A DNA stretch of 64,000 bases from Siphonodentalium dalli (taxonomy: Eukaryota; Mollusca; Scaphopoda; Gadilida; Siphonodentaliidae), in contig CP136063.1 in the NCBI GenBank assembly GCA_032622095.1, positions 211,439,982-211,503,981 of the forward strand. Reading direction: 5' to 3'. The position numbers were made by a program, and so were the translations under genes. Below are positions 1 through 64,000 of this stretch, piece by piece; position 1 is the first letter of the stretch, and every line of letters starts with the position of its first letter. The notes below the pieces were generated by a model. The model searched no databases and was not told the origin of the DNA. It saw nothing but the letters and a program-made list of their open reading frames with translations.

Positions 1-1905
1 TTACGTCTCTGGAACTCCGACTCATATTTGGTTATTAGGGCGACGGGCATTTCCACAGCCGACGTAATAAATGGTGTCCAAATATGGCGGGGGCAGTAAA
101 AGGTTGTAAGAATCGTAGTATTCAGTACAAAAGTTATAAATCTATAACATGATGCGAACGAATAATAAATATCGTCGATTGATAAAAACTCGGAGATGAT
201 GTCTCCTATAGATTTCGATGAGTATAATGAATTATGAATATGTCGCCTTTATTCTGAATTATAACATTTGTTGTGTTTCGCTATGAGTGGAAAATTATCA
301 ACACGTTATTTGACCTCTAATCTCCAAGTTAAATATAACCAATGTGAAAAGATTATCATGGCATGGCTTTTAAAAGAGCCTGCGAATTTTGGGTAATTTC
401 AAATGAGACACATTTCGATTAGCGAATAAACTATGACGCAATTTCCAACCTTGCATGGGTTCCAGTTGAAGGTACTCAATCCTATTCGGTGGTCCCAATG
501 TATGCAGATTCCAACAACAACAACAACAACATTTTTAGAAATGCCGTTTCAGTTATCAGAAAAATAATGCTAACCACTGTCAACTATAGTATAAAATTGC
601 CCGAAACGTGTTATTTATCAACATGTTGTTCGACGAAATTTGGCCTTATTATCTACACAAAGCCTCTTGAGTTATCCATCTTCATCCGCAATTTGGTCCG
701 AGACTTTTTTAAGACAAATAAGTCTCGATGGTGAAAAATAATATATTTCAAAAATCGATATCTAATGACTCTGAGCTTTGATAGGTGGGTTCCTCGACTC
801 GGATCAATTATTGTTTACCCCCGAAACAAAATAAATAGTAATTGAGGCGCTTAATCGGATTATACATCTTTAGCAATAATTATTGGACAGTTCCTAATAT
901 ACACGCGTATATATAGACAACTCACTTTGGTGGAACAATTATGTCACAAAACTGAAGTGAAATGTGACTGTATATAATGTATAATTACTGCCTGTGATGG
1001 AACATAATTATAAAGAACATATATGTATATTGATGATCAATTTATTCAACTATATATTAGGAGTCTACATGAATTTACAACCTGTAATGAGAGACTATTG
1101 TACCCACGTGTACCAGATTTCACGCTTAGTGGCTTCCGAACATTGAAATGCGAAAAACGATTTTGCCCTGCAATTTATATAATTATTATTATCAATGAAT
1201 TTTAGAGGAGAGAGGAAATCAATTTTTTAAAAAGAAGTCGGATGGCAATCGCGGATCATTTATTGTAGAGAAGAACGTGGTGCCACGATCTGGCAACTAA
1301 TGCACGATGCCATTATGAATATACACATAGATTGCATAGGAAATGGTTTATCACTATGCAAAAAAAAAAAGCAACTGAAGTTTACAACTCATCACTCAAA
1401 CCCCTCAAATACCGAAATACCGAAATACCGACCCGATCCGGTAAAATGTTTGCAGAACTAGTCCTGTTACGGTGGAAATGCGGGCAGCCCATTGTGGAAT
1501 CTTGGTACACGTTTAAACAAAATAAAACATCCTCTTGGTACGTCATACATGTATATGGACATATTAATGAAAGTACACAGTGAGTAGGCGTCGGTCGTAA
1601 AACATAAATAAATATATCAGGTATATAAAATATCAAAATAACAATATCATCATATAAAAAGATATGACTAGGTACAAATATACAAAATGTGTAAATTGTC
1701 AAAAGTGAGATTATCGGCATGGATGTACTGATTGATGGGGATGAGTAATGCCATTTCCAATCGCCATATTTGTTCTGTGCGGAAGACACAGGTTGTATAT
1801 ACAAAACTATGAAGAAAGAATAATTTGATATTTTCTCAACTAATTGCAATGTGATGAACACATGTTGGCAACAGGCCTATCGATAGTATCGCTCGCATAA
1901 TATGT
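1..1905. other. 3' flank of the otopetrin gene, no gene seen
   Basis: AT-rich sequence with only short chance frames on both strands (up to 159 residues on the minus strand at 1,382-1,861, with no recognisable domain). No repeat family shared with the rest of the window was noticed. Confidence 0.5.
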
Positions 1906-2166
1906 TAGCCCTTTCATGACTGGAGCTTCCTGAAATTTTGTGAAAACCGTGTGCCAATGCATTCTGTTTTATATGCGAGTCGCCCATAGGGCGCCTCACA
2001 TATATAAGAGGATACATTGGTCTAACAATATTTACCTTGATCTTGTAAGCCAGTGCATTCTCTTATATATGTGAGGCTTCCTATGGGAGACTCGCATATA
2101 TAAGAGAATGCACTGGCATATGGTCTTTAATGCTGCACCAGAACAGCTCCCGACATGAAAGGGTTA
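1906..2166. mobile_element. Double-hairpin MITE, CCCTTTCATG terminal-repeat version
   Basis: Bounded by TA on both sides. The ends are GCCCTTTCATG and CATGAAAGGGT. Inside are two adjacent hairpins whose arms carry the module GCCAATGCATTCTCTTATAT and its complement, with a short loop around CCCATAGGG. No coding capacity. It shares its hairpins, but not its outer ends, with the elements at 7.2, 9.2, 25.2, 27.8 and 61.6 kb. Arms are more diverged than in those copies, so this is an older insertion. Confidence 0.8.
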
Positions 2167-3732
2167 AATATATGGTATCTCTTCCGGGCCATAATTACAA
2201 AAATAACAACAACAGCATACGTTTTAATATAACACGATTGATTTCAAGACTAAAAATAGTTTTTGTTTTTTTTACTAAAATACAGATAACACTGAAGAAT
2301 GTTTATATTATTTGCCTATAGATACAGAAATAATAAAGTGTTTATTTCTGATCAAGTCGAGCGTAATTCGCGATGAAATATGTTAGTTGAAATGCCAGTT
2401 ACGAGATCGCCTATTCAAAGTTTATGTTCTAAAATAGTCCGTGAAACTATCCCACAATGTTGTATGTATTCTACCGGAAAAAATCTAAATTAATTAATAG
2501 AAGCAATTCCGGATTGTGTCTTAGATTTATTATTATTATTCTATAGCCCGGAATCGATATATCTGGTTAGAACGTTGTACACTATCTTGAACTTAACAAT
2601 CAGATGATTAAGAAATATAGATAACTCTATATTATATGCATCTTGTTAAAATGAGACGGCGATTGAGCTCAACCTATGGCAGAGAGGTAACTCTATTTGA
2701 AATATCCAATTGTCTATCAAACAATAATTCAGTTACCGCTCCTTAGCAGCCACCAGTTTCTGTTTGATGCGCGTCTTCAGTCGCATTGTTACCTATATAA
2801 AATGTTCCATGCAGTGTTTTCTAATTATTTTTTTCCTTATTATTTCTTCTTTCAAAACTAACGGAATGCATGTCTGTGATGCTAGTGAAGATATGGCTAA
2901 AAGTATGAATAGTAACTTAATACTTAACGTTCGTCAGTGTAATGGAGACCACAAACAATAATTTTTATATTTCATTGCAATGGTTTCATGTTCATATTGA
3001 ATATAATTGAGGCTAAATTATCATGAGTCATGTCATGAACACGTGATATAAGAGGTAATTTTCGATTGGATGGGATGACATATGCAAACATCACTTCAAT
3101 AGCGATAGTTTCACACAAAGATCATGATGCACGAGAGTTCCAGTGATATCAACTTCAACGGACGACAAACTATCACGAGAAGCCGCGTCACCGACGATTC
3201 TGTTGATGCTCTGTGTGTCAGTGTCGTGGTATAGAAGATAGTGTACTAGGATCTAATAGCGTCCGGTCATGCATTGACTATTATGCAACCGTCACAATTT
3301 TGAGACCCGGGCACCATTCCGTTTTAACACATCGGTACATAAATCCATGGTAGGTGGCATGATCTGCAGTGTGTGTGGTGTATTTCAAGGTTCATAGAGG
3401 GAACGGCAAAGTGATACATAGTTTGTATTTTTAAATTATTGACAAATGTTATCCAGGCTTGAGAATCACAACCAGCACCAGACGTTGATACACACGGATA
3501 CTGAATGTAATATTTCTATCTATGTTGATGTTTCAGTCCACTTGGGTTTGAGACATTTTTTTGAGCAGTATATATATCCGGACGGGATGCCAGATCTTCT
3601 TATCCCTCATGTCAAGAGAATATTAATCATAAATTGATGAACGTGAACCGTACTGGTTTGATGACGATGATGATCTTGTTGCCCTACAAATTGAGGTTGC
3701 CCGAATGAGCACTTCTTCCACCTAGTCTCACC
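2167..3732. other. 3' flank or 3' UTR of the otopetrin gene
   Basis: No coding exon recognised. A 65-residue frame on the plus strand (2,764-2,961) has a hydrophobic N-terminal run but no other support. On the minus strand the first AATAAA (plus-strand TTTATT) is near 2,526, so a long 3' UTR of about 1.2 kb is possible. Confidence 0.4.
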
Positions 3733-4622
3733 TCAAATCAGCTTCTCTTTCTGGTATGCTTGATACCATATTTTCGAAAAACATATTGCCGAATGAAACC
3801 TGAAGAAAATTAGCAGCGGCACGAACAAGTGTGTGATAATATTCCATGACAGGACACCATAGAATTGTTCGTAGATGTCTAGCATCATTGTCTTTTTCAT
3901 CTCAAACATACTGACTGCCCACAGTGCGATGTTGCTTACCAGAAGGAACGTGATAGCAGCACGTCCTGGCTTCGATAACATTTGTTCGTCATTGTCAGCG
4001 CATCTGCAAAGTCCATCCAGAACAAACACGGTTTGAAAGGTGACTTGAATGAACTCGATTGAGATGCACACGAGTGACAGGACTATAACTAGTACTGAAT
4101 CTGGCATACTACTAGCGATGGAAATCAGCGTGAATGCGAAATAAATGAAGCACCCACACAGTGCGATCAGCAGCAGGGTTGAATCCAATGATAGGAAATA
4201 CGATTCGACGAACTTCAGCTTGGATAGTCGGACGTATCCGAGAATCATTCCGAGCGCTGTGAATACGATGAGGGAGATCTGCGTGACGTAGAACACCTTG
4301 ACAGCCGTCGACGAATCACCAAGCCGACTTTCGAAAACGAAGAACGTTGCTATGGCAATCGCTGTTAGGACAGAGACCATCAATCCCAGGAACAGACCTT
4401 TGTTCGCTTTGTCGCAATCAAGGGAAGCTGCTCCATAGGGTGCGGAGCTGGTCAAGGACAGATGACTAGGCCATCGCTGCTTGACCTTGACACCAATGTA
4501 TTGGTACATTCGGTAGATAATACCGGCAGCAATGATACTATAAATGATGGTACATGGGAACAGATATGGAGATGCTGAGCGTCCTAGAGTTACTTCACCA
4601 TGGCAACTGTTGGCCATGAGAC
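3733..4622 (-). CDS. otop: Otopetrin-like proton channel, last exon (C-terminal half)
   Basis: Terminal coding exon of an otopetrin, a proton-selective channel family that forms dimers with 12 helices per subunit. An acceptor (TTCTGATTACAG) precedes it. Its first two bases complete a Gly codon begun in the exon at 5,309-5,453, and 295 residues follow to a TGA. Six to seven hydrophobic segments are visible: SPYLFPCTIIYSIIAAGIIY, GLFLGLMVSVLTAIAIATFF, FYVTQISLIVFTALGMIL, a segment around LLLIALCGCFIYFAF, one around VLVIVLSLVCISIEFI, AAITFLLVSNIALWAV and WNIITHLFVPLLIFF. Family hallmarks are the PGRAAITFLL...NIALW segment and the closing FRFHSAICFSKIW. The listed upstream Met (4,644) lies in the intron, so the exon is not a stand-alone gene. 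The C-terminus is short and complete, as is normal for the family. On the plus strand no TTTATT (minus-strand AATAAA) is seen until about 2,526, so the polyadenylation site is undefined. Confidence 0.93.
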
Positions 4623-5053
4623 CTGTAATCAGAAAGGAATACATGAGGTTTGAGATGTTTGGAATAATAGCAACTGAGTCTTATAAACGCTAAGCCGTAT
4701 AATTATCACATAATTTGAATACCCAACTATGTACTATGTTTCTTCAAGTATTCAGAATAAAGTCGCAAGTAGGACATCCAGTTTATCATGTCAGGAAAAA
4801 GTTTTAATTTGTTCATCTGAGGTAGTGACCAATTTTGAATGAGGATTTCACTGAATAAATGTTACATATGAAACAGTTGTCCGGGAATTAAAGTTGGTAT
4901 ATCATTGAACTGTCGTAACTGTCAATAGGCTAGGTAAATGATAAATTATCGATATAATTCTCGATATAACAAATGACATACTTTCAAAACAATCATTAGA
5001 ACATTCAGAAGTAAGTCTATAAACATGCCAAGTTAATTTGATTCATGTATAGT

Positions 5054-5258
5054 AATGCCCTAAATAATCGACTCCTTAACCACAGCAGAATTATAGGTAA
5101 CTTTTCAGGATTTAGTTGGAAATATGGCTTGTTGACAATCATCGGAAAGCTCTCACTGAGAACTTTCCGATGAATGGCAACAAGCCATATTACCGACTAA
5201 ATCCTGAAAAGTTACCCCAAATTCTGCTGTGGTTAAGGAGTCGATTATGTAGGGCATT
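5054..5258. mobile_element. 205-bp foldback element in intron 5
   Basis: Almost fully palindromic. The left arm starts AATGCCCTAAATAATCGACT and the right arm ends with its near-complement; each arm is about 90 nt with a small centre. A 71-residue frame across the right arm is a by-product. A shorter relative lies at 6,199-6,318. It lies about 50 bp downstream of the donor of the exon at 5,309-5,453. Confidence 0.8.
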
Positions 5259-5308
5259 CATGTACACATATCATGAGTCAGCTGAACTGGCTCGCGAAAG
5301 ACGCTTAC

Positions 5309-5453
5309 CGGAGGATACCATACTCTGGTAATTCTTCTGTCTGTATTCCGCTGCAGTTTCGTTAACGACTGTCACAATCCAGACACAGAGGTTGGTGGCC
5401 ATCAGATGCATCATCCCGAAACGCACACATGCCTTGTATCTATCGATGACCAG
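5309..5453 (-). CDS. otop: Otopetrin-like core exon 5 (TM5 region)
   Basis: 145-nt internal exon, too short for an ORF scan and broken by introns. The acceptor is TTATTTTCCAG and the donor is TCCTCCG followed by gtaagc. It enters in phase 0 after the Lys that ends the upstream exon and leaves in phase 1, which matches the last exon. The 48 codons read LVIDRYKACVRFGMMHLMAT, then NLCVWIVTVVNETAAEY. This corresponds to the otopetrin segment in which a basic stretch (RYK...RFG) leads into a helix with H, N and W (MHLMATNLCVW). The following intron is only 686 bp. It contains a 205-bp foldback element whose edge lies about 50 bp from this exon's donor. Confidence 0.92.
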
Positions 5454-6198
5454 CTGGAAAATAATAAGACAGGTTTCAAAATAATCGTTGCTTTGTTCAG
5501 ACTGGAAGGAATGAAGTGTGTATCACTCTGCTAACGCCAATCCCGAAACTCTTAACCCTGGCGGTTTGAAAATTCAAATGCAAACGCATAATCACTGGTG
5601 CGACTAAGCAGGGTAAATGGGCAAACCCAATGCAGAGTTTACGCCCCTTGATGACTAGGTAAGACCGCTGCTATCGGCGACATTTTACCCACATTTTGTG
5701 GAATTCCGCGATATTAATATATCTACCAAGCGGACAGAGCAACACGTTGTCCTTATCAAGCACACACAATATCGAACACAATTTGTGTGATTTCGTACAT
5801 TATATAAGTTTGGAAAGTCCCTCTAGAACGAAGGAACTATATTACGAAACGGTAGTATTTGGTTCTCCGATTATGGTATCACCACAAAAGTCTAAACACA
5901 CATGGACGACAACATGCGTGGCAAGTCAAACACAAGAGTTCAAATTTGCTGCCATTTTGCTAAGGAGCGTGCGCAAATCGTCAACAAAACTACCTCTCTA
6001 ATTCTCCATTATATGTCAATAAGATTTTAGTGACAAAATTTTTCTCAAAGCACATATAGGAAATTTTATTTTGGGGCGATCGATACCGTCATTTTGGCTG
6101 AAAAAGCCCGCGCTAAATATAGAAAATCACAAACTAGTACCCAGCCCGTGACAGAGTTAGAAGGGAAGTTTAACTGTTAAATTGCTCTCTGGTACAGT

Positions 6199-6318
6199 AT
6201 TGCCCTAAGTAATGACTCTTTAACTACAGCAGAATTATGGTTAACTTTTCAGGATTTAGTCGGAAATATGGCTTGTTGCCATTCATCGGAAAGCTCTCGG
6301 CGATTACTTAGGGCATTA
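6199..6318. mobile_element. Deleted copy of the foldback element
   Basis: Ends with TTGCCCTAAGTAAT and ATTACTTAGGGCA. The body matches the left arm of the element at 5,054-5,258 (GGATTTAGTCGGAAATATGG), but most of the right arm is missing. Confidence 0.7.
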
Positions 6319-6341
6319 CTGTAGGTTAATGGGTTTTGAAA

Positions 6342-7075
6342 TATGTTCTACCAAACACAGTCCAGCAGCGGAAGTACTCAAAATTTAATGACAAACACTG
6401 AAAGTAGCGGCATTCGTGTTTGAGGGGTTTTCAAATGGGTACATAATGTACGTAGCCATTGTCAACCAAAATAGAAGCCAACAGAAGTTGAATTATTGTC
6501 TATTCCATAACATTTACACTGTCGTCTCGGTTGTATTTTAATGCTAATACAACCATTCGAAATCACGATTCCACTATATGATTTCCAAGCAGTGTTCGCC
6601 AGCTTACATTGACTCCGCCAGCTAGAGAGAATTCAGTATACACATATTGTTGTAAACTACAGTAAAAATAACTTTAAACGCTGTTTAACCTGTCCGCAAT
6701 ATGCATGTACATATCTTCAATGCTAACATTGATAAAATAATATTTATGTACTGGAAGGCAGTTACCAGACAATATAACTATATATGTGCACGAGGCTGCA
6801 TGAGTGGCAATTTATATCTACCTCAGTTTTAAATGTATTCTATGTGTTTATATGAAATTTCTAGAGTTGTACCCAAGGCAACCGATAAGTAATTTAAACT
6901 GCCATTTAAAATCTTGGAGCAGCTGATAAAACAGAGGCGAATGATTACCCACCTCTGATTATCTCGGGGTCCCAATTTCCGCATAGATTGTTGGTATCAA
7001 CATCCTCATATAACAGTTAAACAAATCACCCCATCGATATACAAACTCATATAAACCGCGTTAAATATAGAAAAT
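6342..7075 (+). repeat. Local duplication, copy A
   Basis: Matches 7,607-8,096 and then 8,569-8,755 (copy B) at high identity, starting at TGTTCTACCAAACACAG and ending near CACCCCATCGATATACAAAC. Copy A lacks both the double-hairpin MITE at the left edge of copy B and the 472-bp segment inside copy B, so it records the state before both insertions. Non-coding. Confidence 0.8.
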
Positions 7076-7156
7076 CACAGACTAGTATACCCAGCCGGCG
7101 ACAGAGTTAGGAGGGATCATGGAGTATGACTGGTGCGCTCTCGTGGTTTTGAAATA

Positions 7157-7606
7157 TGTGACCCGCCATATCAAATCCAGTCGTAAGTCGGGATTTTTTT
7201 TACCCTGTGCCAATGCATTCTCTTATATATGCGAGTCGACCATAGGTCGCCTCGCATATATAAGAGAATGCATTGGCCTAACAATTTTAATAATTTGTTC
7301 TTGTATTCTTTAACAATTTTATAATTTCACCCATACATAGCCCCAGACAAACATGAGCAGACAACACTCTTCTATATGCTTCTATATATGTGTGGGGCTC
7401 CCTGCAGGGTAATGGATGTTTTTTTATTTTATGTCCTAAAAATTGTAAGAAACATTTATTTAAAAAAAATGATAAAAAATTGTTAGGCCAGTGCATTCTC
7501 TTATATATGCGAGACGACCTATGGTCGACTCGCATATATAAGAGAATGCTTTGGCACAGGGTAAACCAATCCCGACTTACGACTGGATTTGATATGGCGG
7601 GTCACA
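7157..7606. mobile_element. Double-hairpin MITE, TGTGACCCGCC terminal-repeat version
   Basis: Outer inverted repeats of about 40 nt (TGTGACCCGCCATATCAAAT and complement) flank two copies of the GCCAATGCATTCTCTTATAT hairpin module or its derivatives. The insertion duplicated TA: the related sequence at 6,338-6,360 has the uninterrupted site GAAATATGTTCTACC. Length is 450 bp with no coding capacity. TA target, size and TIR architecture fit a non-autonomous Tc1/mariner-like element (inference). Confidence 0.88.
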
Positions 7607-8755
7607 TATGTTCTACCAAACACAGGACAACAGCGGAAGTATTCAAATGACAAAAACTGAAAGTAGCGGCATTTGTGTTTGAGGGGTTTTCAAATGGCAA
7701 CATAATGTACGTAGCCATTGTCAACCAAAATAGAAGCCAAAAGAAGTTGAAGAACATACAATGTTGTCTCGGTTGTATTTTGATGCTAATACAAACATTC
7801 GAAATCACGATTCCACTATATGATTTCCAAGCAGTGTTCACCAGCTTACATTGACTCGCCAGCTAGAGAGAATCGTACACATATTGTTGTAAACTACAGT
7901 AAACATAACTTTAAACGCTGTTTAACCTGTCCGCAATATGCATGCACATATCTTCAATGATAACATTGATAAAATAATTTTTATGTACTGGAAGGCAGTT
8001 ACAAGAAAATATAACTGTGTGCACGACTCACGAGGCTGCACGAGTGGCAATTTATATCTACCTCAGTTTTAAATGTATTCTATGTGTTTATATGAAATAT
8101 GCATGTTTCTATATGGACAAATCTTATCTATCTACAATCAAGTGCACATTCGTGATGAATAAATGATGAAATGACAACATATTCTTGCATCAAAAGATCA
8201 AATCGTCAGATTGCCGTCACAGCAAGTATACCAGCCAAACTGGCTACTTCAGACGATAGGGTAAACAACAACTGGAGCCCTTACTCAGTGCTCAATGTTC
8301 CTGACCCCAAAGTTTACACACAGACAGACTCTTCACCTCAGCCTACCTCGGCGAGAGACGACATAAGCCGATAGCAAGGGGCAAAGAATAACATCCAATC
8401 TCCATCTCCAAGAAAGCTTTGTCAGAAAATAGCAGCGTTTGTTTTCATTAGATTCCAGTTGATAGCTCAGCTCCAGGCATAATACTTGGCTTGGAAAGAA
8501 TAACAGTATTTTGTTCGGTAAACATAGGAATCCGTCTACATGGGAGATATAGACAGTGGTGCATCGTTGTACCCCAAGGCATCCGATAAGTAATTTAAAC
8601 TGCCATTTAAAATCCTGAAGCAGCTGATAAAACAGCGGTGAATGATTACCCACCTCTGATGATCTCGGGGTCACAATTTCCGCATGAGATTGTTGGTATC
8701 AACATCCTCATATAACAGTTAAATAAATCACCCCATCAATCTACAAACTCATATA
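7607..8755 (+). repeat. Local duplication, copy B, interrupted by a 472-bp segment
   Basis: Second copy of 6,342-7,075. The match is continuous to TATATGAAAT at 8,098, is interrupted by 8,097-8,568, and resumes at GTACCCCAAGGCATCCGATA. Non-coding. Confidence 0.8.
8097..8568 (+). repeat. 472-bp segment, identical copy 1
   Basis: By eye identical to 11,355-11,826 over its whole length, including a 67-residue frame (MTTYSCIKRSNRQIAV...). No terminal repeats or target duplication are obvious. The frame has no recognised domain and I do not call it a gene. Confidence 0.85.
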
Positions 8756-9091
8756 CACTCGCAAGGAGATCAAAGACCGCGATTAGTATATAAAATCATA
8801 GGTCTTCAAAAATTAATTTCCCACAGCTGTCGTTGGCTCGGGTCCAATTTGAATTCGAACCCTTGTGAATGTTATTCATCATTCTTAAATCGGATCCCAG
8901 ATAAGTTAGCAGAAACCTATACTATCAATATGAGTTCATCAGAATCTGATGTGGGTGTGATATATCAGCTTGCCTTGGGATTACTTGTACTTTACGTACC
9001 GGTTCGGGGAGTACACATATACATAGCAAAGTATATGATGCGCCGTATACAAGTCTCCAGAATTGATAATATAAATAAGATTATTACATCT

Positions 9092-9189
9092 TTATAGACT
9101 TGTTGTGAAATTTCAATCACGCGCTTCTGACCCTTCTAGGGGTCTTTACACTTGAAGCTCGTGAATAAAATTTCACAACAAGTCTATAA
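9092..9189. mobile_element. 98-bp hairpin element
   Basis: Arms TTATAGACTTGTTGTGAAAT and complement flank a centre that itself folds (GACCC...GGGTC). Reads as a small foldback insertion. No coding capacity. Confidence 0.65.
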
Positions 9190-9230
9190 CGGTGTTACAA
9201 TCTTATGTATATTACATATACATAAACATA

Positions 9231-9628
9231 TAACCCTTTACCCAACAAACCGGCCAAAAACGCCCAAATAAGGCTTCAACAGCCTAAAATATCTTCGGTC
9301 TGTCTCAATAGAACCATACAAATATGGATATCGTTGGAACCGGCTCCTTGACCACATTGTGATGGTTACAGTTATGCCCTGTGCCAATGCATTCTCTTGT
9401 ATATGCGAGTCGACCATAGGTCGCCTCGCATATATAAGAGAATGCATTGGCCTAAAATAAATATATTTTTAACACTTTTTACCATTTTTTCTTACATTCT
9501 TTAACAATTTTATAATTTTTAATGTGTTAAGCCAATGCATTCTCTTATATATGCGAGGCGACCTATGGTCGACTCGCATATATAAGAGAATGCATTGGCA
9601 CAGGGCCGTTCTGTTGGGTAAAGGGTTA
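9231..9628. mobile_element. 398-bp double-hairpin MITE, ACCCTTTACCCAACA version, copy 1
   Basis: TA-flanked, with ends ACCCTTTACCCAACA and TGTTGGGTAAAGGGT. Two long hairpins, each with arms of about 28 nt (GCCAATGCATTCTCTTATAT), are inverted copies of one another around an AT-rich centre (TTAACACTTTTT). Between the left end and the first hairpin is a unique segment with TCTTCGGTCTGTCTCAATAG. Near-identical copies lie at 25,168, 27,794 and 61,582. Confidence 0.9.
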
Positions 9629-9811
9629 ATAGCATAGGACTACAGTCCTGGTGTTTTTTTGTTGTTGGAATTACTATTGATCTCCCGGAGGATCTTTGGT
9701 GAGTTAATTTACAGCTTACCTCCATGTCATCGCCGATACAACTGACAAGCTATGTGAGTTGTTTTTGCATGGGTTTGAATGGTCTAAGGATGTCACTCCT
9801 CTAAATCCTGT

Positions 9812-10180
9812 ACACCACTTAACAGATGGGATGAATCCGGCGTACCAGTTAACAGATGGGGTGAATTCTGAATACCAGTTAACAGAGGGGGTGAATCCTG
9901 AATACCAGTTAACAGATGGGGTGAATCCCGAATACCAGTGAACATAGTGGGTGAATCGTGAATACCAGTTAACAGATGGGGTGAATCATCCCGACAATCA
10001 ACAGAGGGGGTGAATCGTGAATACCAGTTAACAAAGTGGTGAATCCTGATACCACACAGTTAACCGAGCCTGAATACCATTTAACAGAGAGGGTGTATCC
10101 TGAATACCATTTAACTGAGGGGTGAATCATGAACACCAGTTAACAGAGTGGATTAATCCTGAATAGAAGTTAACAGAGCC
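9812..10180 (+). repeat. 30-bp tandem repeat
   Basis: About twelve decaying copies of a unit like AACAGATGGGGTGAATCCTG followed by AATACCAGTT. The first four copies keep a reading frame (YQLTDGVNPE repeats), but later copies have indels, so it is a minisatellite in the intron and not a coding repeat. Confidence 0.85.
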
Positions 10181-10660
10181 AATTTGGACAAGAAATTACT
10201 GTCGGTCTGTCGATATCGTGAATGAATCAAGACGCAGCATTTGTCATAGACTGACATTCAAATTAGTTCTATTAAATTTGACAGCCCATACCAGAGAATA
10301 ATGTTCATACGTTGAGTAGTGGGTATGCAATATACACTTACTGTCACTTGATGGTAAACTACTTATATATTGTTGAATGTTTTCCGAACGAAAGGGCGAT
10401 TAATGTACCCAACACAGCTCGCATCTCAATATTTTAAGGGAATGGCGATACCCTAATCGCAACTTTGCACAATCCCTTATCCACCACTATCTCGGTATGA
10501 TGACACGTGTATCAAGCCCGACACACATATCAATATCGTAGGTTACATATGGGATTAAACAAGAACCTTGCATAAATTGCATCTTTTCAAGATCCCTTAT
10601 CCACCACTATCTCGGCATGAAGACGAGATTCTGCCCTGCTAGACTAACAGACTAACATAC

Positions 10661-10821
10661 CTTGTGGTTCTTGAACAGGAAGAATGTCTGAAAGAACGTG
10701 AACAGCAGGTGTGCTACGTAGACTGGGATGAAGATCACGCTTCTGCATCCCTTGGTGATGTCGCTCTCGAAGTATGACGCGATGTGGAACCCGTCTAGGC
10801 TGATGCTGCCCAAACTGAATG
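10661..10821 (-). CDS. otop: Otopetrin-like core exon 4 (TM3-TM4)
   Basis: 161-nt internal exon. The acceptor is CTTCTCGTTGCAG and the donor CACAAG followed by gtatgt. Two bases (CA) complete an Ala codon begun in the exon at 17,502-17,829, and 53 codons then run to a phase-0 donor. The peptide starts FSLGSISLDGFHIASYFE, continues with CRSVIFIPVYVAHLLF and ends TFFQTFFLFKNHK. This matches the otopetrin pattern of helix 3 ending near a Phe-Glu, a conserved CR, then helix 4 with a Phe-rich TFxQ...FxF end. Codon phase and homology agree on both sides, so the boundaries are firm. No ORF of 60 residues exists here, so a simple ORF scan misses the exon. Confidence 0.92.
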
Positions 10822-11112
10822 CTGCAACGAGAAGATGAAGAAATGTTACACGGGATGATTATATGGATGAAAGCAAACGGGTAAACACGCGTTACGATAT
10901 ATAGAGTTCGATTTCATTCGACCAAACCACCTCCTTCATTTATTGAACACATGGTTGTGTAATTAAAAGGACTTCAAAACTGGCGTTTGCTGGTTTTATA
11001 TTGACTAACGGCGTTTATCATATAATGCAGGGAAGGCTGAGGTAGACGTGTTAATTGAACTTCCTCCATTATAATTTATCCGCATAACAGTCAGGGTATG
11101 GCATGCAACATA

Positions 11113-11440
11113 CAATGTTGCCTCAAGTTGATACCTCTATACTAATCCCTGGCCGAAACCTGATGTAACATGAACCAGTAATGTTTCATATATGCATGCT
11201 GTTTCTATATGGATAAATCTTATCTAGAATCACGTGCACATTCGCGTGAATAAAGGATGAAATGACAACATCATGGGCAATGTTTCCTCAAGTTGATACC
11301 TCTATGCTAATCCCTGGCCCAAACATGATGTAACATGAACAAGTAGTGTTTCGTATATGCATGTTTCTATATGGACAAATCTTATCTATCTACAATCAAG
11401 TGCACATTCGTGATGAATAAATGATGAAATGACAACATAT
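11113..11440 (+). repeat. Tandem duplication of about 170 bp leading into the 472-bp segment
   Basis: Two copies of a unit running from CCTCAAGTTGATACCTCTAT to GATGAAATGACAACAT, at about 11,113 and 11,284. The second copy runs directly into the segment that is repeated at 8,097. Confidence 0.7.
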
Positions 11441-11826
11441 TCTTGCATCAAAAGATCAAATCGTCAGATTGCCGTCACAGCAAGTATACCAGCCAAACTG
11501 GCTACTTCAGACGATAGGGTAAACAACAACTGGAGCCCTTACTCAGTGCTCAATGTTCCTGACCCCAAAGTTTACACACAGACAGACTCTTCACCTCAGC
11601 CTACCTCGGCGAGAGACGACATAAGCCGATAGCAAGGGGCAAAGAATAACATCCAATCTCCATCTCCAAGAAAGCTTTGTCAGAAAATAGCAGCGTTTGT
11701 TTTCATTAGATTCCAGTTGATAGCTCAGCTCCAGGCATAATACTTGGCTTGGAAAGAATAACAGTATTTTGTTCGGTAAACATAGGAATCCGTCTACATG
11801 GGAGATATAGACAGTGGTGCATCGTT
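11355..11826 (+). repeat. 472-bp segment, identical copy 2
   Basis: Identical by eye to 8,097-8,568. Here its left part belongs to a local tandem duplication, so this site is more likely the source and 8,097 the derived copy (inference). Confidence 0.8.
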
Positions 11827-13639
11827 TTGTGCAATATTACATGTGCGATGCAGCTATACAATTCATGCTGACTTTGTCGAATGTTGTTACCTTAAAACGC
11901 GAGGGGCGTGATACTGTGCGCAATATTATTCGATAAAAATATCTCTTTCTTTGAGTTGTCTACAAACATTTATGTTGTCGTCCAATTATCTGACAAACAT
12001 ACAGATTTTGTTTGCCCATCCGGTAATACACGCAATATAGTCTGATAGCTTAACTAAGCTTTACAATTCAGAAGGTTCTCTTCTTTGGAATATTTATGAA
12101 TAAAATGGTCTCATCAGTTCTCGAGCGTTCTCGTGTGTGCTGCCAAACTGAAGACAGAGTTTTGTCCCCTCGCTACGCTGGCCAGATCATAGCCATTACC
12201 AGTTCTAATAAGAAAACCATAGTCAGAAATGGTAACGCCACCAAGATCATATTATTAGCCATAAATATAAATTATAATATAAAATATATTGGTTACATGA
12301 ATGCACTGCCTCAGAATTCCGTTAAAACAACTAATCCTTCAAATTATCACAAAAAACTACAGCTTATTACTGCAGGTTTCTCAGCGGATCAAAAATCGGA
12401 GGTATTGTGTTCCCGCTAAGAGTGCATGGCCCAGCCATTGTTCATACCTAAACGTCGAAAGCAATTAACGCGGTCATAATGGTTACATACTGCAACTATA
12501 AGACATCCAGCGAATACACACCCCACGAAAACCCGAAATGTGTTGTCCTGCGTTATATCCCATTGCTATATCTCAATTTGACACGGTCAGATTAGCCTTT
12601 CTACAATATCCTAAAACAATAAAGCTTCTCAAATCATCGGCATAGTCAATAGAACTTTCACGAACTTGGACATTCCAACTACAGCTTTTATCGGATTTGG
12701 GGTCGCAGTACAACTTTAACGCGTCCCAAAATAACCGCATTCGGGGTAGCACTACAGCTTTTAAAGCGACCCAATCTATTTCTAAAACCGACATCGGCCC
12801 ACGTCTTTCTAAAATTTGGCCAACAGTATACACCGGTGGCGTTAATTAAAATTAGAGCTTGTTAGAGAGTATAATTTTAATTAGAACTGGGCCAGCTATT
12901 GGAATAGGAAATTCCATAACAATGAATGTCACCACGTGTAACATGTGTCGTATCACGTTTCCGTGTCTAACTGATGATAACTATTTTTGATTCAAGCTTA
13001 ATCAACATAAGTACACAAAAGACAAAATGTTCTACAAGTTTAATTGATTCAGCGATAAGCAGAAGGTCTAACAAACTAGTTTCAGAAACATGTTTTATTT
13101 AAGAAATGAATGTAGTGGGTGTGTGTTTATGGGGACAGCGTAGCTGTTCTTACTATATATATATATATACATGTGCCCAAAACGCCGTATCCCACAATAA
13201 CACACACATTCATTTCTTATATTTATATAGATTTTGATGATATATTCTCATAAAAAGCTGAGTGTATTCTTATTTATGTTCACAAAATCCATCGATAATT
13301 TGAGACTAGCACACGCAGCAAATTAAGATGCAATTCGGTTGATCTTTGAAAAGCATGCCCAATTATTCTGCTGACCGCCTTTAGTGATTAGGTCAGATTA
13401 TGTTAACAATTTGTGACTCCATGTTCGTGATAGGTCTGTGTGCTATTGGGGTATTAAACGGGTGACCAAATTGGCAGTTGACAAATCACTGAACAGGATT
13501 TAGTGTAACACAGACGGGCTATATAAGTAACAAGAGATGGACTGTCGTCCGGTGCATACCCCCTCGTGGCATACCGCCTAGTGTGGGCATATCTATAACT
13601 TATGATGGCTATACTCAGACATATGGACCCAGAAATCAG
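11827..13639. other. Intronic sequence, nothing recognised
   Basis: Part of intron 3 of the otopetrin gene. Only chance frames (107 residues at 12,096; 86 at 12,573) with no domain; a short TA run near 13,158. Confidence 0.5.
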
Positions 13640-14595
13640 CATTTTCATATAAACAAAGATGAATAACTATAGAACAAAAAACCAAAACAAACATTTGAAT
13701 GTGCCATTAAATGTCCTCATAGTGGTGAACATCCATACAAAATTTCATTGAGATCCGAGCATTACTGTTCAAGTTATGAGCTGAACAGACATCGGATGGA
13801 TCAAACAGCCAACATTTCCAGATAAACAAAGATGAATTACTCTAGAATGGAAAAGCAGAACAGAACAATGGAACCCCCCATTGAATGTCCTCATAGCAGT
13901 GAACATCTATACCAAATTCCATTGAGATCCCAGCACAACAGTTGAAGTTACGACATGAACAGACACCAGACGGACCAAAAAGCCAACATTTCCAGATGAA
14001 CAAAGAAAAATAACTCTAGAATGGAAAAGCGGAACAAAACGATGGAACCCTCCTTTTCATGTCATCATAGTAGTGAACATCCATACCAAATCCCATTGAG
14101 ATCCCAGTACAACTGTAGAAGTTACGACATGAACAGACACCAGATGGACCAAAAATCCAACATTTCGAGATAAACAAAGATGAATAACTCTAGATTGGAA
14201 AATCCGAACAAAACGATGGAACCCTCTTTTTAATGTCCTCATAGTTGTGAACATCCACACCAAATTTGGTTGAGATCCCAGCACAACTGTTGAAGTTACG
14301 ACATGAACAGACACCAGACGAACCAAAAAGCCACTATTTCCAGATAAACAAAGATGAATAACTCTAGAATGGAAAATCCAAACAAAATGATGGAACCCTC
14401 TATTTAATGTCCTCATAATAGTGAACATCCATACCTAATTTCATTAAGATCCGAGCACTACTGTTCAAGTTATGACACGAACAGACATCGGGCGGACGTA
14501 CGGACTCACGCACGCACGGACGCACGGACGGACGGACGGACAGGTGCAAAACAGTATACCCCCCTTTTTTTTTTTAAAGGGGGTATAATTACATA
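13640..14595 (+). repeat. 173-bp tandem array ending in an ACGG run and a purine/pyrimidine hairpin
   Basis: Five units, each with ATAAACAAAGATGAATAACT, then CCTCATAGTGGTGAACATCC and ATTTCATTGAGATCCGAGCA, spaced about 173 bp. The array ends in a GGACGGACGG run (14,490-14,545) and a small inverted repeat (CCCCCCTTT...AAAGGGGG). Units differ by several per cent. Minus-strand frames (e.g. 14,057-14,428) are repeat artefacts. Confidence 0.85.
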
Positions 14596-17501
14596 TGGCT
14601 AATCGTCGTAGGAGTTGGCGGGCGGACTATTTTTGCGTTACTATATATCGGACAATTTAAGAGTAATTTGATCTGATCATGCCAATTTACAAAATTGGAC
14701 ATGGACAGCTTAGTTTTCAGAATAACAGAATAAATTGTAACAGACAAAAGTTTTTAGTTAAAAAAATGTGAGAAAAGAAAACATTCACTACGCGATGGCG
14801 GTGACCACCTTGCAATATGTGTGCTGCCTGTTTTCAGACCAATTCAATCGAGCTATAGCATTAAAACTCCATGCAGCGCCCTCTACGTCAGCACTGCGAT
14901 ATAGCACTGCCACAAGGATGGTACTTTGCGGACAGATACATCTATTTTTACATATCGTCGGAACTATATTTAGTCACCTATTATCTCAAGTTATTTTGAC
15001 CACCAAAGGTTTGCAATAATGGCAATTATTTCGGTATTGATAAGAACAATATAGACTGAGCCAGACATAGACAATTTTAATCCTAAAACATAAGAACTAA
15101 GAACACGTAAAAAATCCAAATGTCCTTATGGCAGTGATATCTCAGCGGAGCGACGGAGTCACGGAGATAACTCTGTATGGAGTTTGCTAGGCATTATATA
15201 ATTATAGGCCAGTTCATACAGCATGAGAGATTCTTTTACCAGTTGTCATTTTACGTTCAACCGACTATACTGTTAGCAACTCGCGGATCCACGAGCAAGA
15301 GCTTCGGTGAGTGGCTTCAAAACTGTATTATGGCAGTACATGTTTATAGTTAATCTCTTTCGCTTTGATCGGAATTACCACCACCGAGATTAGAGGGGAT
15401 ACGACAGGTTTGCACTTGAAACCGTGTTTGTTGTTACATAATTTTGCTGCTTTGATGTTATAGTAATTATTATCCTTTACGACAGACATCACATGCATCT
15501 GGACTGCGCTTCTTCAGATAGGTGGTTATGGTCAGTCTAGATCATAATACCGACATATCTTGGATATTTTGTGAAATGAAGCACATGGAAATGGAATGCT
15601 CTTTCCATTTGTCTACAATTACAAAACTGTATATCTACTTTTTTTTCGTCTTCTTAAAATGTATTCAGGGTTCCATACCTCCAGTTACAACAACAACAAG
15701 ATAAAATATTTAATCAACATCATTTCTGCTTTGTTATGTTGACAAACAAGTTGAAAACCAAATATGACATATAAATTTGACCTATAAATAACATATTTTT
15801 TCGTCCGTCTAAAACATCGAAATAATATGAAATAAATGCACAGAAAACTCAATATGAAACCAATTAGCGTCTTTCATGTAACATTTCTCATTTCAAACAT
15901 GTTTAATATTGTTTACTCTAGAATCTAAATCAAAAGTAAAACACGTTTCGGAAAAAAATAAGCATGGACCCCTGAATACATCTTCAAGAACATAGAATAT
16001 ATTAGGTATGCATTCCTGTACGGTACCGAAGGCTGATATCGGAGATATTTTAGTATGAACTCAGAGCAGGTCTGCAAGAAGGTCAGCGACCATGTTCTGA
16101 TCCGTTGGTCCATTAGTTGGTACTTTTATGTGGCTTTCACCATGGGTGACCATTTCAGGCTGCTGTCAATTTCAGTGAGGGACAAAAGGCAACACAAAGT
16201 TTATTTCCACTGGGATTCAGGGCAAATCATGCAAATGCACGTATACATTGGAGACCGTCTGTAAGAAGCAAACATGTCCTGGTACAGAAATTCAGAACAC
16301 TTCCTTCGAACATGCATCTAGGTGCATCGAGATTGGAAACCGTTTGCTAGATAAATTACATACGAATCAACTTATCACTGTAACTAAAGGTAGCTATGTT
16401 TTGGTATCGTGTTTCTCGATCTGTGTTTCAAATTTCAGTTTGAACTCAGGTACGTATGAATATAAACACGCGCTCTAATGCCGCGCACATGTCAGCAGTC
16501 ACTAAGAATTAAAGTCGACGGTACGTAAACGGAAACACGTTTGTGGGAATCAACGTGTGGCCGTCCAATATTATCTGGATTTACTGGACTGATTGGGATG
16601 TTTATCTAATAGGATTGCTCCTAGCTGGGCGCCTAACATGTATATTTGTATAGCGTGTATATACCTGGGTTGAGCGGTATTGTTATGAATAAACGCATGT
16701 ATATATATATGGGCCAGATTGACACAACATGCACGTGTTCACTGTTTGTAAACCAGTATCGGTACCAGGGTTTTGCTATATATATGGACATGCGGAATAA
16801 CAGTCAGGCTGCATTTGACGGTTGTATTCTTTCTGCATGAAATGTGCCATGTACTATAGCCTAGGTCCATGGAGAGAGATATATATATATATATCTAGAC
16901 ATGTGTAGCAGATAGAAACATCAAATGACATAACGCTAGCTATCAAACAGGAGTAATTCCGTGAAGCCGGTGTGGGATGGATAAGTGCATGTATGGGAAT
17001 AATTTAGATATATGTACAATGAAACGTCCTTCCATGGACGGGAAACCCGTATATTTATATATATAGTCTCGTTGCTTGACGCGAGAAGTCCCAAAATATA
17101 TATGCATCGGTGGAGCTGGTTGGTTCATGTTATACTACGAATCGGGTGGTTGGTTGAATTGGAATAATGACTTAACATAACGCGAAATTCGACGATAAGA
17201 GTCTTAGTTTCTACTTCGAACACATATATGTGAAACTACAATTGGATATTAGACTTGCATCTGAAAGTTGATACAGATGCTTAGTAAATGAACATTGCTA
17301 TATGCTAGTAAGCTGTCGTCTGCCATGGTTGCAATGGACTTGCAGCGTATTGACGCCAACTCAATGTCTTCAAAACTGTGAAACTATCAAAACGTAGTCG
17401 GGAAGTTGTCCATAACAACACCAGTGGTCAATGTATAGAAATATGCATAAGTTATTCGATATACCAGTGCTATTGTTTAAAATATCACTGGATATACTCA
17501 C
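14596..17501. other. Intronic sequence, nothing recognised
   Basis: Right part of intron 3. Short chance frames and short TA runs (16,878; 17,056); no exon with matching phase found. Confidence 0.45.
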
Positions 17502-17829
17502 CTAAAGCACCCAGTCGGAGATAGAAATTGATGCCTTCTCCGACATGCGCAACGCTGCCGTCTTGGGGTAACTCCATGTTGTTGGTGATGTCCGTGGTGA
17601 TTGACATCTGCTCGGCAGGTTTGTCTTGTCCCTTCTCGAGATTCTCCAGTCTCTTGAGATCAAGCTGTGGTGAACCCGGCATCGTGTTGATATTTTCCGT
17701 GCTTCGCCGGACAGTGACCCGAAGATTCGTGTCATAGTTGCCTCCCTTCGAGCTCACTCCCCGCAAGAGGGCGAGTTGGAAATAAATCAGGAACAATAGC
17801 GAGATGAGGTATAGATATAACAGGAAACC
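17502..17829 (-). CDS. otop: Otopetrin-like core exon 3 (TM2, cytosolic loop, start of TM3)
   Basis: 328-nt internal exon. The acceptor is TTTTCCTTTTTAG and the donor GCTTTAG followed by gtgagt. It enters in phase 0 and exits in phase 1. It starts with a clear helix (GFLLYLYLISLLFLIYFQLA), then has a hydrophilic loop of about 65 residues with mixed Asp/Glu/Lys/Ser (RRSTENINTM, LEKGQDKPAEQ). It ends EGINFYLRLGAL, the diagnostic otopetrin start of helix 3 (vertebrate members have a similar Glu-Gly-x-Asn-Phe-Tyr-Leu-Arg). The loop is the most variable part of the family and is expected to face the cytosol. A shorter overlapping reading frame on the same strand is a shadow. Confidence 0.93.
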
Positions 17830-18260
17830 CTAAAAAGGAAAAAAACGTTGTATTTCAACAATTGGCACTTGCCCATTATCGCGCTTGAGAACACTCACAA
17901 GAGCGTGTGATTAGAGTTGTGAGGTACACAGGGACTATACATATGTATATGATGTCGGTCATGGTGTACACGCAAGAGAACAAATTACAAAATATTGCAT
18001 GATTAGCTTGGGATTAATGGGAGCGAAACGAGTATATCTTCCAAACAAGTACGTAAATGTAGAGCATTCTGAATCTACACATAAGTCAATTATATAGTGA
18101 GTGACTTCCTGTGCCAGTGTGGCATGCATTGCATCGCTCATGCATGTCCCATGTAAAAACGGCTGAGATTAAAGCATCATTCATTCATTCAACGTGGCCA
18201 TCCATATATGTTGCATATATAAAGACTTCCAATTAACCATTATTTATAGGTGTGACTTAC

Positions 18261-18381
18261 CTCCAGATAATACTTATGTTCCCGTTCTGTGGCTGTAAGG
18301 GCATCGGCCAGTGAGAACACGATTCCCAGAGATATGAGGAACAGGGCGTACAGGCCGCATACCAGCTTGGTTAGAGCCGAC
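18261..18381 (-). CDS. otop: Otopetrin-like core exon 2 (TM1), common acceptor of alternative first exons
   Basis: 121-nt exon. The acceptor is GGTCTGCTTTCAG and the donor CTGGAG followed by gtaagt. One base completes a split codon from whichever first exon is used. Forty codons follow: SALTKLVCGLYALFLISLGI, then VFSLADALTATEREHKYYLE. This is otopetrin helix 1, whose family signature is a Leu-Tyr-Gly/Ala-x-x-Leu-Phe-x-x-x-Leu-Gly run. The exon begins in phase 2. Four separate upstream candidate exons (43.85, 48.75, 51.30 and 54.71 kb) end in the matching phase, each giving an open fusion (R-SALTK or A-SALTK). The intron to the next exon is only 431 bp. Confidence 0.92.
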
Positions 18382-19495
18382 CTGAAAGCAGACCAAAGCT
18401 GTTGGTGATCATGAGCTATAAACATGTACAACACTAAGTGTGGATTTCGTATGAGACTAAATGAATGTGACGATTCTGCAAGACTAGAACTACGTATGAT
18501 GCCATGAGGATTTCCGTAATCTGGATCGAGGCATGAGTGGTCAAAACATTGTAGTTTCTTCGGATACTCAAAAGCATAATTATGTGTGGTTGTTTGGCGA
18601 GCTATAAAGTGCATTCCGTGTGGCATGAATTTGCACGTGTAAATATATATACCGTCCACATATATACTGAAGTTTGAGCAACATTGTGTGTGCACATATA
18701 GGTGGAGTGCAGTACGATTTGAGCAAAATTCTTACAGAAGTCGTAATGCAAACATGCAAAACAGAGGAATTTCAGCGAATGGCAATGTCAGTCGATATGC
18801 CTTTTATAGTTATTAATAGAACTCTACCGATACATGACATGCGGATGTGTTCGAGGGATGTGTGTTTTATCCGCAAATAATCCAATATCAACTCGAAAGA
18901 ACAATTAGAATATATTAAAACTCCAGTGGCCCAATTTAGTATATCCAATTCAAACCGCCATGAGATCATACACATCCATCAACACTCGAATCTCGCTGAA
19001 TTCTGCTGAGAATTTGCCTATTCAAAAGAATATGTTGTGGATTAGCCAGGTATCATAACACCTGGATCAAATATAGTTCGTCCCAAAACCTCGGATTGTA
19101 GGTTGAATCAGACAGGTGTGACAATAAGTTTTGCCATTCAACGAACGAATGTAGTTAACTTATTAATCCCAATGTTTGTAAACTTACATGAGTAAGAAAC
19201 TAACGTCAGGCCACAACAAGCACGAATGATTAGTATTTTATGCTCAGCCTTTACCTGAAGAAAACATAACACTAATGTCGATGAGATCAACATCTGGAGA
19301 ACGTTGGCATCGGTAAAAAACCTTCTTTGATTAGTGTAACATACTGCCAATCGCTGGTAGATGCGTGAATTCCAGTCATACTCCGGCACGTAAAGAGCAA
19401 TCAGACTCACATCTGGAGGACGACGCTTTGACGCCAGATCATTGCAGTGAATGCACCTGGTGCAGGTCTCAGATGACATAATAATCCAAGGGGCA
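18382..19495. other. Start of the long first intron, nothing recognised
   Basis: No coding exon recognised. Frames of 151 residues (18,240-18,695) and 67-68 residues are extensions of the exon at 18,261 into the intron or chance. Confidence 0.45.
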
Positions 19496-19496
19496 T

Positions 19497-19740
19497 TCCA
19501 TTTGCTAAAACTGAGCCATTCTTTCAGGTGAATCCAGCTAATGAAGAAAATACTAAACGGTGCATGTCCCATGGTGAAAACTGAATCCAACAGACGAAGA
19601 AAATAATAAACGGTGCAATCCGAATAGCACAAAGGGAAATCCAGTTTACGAAGGGAATAATGCACGGATCATTCCTAATAGCGGGGGGGGGTCCAGTCAA
19701 TGAACAACAATTTAAACGATGCAGGTCGTATTCTACAAAG
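19497..19740 (+). repeat. 55-bp degenerate tandem repeat
   Basis: Four diverged units around GAATCCAGCTAATGAAGAAA followed by a segment like CTAAACGGTGCATG. They produce the 175- and 81-residue minus-strand frames here, which are not genes. Confidence 0.65.
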
Positions 19741-19975
19741 GAAAAATGCAGCACAGGAAGGAAATACAAACAATAGTTTCCTTATACTGCAGGAGGATGC
19801 CATAAAGTAATAACACTGGTCATAGTCAAAGTCATAGTCCGTTTGACTTAACAATTTAGATATTTCGTGATATTTCTAACTGACATTTGAAACAAATCTG
19901 GATGTCTATCAGTCACAGTGCATGAGCTTAATCCGCCATAATGATCCCACTTTACAACACTCTTGTTTGTTGTAT

Positions 19976-20034
19976 TTCAATGAGCAGGCATGTCATGTTT
20001 GTTACAAACCTGACATGCCTGCCTGCTCATTGAA
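19976..20034. repeat. Short hairpin
   Basis: Arms TTCAATGAGCAGGCATGTCA and complement with one 4-nt bulge and almost no loop. The loop is too tight for a typical microRNA precursor; more likely a foldback remnant. Confidence 0.5.
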
Positions 20035-20187
20035 GTATTGTGTGCTGAAAACTCTGTCACAGATTTGTCCTTCAGTGTCAATAATTACAATCAACATTTT
20101 GTGGCAAAGAAGGTTTCCTGTATAGAGCCAATGTGGTTTCGGAGATATACTCCATGTGGGTATATATAGATGTGCGTGATTGATCAA

Positions 20188-21976
20188 TATGTCAAACTGA
20201 AGGGAATTATTCCAGAATTGCGACCGTTATATCACCATATTTTATTTTTCTGATATTATTGCTATTATGGTCACGTTTTTTTAGTATACATATGGGAATT
20301 CTACTTTCATGCTGGGTGAGGAATAAAAGTGAATTTACTTAATTAGTACTGTGACTATCTTTATGCATGGATAAAATATTCATGATTGACTATGGACCTA
20401 ATCAGACACTGGCACCGCAAACAAAGGAGCTGTCCACACCAATCATATAGGTACATACATTGTTTTATTGACGGGAATCAATTACTTCTATCAACCCGAA
20501 GTCAACAGGACCTTCTGTGACTTATATCAGAAACAATTTTTTCAATATTATTTTCCAAAAACTGGGACAGAAATTGTGGCTATAAATTAGAAAATTACTA
20601 CATTTTGGAGTTAAAGTCTATCTTCTAAAACATGTAGAGGAGAAAAGGTTGTAATATCACATGTGTTTATTTTGAGAACAACAATGAAAGTGTGAACTCA
20701 AACGAGTTTCATACAATTATTTGTATTGCTACATGTATGGTAAGTGTTGTCATTAAGAGATAGATCATATTTAACATTTCATCTATGTAACAGTTTAATA
20801 ATTTCAGATTGTTTTCTTGATAATTATAAGTTCTGCCAAATTACGATGCACGTGTGATTGTGAGTGCAAGGGTTATTTGGGAGGGAGGTAACCCCGGTAG
20901 ACCCGCGCGCGTTCCTTAAGCCCGTGGAATTTCAATGATAGCTTTTAAATTATGGTGGGTGTAAAATTTGGATGATTGAATCATTAAGTGAAATCATAAT
21001 CAAAGAAATGTTTTCGTCTACACAGCGTTTAAACGTCATTAATGATATCTAATTATTTAACGTGGAACGACATGCATGCGCGTGGGGAACTGGGAATAAA
21101 TCACCTTCGCTGGCATATTCAAAGAAAATTTGTAAAAATGAGCGATATCGTGGCATGTTATGCCCTTGAAGATGTTGTTTTTGGCATCTCAAAAGAAACT
21201 GATAGTTTTATCGTGTGTCTCCCTTGTGAACTGGCCAGGTATTCTAAACATTCATCAACAAACATCCTATAAAATACCATGGATGCATAATCATAAGAAG
21301 ATCTGGGAACTAAATACGCTCGGGGTCTCGTAAAATTGCACATAATGAACGAGAAATGCTATCACGGAGCAGACATGATGAGTAATAAATTGTGTATATA
21401 TTGCACGCAAACCACAGCAATGATAAAAAGGTGACACGATATCAATGTTCTGATTGTAAGTATAGTCTGCAAACGAAAGAAGAGCAACATACACAAATGT
21501 ATGATATATACTATCACACTATTATATAGTACACATGTGTGAGGCGTGCATTACATTTTTTTCTACTTTACTCGGCATATATCTAAGTAATGCTGACGTA
21601 GCTGAAATTGTCCTAATTTCGGTTGCATGCGGACAATATTTCGTGCATTTCAGTATATGTTATATACATGTACGTCTATGTTATTTGAAAATCAAGTGGT
21701 AAAGCCTGGGGTTACTCGACTTTACAAATGTACTGCATTATTATCTGAAATTATGTTTTCTGTGGACAACGATAGTTCGCGTATTGTATATATTACAGCC
21801 ATTGATATGATTTTACATTCTGTGTTAACTGGAAATCAGATTGTATTGGCTGGTGTTTCAAGACGTTTGGGTTGCGCTTCAGTCTTTAGAGTGTTTACAA
21901 ATCCTGATGCATCAAACCATTTTAATAGAACAGTCTGCATTGTTATCTGAAGATCAAATCATAATACGCCCTGTCA
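20188..21976. other. Intronic sequence, nothing firm
   Basis: AT-rich. Between 21,700 and 22,460 a diffuse repeat (GTTTACAAATCCTGATGCAT-like; TTTTAATAGAACAGTCTGCA-like) recurs two to three times and is interrupted by a foldback element. Confidence 0.4.
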
Positions 21977-22206
21977 GTAACTCGCGGCCATATTGGATCC
22001 ACCAGGTCCGGTTCCGTGGTTTTAGTGCTACATGCCAAAGTTTTGGATTATCATTCCATATATGGAAGTCATAAATAATTCAAAAGCTCCATATGTGGAC
22101 ATGCTACTCCAAAACTTTGACCAGTAGCACTAAAACCACGGAACCGGGGCTGGAAGAATCTCTGAAACCACGGAACGGAGCTGTATGAATCCAATACGAC
22201 CGCGAC
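21977..22206. mobile_element. Foldback MITE, CGCGGCCATATTGGATCCA family, copy 1
   Basis: Outer inverted ends (CGCGGCCATATTGGATCCA / GGATCCAATACGACCGCG-like) and a long inner hairpin (GGTTCCGTGGTTTTAGTGCT with CCATATATGGA at its turn). Second copy at 50,074-50,300. No coding capacity. Confidence 0.8.
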
Positions 22207-22499
22207 CCAGTGATCTCGCTTATGGATGATGTTTCGGGACTTCAAGTACGATATTTATGTTTGGGTTTCTGATCTGACTTGAGTATTTAGAGTGATTAAA
22301 AATCCTAAATCACCAGACAATTTTAATGGGACAGCCTGCACTGTTACCTGAAAATCAAATTATAATGGCTGAGGTTTCTGGACTTCTCGATGTTTATGTT
22401 TGGGTCTCTGGCCATCTTTATGTCTTTGGAGTGTTTACAAATCCTATAGTGCACGGGAACCATTTTAATGGGACGCTGTGAAACGGAGTCGTCTGCATG

Positions 22500-25167
22500 T
22501 AATCATCTGGGGCGATTAGAATCACGATAATTGGTAACGGGATGCTGCACAACCTACCGCCGAGAGAGATAAGACAATAAATTCTCGTAGGAAGATAATC
22601 ATTGCAACGATAAACTCTCTGTGATGCAAAACACGCGTTAGCGTGATGCAAACCCTCTGAAGGGTGGAATATATATATGTAAATCTTCATATCGAGACAG
22701 CGGATAAGTGGCGACCATATTGACCATATCATAATTTGTTTATGCAAGTCATTATGCAGTAAATTCGCTTAACATCATCATTACCGCACCAGTTATGACA
22801 ACCAACATATTTAGTCGGCGTTTCGATGATCATATATGCTAACCAGATTCCTGCGCGCTGTTTGACGAAGATGCGAACACGATATGTGTCGATTTGTCCA
22901 ATGGTCACAACTCGGTGAAGGGATCATTGCTACTTGACGATTTCAGAGTTGAACGTATATGTCACTAGGTTGACATATTAGATAAACCAAATTAACGCTA
23001 TCCCGTTAATTAACCTGTCGGTAGCAATGAACAAGACTGAGGCACTAATAGGCAAGATCCACAACACCAAATGTTGTCCACTACTGTATGGTCGTTTCAG
23101 CATTTTAATACGATATAACAGCGACACCAAAAATAAAAGCAATGCGCTATAGGTTAGTTGACATTACGATACATCGTAGAGAATACAATGAGACCAGCCG
23201 ACAACTGAAATGCTTGTTACACCAACCACAAAGGGTTTCAAATGTGGAAGAATCTACATTTTGTTGAAAAATTAAGTTTCAAATCAAAGCTGAAAAATTC
23301 GAAATCGTTCTCGAACAAACGGTTGCAATTTTGGTGGGCTTCTGTATTATTCACTGAAGACCTAAAAAATTCTCATTTCTAACGACTAAAGCCCTTTGTT
23401 CTGACATTCGCGTGGTAATTATCCCCATTACTCAGCGCTATAAGCATCACCTAAGCTCGTAGCGAACACCTCTCAACGGAACTAGAGACTCGTAAATAGC
23501 CGGAACTATCTACTAAATCATTCAGAGGGTTACAAAGGCCACAAATCGTAACCAGGTACATCTAACCACCATCCAACATGAGCACTATAAATATGTTACC
23601 AGCTCGTCTAGATTCTGGACCATAATGAGTGTGTTGTTTGGCCACCAAACTGACGCCGTTTTGATGTGAGCAAACAACAGAAACGACCACCCCAATTAAC
23701 AAACCAACCATCACCAATTAATGGAAACCCAGATTTGAGAATTTATTTTCAAGCCTGTCTGAACAATGGGAGTCACAATGTGAGGGAAATAATATATCTT
23801 GGTGATGCAATCGAATCTTAAAATGCAAGTTCAACTGTCGCTATATAACATATTATTTGAAGTGCCCAAGAGACAAGAAAAGTTAAGAACCTGATATATT
23901 AAAAAATAAATATCGCCGGCACAATTGTTTGGCAATTATACATGAGTGTACAATTTGATGTCAAATATCATGCAGAGGAGTGGATGTGTGTGAATTCATG
24001 TGCCGGCAGACCAACGAACGACGGATGACCAGACCGGACGTTTATATAGTATAGAGTAAGAACTGGCTTGAGTAACAGCTTGAGTTTCAATAGCCTTGAC
24101 ATAAAATACAGATTGCGATTGGGTTACATGTTTTAACGACTTATGGAGAAATCGTATGAAAGGCATTGGTTAACAAGGCGGCCTTGTCGCCAGCTGAACT
24201 TATTTACATGGTGATATGTTTTGAAAATATATATAGTAATGCCTTCCAAAGTTCATCCACGGTGAGATTGTTGCCAAACTAATGTGAATGTATGCTTAAA
24301 GAGTGATATAAAATTTGCCATAAAACAACTTTCAACGTAATTGATATTAAATGATATGGCGTAGGGGTTGAATAGTTTAGATATTAATCTGAGTTGTGCT
24401 CTGGAAGCCAGAATCAGAAGGATCCAAATTACGCAGGCGTATAATGAAGATATTCGTCGTTTTACCAAACACATCTGGGATGAATTAATGTTTTGATGAA
24501 TAAATTTTTTTAAGAAGCTGACCCTTCGCGAATGTTGCTTCACATTAATTCCTACATAGATTAATGCTTGTATATCAAAGTACTTCTCGACTTGAGACAC
24601 AGTACGTAGAGTGGTTCGCGGAAGAGCAGATACGCCACAGTGCTCTAATCAGGCCGTTTATCGGTTATGCCGTCGTGCTGAGGAATCTCAGAAGATAGCG
24701 CTTATAAATGATGAGTTGGCATTAATCCTTTGATCATCACGCTATCCGAAAATTATGTTGTACATTACACTTGAGAAAAGAATGCTCGTTTACCGGCGGT
24801 CTTTGCCTGGTATCTGGGACAAACTCAAGAATCTTTAAAGTCATATTCTCAATGAATGCACGAGGCCTTTGAAGAACATAAATTATGTGCAACTTTATTT
24901 CAGTATATATTGTTAAGATATTTACACAATTTGTCGACATTTTGGCCTTGTGAAATGTAAGTAAGGGTCAGCCTTGTGATGTGAGCTAAACTGGACATAC
25001 CTGCACATCAAGATTACGTACAATATATACATGTACCTAATTCTGGTGCCACGAAATGCACGTCATTGGTAATAGATGTACGTTCGACAGGTGGAACATG
25101 CAAACAAATATACCAACGCAATATTGGAAATATTTTCGGGGATGCATGACACATATATGTCCTATAT
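22500..25167. other. Intronic sequence, nothing recognised
   Basis: Only chance frames (up to 115 residues on the minus strand at 24,253). A minus-strand donor near 25,000 (GTGCAG, gtatgt) could close a tiny ATG frame, but nothing else supports an exon. Confidence 0.4.
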
Positions 25168-25565
25168 TAACCCTTTACCCAACAAACCGGCCAAAACCGG
25201 CCAAATAAAGCTTCAACAGCCTAAAATATCTTCGGTCTGTCTCAATAGAACCATACAAATATGGATATCATTGGAACCGGCTCAGTGACCACATTGTGAT
25301 GGTTACGGTTATGCCCTGTGCCAATGCATTCTCTTATATATGCGAGTCGACCATAGGTCGCCTCGCATATATAAGAGAATGCATTGGCCTAAAAAAAAAA
25401 AAATTTTAACACTTTTTATCATTTTTTCTTACATTCTTTAACAATTTTATAATTTTTAATGTGTTAAGCCAATGCATTCTCTTATATATGCGAGGCGACC
25501 TATGGTCGACTCGCATATATAAGAGAATGCATTGGCACAGGGCCGTTCTGTTGGGTAAAGGGCTA
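25168..25565. mobile_element. 398-bp double-hairpin MITE, copy 2
   Basis: Same length and ends as the element at 9,231, with TA on both sides and a poly-A expansion after the first hairpin. Differs from the other copies at only a few positions, implying recent spread. Confidence 0.9.
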
Positions 25566-27793
25566 ACTATGTGTTAATTTATAAGATGGCGAATCACCAG
25601 CACCCCTCACGAGAAGTTTGATGACGAATTACATATATAACACCATTCCAATATATGATGTCATGGATGAAAATAAGTATAAAATATGAAATGCCTCAAA
25701 TTTCCAAAACTGTTACTTACCAGTGAAATATCAATCAATCAATCAATCAATTTATTATACTTTTACACCAAATATGGTCAAATGTATACATACATAATAA
25801 AGAAACATAATTTATAACAATGTAGTGAAAGGACATGTATTCATACGGTCATTTCTTTTCTCCCAGACCCCTGGATCCCATTCTTGACTCCCACACCATT
25901 GACCTTTGCAAGAAGACTATACAGTGTGGAGAATGTGTTGCCCATACATTTCGTACGACTATATATAGAGTTGCAGTCAATAATTGCAGACCAACTTACC
26001 AAGGCTTAAAGAAATTGGCGGGGTCTGTAAATATGCTCAACTCAAAAATATTTATGTATACACTGCCTATATGTATCTTGTTTAGCATGCGAATGTATAC
26101 ACCCTACATTGCTGGTCCATCCATCACGTCTCTTAGGAATATATATTTGCGGGGGACTTGTTCATGGTCAATATAGGTTATATACTTTTGCTATCCCCAA
26201 ACTACATTTATAAACATATTCGATAATAAGATACCGGTAAAATAGTGGTACACATACATGCACATGTTTACAAAAGTAAACATAACTCAGTTCATATTTT
26301 CTATTGTAATACTCACAAATTTATTTTAGAAATGACAAACTTGAACACCCCCATTTGCGAGGCTCCTAAAGAAACTGTTAGCGAAAATTGAAGGCGAATT
26401 ATATATCACAACACGGCGTTCATCTATCTGAACCCAGAAGCCAGCGCACGAAATGGGAATTACCAACTGATAGTATGATAACATTAAACTGAAATATGTT
26501 CTAAGTAACGGATGTTCATAGAAGCATGCTAACAAAGCTCCGGGGAGGAAATATCAAAGTTTATCTCAGATCTTAGATGTTGTGGAGCTTCTGTATCAAT
26601 ATTGAGGGGAAGGTTTACCTATATCATTTAACACGTGGCCTAAACGAGCAGCTGTGTTTATTTGTTTTTATGAGTACCAGCGGGGCCATTATACCGTACG
26701 CGTGTGAGCATGGCGCATCTCTCATTGCACGCTGTCGTTATTAATATTGAACGCCACAGGGGTCGGGTCTGCTACACGGGCGATGAGTGAGGTGGATGAA
26801 CATACAACAAGCATGGATTCATCAAATCATACTGGTAAAATATACACGGCCGATTGATGCTTACGCTGGAGAGAGATGATGATCAGAATGACGACGATGA
26901 TGATTATGATGATAATGATGACGACGATTATCTTCTTTTCTCAATATAGTTTAATGATATTTGGATCAAATAATAAAGAAATTAAGGATGTGACTGAACT
27001 TCAGCATACAGCAAGCACGGGGGGAGGGGTAGTCAAATAGTATATACATATAAAATAGTTAGATATGTCTGCCTATCTGTCTGCTCGCGATTTTTCTCCC
27101 AGACCCCTGGATCCCTGTTATATAAGTTTAACGGCGTTAGTTTTTTGTAAATATTTTGATTCAAAATGTATGATAAATTGAACAAGGAGTTCATTTAAAA
27201 AAAAATATTTAATTTTTGTTTTTTTTATTAATTGTTTTATTAATTGTTTAAACCAAATGCTTAAACTATCAAAATACTCCACTCCGGGAGCCTTTCTAAG
27301 ATCCGCAAGCCTCTAGTGCACAAAGGGACTGCACGCCCATTTCGGGAACCTGCCTCAGTTGGTAAATGTATACTTCAAGTAAAACATGCGGTGTGGATTG
27401 ATATCTCATACCGATTATGCAATTAACAACAAAAACAACAACAGAAATAACCGCAGCAGCAGCAACAACAATAACAACAACACCAACAACAACAATAATG
27501 CAGATATATTTGTCCGCAACCCTCTCTAGCAGAAACAGACTCACGATACTCGGAGTGATGCTAAGAGCAATTCTAAAATTTAAACTCACATGCATTCAAA
27601 GCTACACAGATCGGTGGTTCATTTCCATCGTATTTATTGGAGGGATCATTGTCAGTGTTCTAATCTACTGCCGGTCGTGCCCAACTTGAGAAACGGTTAG
27701 AAGTGTCATACCCAAATTAGTCTTCGTAAAATGTAAAGGTTATTGGTCGAATAAGTTTGGTACACTGTTTTCTGTTAGAAATAAGATTGTATT
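25566..27793. other. Intronic sequence with simple repeats
   Basis: Contains an ATCA tetranucleotide run (25,732-25,760), a GAT/GAC trinucleotide run (26,875-26,932) and an ACA/ACC-rich run (27,425-27,500). No exon recognised. Confidence 0.5.
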
Positions 27794-28191
27794 TAACCCT
27801 TTACCCAACAAACCGGCCAAAACCGGCCAAATAAAGCTTCAACAGCCTAAAATATCTTCGGTCTGTCTCAATAGAACCATACACATATGGATATCATTGG
27901 AACCGGCTCCTTGACCACATTGTGATAGTTACAGTTATGCCCTGTGCCAATGCATTCTCTTATATATGCGAGTCGACCATAGGTCGCCTCGCATATATAA
28001 GAGAATGCATTGGCCTAAAAAAAATCTTTTTTTAACACTTTTTACAATTTTTTCTTACATTCTTTAACAATTTTATAATTTTTAATGTGTTAAGCCAATG
28101 CATTCTCTTATATATGCGAGGCGACCTATGGTCGACTCGCATATATAAGAGAATGCATTGACACAGGGCCGTTCTGTTGGGTAAAGGGTTA
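27794..28191. mobile_element. 398-bp double-hairpin MITE, copy 3
   Basis: TA-flanked, same architecture as copies 1, 2 and 4. One arm base differs (CATTGACACAGGG in place of CATTGGCACAGGG). Confidence 0.9.
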
Positions 28192-29090
28192 ATAAACGTA
28201 TAACCACATCGAGCTACATGGATGTGAACATAAAAGAACAGCGAATCACCACCGATACATGGTCTTCAAATAATAAGTCGGGTGGTAAAACTCTGACATA
28301 AAATTTATTCCTGGTCAGAAAACAACATGTTCACAACAGCTGCCAGAAGCCCAGAACTCTACACACATGTTATCAATAGCGGAGAAAACATAATTACGGA
28401 ATCCGATGTTTTTTATTGTTTCTGACCACAAATAACGCGCCGTAAATTCCTTCGTCATATTGTAGGTTACAAATTCATACCAACGAACACAAGCGCTTCA
28501 ATGATATCCAACAAGCTATGTTGGCAGATGCCGAACCTCACAACATTAACTTCCGTTAGGAGGTTTTTCGATGCTGCGAGCGTTATTTCTCGGTGGACAC
28601 ATGTGGATACAGTTACTCCATTGTTTTTACCGATATAATGGCACTGCCAATGACAGAGACATGTTTTATCCCTCAGTCATAATGATGCATAATAGATGAA
28701 TGAGCGTCTTATACATGTATTATGTCATGTTATGGCACATCATTTGAACAAGATCATCCCTTACATAAATATGGCATTTGTGAAATTGTGAGAGGGGAGA
28801 ATTTGTTTACTTTTCTCACCTACAGCATATTACAAATTAATATTTGGCAGTACATATGTACGATTTATAAATCAAACAATAAATGAACTTGTCGGTTACT
28901 TATCATTAGTTTGACAAAAGATGGTGTTTATTCGTGAAAGCTGATCTGGTATTGAGAGAAGTTAGGAGAACACAAACTAATATGTTTAAACTGCGTTTTT
29001 CACCAAGTAACCTCTCATTTGCTGTGAAACCAAATTACGATTACAGACTCAGTATAATATATTGATGATTTACAATAAGTCTTCAGTTTA

Positions 29091-29189
29091 TAGCGAAATT
29101 TATAGAACAAGTCCAGTAAATTAGGTCTGGACCGAGCCTTTGGCTAGATCCAGACCTAATTCACTGGACGAGTTTTGTAAATTTCGCTA
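29091..29189. mobile_element. 99-bp hairpin element
   Basis: Arms TAGCGAAATTTATAGAACAA and TCCAGTAAATTAGGTCTGGA with their complements and a short loop (CCGAGCCTTTGGCTAGA). Non-coding. Confidence 0.65.
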
Positions 29190-29822
29190 CAACCTGGGGA
29201 CGAGTTGTAGATTATATTTATTACTTGATCCAAGTAAAACATTCTTACATCAATAAATGGGACGTGAAAGTAACAGCGGCTTCTATAAGGCATGCGATGA
29301 TGATTAGTTTAAACATATCTATTTGTCTAAATGCAATAACACATAGGAAATGATACATACATTTTTATAGACAATGGGATTGGAGGACAAGTGCTGACTC
29401 GCGTAAATATGCGTTGTTTTCCCTCGTAAAGAAATATTGCCAAATAAATAAGACTCTTTGGCGTATTTAATGTCGTAAATTTAATGAAATAACGTTTCAA
29501 ACTATATCAATATCAGTCACAGACACCGATTCTTCTTCATTCCTCGTCCGTAGTGTACGGATTGTAAACAGACGGCAAACCGGAAGTCAAATGTCACGTT
29601 TGCGCAACAATAATAAATTCGGCTACACCTGGCACTATTTTCTTTTATACAATGGCCGTTGTATATCATTATTATAGATTGGGTTTAATTGAATATGGGT
29701 ATATCGGATCATGTAATAAATACACATCTAATCTATGTTAACTTACTCATATGATTATATTAATAGCGATCATCTTTGCGACGCATGGGAATTAATAATA
29801 TCACTAATTAGAATGTTAGCAT

Positions 29823-30050
29823 GTTTGGAATCGTGTCCATAGCACGGGCATGTGTGCGGTTATAAACTCTACCCCATTTTTACCGAAATGTGTGCATAGA
29901 ACGGGAAAGAAGGTTCGTTTTAATTTATACGGCACATATAGCAAACGCGTGACAAAAATAGTCACTTTCCTTATTATGAGACATGCAAGTTCTGTCAATA
30001 CAACCACACCCTCCGATCGACGTTTTTGGAATCGTGTCCATAGCACGGTG
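29823..30050 (+). repeat. 205-bp unit seeding the minisatellite
   Basis: TTGGAATCGTGTCCATAGCA occurs at 29,825 and again at 30,026. Between them is one divergent 44-bp monomer (GGTTATAAACTCTACCCC) and a spacer (GTCACTTTCCTTATTATGAG) that reappears after the array at about 32,250. Confidence 0.8.
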
Positions 30051-32187
30051 ATATGTGTGCATGGTTATAAACTGTACCCCATTGTTACCGATCGATACGT
30101 GTGCATGGTTATAAACTGTACCCCATTGTTACCGATCGATATGTGTGCATGGTTATAAAATGTACCCCATTGTTACCGATCGATATGTGTGCATGGTTAT
30201 AAACTGTACCCCATTGTTACCGATCGATAGGTGTGCATGGTTATAAACTGTACCCCATTGTTACCGATCGATATGTGTGCATGGTTATAAACTGTACCCC
30301 ATTGTTACCGATCGATATGTGTGCATGGTTATAAACTGTACCCCATTGTTACCGATCGATATGTGTGCATGGTTATAAACTGTACCCCATTGTTACCGAT
30401 CGATATGTGTGCATGGTTATAAACTGTACCCCATTGTTACCGATCGATATGTGTGCATGGTTATAAACTGTACCCCATTGTTACCGATCGATAGGTGTGC
30501 ATGGTTACAAACTGTACCCCATTGTTACCGATCGATAGGTGTGCATGGTTATAAACTGTACCCCATTGTTACCGATCGATATGTGTGCATGGTTATAAAC
30601 TGTACCCCATTGTTACCGATCGATATGTGTGCATGGTTATAAACTGTACCCCATTGTTACCGATCGATATGTGTGCATGGTTATAAACTGTACCCCATTG
30701 TTACCGATCGATATGTGTGCATGGTTATAAACTGTACCCCATTGTTACCGATCGATATGTGTGCATGGTTATAAACTGTACCCCATTGTTACCGATCGAT
30801 ATGTGTGCTTGGTTACAAACTGTACCCCATTGTTACCGATCGATATGTGTGCATGGTTATAAACTGTACCCCATTGTTACCGATCGATATGTGTGCATGG
30901 TTATAAACTGTACCCCATTGTTACCGATCGATATGTGTGCATGGTTATAAACTGTACCCCATTGTTACCGATCGATATGTGTGCATGGTTATAAACTGTA
31001 CCCCATTGTTACCGATCGATATGTGTGCATGGTTATAAACTGTACCCCATTGTTACCGATCGATATGTGTGCATGGTTATAAACTGTACCCCATTGTTAC
31101 CGATCGATATGTGTGCATGGTTATAAACTCTACCCCATTGTTACCGATCGATATGTGTGCTTGGTTACAAACTGTACCCCATTGTTACCGATCGATATGT
31201 GTGCATGGTTATAAACTGTACCCCATTGTTACCGATCGATATGTGTGCATGGTTATAAACTGTACCCCATTGTTACCGATCGATATGTGTGCATGGTTAT
31301 AAACTGTACCCCATTGTTACCGATCGATATGTGTGCATGGTTATAAACTGTACCCCATTGTTACCGATCGATATGTGTGCATGGTTATAAACTGTACCCC
31401 ATTGTTACCGATCGATAGGTGTGCATGGTTATAAACTGTACCCCATTGTTACCGATCGATATGTGTGCATGGTTACAAACTGTACCCCAGTGTTACCGAT
31501 CGATAAGTGTGCATGGTTACAAACTGTACCCCATTGTTACCGATCGATAGGTGTGCATGGTTATAAACTGTACCCCATTGTTACCGATCGATATGTGTGC
31601 ATGGTTACAAACTGTACCCCATTGTTACCGATCGATATGTGTGCATGGTTATAAACTATACCCCATTGTTACCGATCGATATATATAGGTGTGCATGGTT
31701 ATAAACTGTACCCCAATGTTACCGATCGATATGTGTGCATGGTTATAAACTGTACCCCATTGTTACCGATCGAGAGGTGTGCATGGTTATAAACTGTACC
31801 CCATTGTTACCGATCGATATGTGTGCATGGTTATAAACTGTACCCCATTGTTACCGATCGATATGTGTGCATGGTTATAAACTGTACCCCATTGTTACCG
31901 ATCGATAAGTGTGCATGGTTATAAACTGTACCCCATTGTTACCGATCGATATGTGTGCATGGTTATAAACTGTACCCCATTGTTACCGATCGATATGTGT
32001 GCATGGTTATAAACTGTACCCCATTGTTACCGATCGATATATATAGGTGTGCATGGTTATAAACTGTACCCCATTGTTACCGATCGATATGTGTGCATGG
32101 TTATAAACTGTACCCCATTGTTACCGATCGATAGGTGTGCATGGTTATAAACTGTACCCCATTGTTACCGATCGATAGGTGTGCATG
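30051..32187 (+). repeat. 44-bp minisatellite, about 48 copies
   Basis: Unit GTGTGCATGGTTATAAACTG followed by TACCCCATTGTTACCGATCG and ATAT. Units are nearly identical; recurrent variants are GGTTACAAAC and GATAGGTG, and two units carry an ATATAT insertion. 44 is not a multiple of three, so the frame cycles and the 77-residue frames listed in it (HGYKLYPIVTDRYVC...) are artefacts. Each unit contains the palindrome CGATCG. Confidence 0.95.
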
Positions 32188-32310
32188 GAACGAGAACGAA
32201 GGTTCATTTTAAATTACAGCATATACAGAACATTCATGACATAAATAATCACTTTCCTTATTAGGAGACATGCAGTTCTATTAATACAACCCAACCCTCC
32301 GATCGACGCC
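32188..32310 (+). repeat. Distal flank repeat of the minisatellite
   Basis: Matches about 29,900-30,022 (CACTTTCCTTATTAGGAGAC; ACCCTCCGATCGACG). It closes the duplicated unit in which the 44-bp monomer was amplified. Confidence 0.75.
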
Positions 32311-33970
32311 ATTTTAACATGCAGCTCTATACTATCTGGCGTGGACAACCAATTCACAGTACCTTGGAAAAACGATGGTCTGGTGAAATCGATCACTCTG
32401 GATTCTCATGGATAGTACTACAACGTGCATAAAGGTTAATACCGTAGTTAATATACGACGACAAAGAACACACGTGCAAGTGGGTGATGAAAATGGCAAT
32501 TTGGAATAAAACCAGTTTCCTACTTACATTCTGAGACGGGCCGTTTGACTCAGCTAAATTATATACTATAAACTAATTCCTTCTAATTTATCTATTCCTT
32601 CTAATTTATCTATCTACGAGAGACGTAATTTTACCTTAGTTTGAGACTCATTTTTCTCTTTGATAACCACCTGAAATTATGGGTCAAAGAGATGTTAATT
32701 AATGTGCACAGAACAGCGAAGACGGGGGAATCATCCATGGCACTGCAGCGATAGACCATACAAGATACAAGATGTTTATTGCGATACAACTCAATGGGAA
32801 GTTCCACAATAACGATTATTAATTCATAAATAAATTACATGAACATTAAATAGGATGTGAATATACATTACATAAATGAATATGCATATGAACTGATCGG
32901 TATGGTATGTGCAGCATGCATGGTGATGTTGTCGCTATCAAATGTCGCTTCTAGTTGTAGGCTCATATCATATCGCATATTATATAATAGTTTCCTATAT
33001 CTCATTACTCATTATAAATAAGAATTATCAAAATCAGAAAGATCTAACAACTTATAGGAAAGGAATTGGCCAATTGACTGAATTGAGTAAAACATTTTTC
33101 GCGCAAATCATGGCATGCAGCAAATGTCAGCACAAAATGATATTCACTTTCAACTTGCTTTGTTTTGGGCACCGCGAACACATTCTATATTCGACTGGTA
33201 GTGGAGGCTGTTTGTGCCTTCATCTCGATATCTCGTATTTATGATTGCTCACTTTTAATCTGGTGAAACTCAGCCTTGCCTCAGCCGACTTACACTCCAA
33301 CAGATATGGTCTAATTTAAACTGACCTAATCTTGATAATCTGTACGTGCGTAATTTGTTACATCTAATGATTTATGGTCACCGAACAGAGCACCCCCCCC
33401 CTCCCCAGATCGGTCAATATGTGCAGTCTCTAATATTTTCGATAGCTTGAAGGCTGTGCTTCGAATAGATACTTGATGCCGATACCACACCTGATCGAAC
33501 TGCGTGTGATTCCTGGCTCGACTCACTCAAACAGCCATCTTACTGCCGATCATATTAACTCAGCATATTCATATATGATCCAAAATAACACTATACAACC
33601 ACGTAATATCAACATACCAATTTCACTATCACGGTCGGGTAATATGAACACAGACTCTACAATGTTAATTGTAAATTTGTTTCTCCATACCTTGCATTAG
33701 GTGATGAGAACAACGAATTTCATTTAATTGACGCATGGGACACGTTATTTTTCACCAATCTGAGATTGTAAATTACAAGACTTGCTCATAAATATTCTCA
33801 CGGTCAAGGACTTGTTTGTGTGACCAGGGCAACGGAAATATAAAATGGACAGTATATATGAACTGGATAATCAAATAGTCATTGGAGCACACAAATCATC
33901 GTAGGCTGTACCACTTCGTATATTATACCCTCTTTCGTCGATGTGCAACGAGTTATCAATATTCATGTGG
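32311..33970. other. Intronic sequence, nothing recognised
   Basis: Short chance frames; a C10 tract at 33,392. No exon with matching splice phase seen. Confidence 0.4.
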
Positions 33971-33977
33971 CCGTTGA

Positions 33978-34044
33978 CACACACACACATGCACACACCC
34001 CCCCCCCCCCCACACACACACACACACACCCACACACACACCCT

Positions 34045-34101
<57 letters not shown>
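33978..34101 (+). repeat. Compound microsatellite (CA)n-(C)n-(CA)n-(TA)n
   Basis: Interrupted CA run, a C13 tract at about 33,999-34,011, more CA, then about 18 TA dinucleotides. All ORFs here are repeat artefacts. Confidence 0.95.
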
Positions 34102-34106
<5 letters not shown>

Positions 34107-36223
34107 GAATGATTCAGGTGGGAGGAAAAACAGCACAACTGAAAGGTTGTATGGGTACGGAATGATTCACCATGGAAAACGAGTTGACTCAGGCTGTGTT
34201 TATGAGTTGACTCATAATCGGACGTTGACTTTTTCGGAGGTCATGAGTTGGTAACCTGGGTACTAAAAGCCGGATCCCCGGGGTGCTGCTGTATATGAGC
34301 AATCGGCCACATAGAACTCGCTACACACCATGAGGGGCGTCTACTCCACTTAACATCATGCATATATAAGAAATCATCAGCTGACCCATACATTCCGACC
34401 TCGCACCGTGCTGAGTCACGGGGAATTGGCACGTGACCACCACAGCGACGAACCGATTGACTGACCGCGGGATGATCACGAGAACACGGAACCGTGGGTA
34501 CAACATGGATGTTCCGTGTCCATGTTTACGGCGCCAGGGATTAGTAATAGTGTATCGGTTTTGGCATTTCAACAAACAGCCTGCTTCTCAACATAAACTC
34601 CGGGAATACACATACAACTCCAATTAAGAGCGCGTGCTCATCCCACGTGAAATGACACGATGATGCACGTGAGAAAAAATCTAATCTGTCAAAAGAAATA
34701 AACGACGATGGTCTACACGAATTCATGCGGAACAACCCCTTGCACTTAATTATTGCAGAAATTCAGTCAGAGATAAGGAATCTCGGTTCAACACACATCC
34801 ATTCTTGTAAATTGTTCTTGACTAGAAGTTTTTGTTCGACGATCTATTTGCTTGTTGTTGTTGTTTTGTTTTTTATTGTTGAGCCATCTTTGTTCATTCG
34901 TTCGTTCTTGTTTTATTTTTGTTTGTTGAATTTTAATGTAATTTATAACTCAAGACTTTGTTTTACAATTTAAAGGCACATACACATACGATAAACTGGG
35001 TGTACAACAATAGTACTGGCAACGATTGCTACAACTCGGTCTTTTATAAAGTTGGTTCTTCTTGGTTCAACTCTTCTGTGGTCAACTTGCTTCTATAAGT
35101 TAAAGGACAGATTGTGTGTACACTACACGCTTTGCTGAAGAGTGATGTTATTTAAAATTCACGTCATATTTCAAGTGAAGTTCCCCACAACAAGCTAACA
35201 TATGCATCTCATGAATTATTGTATGCTCTCTGTGATAGAGCCAGTTTGGTATTTCCAAATGAGTTTTACATGTGGCGTTCTACCTTTGGGAAACATCCAG
35301 CTCCCATTATTGACTTGTGACAATGAGTGCAAACACTTAGTTATATGCCATCACCTGTTGTTTTAGCCAATTTGAATCCTTCTCAGATAATGATTTGCTC
35401 CCGTGAACTAGTTTCTTTGATGGTTTTCGCAGTTGTCTAGTTCGCTACGATCCAGTTGTAACATGACAGACATGCCAGCACGTTACCAAAGGTTTTGTAG
35501 ACATGGTGACCCACTTCAGCCAATGATAAAATTATCTTTCTGAGTGCATTCTTAATTGACCGTGTGACCTTGTTCAACAGAAGACGTGATCCGTGAGACA
35601 GTTAAGCCACAAACGTCATCCAGCACCACGAAATCCGAGCTAAAAGGGTAGCTTGGATCTCGAGATCTCGTAACAGATGGAAATGGGACATAGATTTATT
35701 TTTTTCAAACAAAATTTCAGAAACGTTATGTAAATGATATCACTTTACTATAACGAAAAAAAAAACACCGCAAATTTTCCTTTCAGTTACGTGTTGTGGC
35801 ATATCTGATAACATAAGATAACGCAATAATGCATAACATATATAACGCAATATATATAAAGTAGAAAGTGAGTTTGTGCAGCTAGATGTAATAATTAAAA
35901 GTATAAAGGGGGTGTGCAGCTATAGATGTAATATTAAGCATAAAGTATAAAGCGGATGAGGCGCTAAACGTAATAATGCAAAGTTTAAAAGGGGATGTGC
36001 AGTTAGGCTCCGTGCTTATATTGCTTGCTTAAAGAATGGGCCATCATGAAACAGCAAAATGGATATGTATACATGCTTCGTCGTTGGCTATTTATTCGAT
36101 ATTCTGCCCAATACAGTGTTATAATTGTGAGAGTTTTTGTGGTGTCGAAATTTGATGTTCATATATAATGTGGCCGGCAATTGGAACGAGTTTTCACGCT
36201 TTGAGTGTGTTGGTATGTACCAT
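34102..36223. other. Intronic sequence, nothing recognised
   Basis: No exon recognised. Around 35,870-36,000 a motif (GTGCAGCTAGATGTAATAAT-like, AAAGTATAAAG) repeats three times about 60 bp apart. Confidence 0.4.
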
Positions 36224-36665
36224 TAACCCTATCATGACGGAAGCTTCCTGAATTTTTGCGAAAACCCTGGGCCAATGCATTCTCTTATATATGCGAGTCG
36301 ATCATATAGGTCGCCTCGCATATATTAGAGGATGCATTGGCCTAACAAATTTTATATTATTTTTGATAATTGTTAAAAATGTAAGAAAAAAGATGTAAAA
36401 GAAAAATGATAAAAATTGATAAAGAATTTTAAGAAAGGTGATAAAAAAAATGATAAAATTATTAAATAATGTAAGAAAAAATTATAAAATATGATAAAAT
36501 TGTTAAAAAATATAAGAAAAAATGATAAAAATTGTTATAGTATGTAAGAACAAATTATTAAAAATGATAAAAAAAAAAAAAACTATGGTCGATTCGCATA
36601 TATAAGAGAATGCATTGGCACAGCGTCTTTAATGTTGCGCCAGTTCCCATCATCAAAGAACCCCT
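36224..36665. mobile_element. Double-hairpin MITE, CCCTATCATG version, degraded and expanded
   Basis: The left end AACCCTATCATGACGGAAGC matches the element at 1,906. The right end is decayed. The first hairpin is intact, the second has lost one arm, and the AT-rich centre has expanded into a degenerate TGATAAAAATTGTTA/TAAGAAAAAA tandem (36,340-36,580). Confidence 0.75.
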
Positions 36666-36928
36666 GCAGGCAAGAATTCTCGTTTACAAATTCAGTCGAC
36701 GATCCACCATATAATGCTATCCCTATGTGTCTACTCCACACACCTGGGAAGATAATCTGACTGGCGTCTGTGGTCAGTCTAAATCTGTCCGAGAGGTCGT
36801 TGCTGGTGCTTTGAGGTGGAGTGTTTCGTGAAGTATACAGACATATTTACGGGAAAGCAATAGCGTATAAAATAAGTATATTAAAGAACATGTATATAAT
36901 CCAAGTCAACCAACCATTCATAAAATTG

Positions 36929-37560
36929 GAACTTTTCAGATGAACTCTTGTAGTGAATATGACCATAACACGATACAATATAGCGTGTAACTGTATATAT
37001 AATGTAAACTCTTAAAAGCCAGTTTATTCATATTATTGCCTATAAACTCTCGAAATACACCATAGGACAGCCATATACCATGCCATACCCTGTATCAAGC
37101 TTGAACCAACCACATGCATGTATGTTGTGGTTTGCTTCCTTTTCACGAGAAGGCCGATGCAATTATCAAACATATACATGCACGCAGATGTGGTGGTCTG
37201 CTTCCTTTCAGATGAACTCATGTAGATAATATGATCATAACACATGTAGCGTGTAACTCTATGTATATACTGTAAAACTCTTAAACCCCAGTTTAATCAT
37301 GTTATTGCCAATAGCAAGTTTGGTATATATAAACTAAATTACATAACCAGTGTCGCGCTGCATTCAACAGAGTTTAATAAATTACCACGACTATAAAACT
37401 CTCGAAACACACCTTCGGAAATATATTTTGTTGGCTGAAGGGCAGCCATATATCATACCATACCCTGTATCTGTGTATCAATCATGAACCAACCACATAT
37501 ACATGCATGTAGATGTTGTGGTCTGATTCCTGTTCACGAGAAGGCCGATGCAATCATCAT
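36929..37560 (+). repeat. Tandem duplication of about 280 bp
   Basis: CAGATGAACTC...TAGCGTGTAACT and ACGAGAAGGCCGATGCAAT recur in two units (about 36,938-37,205 and 37,205-37,560). The second has an extra segment (37,318-37,378). Non-coding. Confidence 0.75.
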
Positions 37561-39635
37561 ATATTATTATATGTATTTAAGCAAATATACATGTACATCA
37601 GATACATGGCTATATGTTCTGAGTTGGGGGGGGGCATATCCATCTTGGAACCACCCCCGCCCCCTTGAAGCAAACCAAAATGTCAAAGTAAGAGAAATTA
37701 CATATGCACCCCATGCCTTGGGTTGGAAGTTTGGTACCTCAAACTTTGCAACGATTGGAAATTCCCAACGTATCACCTTGCCCTATGGTTGGAAATGTCC
37801 AATTGGTTGCCATTACAATAGTCTATGATTTCAGTCCAAACATTGGGATCAGAAGACCAAACGTGGGCAAATATTCGACTGTTGACCTAAAAACATATTT
37901 CACACTAAATGCTGCATGGTTGGAATAACTAAATATAAGTAAAAATTTAACTTACTTGTGTTCGGAAAATTCCAACAAATGAAATGTTCAACTGTTGGAA
38001 ATTTTGGCCAAAGGTGGGATGAGACACCCAAACCCACGCCGCACGTCCCAACATGTACATTGTTGAATGCTAACGTTTACGTGACCATTTCTTTCAAAAT
38101 TCAATTCTCGAGAGTGCATGCTGGAGTGGTGATGTTATTGTTTTGAATTGTCTATCCATTTTTTATGTGTATTTATGATGAACTAAAGGGACATTTCTGA
38201 TGATTAAACATTAAGCAATTGGCGCATTAATCAGCATTAATCTGCAATAAAAGTACTTCGTTTGGTATTTATATATAAAATAAATTATCATAAAATGTTT
38301 TGGCTAAGAATGATTTTCGGTCAACGCCAAAAATGATGTTTGACTAGAATGTATAACACCGTTGTTACACGTATATTGTTGGTGTGATGTTGGAACAATT
38401 GCCATTTGAAATAGAACACGATTGGTTGGAGAAACTATACTATCTTTAGTCAAACACGACTTTTCGTCAAGGTCGAATATGATTCGTGAACATACAACCA
38501 CAGATTATTATAATCTAAGTTCTCTGACACAACGCAACGAAGTTACAACCAGATCCGGTATGTTTTCAATAACAAGGTTATGACATTATTAATCAATCAC
38601 GATAAAATAGTTATAAAAAGCCGTTACACGATATTTAAGATAACAAGCAACAGGAGGCGATTCTGTTATTCGTAGGTGCCTACATCAGCGGTCACATATT
38701 TTAAGTTTCTGCAATATAGTTATCGTTCTCCCCGACAAAAATCAGACAAGTAATATATAGCACAGTCCATACATCTGACCTACAGATAGAGTAGTGACGT
38801 TCAAGGCTGACCGATGATATATCTTGCTTATATTTATGTTGTTCAACAGATATTCATGGGCTGATAACATAAGTATACACTCATATGCTGGGTTATCGCT
38901 ACAACAAGGTGCCTTGCTGAGGGAGCGATTATTCGTTCCTTAAAACGATGATTCATTGCAATGAGTTGTGTAAATTTAATTTCATAGCACTGATGTCAGT
39001 ATAGTATATACATGGGCGGGCGTGAGTCAAAACTTGCGTCCGTTAAGATTATTGAACTGATGAGTGAACAACTAAATTAAGTCGGATACCATCGGAAAAT
39101 TATCTAGAAAACTCGTCTAGGCACTAGTCTACACACGATAAGTACATTTAAAGTTGACATGATGAATTACAACAATGGCAGTTGATGAGACTCGGCACAA
39201 CAGAAGCAATTTAAAAATGAGCACAATAACATATTCCAGGTAATGGGTACCGGCGAACTTGTCCTATACCCTATACCCTATGATTCTGCGAAGTTGATGG
39301 GACTCTATAGCTGTAATTACCACAACGAAATGAAATAGGAAACAGTTTTTACTGCTGCCAATCGAAACAACCAAAAACTGTCCCTATCCACCGACTTGCC
39401 ACTGAAACGTTTTGACAGGATCATTATAGGCCAATACTTCTTTATGTCTTTATGGGTGCGAAGTTAGGGTGTCCGAAAATCTAAGGGACATTGAAGCTGT
39501 ACATTTAAATTTCAGTAAGTCATTAATGTACATATATGATGAGTAGTACTCCAAATTACATGGCATATATGGTGAGCTCGGTCTGTGGCCTTTTTACAGT
39601 AACATGAAATAAGAAAATGATATCCAGCCTGACAA
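37561..39635. other. Intronic sequence, nothing recognised
   Basis: A G9 tract at 37,626; short chance frames. No shared repeat noticed. Confidence 0.4.
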
Positions 39636-39970
39636 CAGATTAAAGGTACGGTTGGCCTTGGCGGTGGGTATCCTGTGAAAATATTTCCACCCGTCAAAAA
39701 CCGCCACAAACAGAAAGAACAACAAAATGTAGACAGACTTTGTCCGTATACAAATAAGAAATATAGCATAAACAGTATGTTATTGTCATATATTTGGCCA
39801 TTGTTATGTAAACAAAGGCATAAAAAGTTACTTTTCTGGTGTTTGTTTATATTATGATGGTAAACATAAAGAGCGTTCTTTGTTGGTGAATTCCTGATAT
39901 GGAACGAATAAAGAGCGTTTATGCCATTTGCGTGTGATTAGCCAGCAGCATTGTGCTGTCTTCTGTAACA
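39636..39970 (+). repeat. Interspersed repeat, forward copy
   Basis: Matches 58,735-59,072 in inverted orientation: GGCGGTGGGTATCCTGTGAA, CAAAAACCGCCA, TGGTAAACATAAAGAGCG and AATAAAGAGCGTTTAT are shared. A partial relative with two AAAGAGCGT motifs lies at 42,520-42,690. Class unknown. Confidence 0.7.
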
Positions 39971-40445
39971 CAATCAGGCTCTTGCTTAGGTAAAATATAG
40001 TAAATCTTTATGATAACATGCTGTTTACGCGATGGTCATGGCATATATGAACGAAACTGTATGCGTTTTAATGTTTTTCTGTTTACGGTCATTGGAACAA
40101 ATATGAATATTTTCTACCACTAAGGCCTCACGTGCCTTTAATGTGTATAAATTTTACAGATTATTGATAGACATTGAAGCAGGTGAGGGAAAGGTTCGAT
40201 TGATTGAATGTCATAGGACAACCATCCTGTCCTCTATATCAGGCGAATATCATTTTATAATTGTTTGTCCGAAATTAGCCGACTTCAGGGAAACTCTTAT
40301 CCCAAATGAGTATATGAATCCTTTGATTATATCTATAAACTTTTGAAATGATCAACCACCCTTCGTTCAATTAATAGCTAGTTTATTATGTCTATCCGAT
40401 ATGATGACCTAAGTATATCTTACTTATGTTTATTATTTTCGTAAC

Positions 40446-42435
40446 GGGGGGGGGGGTGGGAAAATGTTCCAGGCATGCACGTATGATCATTTTAATTTTT
40501 TCCGGCCTCGGACCACCCACCCACCCAATTTCGTGAGATTTTAATAGAACAGTGCATAATGAAGATAACGATACTATTTGAATTTATCATATAAGTGTCA
40601 TTAATCAACAAATGTGTCAACATAATCACATTTCTAGGGATAGGCACAGTGCCAAAGTTTTTATTAACATTCATTTTCATAATATATAGTCACATGATCT
40701 AGTCACATAATCACATTTGAGTATTCTACAGACTACATGGTACAACACATTTCAGATTATTTGATATTTTGATATTTGCTATGTGACATATTGCTTGAAC
40801 CAAATTGTTTATCAAAACATGTGGAAATACAACTGTTCATCCTGGGCAGTTTGAAGAATAATGCTCATACCAGTGCTCATACCAAACATAACCATGATAT
40901 ACCCGCATGACTCTTCTTGTGGCATCTCAGAAACCAGAACTGAGGAAATATGTTATATATAGCGTGTAATGGCAGGCTGGTAGCCACTGCCTGAAGTAAT
41001 AGGCTTCGTAATAATTGGGAATAACATATGGATGGATAGCCCAATCTCACTTCTTTTTTGCTCACGATATGAGTGACGATAAAATCGTTGTTACTGTGAT
41101 TAACATTACAAGCTGATCCACATTAACTTGGAAAACAATTTGAAATTGTTCAAGCTGGCCTGGCTGGCCATCAATTTATATGTTAAGATTACGTGCCTGG
41201 AATTTTTTTCCGACCCCCCCCCCTGTTCGTAATGTATATTACACTCAACGCCATCGATGAAATACCCCATACATTTATGCTGGCATATATCATGTTTAAA
41301 ATTAATTTATATAATACCCAGCATTTTCATTCGAGAGATTTTGCATTTGGACCATGAACTCATGGACATAATCATTTAACTTATGTAGGCGCATGGTAAA
41401 CTGTAATGTGGCATGTCATACTGATTCATTAGTGTTCGGCACGGTTGGAGGTATTGGTAACCAATCGCCAATCGTAATCCGAACTTCACTCGTTTAATTT
41501 GCTCGCGGTGCACATGGATACTTGTATACTTTTATTTTTGTACAATAATGTTCTACAATATGCATATTATGTTATTTTCCTTGTATATAGCATGTATTAA
41601 TAGTTGGATAAACAATCAATGGATAGAGTCGAGGGTCACGTAACAGTTTTGAGTCATAAATGCATAAATATAAGTATAACGTCGAATTAATGCGTCGATT
41701 GCTGAAAACTAACGGGGCAGTGAAATTGTCGACCCTCCAATTTCACATCCGTTGCTGAAATATTTTTTGAAATAGATACAATTTTGAAAAATCTCTACGC
41801 TAATTTGCTTTGTATCTGACTTGACAAGGATCGCCGCGAATATGACAATTTGGACGTGCGTTCAGGGGGGGGGGGGGGTCGGAAAAAAAATTCAGGCACG
41901 TATGGCATTTTTTCCCTTTCGATCATTTTTTGTACCCACCCATGCACCCCCACCGCCAATTTTTTTTCCGTTTTCGGCAGTTTTTTCCGACCATTTTTTG
42001 ACCCCCACCCCCTTTTAACACTAAAACAGAGATTTGCGGGGGGGGGGGGGGGGGGGGGCATTCACTGTAAACAGCTGTATATGAATTTCTGTGCATACTA
42101 TTTATCATGGATGTTAACATGGACATGTAAATTGGAATGAGTCATTTTGAGGTCATTCGTCCAAAAAAACATGGCTGCCAGCGGCCATCTTGGATTTCAA
42201 AATTTGCAACAAATACAACACGAAAACTGCCTGCAGTCAGTTTACCAGTTAGAATTACATTATTTATCTCATTCAAAGTGGTTTTGAAGCCCAACTCATT
42301 CCAAAATACTAAAAAAACAAGCAGGAAATTTATTTTTAGTTGCGGAAAAAATTGCTTGTTGGTGGCTTTGACCACCCACCCACCCCGGCATACGTGCCGG
42401 AATATTTTTTTTCACCCCCCCCCCCCCCTGGTGCG
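40446..42435. repeat. Cluster of poly-G/poly-C repeat elements
   Basis: Five related blocks pair a G or C homopolymer (10-20 bases, e.g. 41,869 and 42,039) with GGAAAAAAAATTCAGGCACG-like sequence and ACCACCCACCCACCC. One block continues into AACATGGCTGCCAGCGGCCA, a motif seen again at 48,355 and 59,455. Proline- and glycine-run frames here are artefacts. Confidence 0.65.
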
Positions 42436-43850
42436 TTTGTAACTTTGTAAGGAGAGGTGGCGGGTTGAGGGGTCATCAACACGTTCGCATTGCTTTATTT
42501 CTAATGTAGATGGGAGAAATTATGCTCTTTATGTTTACCATGTCCGGAATACGCAAACAATTAATGTACTTTATAGTCAAAGTCAATGTCTTCAAAAGCC
42601 GAGTACCATCTTTCGTTCAATTTATACGGAACAATAAAGAGCGTCAATTGTTAGACTTTTCCGGATATGGTTAAAATAAAGAGCGTTCTATCCCACTTTA
42701 TTAATAATTATACATTCAGGTAACAACATCTGAATGTGGTTTCATCCAATTCAACTGAAGAGTTGTTGGCACCGGTTGTTGTGCTCATAGTTACCTAACG
42801 ACTCGGTGCGTTGGTTGTGAAAACCACAAACATTCTTCGAAGAGTTACAACTGGCGCGGTTCAAGTGGGCTATCAATTCGGAGTGTATAACTAGCAGCTA
42901 AAGCGCCAATATCTCGAGGGGGCTTCTTGAAACTTCATTGAAGACACGTGCATGTTGCTGCTGAAATACCCTTGTTTTATAGTAGCATTGGAGTGAACAC
43001 ATCAATCACTGCACATGGCAAATACCAGTACATGTTGGTTGCACACCATAGATGCCAAAGCATCCCGTTCTATAACATATGACTATAAGAACAACATATC
43101 TTCACGCGAATACGCATATAATCGACCTATAACGTGAAATGGACACAACATGTGAATATTTGATTCTGAAATAAGCTGTTAATGGACTCATACCAGTTAT
43201 TTCGTTTTATGGAGCGGGAAAACACATGTTAAATAGCGTACACATGAAAAGTCGCGTGTTGGCATATTTGTGTCATTGTCAGCACACAATCTGCTTAGAA
43301 TCGCCTTATTATGAATCGATAATGTTACAAAAACGCTCTCATTTTCAGCACATTATCGACTCAAAATGAGTCGACTCTAAGAAGATTATCTAACTATAAT
43401 ACAAGTTATATTATAAGCAGATAATGTTCGTGTTTTCGGGAGAATTAGCTAACCAGAAAACATGTAACCTTATTACCATATTCGTTTGGAATACATTGAT
43501 GTAGCATAATATGTCGTCTGATCAGGGTGATGTTTGTTTTATTTCTATTAAGAAAATATGTTTGTAAAAGCATTTATTAACTTTGTTGTGAGTATGTGGA
43601 CAAACTATGGCAACAACCGTTCGTAAAATAAAACAAAAGTCTACAAACATGCTCAAGTTGTAAGCTTGTGTTCTCCTGTACATAAATAACGAATTAAGTT
43701 ATAAATGGCATTATTGAACTCGTATTTACAAGAAAAGATTACGGTAGTTTGTCCTTTCAGATGGAAAGCGACAGGCCCATCACACATGACCTAGGATGCT
43801 TATATTTGAATTGCGAAAACAAAGCGTTGTGATGTAGACCAAGAACTTAC
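42436..43850. other. Intronic sequence upstream of the shared core, nothing recognised
   Basis: Contains a partial AAAGAGCGT repeat (42,520-42,690) and otherwise unrecognised AT-rich DNA. Confidence 0.4.
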
Positions 43851-44530
43851 CTTTTTCCTCCCATCACGTGATCCCAGTTGACACAAGGACACCGAATAGG
43901 GCATGCTGGGAAGGTAAACTTCTTCCGCGGCATTGGCTCACGTTCACCCAAATGTCCATTTTCGAATCCATTTTCCGTATCCGTGAATTTATTCTCATAT
44001 TCCGGTTTGGCTTCCTTTGGCTTCTTTTCTTTCTTTGGTTTCTCCTTCTTTTCTTTCTTTTCTTTCTTTTGTTTCTCCTCCTTTTGTTTGGCTGGTTTTT
44101 CTGGTGGTTGCTCGGGAACGGGAGCCTCATTACTTCCATTCACCAAAGGTTCAACCGGTGGATCCTCAATCGGAGGTTCTGGCGACTTTGCCTTCTTGGG
44201 CTTCTTGGGTTTTGGCGTCTTCTTTATTTTGGGTGGTCCAGGCGAAGGTTTCTCTTCTACCAGAGGTTCCGGCGTTATTTCGTCAACAGGAGGTCCATTT
44301 TCCACAGGTGTGGGCGTGTCCTCTGTCGCGACGGGGACAGGCGCAGGATTCTCAATTGGGGCGCTGTCGTCTGCATCGGGTCGCGCTGAAACGCCCGGAT
44401 GTGGCGTGTCATCCTCAACACCGTTCATCTCGTCAGCACACTCTGGGTGAGTAACTGTATAACAACCGTCCGCCTTCTGCTGCTTTCCCTTGGTCGGCAG
44501 CAATTTGCGGAACTTGTTGAGCGACTGCAT
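43851..44530 (-). CDS. otop: Otopetrin alternative first exon, long Pro/Glu/Lys-rich N-terminus
   Basis: Initiating exon of 226 codons plus two bases. The ATG has A at -3, and an in-frame TAA lies just upstream, so this is a true start exon. The donor is GGAAAAAG followed by gtaagt. The split Arg codon joins the exon at 18,381 to give VMGGKR-SALTKL. The peptide is low complexity: Asp/Pro/Ala-rich at residues 20-95, repeated PEPP/EDPPVEP motifs, a KEEKQKKEKKEKKEKPKKEK block around 150-170, and a Cys cluster (CPIRCPCVNW) close to the membrane-entry helix that could be lipidated (inference). Otopetrin N-termini are cytosolic, so this tail would lie inside the cell. With the core the protein would be 774 residues. 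Strong pyrimidine bias makes long shadow frames on the plus strand. Confidence 0.85.
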
Positions 44531-47500
44531 AATTAGTTACGAATGTTTGTAAATCCTCAATGAAAGGAGATCTCGGCAGACTGGAGTAACGCGCAGGCTA
44601 AGCCAAAGTATCAAAATAAAACCGGCCTCGCAAATAATCCCGTGGCATCTGCTAGAAGATACCGGCGTCTGTGAAAAATCTGCTTGTCAGAATTTTAACT
44701 GCTCGGCGCAGTCAGGAATAACTTCCTTAAACACCGAGGTTGCTTCTTAAAAGATAACAACGAACAGCCATCAACAGAGGGAGTGTTGTGGAATATTTGC
44801 TGCGGAGCTTGAAAACATGACCTCCCGTATGTCAGATATCTGTAAAAGACTGTAAGCACTGGCTATTTGCTTATCTCTGCAGATGTTTTATTAACTGGCT
44901 ATCACCAGGTAACGGACACGTGCAGTTTGAACTCTGCTCCTCAGACTCATGGGAACTCGGAGCCGACCAACCAGAAGACGACATTTGATACTTTTGAAAT
45001 TAACTTGACCTGATGCACTATGTTCAGTATGTTGGAGTCGGATATCCATTGGCACTTCTTTTGAATTCCATTTGTTTCTTTTTATCTTTTGTTTTAACAT
45101 TATAGCCAGCATACTGTTTTTGTAATCGGGATCCTCTTGAAGTTCACGCATGCGCAATCCTCTATTTTAATATTTAAATATGGCCACATGCGTCGGATAT
45201 CTTTTGGATCGACCGATATGGCAGATTGAAATCATAACATTCAAGGAATCGTGCATAAACGCAATTAATATCGATGCACGTGCCACCAAAAGAAGCGTCA
45301 TGTTGCGAAATCTTCCGGCACTGAAGTGATTAAACGGATGCAACCCTAATCAGTTAAGTATGATCCACTCACGTTGGAAAATTTATGTGGTTATATATTA
45401 AAATCGGTTTGTTGAACTTTGGTCCAAGATGATCATTATTAGAATGAGATTTTGACTTGCCATTTTGCACTAAATATGATTAAAACGTATATAAAAGTGC
45501 ATTTCTGAATATTGTGGCCCATTATAATTGTATGCATTACCCGGGAAGTCGGATCTATAGACACCGAAATAATATAATTCGACAACAGTCGAAAGCAACC
45601 ACGCATGCGCAAGATGGATAACAAGGCTACATTTCTAGTCCGATGTGAAGCTTAATGTCAAAAAGATCAGATTGTGTCACTCAAATGCCACTTTTTATGC
45701 ACTCTCGATCGATCATCGTTGGTGGAATCATCGCCATTTGTTTACCGGAGATAACTTCAAGAATTATAGTAAACAGTCACAATTGTCTGATGTTCGGACG
45801 CTGTGTTTTCTAAAATTCAGTCTACGATGGTGTGGTTGCAGTTATCGGAATTTGACAATATTGGGTTCAATGGTACATTATTCCAGTAGGCATACAAGAT
45901 ATCACTTTCATGCACCGAAATGAAATCTCAGTCCATTTTTTCGACAGTCTATATCGTTTTTTTTCCGAATGAGCAGTTTGCACATCAAGTCGACATTCTG
46001 GAGTCAGAATGTCCATGCCTCCGCAATGTATGCACAATGCCCCCCCCCCCCCCGAGAACAATGTGTTCTCTTCTTGACAGTGGTAAGCAGATCACTTGTG
46101 CACCAGCAGAGATATTATATTCTAATATATCTGGTGACAGGGCTGTCAACAACTGAGATTACAACAATAGAGTTACTGTTCTTTTGACACAATACAACCA
46201 GTTTCCCCAAATACAGATACTCACATCGACATTATATACTGCGCATACAAATGTACTTTGTATATATTACGCACATAATAATTACATCATAGCTCAATGA
46301 CAGCGGAAGTACCACCACCGAACATGGTATACTAAGTATCACGATACCTACATGTTAGGGACAGAAAGCATAGATATATGCCCTTTATGACAACTGATCG
46401 ACCAGTAAACTGCCAATTTTTATGAAAAGTCGATAGATATCTGACCATCAAAACCTCAGACGAAGACGACGAAGTGGCCCATGCATGGGTTTTATTTTTT
46501 ATTATTTTCCCGTTTATATAACATGTATAAGAAGTATATGATATTTTCCAGTATATTGTTGAGGTAGGATTATCTAACCTCGAAGAAAGGTGAGAGATCC
46601 CTGTGCTTAGTTTGGATAACAGCCACCGACGCAACGATTCTGATAAGTGGTTATTCTTAATATCAATCACATGAATAACGAAGCACAGGTGAGAAATTAC
46701 GATAGTAAATGAAATTCGGGCCAGCGATAACCAAGGACGTCAGTGAAGTTTGTGTGATGTTGGAATAACCATTAGCACCGATACTGTATGGTAACCGAGG
46801 GCTTATAATAGTCTCGCTGATTAAAGGTGTACCAAAGCAGTCAATTAGGTGAGCAATGTAGCCTAAGCAACACGTCGATCACAGCATATCATCTTTGTTA
46901 TAGAAAACTCGTTTGATGCAAGGAATGCATATTTGTACCATATAACACAGTCAGCTAAAACGCATACAGATTGCTCGAAAGGTTGGTCGACAAACATGCT
47001 GACAACTCGTTTCCCATCTATATGTCAATGTCAACATCCAAGACAAATTACATTATCATCAGACAGATGGTACGACCCATAGCCCGTGGTAATGGGGTGA
47101 ATTATTAATGGACCTATCCGTACGTACCGCCCACCAATAGGATACATGGTTACTGTTACTAAGCACCACAAGCCATCTCAATCTCGCTACATATTCATTA
47201 CTAAAATGGCTTCCGATGAGAACGGACTGTGTCGTTAAACGCCATGTAACACGATAATATAGCTTCTTTCTGAGTTTCAGGATTTTCAAGATACCTATGT
47301 TTGTATATATGCATCTTGTAAAAATAGAACCAGATTTAAACAAAAAACCAGGTGTGATTGTTAGGCCATTTCCGGTAACCAACAAAGGTCGATGTTTACG
47401 TTGAATCAAACTGTGTAAATGAAGCCATTATATAACCTCAATGTCAAATAGCTAATTTAATATCGAAGCTATGCTAATAGTTCACACCTTGATGAAATAA

Positions 47501-48751
47501 ACCAAACGGAGGTGTACATGTGGTAATTAATCTATAATCCCTCTTTTGTCGAAATAAATATAACGATATCAGATTCCCATACCTCGAGCGCATGAGCCTC
47601 GGTGACATTAGACCGGATGCAAAGGATTATCAAATAATGGTCTTTTAAAATTCCACAACCTATTTTGCCGCCACTAAAGTACATTAAAGAAAACGCCGAC
47701 TATCATGGAGTCAGTTACATGTTGCCATGATTGTGGCAACAATGGCACAAAGTGAACTCGTTCGGTGAAGGTTGCGTGTATACATACACCGCACGTAGCA
47801 CGTGCAATGTGTGAAATATCGTGTAATTCTCTTGGAAAACATCTGTTGATTCTCATTTACACGTACATTGTCGCATTAATATTGAGGAAGCGTTAGATTA
47901 TCAAATGGATTCAGTAAAATGTTCGCAGGAGATCCTACAGGTTAGTGTGAATAGCAGATATTTGAACACAATATTACCACGGTTTTATAACAGCAACACA
48001 TGTATACATTTATAACGAAAACACTTCACATAAAACAAATACTCGCGGCACAATTAATATTCATAACGCATCATCGATCGATTTTTATTTAGGAAACCGA
48101 ACTAAAACATGTGTATAAATATCGTTCGTCAACCGGACATGTTCCCCATGTACATTTCAACACCATTGTAGCTTTTTAACACATATTTTGCTCTAGTGTT
48201 CGTAAATTTCCTATGGCTTACAATGGTTGTTAAGGAGCCGCTTGTGGTGTCTTTCATATCACTAGGCAGGCACATGTCGCTTCGGCGATTAAGCTATCGG
48301 CTCATTGGCTATAATTGAAATTGGGGCGGTACCTACGGATAGGTCCATTCCAAGATGGCTGCTGGCGGCTATGTTTTTATACCAATTAACCAAAAATTAC
48401 AGATGAAAATTACTCAAAATTTCAAAATGACACAACCAAAGATACGACCTGTAGCTAATGGAATTGTTCATGGATGCACACATACACACACATGAACGAC
48501 AGATACACATGGCAATGGCTTAAACTTGACTTTTTAAATTGAGCTAAAAAATAAATGGGATATGAGAACAGCTTATGTACTTACCTCGTTACTTTGAGCG
48601 TTGCCCGAGTATAAGATCGTGTGAGTAAACTCACATATTCGCTAAATTTTAAGAGCAGACTAACATTTATATGCAGCAGTGAAAGGATTTGCGTGCCCGC
48701 CCGAAGGGCGGCACAAGGACGGTGATGGGCTCATCCGAAGATCGCCCTTAC
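44531..48751. other. Sequence between alternative first exons
   Basis: May include the promoter of the 44,530 first exon, but no convincing core element was identified. A C14 tract lies at 46,040. A minus-strand ATG-to-donor frame at 47,583-47,608 is considered and not adopted. AAGATGGCTGCTGGCGGC occurs at 48,353. Confidence 0.4.
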
Positions 48752-49414
48752 GCCCTGTCTTGAATATTCTTGTGTCTTGTATCTTCATCAGTCAGGCCGC
48801 GGGTCGGTGGATCAAGTGGAGTGGGACTTAGCTGCTGTTGGATTTTTTTTCTTTTTCTTGTTTTCTTTTCGTTTCTTTTTTGGTGGTGAAGTACAAGATG
48901 GTGATGGATGTGAAGGCTCGTCTTCATCTGAGGTGTCTTCCTCGTAGTCGCCGAAAAATTCACGTATCGTGAGAGGTCTATGTATGGTAACCTTCTCTTG
49001 GGTTGAGAGTGAAGGCTCATCTTCGTCTTCGATGTCACTACGGTACCTCCCATGGATCCGGCGACTTCTGCTTTGGTTGGGGACGAAGGCTCCGGCTCGA
49101 TATACTCCGGAGTCTTCGGGACGAAGTCAGAGGTGTCCTCGTCTTCGTCATCCTTGTCTGGTCGTGGTGGTGATGGTGATGGTGGTTCCACCTCCTGGAC
49201 AGACTGGGCCGGGGTTTCAGCTGTATGGGCGGAGTCGACTGGTGAGTTTCCGTCGACTTTTTCGCTTTCCATGCAGCGAGCCTCTCGGCATCTCTTTTTT
49301 TTCCTTGATGGTGTTTTCTTCTTCTTCATCTTGAGTCTAGGTTTCCGTGCTGATCTCGTTTTTTCCCGGTCCACTCCCGATAGAGAGCCCTGACAACGGC
49401 TGTGCCGGGCCGGA
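48752..49414 (-). CDS. Candidate otopetrin alternative N-terminal exon (charged, Lys/Glu/Ser/Pro-rich)
   Basis: Open for 221 codons without a stop, bounded by a good acceptor (GGATTTTCAG at 49,415) and a possible donor (AGGGC followed by gtaagg). The frame that ends in phase 2 also begins in phase 2 and the length, 663, is divisible by three. It could therefore be a cassette inserted between another first exon and the core exon at 18,381. No ATG opens the frame: GTG stands at 49,374, and the first internal ATGs are in RLKMKKKK and RCMESEKV. The first half is lysine-rich, then acidic (DKDDEDEDTSDF, PEYIEPEPSSPTK). The second half reads better in another frame (SDIEDEDEPSLST, FFGDYEEDTSDEDEPS), which suggests compensating frameshifts or sequence errors. 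A second donor-like site at 48,585 (AACGAG, gtaagt) has no usable frame. Role inferred only from position, phase and composition. Confidence 0.5.
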
Positions 49415-50073
49415 CTGAAAATCCAGAATCAACTGGTATCGCCTTTATGAGCGTGGAGTGACCAGCTCAGACAAGGCGTGACATGCATGGCGTCCAGCAT
49501 ATTGGTGACACTAATTGGGATTAGCGGTGGCGAGTTCATCCTGAGAGGTGGCGATCCAAGTTCTCTGGAGGTCCGACTGCTAATTGATAACGACGACGAA
49601 TGATGATGATGACGATGATGACATTTATATGCTTTCAGAATGGCCCTATATATAGTGCCGAATTGTCGTCTTGTAAATTGTTCTCACCTTTAGTGCATGC
49701 ATATTGACGTTGGAGTATAGTGCATGGATATTCTGTCGCCAAAAAATCTGCTTGTTTATATTCAATTTCTTTGCTGTTTGAACTGATATACTAGTATACG
49801 ATGCCAATTATTATATATGTTGTATTAATTTTCAGTCACTTAGGGTAGATAATACGTAAAATAATGACTAACGATTGTATTGTACTGTATGTATGTCTAC
49901 ATGATTCTATTGTACATCATGTATGTCTACATGATTGTATTGTACTGTATGCATGTCTACATGCAGTCACGAGGTGTGTTCAGACTAGTGTTCCAATGGG
50001 TATATTACAGTATATACAAAATATATTCAGGACAATGCCAGACTTACAATTGACAACAATAGACACTGTCACT

Positions 50074-50300
50074 AACTCGCGGCCATATTTGATCCACCAG
50101 GCCCGGTTCCGTGTTTTTAGTCTACAGGTCAATGTTCTGGAGTAGCATTTCCATATATGGAAGTCACGAATATTCAAAAGCTCAATATATGGAAATGCTA
50201 CTCCAGAACTTTGACCTGTAGCACTAAAACCACGGAACGGGGCTGGATGAATCTCTGAAACCATGGAACGGAGCTGGATGGATCCAATACGACCGCGACT
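50074..50300. mobile_element. Foldback MITE, CGCGGCCATATTGGATCCA family, copy 2
   Basis: Same ends and inner hairpin as 21,977-22,206. Inner arms GGAGTAGCATTTCCATATAT and complement are nearly perfect. Confidence 0.8.
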
Positions 50301-50360
50301 CATCATGCAGTGATCTCGCTTCTAACCACAGATTGTGCTTTGCTGGGAATATGTGTTTAG

Positions 50361-50602
50361 TACCCTTTCTTTACTATACTGATTCTCCCATTCAGTTATA
50401 AAAATACATCGGAATGGTTTATAATTTATCTGGAATGACGATTAAGACTGAAATATAAGCGGACGACAAATAATACAAGTGCAGAAGGATTCTTATTCAT
50501 TGCTGGGAAAAGTTCGTTAACCGTTTGTTGAAATAATTATCTAGACATTTCATGAGGGAATTATATTCGATAATGCGTATATTTATAGTGAAGAAGGGGT
50601 TA
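50361..50602. mobile_element. MITE with ACCCTTTCTT / AAGAAGGGGT ends
   Basis: TA-flanked short inverted repeats. Interior shares CCATTCAGTTATAAAAATAC and GTGCAGAAGGATTCTTATTC-like segments with 55,812-55,985, 57,673-57,790 and 58,420-58,545, so it belongs to a dispersed family. No coding capacity. Confidence 0.6.
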
Positions 50603-51295
50603 AAACAAATGCAAGACAGGAAAGAGAATTATGCTATAGTTACATAATACAAGAGTTCGTCTTTTACTTATGATCTTTATGATCTAAATGCCCCAACTTC
50701 GCACATAGCTCGGTGTTTTATTTGTATTATAGCATCCGACAAAGGATCAACAGAATATCACAGCCCTGACAATGAAATGCGTATAGCGAACATTCAGATG
50801 GTGTGTTGTAAATGTAGAATCATGCTTCGGTGAGTAGTAGGACACTTATTTATGATCATGCAATGTAGCAGCTAGGTGATGTCATAAGCGCAAATATATA
50901 CTGTGCATGTCGAGTTTTTTTTGTCTCCTTCGTTCATGAGCCACCACAATAAGCAAATCATGCTGGTGATTTAACGAATGAATTCGTTGCAGAATACTGG
51001 CAAGCAATGACACAACAGCATTATATATGTTTGTTTCTTCGTCTTCTGTGAGTATATTGCTAATATATAGTTCTCCGTTTGTGGGTAAAAGTCCACTCAT
51101 TCATAAATGAGAACGTCCCTTAAAGACATGTATGAAGAGAACCCGTTATTATGACCCAGAACATTCAACGTATCTTTCACAAAAATCAATGAAAGTCAAT
51201 CTTTTGAGAATGTTGAAATTTTAATATACACACGTACAACACGTCGCTGAACTACAAGGCGATGATGATGACAACACGAAGCCGTCTACATGTAC

Positions 51296-51363
51296 CTGTA
51301 ATATTCTTCGTCTTCTTCACACTCCAGGGTGAACACGGGGAACCCCACCCATGTGTGATTCAT
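51296..51363 (-). CDS. otop: Candidate otopetrin alternative first exon, short acidic N-terminus
   Basis: Short exon, only 22 codons plus two bases: MNHTWVGFPVFTLECEEDEE followed by YY. It ends TATTACAG before gtacat, in phase 2. Joining to the exon at 18,381 gives EEDEEYYR-SALTKL. The last residues (YYR) match the end of the first exon at 54,706-54,944 (HAYYR), which supports a real exon rather than chance. The ATG has A at -3. The frame stays open upstream into an acidic stretch (EASEEEERC) until a TAA near 51,437. The resulting channel would be 570 residues with almost no N-terminal tail. Supported by sequence logic only; transcript evidence is needed. Confidence 0.55.
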
Positions 51364-54300
51364 TGTCCACGAACGGCTCGGACACCTCTCCTCCTCCTCT
51401 GAAGCTTCCGGGTCTCGATGCGTTAAACTTTAGAGAGAACGAAAATATCGGTACACTGCATGTGGATGGACGGGTGGGGGCGGAAGTAATTATTTGTACG
51501 CATTTTCGTAGTACGTTTATTATAAGCGGAGTATTATTATACTGTCATGACAATAGGGGACAAAACTAGGTCACCAGAAAACGATTTAATGAAGGTATAA
51601 TAACAAAGCCGTGTAGATCGATTTCAACATATATGTGTCACCGATAATAACTGAGGGTATTATATATAGAGCCCAGGTTCGGTGAATAGCTGTTTGAAAA
51701 CAAATCTGGCTACTCGTTTGCGCGAAATTAGTATGTTTTTTGTTAGACTGTCCAATGTCCGTACCCGATTCGGGACAAATTTGGTAAAGAATTATATAGT
51801 GCTTATATATCGAACCACCTTTCGGTAGTTATTTTACGAGTGTTTGCGAGAAAATATCATAATTCTACTCATCATTCCAACTTATTTGCTCTTTATCGTC
51901 CTCGAAGTACAGTACTAAGAACACGCGTACAGATTGTTACTTCCGTTCATCCACAGTGGTACATAAAACAGAGGCAGTTTAGTAAAATACGCAGGGAGAG
52001 CTTGACCCGTTTTCGTGGACTATATAACCACTGTTTGGCGATCGACCAATCGGAAAGCTTCCGTGTTGGGTCGCTTATACGATATATTCGGTTGTTGAAA
52101 GGGAACAAAATAAATATTTGTTTCGGAATCGGATCTCAAAAGTCACGTAAATAATGTAAATTCGAGCTGGGACATTCGCCCACTGCATGGTGTATACATT
52201 ATTAAGCAACAGGTATTAAAAACGAAATACATTCACCGCGTTATTATTCGACTTTATCAGGTTCTCTGTCAAAACTTAAAAAAAATTCCCAGATTTTCAA
52301 CGGATGGAATATGAGCGGGCGTTAGCCAGCGTAGAGATTCTTGGCATGAAATACGTGACAGTCAGATAGGGTGTCGAGGGACAGAGATAACGAAGAGACG
52401 GTGAAATTTGGGTCCAATTGCTCCCATAACTATGTGGCAAAATACCATGTGACCGAACTAGCGATTAAGAGCATACACAAAACATATTTGTAGCCTGCAT
52501 GTGAGACCCTCCACCTTTCGTTGTGAAATCTTGTTTATCTCCACATGTATGACGTTATAGTGTATTGGAGCCATATATATATAGATTTGACATAACTCAC
52601 TTCAGAAAGCATACAGTCTGATATCAACCCCTCGCGCTTAAATTATTGATCTGGTCAATAAAAACTCGGTGAACATACATGGAATAGAGCGTGTGACTGT
52701 TCAATTTGAATACACTAATATTTTCATCTGAAAATACCTCATTGTCCTCATAAAATATTTCCACATTCGGATATTCTCAATAATATTCTGGAACAAATTG
52801 CTTCGAATATCACCAAGGTGCAAAACATTACTGACAAATCAAACTTACCCCCTAATATATTATTTTTATTTTTCGAAATGGACATTAATAACTCATGTCG
52901 ATGTTCGATGGCCCCCCCCCCCCCCCCGTGCATGTACGTATACCGCTCCCCGTGGTATACGTTATCAATGATTTGCCGTTCGATATAGATATATATCTTG
53001 GGCAGTGATGCTGAAAAAACACAACCCCCAATTAAACAATAAAGGAATGTGACTATATATGTATGAGCAACCAAAACGCCAAGGATCAGATATAACAGAA
53101 TAGCTAATCGGGGTTGGTATTCAATCTGGGTAACAGATATTTAAAAAATGAGTACCGCTATCTAGATTTAATCGAAGTAGAATTTTTATCTTGACTAAAT
53201 AACGAAGATAATCAGAAATAAAAAATAATATTAATAACAACAAAATTTAAAGAGCTTTTTTTTCTCTTTGTTTTTTAAAGAGATTTTAGGATAGTTTTTA
53301 ACAGAAGAACTGATTTTAATATCGCGTGTCCCCTGTTGCTCAGATTGAATACCAATCGCTATCTAATCGTGACCCCGATTTAGTATCTTTCGCTATTCAA
53401 TCGCGTGCGTGTTATGTGATATGAGAGAGCGTATCTCGTCAATACACTAATATTTTCAACTGAAAACACCGCATAAAATATTTCTGCATTCGGATAATTC
53501 TAATAATATTCTAGGATGATTTGATTCGAATATATTCTCAGTACAAATAAATTACTGGAAACTTAATGTTAATATCTCATTATCACATGCGCATATTATC
53601 AATGCTTTGACGTTTATAAATAGACATTTTGGATATAAATGCTGGCAAAAAACAACCGTCAGACGGGTTAAATAAATAAAGGAACAGTACATTGATTCTC
53701 CAGACGAGCACAGCAGATCACCTCAGTTAGATTACGAATCCATTAAATACTTCAAAAACTTCGAGTGTTTATGGTGCGAGATAAAATAGAATCTGGGAGT
53801 ATGCATCACCCGTGGGTACATTTGATTTATCGTTGGATCTCAGGGTACATTTTATATATCAGCGGTAGTATGTTTCACGTCAAAGGCCGAATACATATAG
53901 ACTAACTTGATTACCACCAGAGAACTTCAGTTTGATGTAAACATCGAAGAAACAACAGGCATGATACGGTCAACTGGTCTTGCTATATAATAAGGCAAAT
54001 GTTATTGGTATGTCATCTTGATTTATTTATTATATAGGTCCCATTGGGGGGGGGGGGGGGCGCAACATAAATTACCAACATTGTGAAATTATATTTACAC
54101 CCATCCGTTTGAATTGAAACGAAACTCTTCCATTGTAAGTCCAAGGTTTCCAATTGCCAACAAAAAGAATACATTCATCAGCAACAAGTCCTAAGAAAAT
54201 TAGACTTTTTATCTCCAAAATCAGACATTCATATCAAAATCGGAAATGTTTATTTGACTCGGAAATGACTGAAAATCAATTGAAAGTAACTATTTCATTT

Positions 54301-54423
54301 ATTATCACGTAACAGTTATGTCCAACGTCCGGCTTAAGATTACGAATTTCCATTCTTTTTTATTTTCATTGGAACAATTTGGAGGAGTGCGACATACAAC
54401 CCTGTCAATTTTGTTTGGCAATT
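51364..54423. other. Intronic sequence between first exons
   Basis: No exon found. About 52,705-52,800 and 53,440-53,530 are diverged copies (ACACTAATATTTTCA...CTGAAAA, ATTCGGATA). C15 tract at 52,913; G13 tract at 54,048. Confidence 0.45.
53097..53398. mobile_element. Inverted-repeat element of about 300 bp
   Basis: Left arm AATCGGGGTTGGTATTCAAT, right arm ATTGAATACCAATCGCTATC...CCCCGATT. The interior is AT-rich and non-coding. Confidence 0.55.
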
Positions 54424-54536
54424 TGTTTGTATAAATACTTAAGGTACATTAAATTACATTAAACATGTTCAATGTAAAGCAATTACATTGAACATGTTTA
54501 ATGTAATTTAATGTACCTTAAGTATTTATACAAACA
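54424..54536. repeat. Perfect 113-bp palindrome (54-bp arms, 5-bp loop)
   Basis: TGTTTGTATAAATACTTAAG begins the left arm; the right arm is its exact complement, with loop AGCAA. Lies 170 bp downstream of the donor of the first exon at 54,706. No other copy seen in the window. Confidence 0.9.
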
Positions 54537-54705
54537 CATCACAATGGAATTGACGCACACGTTTTTACAACTTCATACAGCATTGTTCACTTTAGTCATG
54601 CTATATTCGAAATAAATACATTAAAAGTAAATCTTCGGATACAGACATAGTGATGAAGAATATGACACGGAAACTGAAATGGAAATTACATGATGTTGTA
54701 CACAC

Positions 54706-54944
54706 CTGTAGTACGCGTGTATCTTTTTCCCAAACGAATCATTCCGCGAGCTGTCAACCGGAAGTTCGGCCATATTGGACCCTGTATCTTCTGGTGATTT
54801 AGATTTGCTTCGTTTCGGTGGTGATGGTTCGGGTGTTTTCGGCTTCGGTCTGTCGGGTTTCTTCGGGCATGGACCGTTTGTAGACTGAATCAGATTAACG
54901 TCATCCTTTGGTTCATTCACTATGTATACACCCGATCGCCGCAT
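54706..54944 (-). CDS. otop: Otopetrin alternative first exon, Pro/Lys/Ser-rich N-terminus
   Basis: Initiating exon of 79 codons plus two bases, with G at -3 of the ATG and an in-frame TGA 24 bases upstream. The donor is TACTACAG before gtgtgt, in phase 2. Joined to the core it reads GKKIHAYYR-SALTKL, giving a 627-residue protein. Composition is basic and proline-rich (KKPDRPKPKTPEPSPPKRSK), with several SP/TP sites that could be phosphorylated (inference). A good acceptor (TTGAATTTCAG) lies just upstream at 54,971, so the exon may follow a non-coding 5' exon. A strong donor at 57,074 (CAACCAG, gtaaga) is one candidate for that. Frame residues listed beyond the donor (CVQHHV...) are intronic. 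Confidence 0.8.
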
Positions 54945-55811
54945 GGCGTGGAATGTATTCCAATATCACACTGAAATTCAAATAATCCAAAAATGTTGTA
55001 AGATTTTCTGCAAAAATTCAACAATTCACTATAAATGATAATCCACGCATTACACACAGACATCAACCTTTCACTATCTCCTATACCTCTTTGAATAATT
55101 TGTGATTTCATACGAGAAAGCCTATAGATGATGATTCTCTCGTAGTTTGATATGGGAGACATTAATAGATATGAGGTACATGAAGATAAATATTAAAAAT
55201 TCCAATTAATGTCAAGAATCTGGAGATAAAGACACCAAGGGAGGATTCGATTTCATCTAACGTTGATAGGAAGGAATATGTATCACAGGGGTACCAATAA
55301 AGAAGACCTCTTATAAAATTAGGTGTTCTCGGGTTTTCATTCGAGATAGCGCAACATTGGCCAGGTATTTTGTTAAGCAACAGTGAGAGATATCATCTGC
55401 AGGTGAACATGTACTGGAAATAATGAGGGGAAAATAACACAATGTTTGTATAGACAACGGGGTGATCTGGTTGGCCGACGGTGCGTCTTTGATAAGATAA
55501 TCGGCTGATCAGTGCGACGTCTAGCAGACGAGACATATGCATCTCGAGCAGGGGCATGGTAACAGCTCGTAATATCATGCGTGCCAGAAGTATATCGACT
55601 ATTATTGGAAACGTCAGGTTCTAAAATAGGTTGTTCTGATGTTTTAGTCTTCCAATTGACCAATTCAGTGTAAAATTAGTGTTTTTAGACCAAGATTTGA
55701 AAATGTTCATCCGACCGAATATTGACTTACAGTATAATGCTCCCAGAACCCGTTAGATTGCCTTATCGCACAGAGAAGCACTCATGTGTTTGACTGAAAT
55801 ACGTCAGCAGT

Positions 55812-55985
55812 TAACCCTTATATACTAAATGGATTCTTCCAGTCAGTTAACATTGTACATGGGAATGGTTTATTTTTCATTTGGAGGTATGTTAAGGATA
55901 AAAAGCAGACGACAGCTAAATGAAAGTGCAGAAGGAGCCTAATGTTATTGAAGGAAATAATGGTGTGTTATCATAGCAAGGGTTA
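55812..55985. mobile_element. MITE with AACCCTT / AAGGGTT ends
   Basis: TA-flanked, related in the interior to 50,361-50,602 (GGAATGGTTTAT; AGTGCAGAAGGA). Non-coding. Confidence 0.55.
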
Positions 55986-58734
55986 AAAAAAAAGAGGTGT
56001 CTGTAAATGTTAAAATCAGGATTATATGGGGAGATGGTGCAAGGAATTTCTCAGATATTGAAATATGTCGTACCCGCCGATTAGGGTCGATTATAGAAAC
56101 TGTTGTAAATTCGACGTTGGAACATAGGCAACATATATACCTTCTTCTTCGTGTTACAGCCGTCGGTCATTTACTGACCATTATTACTAGCCACACCCAA
56201 ATAGACACTTTGGCGAGAGTAGTGACGTAACACAGGCTATAGTGGACTCTCAAAACGCTCGATCTGATATTCCATGCTGTTTCGTAATCATATTAAGGTG
56301 TGGAGATCATGGAGACAATGTAGGTAAATTGTTTTCTCAGAAAAATAAACACCGGTATATATAGCATGCGTCCAACTTCAATCGAAGTCCATGCGTTGTT
56401 TGGGTGACATCACACATATTTTGTTCTTATTGCGCTGCATCACGACATTTGATTACCATTTCATACAAATAACGTTCTTTTTATCGCACAGTGTTTTACT
56501 AATGGAACTGAGCAGCCTGTGCTATAATATCGTACTTTGCATAGCCTGAATCTAGTTATATAGTCTTCCCAGTGAATTGGACATGGATTGGCCTTTTGCT
56601 CGCTGATAGATTTGCAGTTACGCTTTTGATGAAATACCAGGGTCGCTGCTAGTATATCGTATTTGCCGTCCAATCTGGATATGTTTGCACAAGTGTAGGG
56701 ATGAACTATAGAACTGTTCCTTGTGGAATCGTCTTGTTGTGGTAGCCATAACATTCATGTTGAACGTTTGAAGGAGCTAATGGAAATGCAACGACCCGTG
56801 ATATCATCATGTTGCAAACCTTGCGACGGGTAAGCCTGCAGTATATTAAAAGGCGTATGTTATTGTTGATCCAGAGCGTTACCATCCATCCGTTCAGAAC
56901 AACGAGAGCATGTTATCGTTGACTCCTTTCTGGCATGGCAGGTGGGCTAGGAGGTAGCGGTCAGGTCAAACCATCTAATTCTCCTTCAACACAACGCCTG
57001 CTAAAGCAATTAGCACACATAGCACAATAATTAGGACGCGACTTCTTACGATAACGTGCGTTCTATTTCTTACCTGGTTGCCGAGAATTCATATATAGGT
57101 CACACAGACCTAATTCCGAGAAACAAAACCTGATTGTCTCCATATAGCTTTTAGAAATAAATACACCCTAGTCTCCAGATGAACAAATGGTCAATGTCAG
57201 TGACAAGTGGTCAATTACATGCAAATAAAGTAGAAATGGTCAATACTCTCCTCTTGACCATCTGCTATATCTCATAACAACCGCTGCACGTTAAATATAC
57301 AAAACAAAAACTGTGTAGTTCGCCCTGCTTCCAATTACAACATGTGATGTTAATTGGCAATTTGCAGGTAGAATTCATAGGTAACTAATGTTGATGAACG
57401 ACTAGTTTGACAGGTGTAGACCAGATTGTATATTTTGTTATGTTTCTTCTGCCAGCCAGGTTCAAACTGCAGTCTTAAAAAAGTGTCATTCCAAACAAAC
57501 AACATAATTTATCACGTAATATGGAACATAATTTTAATTTCTTTACTTCTGGAGACTGTTATTCCATTCGGGAACGTTCCTGCTAACAATCATTAAGGGA
57601 CAAGGAAAACACGCTGATATATTATCAGAGGGCTGTAACACATCTGACCTGCCATTGTGCCACCCCTGTGTCTAACCCTTTCTTTACTGAATGGATTATC
57701 CCACTCAGTCATAAAAGTATGAACTGGATATTATTCACCACACCTATTTGTTAATCATTGTTTTCGGTGTACATAAAGAGCAGATTTAAATAAGTCGAAA
57801 ATGTTTAATAGAATTGCTTCACAGGTTGTTGCAATAATTATCACGATGCTTGGAAGAGCCATCTTGATTTTGGTTGGCTTGCAACAATCAACACAGTTAT
57901 CACCAGAATACTTTAAAGTTTATTTAACATGTGTTAATAATCTTTCATACATATACTGGCTTTTCATTGGATCGTTCAGACTAGCCAAAAACATATAAAA
58001 TGACAATTTGAAATAAAAAATAACGGTATCTTCGATTAACAACATCAGACCACTCCGCCAGCAACATAGCTAATTCAGCTGGACCCACCAACACCATAGC
58101 TAATTCGGCTGGACCCGCCAAACACCATAGCTAATTCGGCTGTATCCACCAACATCATTGACTTATACGAGAGCAGAACCAACTAAATCAGAGTCGACAC
58201 TGACTGCATTACCATTACAATGTTCGTTGTTTATCCAGGGTGGAGCCATGCAGGATTTCACCGACTCAGGGGCTATGATCCCCGACAAGGGGATATAGTA
58301 TCCGGGAATCTATCGGGCTGACCATTGCAGATTTCCTAGAAGGGGTGGTTAACTCTCCCGGACAACCGGGGGGGGGGGACTGTATAACACCCTGGCCTGC
58401 CATTGTTCCACCCTGTGTCTAGCCCTTTACTCAGTCATAAAAAGTATACATTTGAACTTGATATTATTCATTTAGAGGGGTGTTCAGGTAGTAGAAGCAG
58501 ACGAAGACCAGAAAAACAGATAATACACGAGCAGAAGAATGCTTAAAGGCACGCGCGGCGTTCGTTGCAGAAATATTCATATTTGTTCAAATCGCCATCA
58601 TCAGAAGGAATATTAAAATATATATAGTTTGTTCATATGCCAAACATAATCAGCGCGTAAATAGTATATTGTCGTCAAGACGTACGATGGTGTACGTAAA
58701 CAAGAACCTCCTCGTGTTACAGAAGTTTTGCTTC

Positions 58735-59072
58735 TGCTTACATAACACAGCGCAATTCTATTGGTTAATCACACACAAATGATATAAACGCTCTTTATTA
58801 TTTCCATATCAGGAAAAAGTATACAAATAACGCTCTTTATGTTTACCATATCCGGATCTAAACAAAAGCCAGGTTCTGTAACGTTTTTTTGCTTTTGTTT
58901 ACACAACAAAAGAAAAACATTTGACAATAACATAATGTTTATGCCATATTTCTGATTGGTATAAGAACAAGGTATGTCTATATTTTACCATTATTTGTGT
59001 TTATGGCGGTTTTTGGCGGAGGTGAATATTTTAACAGCATACCCACCGCCAACGCCGCCCGTATCTTTAATG
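58735..59072 (-). repeat. Interspersed repeat, inverted copy
   Basis: Reverse-complement match to 39,636-39,970 (AACGCTCTTTATTATTTCCA, ATGGCGGTTTTTGGCGG). Similarity is moderate with indels. Confidence 0.7.
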
Positions 59073-59444
59073 ATTCATAGTCATTGGTGGGAAATGTTCA
59101 GATAAACGATGTTTGTTGAACTTATTATCTGAACATTTCCTAAGAAATCTACTCGTCAATGAGTATTTAGTATAGAAAGGGTCAAAGAAGCAATAACGTC
59201 GAATATGTGCTAGATTGAATTACAATGATCGTTATCCCGGAAGTGGTATTGTATACACAAGTCACATACAATTAACTGTATAGCCAGGGCAGGGGGGGGG
59301 GGGGGGTCAGGAGAAAATTTATGGACACCAGACGCACTAATTTTTTTCCCCGATTCTGGGATAGGGACATACTTTTTATTTACCAAAAAGACTGTAAAGT
59401 TTCTCCAATAAATGTGGGCTGCAGGGTGTGCTGATGGATTGACA

Positions 59445-59830
59445 TTTGAATTCCAAGATGGCTGCTGGCGGCCATGATTGTTTTAAATGAATTTTGGGAA
59501 AAGAGAGGCTCCCATCTCGAGGTCACCTCGAAAATCAATATGAAGTTTGGTGACGATTGGATGAGAAATGTGACTTGTAAGGTGTAAGGATTTGGTCATA
59601 CAAAGAGTAAAATCTAAGATGGCCGCTTGCAGCCATGTTTTTTTTTACAAAATTCTGGATAAAATTGTAGGTACCCATCGAGAGATCACATCGAGGATAC
59701 ATATGCAGTTTGGTGATGATCAGATGAGGGGTAAGCTCTAAAGGGTGTGTTCAAGGAATTAGTGATGCAAAGAGAAAATCCAAGATGGCTGACGGTGGCC
59801 ATATTTTTCATAGAAAATCAATCAAATTAT
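59445..59830 (+). repeat. Tandem repeat of about 160 bp with AAGATGGC motif
   Basis: Three starts of CCAAGATGGCTGCTGGCGGC-like sequence with a shared body (TTTGGTGACGATTGGATGAG). Single motif copies also occur at 42,170 (inverted) and 48,353. Confidence 0.7.
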
Positions 59831-61581
59831 AGTCTATTTTTATTTGAAGAGTTCAGTGAAGTGTTTACATTTATTTGAAGAATCTATTATTGTTATGTTT
59901 TCATTTATATCAGGTTGAATAAAAATGATTTTTAATAGAACTATTTAAATCTGAGCCTTTCCATGCCAATGTGCATTGATAGATCCTTGATGAAAACATT
60001 TAGCAAGCTGACCTTTTATTACCCATTGGTGGCATCCCTCATTATTGACTGACGGTGAACTCAAACCCCCTACCAAGAGTTAAGTACATACCTATTACAT
60101 AATAACGAACCAAAGCCGGACGCGTTGGGTCGTATATAGACTATATCTGATTTTGTGACGTCACCAATTATTATCTAATACGACACTGCTGTTTTGAATT
60201 TTTGCGAGCGCTTATGTCGCACAGTAGATCGGTGGGCCTAAAGCATTAATGTCGTAATCTGAAATAAACGTGTGCGTCTTTCCATGGCCGGCGTTTCAAA
60301 ATGAGGGGAGTTACTATAGGAATTATGCACAGTGAAGTTATTCGTATATAATTGCGGTTTAGATTTTATTGAGAACATAATTATAACATATTATGGACAG
60401 TCAAATATTTGCATTGGAGTGGCCTAAAATATAAACGTCGCGTGCAATGAGAAACTCTCGATCACTCTGGCTGGGCTGGGGACAATACTGGAATCGAAAT
60501 CGAAATTCGTGATGCAAGCAAGCGTTATTATAACGCGTTTAAATTATCCTAATATTACATAGCGCATACGTGAATATGATAATCCTCAGATATCCTTATA
60601 TTTTCATGAATCGACAAGAAACACATACTTATGAACAAATCAGAAGATACATTCAGGTTATCGCAAATTCGGTCGATGGTGAAAGCTACATGATGACGTT
60701 GTTCGACATGTTTCGTTGAAATCGACATGATGGCATTTTATGAAATCGACAAGCTTCTTCGTATAGTACACATCTAAATCGAATTGCGCACACAGCGTCA
60801 ATATTATAATGCCAACAGTCTTGACTTTTGAAAACTTTCAGTTTGATGTTGGTATATAGTTTATATTCTGTAATAATTTGTTCAAGATGAACGGCTTTAA
60901 AAAAAAAAATTATTTAGGTTTTAAGTCTGAGTCGGTGAGCTCGTAGTCTGTTTGCATTGTGAATCACTGATTTATCACATGCCTTGATGTATGATATGAA
61001 TGACCTAATTTATACACGAAATTGCCATATATAGGACCCACTCTGTCGATGAACCCTAAGTGCATGTCTGGCGTGTAATATATCATCACACCACGATATA
61101 AGGCCTAAGTTAATCTTATTTGATGGGAATACGCATCTATGAAGTTATTTTATAGGATTAAAAATGCGTGTGTTTTAGCTGTGGTTCGTTAATTACGCTA
61201 GCGTATGGTCATATTATAACCATTCTTAAAACCTTTTGTCCAATTATTTCGAAGAAAAATTACTCCAGGAAAAAATATACAGGGCCAGGAAAAATTGTGT
61301 AAGCCGGGATGCTGAATCACCCACCCATCCCCGCCTGGTGATCGGAAAAAATGGAGACACTCCCCCTGGCCAGGAAAGTAAACACGACACTGTCTAGTAT
61401 ATTGAGGGAATAGTGAAATCCCACTCTATAGAAAGGGTTACACTTATTATCTGAACATTCCTATGGGATAACTGCTCATCATCGATGATTTAGTAAAAAT
61501 ATTATACTTGGCTGACCCGAATGGTTCGAGGAATCACCAGGTCTGAATGAACATTCAAGAACGTATATATTGTAAATTATT

Positions 61582-61978
61582 TAACCCTTTACCCAACAAA
61601 CCGGACAAAACCGGCCAAATAAAGCTTCAACAGCCTAAAATATCTTCGGTCTGTCTCAATAGAACCATACAAATATGGATATCATTGGAACCGGCTCCTT
61701 GACCACATTGTGATAGTTACAGTTATGCCCTGTGTCAATGCATTCTCTTATATATGCGAGTCGACCATAGGTCGCCTCGCATATATAAGAGAATGCATTG
61801 GCCTAAAAAAATCTTTTTTTAACACTTTTTACCATTTTTTCTTACATTCTTTAACAATTTTATAATATTTAATGTGTTAAGCCAATGCATTCTCTTATAT
61901 ATGCGAGGCGACCTATGGTCGACTCGCATATATAAGAGAATGCATTGGCACAGGGCCCTTCTGTTGGGTAAAGGGTTA
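61582..61978. mobile_element. 398-bp double-hairpin MITE, copy 4
   Basis: TA-flanked, 397 bp, nearly identical to copies 1-3. Small differences include GGACAAAACC for GGCCAAAACC near the left end and GGGCCCTTC near the right. Confidence 0.9.
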
Positions 61979-62513
61979 AATAATCGCTGCAATATCAGTC
62001 ACATTGATTATGGTCTGTTTTCATCAATAAGTGCAGTCATTATATAATGTATACAATAAACGTTATCGCGAAAGTGGTATATATATGGTGTTGTATATCA
62101 AATTTCACATACAATTAGTTTTTTATAGCCAGGAAAAATAAAATGACACTGACTATATAGTATCTAGGGAATAGTGAAATCCCAAAATCCCCACACAAAC
62201 TCTCATTTGATTCCACCCTCCAGCATATCTATTTAGTTCACCGCGTCTACGTGTAACTGGTAACCATTGTTTTTGGCGTAAAAAGAAGATTTAAATAAGC
62301 CAAAAAGGTTTAATAGAATTGCTCATTATAGAAGGACCATTAAACCAGGAGTGATACTCACTTCCTCACTGCATTCAGAAACAATCAAGAGAACAGCATT
62401 CTGTACGGGAGGTAATTCCACAGGTAACATTATTAATGGGATTGAGACGGAACTTTATGCACTCAAATGATATTTGATGGTGCATGTGTGCCACCTAGGT
62501 AGATATGACTTAC

Positions 62514-62566
62514 CTTGAATTATTCCTCGAAGATGAATATAGTTTGTGGTTGAAGGAGGAGCACAT
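62514..62566 (-). CDS. Weak candidate for a further first exon
   Basis: An ATG is followed by 17 codons (MCSSFNHKLYSSSRNNS) and a near-perfect donor (TTCAAG before gtaagt) in phase 2, so fusion to the exon at 18,381 would be open. The start context is poor (T at -3). A 64-kb sequence will contain a few such donors by chance, and nothing in the peptide resembles the other first exons. Kept because it satisfies every splice constraint and lies upstream of the gene on the right strand. Confidence 0.2.
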
Positions 62567-62989
62567 ACAGGTACACAACGGACGTTATGGATTCAAATGT
62601 TTACTTTTAAAATGATTTGTATCTACAGAGTCATTAGGCACGAATCAAAAGATTTTATTTCTTGGTACATCATGAAAGCTGCATGTTGGAGATTGCGAGA
62701 TGTATACCATGACGTAAAGCGATAAGAATTATTAGTGTTTAACCTCTAGTTCTGTGCCGTTTCTAACCATGTGTTATATGTATAGTGGTTGGTTTGATTT
62801 GTGCGTTATGCACGTGCTGCATTCGCTCGCAATACACAAGGGATTTGATTGTAGCCTATGGGCGTTTTCCATCCAAACCGTATATACACATGCAGCGTAA
62901 ACTGACTGATATACAAAGAACAGGCAACACGTAGACACCACACTTTCTTGCTGCATTCAACAACTCTGAAGTTCTGAACAATAATTGCT

Positions 62990-63085
62990 AACCCTAAAAT
63001 GCTATATGATGCATGTTTACAAGTATAACGATTTATAGTTACCCGGACTGATCCGGATACCAAAATTTGCCTAATGCCATTGGAC
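62990..63085 (+). repeat. Direct repeat, copy 1
   Basis: About 95 bp shared with 63,668-63,775 (GCTAACCCTAAAATGC; GATTTATAGTTACCCGGACT). It causes the two similar minus-strand frames here (GSVRVTINRYTC). Class unknown. Confidence 0.7.
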
Positions 63086-63667
63086 TGCATTCACAGTAGG
63101 CCAGACATTATTTTGAACTATGGGTACCAATGAAATACAAAGGGAGATAGTTTATTCCTCGGAATTAGGTGATATGCCTTTGAAGAGAAACAAATAGTTG
63201 TAGAAACTAAATTAAATCAAGTGTAGTTCAAATTGTTCAATCCTTATGAAAATTACACACAAAAAAATAAAATCTAATGACAATGTTGTGATCTAATACA
63301 CTCACTGGTTCATTAGTTCCATTTTGGCACAGAACATGGATTTTCAGTTGAATGCCAGAGAGTGTCGTTTTGAGGCGGGGAAATGTCCAAAATTAGTTTA
63401 ATATAATCTTTGCCCGAAAAATAAACCAATACTTGCACTTGAAACGTTTTCGGCGAGTCCATAAGTTTCTAAAAAAAATTGTCATGACCATCAATGTTCA
63501 AATAAACCAACTCTGTACCATCTTCTGTTGATATTATTAGCATGCGTGAGGTACCTCCTGTAGTTCAATTGGAAAGGTGCATATCGCATTATGTTATCAT
63601 AAGTTGTCTCGCAATGACGAATGTGTTCCATTAACCCGTCCTATGCTGAAGAAGCATTGACGAGTAG

Positions 63668-63775
63668 TTCTGAACAATAGTCGCTAACCCTAAAATGCAT
63701 ATATGATGCCTGTTGACAAGTATACCGATTTATAGTTACCCGGACTGATCCGGACACCATCATTTGCAGCAAAAA
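63668..63775 (+). repeat. Direct repeat, copy 2
   Basis: Partner of 62,990-63,085, separated by about 680 bp of unrecognised sequence. Confidence 0.7.
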
Positions 63776-64000
63776 TCTAACTTCTAAGTCAACATTATAC
63801 ACACTAAATCCAAAGTAGTAAAAATTGGATAGCAAAAAATATTTACCTATTGTTATATTAGTCCCAGCCATTTTACATTGGAAATATTCCCACCCGCGGA
63901 AGTTTTTCATGTGACTGAATAGTATTTAAATAATGTCCTATTCAGATTGTTTCCTGATTCATCCTACCCAAAGTAGTTAAAATATTTTGGGTAGTTAAAT

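Follow-up and report, generated by a model that had tools for sequence, protein, structure and literature searches.

The region analysed is a window of 64 kb on contig C3 of a 2.23-Gb genome comprising nine contigs, and it carries on its minus strand a gene whose product resembles the otopetrins. The family PF03189 is matched at E 7e-99 (332 bits, set against a curated cut-off of 27.8), similarity to solved otopetrin channels extends across the core (best 8ug4, E 1.6e-36), and the PDB matches at E<=0.001 comprise six distinct sequences, each of them named otopetrin. On these matches the predicted gene belongs to the otopetrin proton-channel family, in agreement with an earlier sequence-only reading of this DNA, which called it a proton channel. 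Otopetrins in general are dimers with twelve transmembrane helices per chain, an N-terminus on the inside and the capacity to conduct protons. Five core exons were delimited. The first, encoding TM1 (18,261..18,381), follows the acceptor TTTCAG/G in phase 2, such that a single G at 18,381 completes a split codon; this acceptor, which scores 4.4, is the common joining point for the candidate first exons described below. The second, third and fourth (17,502..17,829, 10,661..10,821 and 5,309..5,453) were placed by splice phase and by a coding scan, and the fifth (3,733..4,622), with a TGA stop codon at 3,735-3,733, by its acceptor and a coding segment. The phases of the five exons match at every junction between TM1 and the stop codon.

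The codon-based scan was applied to both strands and returned 26 segments of at least 14 bits, which take in all five core exons, a repeat at 49 kb and an exon at 43,851, the last being the strongest coding segment of the window. Many of the 26 are opposite-strand or other-frame shadows of the core exons, the 43,851 exon and the repeat, and a few others are weak. Average frequencies of amino acids underlie the codon score, and frequencies of bases at splice sites underlie the splice scores, both taken as background values. Viral contigs were scanned for relatives of the last exon and gave no match. The segment that covers TM1 begins at 18,389, that is, at the acceptor, and a gene start immediately before TM1, produced by read-through of the acceptor, was set aside for that reason. 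Since the coding signal of the core extends no further upstream than this acceptor, the start has to come from a separate first exon.

Three candidates for this role, all on the minus strand, had been put forward by the sequence-only reading, whose coordinates, frames and splice phases we found to be accurate: the exons at 43,851, 51,296 and 54,706 each start with ATG and end two bases into a codon. The candidate at 54,706..54,944 would encode a basic, SP/TP-rich tail of 79 codons and ends at the phase-2 donor ACAG/GTGTGT; that at 51,296..51,363, which is uncertain, would encode an acidic tail of 22 codons and ends, also in phase 2, at ACAG/GTACAT; and that at 43,851..44,530 would encode a tail of 226 codons, rich in Pro, Glu and Lys, and ends at AAAG/GTAAGT, again in phase 2. 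These lengths, to each of which two nucleotides are to be added, agree with those originally given, and all three ATG exons (54,944-54,706, 51,363-51,296 and 44,530-43,851) join the TM1 exon at 18,381 in frame and free of stops, to produce open frames of 627, 570 and 774 codons respectively. The joined frames are likewise free of stops in a second copy of the locus on contig C5. An in-frame stop just upstream had been claimed for two of the ATG exons and is present for all three, at 24, 69 and 9 nt before the ATGs of the 54,706, 51,296 and 43,851 exons respectively. Upstream of the common acceptor the gene has, in sum, at least two start-bearing frames that share one donor phase.

To set these exons against chance, all frames that run from an ATG to a phase-2 donor scoring 4 or more were counted on the minus strand from 18.4 to 64 kb: 30 frames reach 20 codons, 4 reach 60, 3 reach 75 and 2 reach 150, with the repeat frame included in the count. 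With 30 frames of 20 codons or more in this stretch, nothing in the form of the 22-codon exon sets it apart; the exons of 226 and 79 codons differ from chance frames by length and donor score. The donor at 43,851 scores 12.0, which is the best of the candidate exons and is reached by 0.05% of GT, the donor at 54,706 scores 10.1 (reached by 0.35%) and the donor at 51,296 scores 6.3 (reached by 3.3%), while the four core donors range from 9.2 to 11.9. Codon scores are +94 bits for the 43,851 exon, +1.6 for 54,706, +5.2 for 51,296 and +49 for the repeat frame, and lie between -3.6 and -16.9 for five other frames of the window that were tested; since the repeat frame reaches +49 bits, a high codon score is by itself no proof of coding.

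That repeat frame is the fourth of the first exons originally proposed, at 48,752. It ends in phase 2, as had been claimed, but it is not an exon of the gene and lies within a dispersed repeat, roughly 0.9 kb long, on the minus strand (48,671..49,602, limits approximate). The 1,051 bases around 48,752 match at least 59 pieces of the genome, a count that takes in the window and the C5 copy and comes from the scoring of 40 among 953 first-look candidates; among the matches listed, those longer than 500 bases are 76-89% alike, the window aside, and the matches are spread over at least eight of the nine contigs. Between C3 and C5, 577 bases of the proposed exon align, with 22 mismatches and 14 indel events, and a further 83 are left unaligned. 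It was rejected as a first exon of the channel, being a copy of a dispersed repeat that has diverged with indels between the two contigs.

The second copy of the locus provides a yardstick of divergence. Of the 64,000 bases of the window, 58,840 align collinearly with C5:192.547-192.619 Mb, and 979 of the aligned bases are different; collinearity holds at every sample between C3:211.401-211.555 Mb and C5:192.511-192.672 Mb, and at the points sampled beyond the window similarity was found on the left side both directly at its edge (86-94%) and 37-39 kb away, and on the right side 46-51 kb away. The C5 copy is either a genuine duplication or a haplotype that was misplaced, and under both its noncoding part measures the background. 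Against 948 differences in 55,634 noncoding bases there are 2 in 987 across the three ATG exons and 7 in 1642 across the core, four of the seven core changes being silent; Fisher values are 8e-6 for the ATG-exon tails and 3e-6 for the core, both overstated by the dependence of neighbouring sites. Both copies have an identical TM1 acceptor and keep the GT of every donor. Each exon was also compared with stretches of its own length placed at random on noncoding sequence, mismatches and indels being counted, and the 43,851 exon is equalled by 1.5% of placements, 54,706 by 6.7% and 51,296 by 35%, even though the last shows no difference in its 68 bases. The same test gave 43, 10, 32, 36 and 0.8% for the five core exons, which are certain, so that it has little power for short exons, and C3/C5 divergence is low throughout 50-55 kb. 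Divergence helps the case for the 43,851 exon, helps that for 54,706 a little and gives that for 51,296 no help.

Two further otopetrin loci are present in the genome, at C5:31.12 Mb and C9:118.4 Mb, and at both of them TM1 starts with a single G after the acceptor, indicating a phase-2 intron as in the window gene. Scans at these paralogs yielded candidate first frames, although the numbers of phase-2 frames with 20 codons or more in the same scans were 27 and 41: at C5:31.15 Mb, an ATG frame of 134 codons, rich in Ser and Asp, with a phase-2 end at AT/GTAAGT (donor 7.6, +20 bits); at C5 31.128 Mb, a second such ATG frame ending in phase 2, of 34 codons (+2.9 bits, a score that 1% of 5000 random stretches attain); and at C9 118,437,791-118,437,700, a phase-2 frame of 30 codons (donor 9.6, +7.5 bits). 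The most protein-like first frame at the C9 locus has 75 codons and a phase-1 end, which is incompatible with this intron. Comparison of the three window tails with these two loci gave no convincing similarity (best E 0.37).

Among the candidates, we consider the 43,851 exon very likely to be a real first exon, judging by its length, its donor strength, its near-identity between copies and the phase seen in the paralogs. Its open frame closes right after the donor GTAAGT, and it differs from the C5 copy at 2 of 680 positions without any indel, one change being silent and the other Q -> P. As a protein, the 226-residue tail has genome matches only in the window and the C5 copy, and the DNA around it has only 14 short matches beyond these. 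For the 54,706 exon the same four considerations make a real first exon fairly likely. It does not differ from the C5 copy at any of 239 positions, and this identity includes the 300 bases upstream, compared with 41 differences in 993 bases in the next 1 kb upstream; on the other side, the first 1 kb of intron has only 4 in 994, from which the exon is not significantly different. The C5 donor differs at the fourth intron base, with GT kept. DNA of 54,600-55,100 has genome matches only in the window and the C5 copy. In the coding scan, at its threshold of 14 bits, the exon is unlisted on its own strand and only its reverse strand is listed; when 300 open noncoding stretches of equal length were drawn at random, none attained its codon score. 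The 51,296 exon is overlapped by a coding-scan segment (51,414-51,304) and its codon score was reached by 0.8% of 5000 random open noncoding stretches; it is a possible first exon, albeit one inseparable from chance.

The same observations bear on a simpler arrangement, in which the 226-codon exon at 43,851 is the single real first exon and those at 54,706 and 51,296 are untranslated leader exons or chance frames. That exon surpasses the other two by a wide margin in coding score and donor and sits nearest TM1, and the abundance of phase-2 frames in the stretch holding the candidates, the weak donor at 51,296 and the near-zero codon score of 54,706 would all be accommodated. However, the 54,706 exon has a strong donor, its 79 open codons outscore all 300 random open noncoding stretches, and its upstream 300 bases share its lack of differences where the next 1 kb upstream does not; we regard a single first exon as unlikely.

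It is very improbable that the exons are read consecutively in a single transcript to give one long tail. They are ordered on one strand and their donors have a common phase, but each ATG is preceded by an in-frame stop within 9-69 nt and there is no acceptor scoring >3 inside the exons. When the three exons were considered together with 400 bases upstream of each, only two acceptors exceeded that score, located 275 and 309 bases before ATGs, and both lead into stops, so that splicing between successive first exons is improbable. Taken together, the stops before the ATGs and the want of good internal acceptors suggest that the first exons are mutually exclusive, and mutual exclusion in turn points to separate transcription starts. 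The joining to 18,381 is predicted from sequence, and the exons at 54,706 and 51,296 might instead be part of another gene on the same strand; none of the 26 coding-scan segments of at least 14 bits resembles a second gene within the window, and we hold this to be highly unlikely.

The arrangement that we favour, and consider probable, is an otopetrin gene in which a single phase-2 acceptor would link five core exons to any one of at least two and possibly three mutually exclusive first coding exons situated 25-36 kb upstream. Its elements observed directly are the open frames, their shared phase, the donors, the acceptor phase of the paralogs and the low pooled divergence of the ATG exons. 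The original proposal, that alternative first exons provide one channel with different cytosolic tails, stands in modified form, being well supported for the 43,851 exon and fairly well for 54,706, uncertain for 51,296 and dropped for 48,752. Each first exon would have its own promoter, and the channels made from the several transcripts would share one pore and differ in their tails. The N-terminus of Xenopus OTOP3 has been shown to be inside (PMC6483595), so the tails of the window gene would face the cytosol. Judged by composition, the tails are probably unstructured; the 54,706 and 43,851 tails show no similarity to one another (E 0.73), searches of Pfam with the 627-residue form and the 226-residue tail matched no family outside the otopetrin core, and NCBIfam matches of two tails are weak (E 0.29 and 0.056), falling far below their cut-offs. 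Such tails may act through partner binding or phosphorylation, so altering the localisation or regulation of the channel and not its pore. More tentatively, the phase-2 acceptor before TM1 could represent an old docking port of otopetrins in this lineage, which each paralog would retain while recruiting its own unrelated, disordered first exons, leaving the tail to evolve as an exchangeable module on a fixed pore.

Should these exons be in use, a single proton channel would come with tails that differ in charge and, very markedly, in length. This would offer a clean test of the role of the cytosolic N-terminus of otopetrins, a subject little covered in the structure and gating literature consulted. 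Among the literature matches listed, judged by title, none concerned alternative first exons of an otopetrin. Isoforms of Drosophila OtopLa differ at the N-terminus. OtopLa is an otopetrin, as is the predicted product of the window gene, and has several isoforms, with mention of isoform A and 'all OtopLa isoforms' (PMC8211824). Swapping of the N-terminus by alternative first exons is a phenomenon of a known kind. The long and short forms of Hv1 differ only at the N-terminus and respond differently to PKC phosphorylation, according to a review (PMC10157179); as proposed for the window gene, this is a proton channel with forms that differ at the N-terminus, although Hv1 belongs to another family and its forms arise by a 20-residue shortening, not by the exchange of unrelated tails (PMC10157179). 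In KChIP and DPP6/DPP10, alternative first exons or promoters place variable N-termini on a constant core (PMC3973911). These resemble the arrangement proposed for the window gene in combining a variable N-terminus, which is cytoplasmic in DPP6/DPP10, with a constant core, which in DPP6/DPP10 carries the transmembrane part; they are, however, auxiliary Kv4 subunits with transcript evidence, whereas the window case concerns the channel protein itself and is known purely from its genomic sequence (PMC3973911).

The otopetrin locus has a second, collinear copy on another contig, C5 (192546938-192619191), which corresponds to the whole of window positions 1-64000, with 58,840 bases aligned, mismatches at 1.7% and numerous insertions. 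The likeness between the window and C5 continues across about 154 kb, at every place sampled, and the second copy may represent either a recent duplication or a misplaced haplotype. Core exon 3 (10661-10821) is flanked on either side by one copy of a 0.47-kb stretch, at 8097-8568 and about 11355-11826; each copy contains one of two identical frames (8159-8371 and 11417-11629, respectively), and the copy at 8097-8568 is apparently absent from the C5 copy of the locus. Several of the four window copies of a 0.4-kb repeat (9228-9629, 25167-25566, 27790-28192 and 61580-61979) are found on C5 too. The stretch L043 1749-2149 is a member of a 0.4-kb family present in at least 36 places at 96–97% identity, among the 40 of 7550 candidates scored.

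A tandem array of 48 copies of a 44-base unit, with 96% matches, occupies 30050-32188, in the stretch that separates the first exons from the TM1 exon. A dispersed repeat at 51481-51897 lies upstream of the 51,296 exon and stops about 117 bases short of that exon's ATG; short matches on the opposite strand occur at the repeat end facing the exon. With 40 of 338 candidates scored, this repeat has at least 46 matching pieces beyond both copies of the locus, the longer matches having about 67–77% identity. The intron following the 54,706 exon holds an inverted repeat of ~120 bases (54421-54539), about 170 bases downstream of the donor.

Candidate phase-2 first exons are also present at both of the other otopetrin loci: two at a separate locus on C5, of 134 codons (31151773-31152176) and 34 codons (31127847-31127950), and one of 30 codons at a locus on contig C9 (118437700-118437791).
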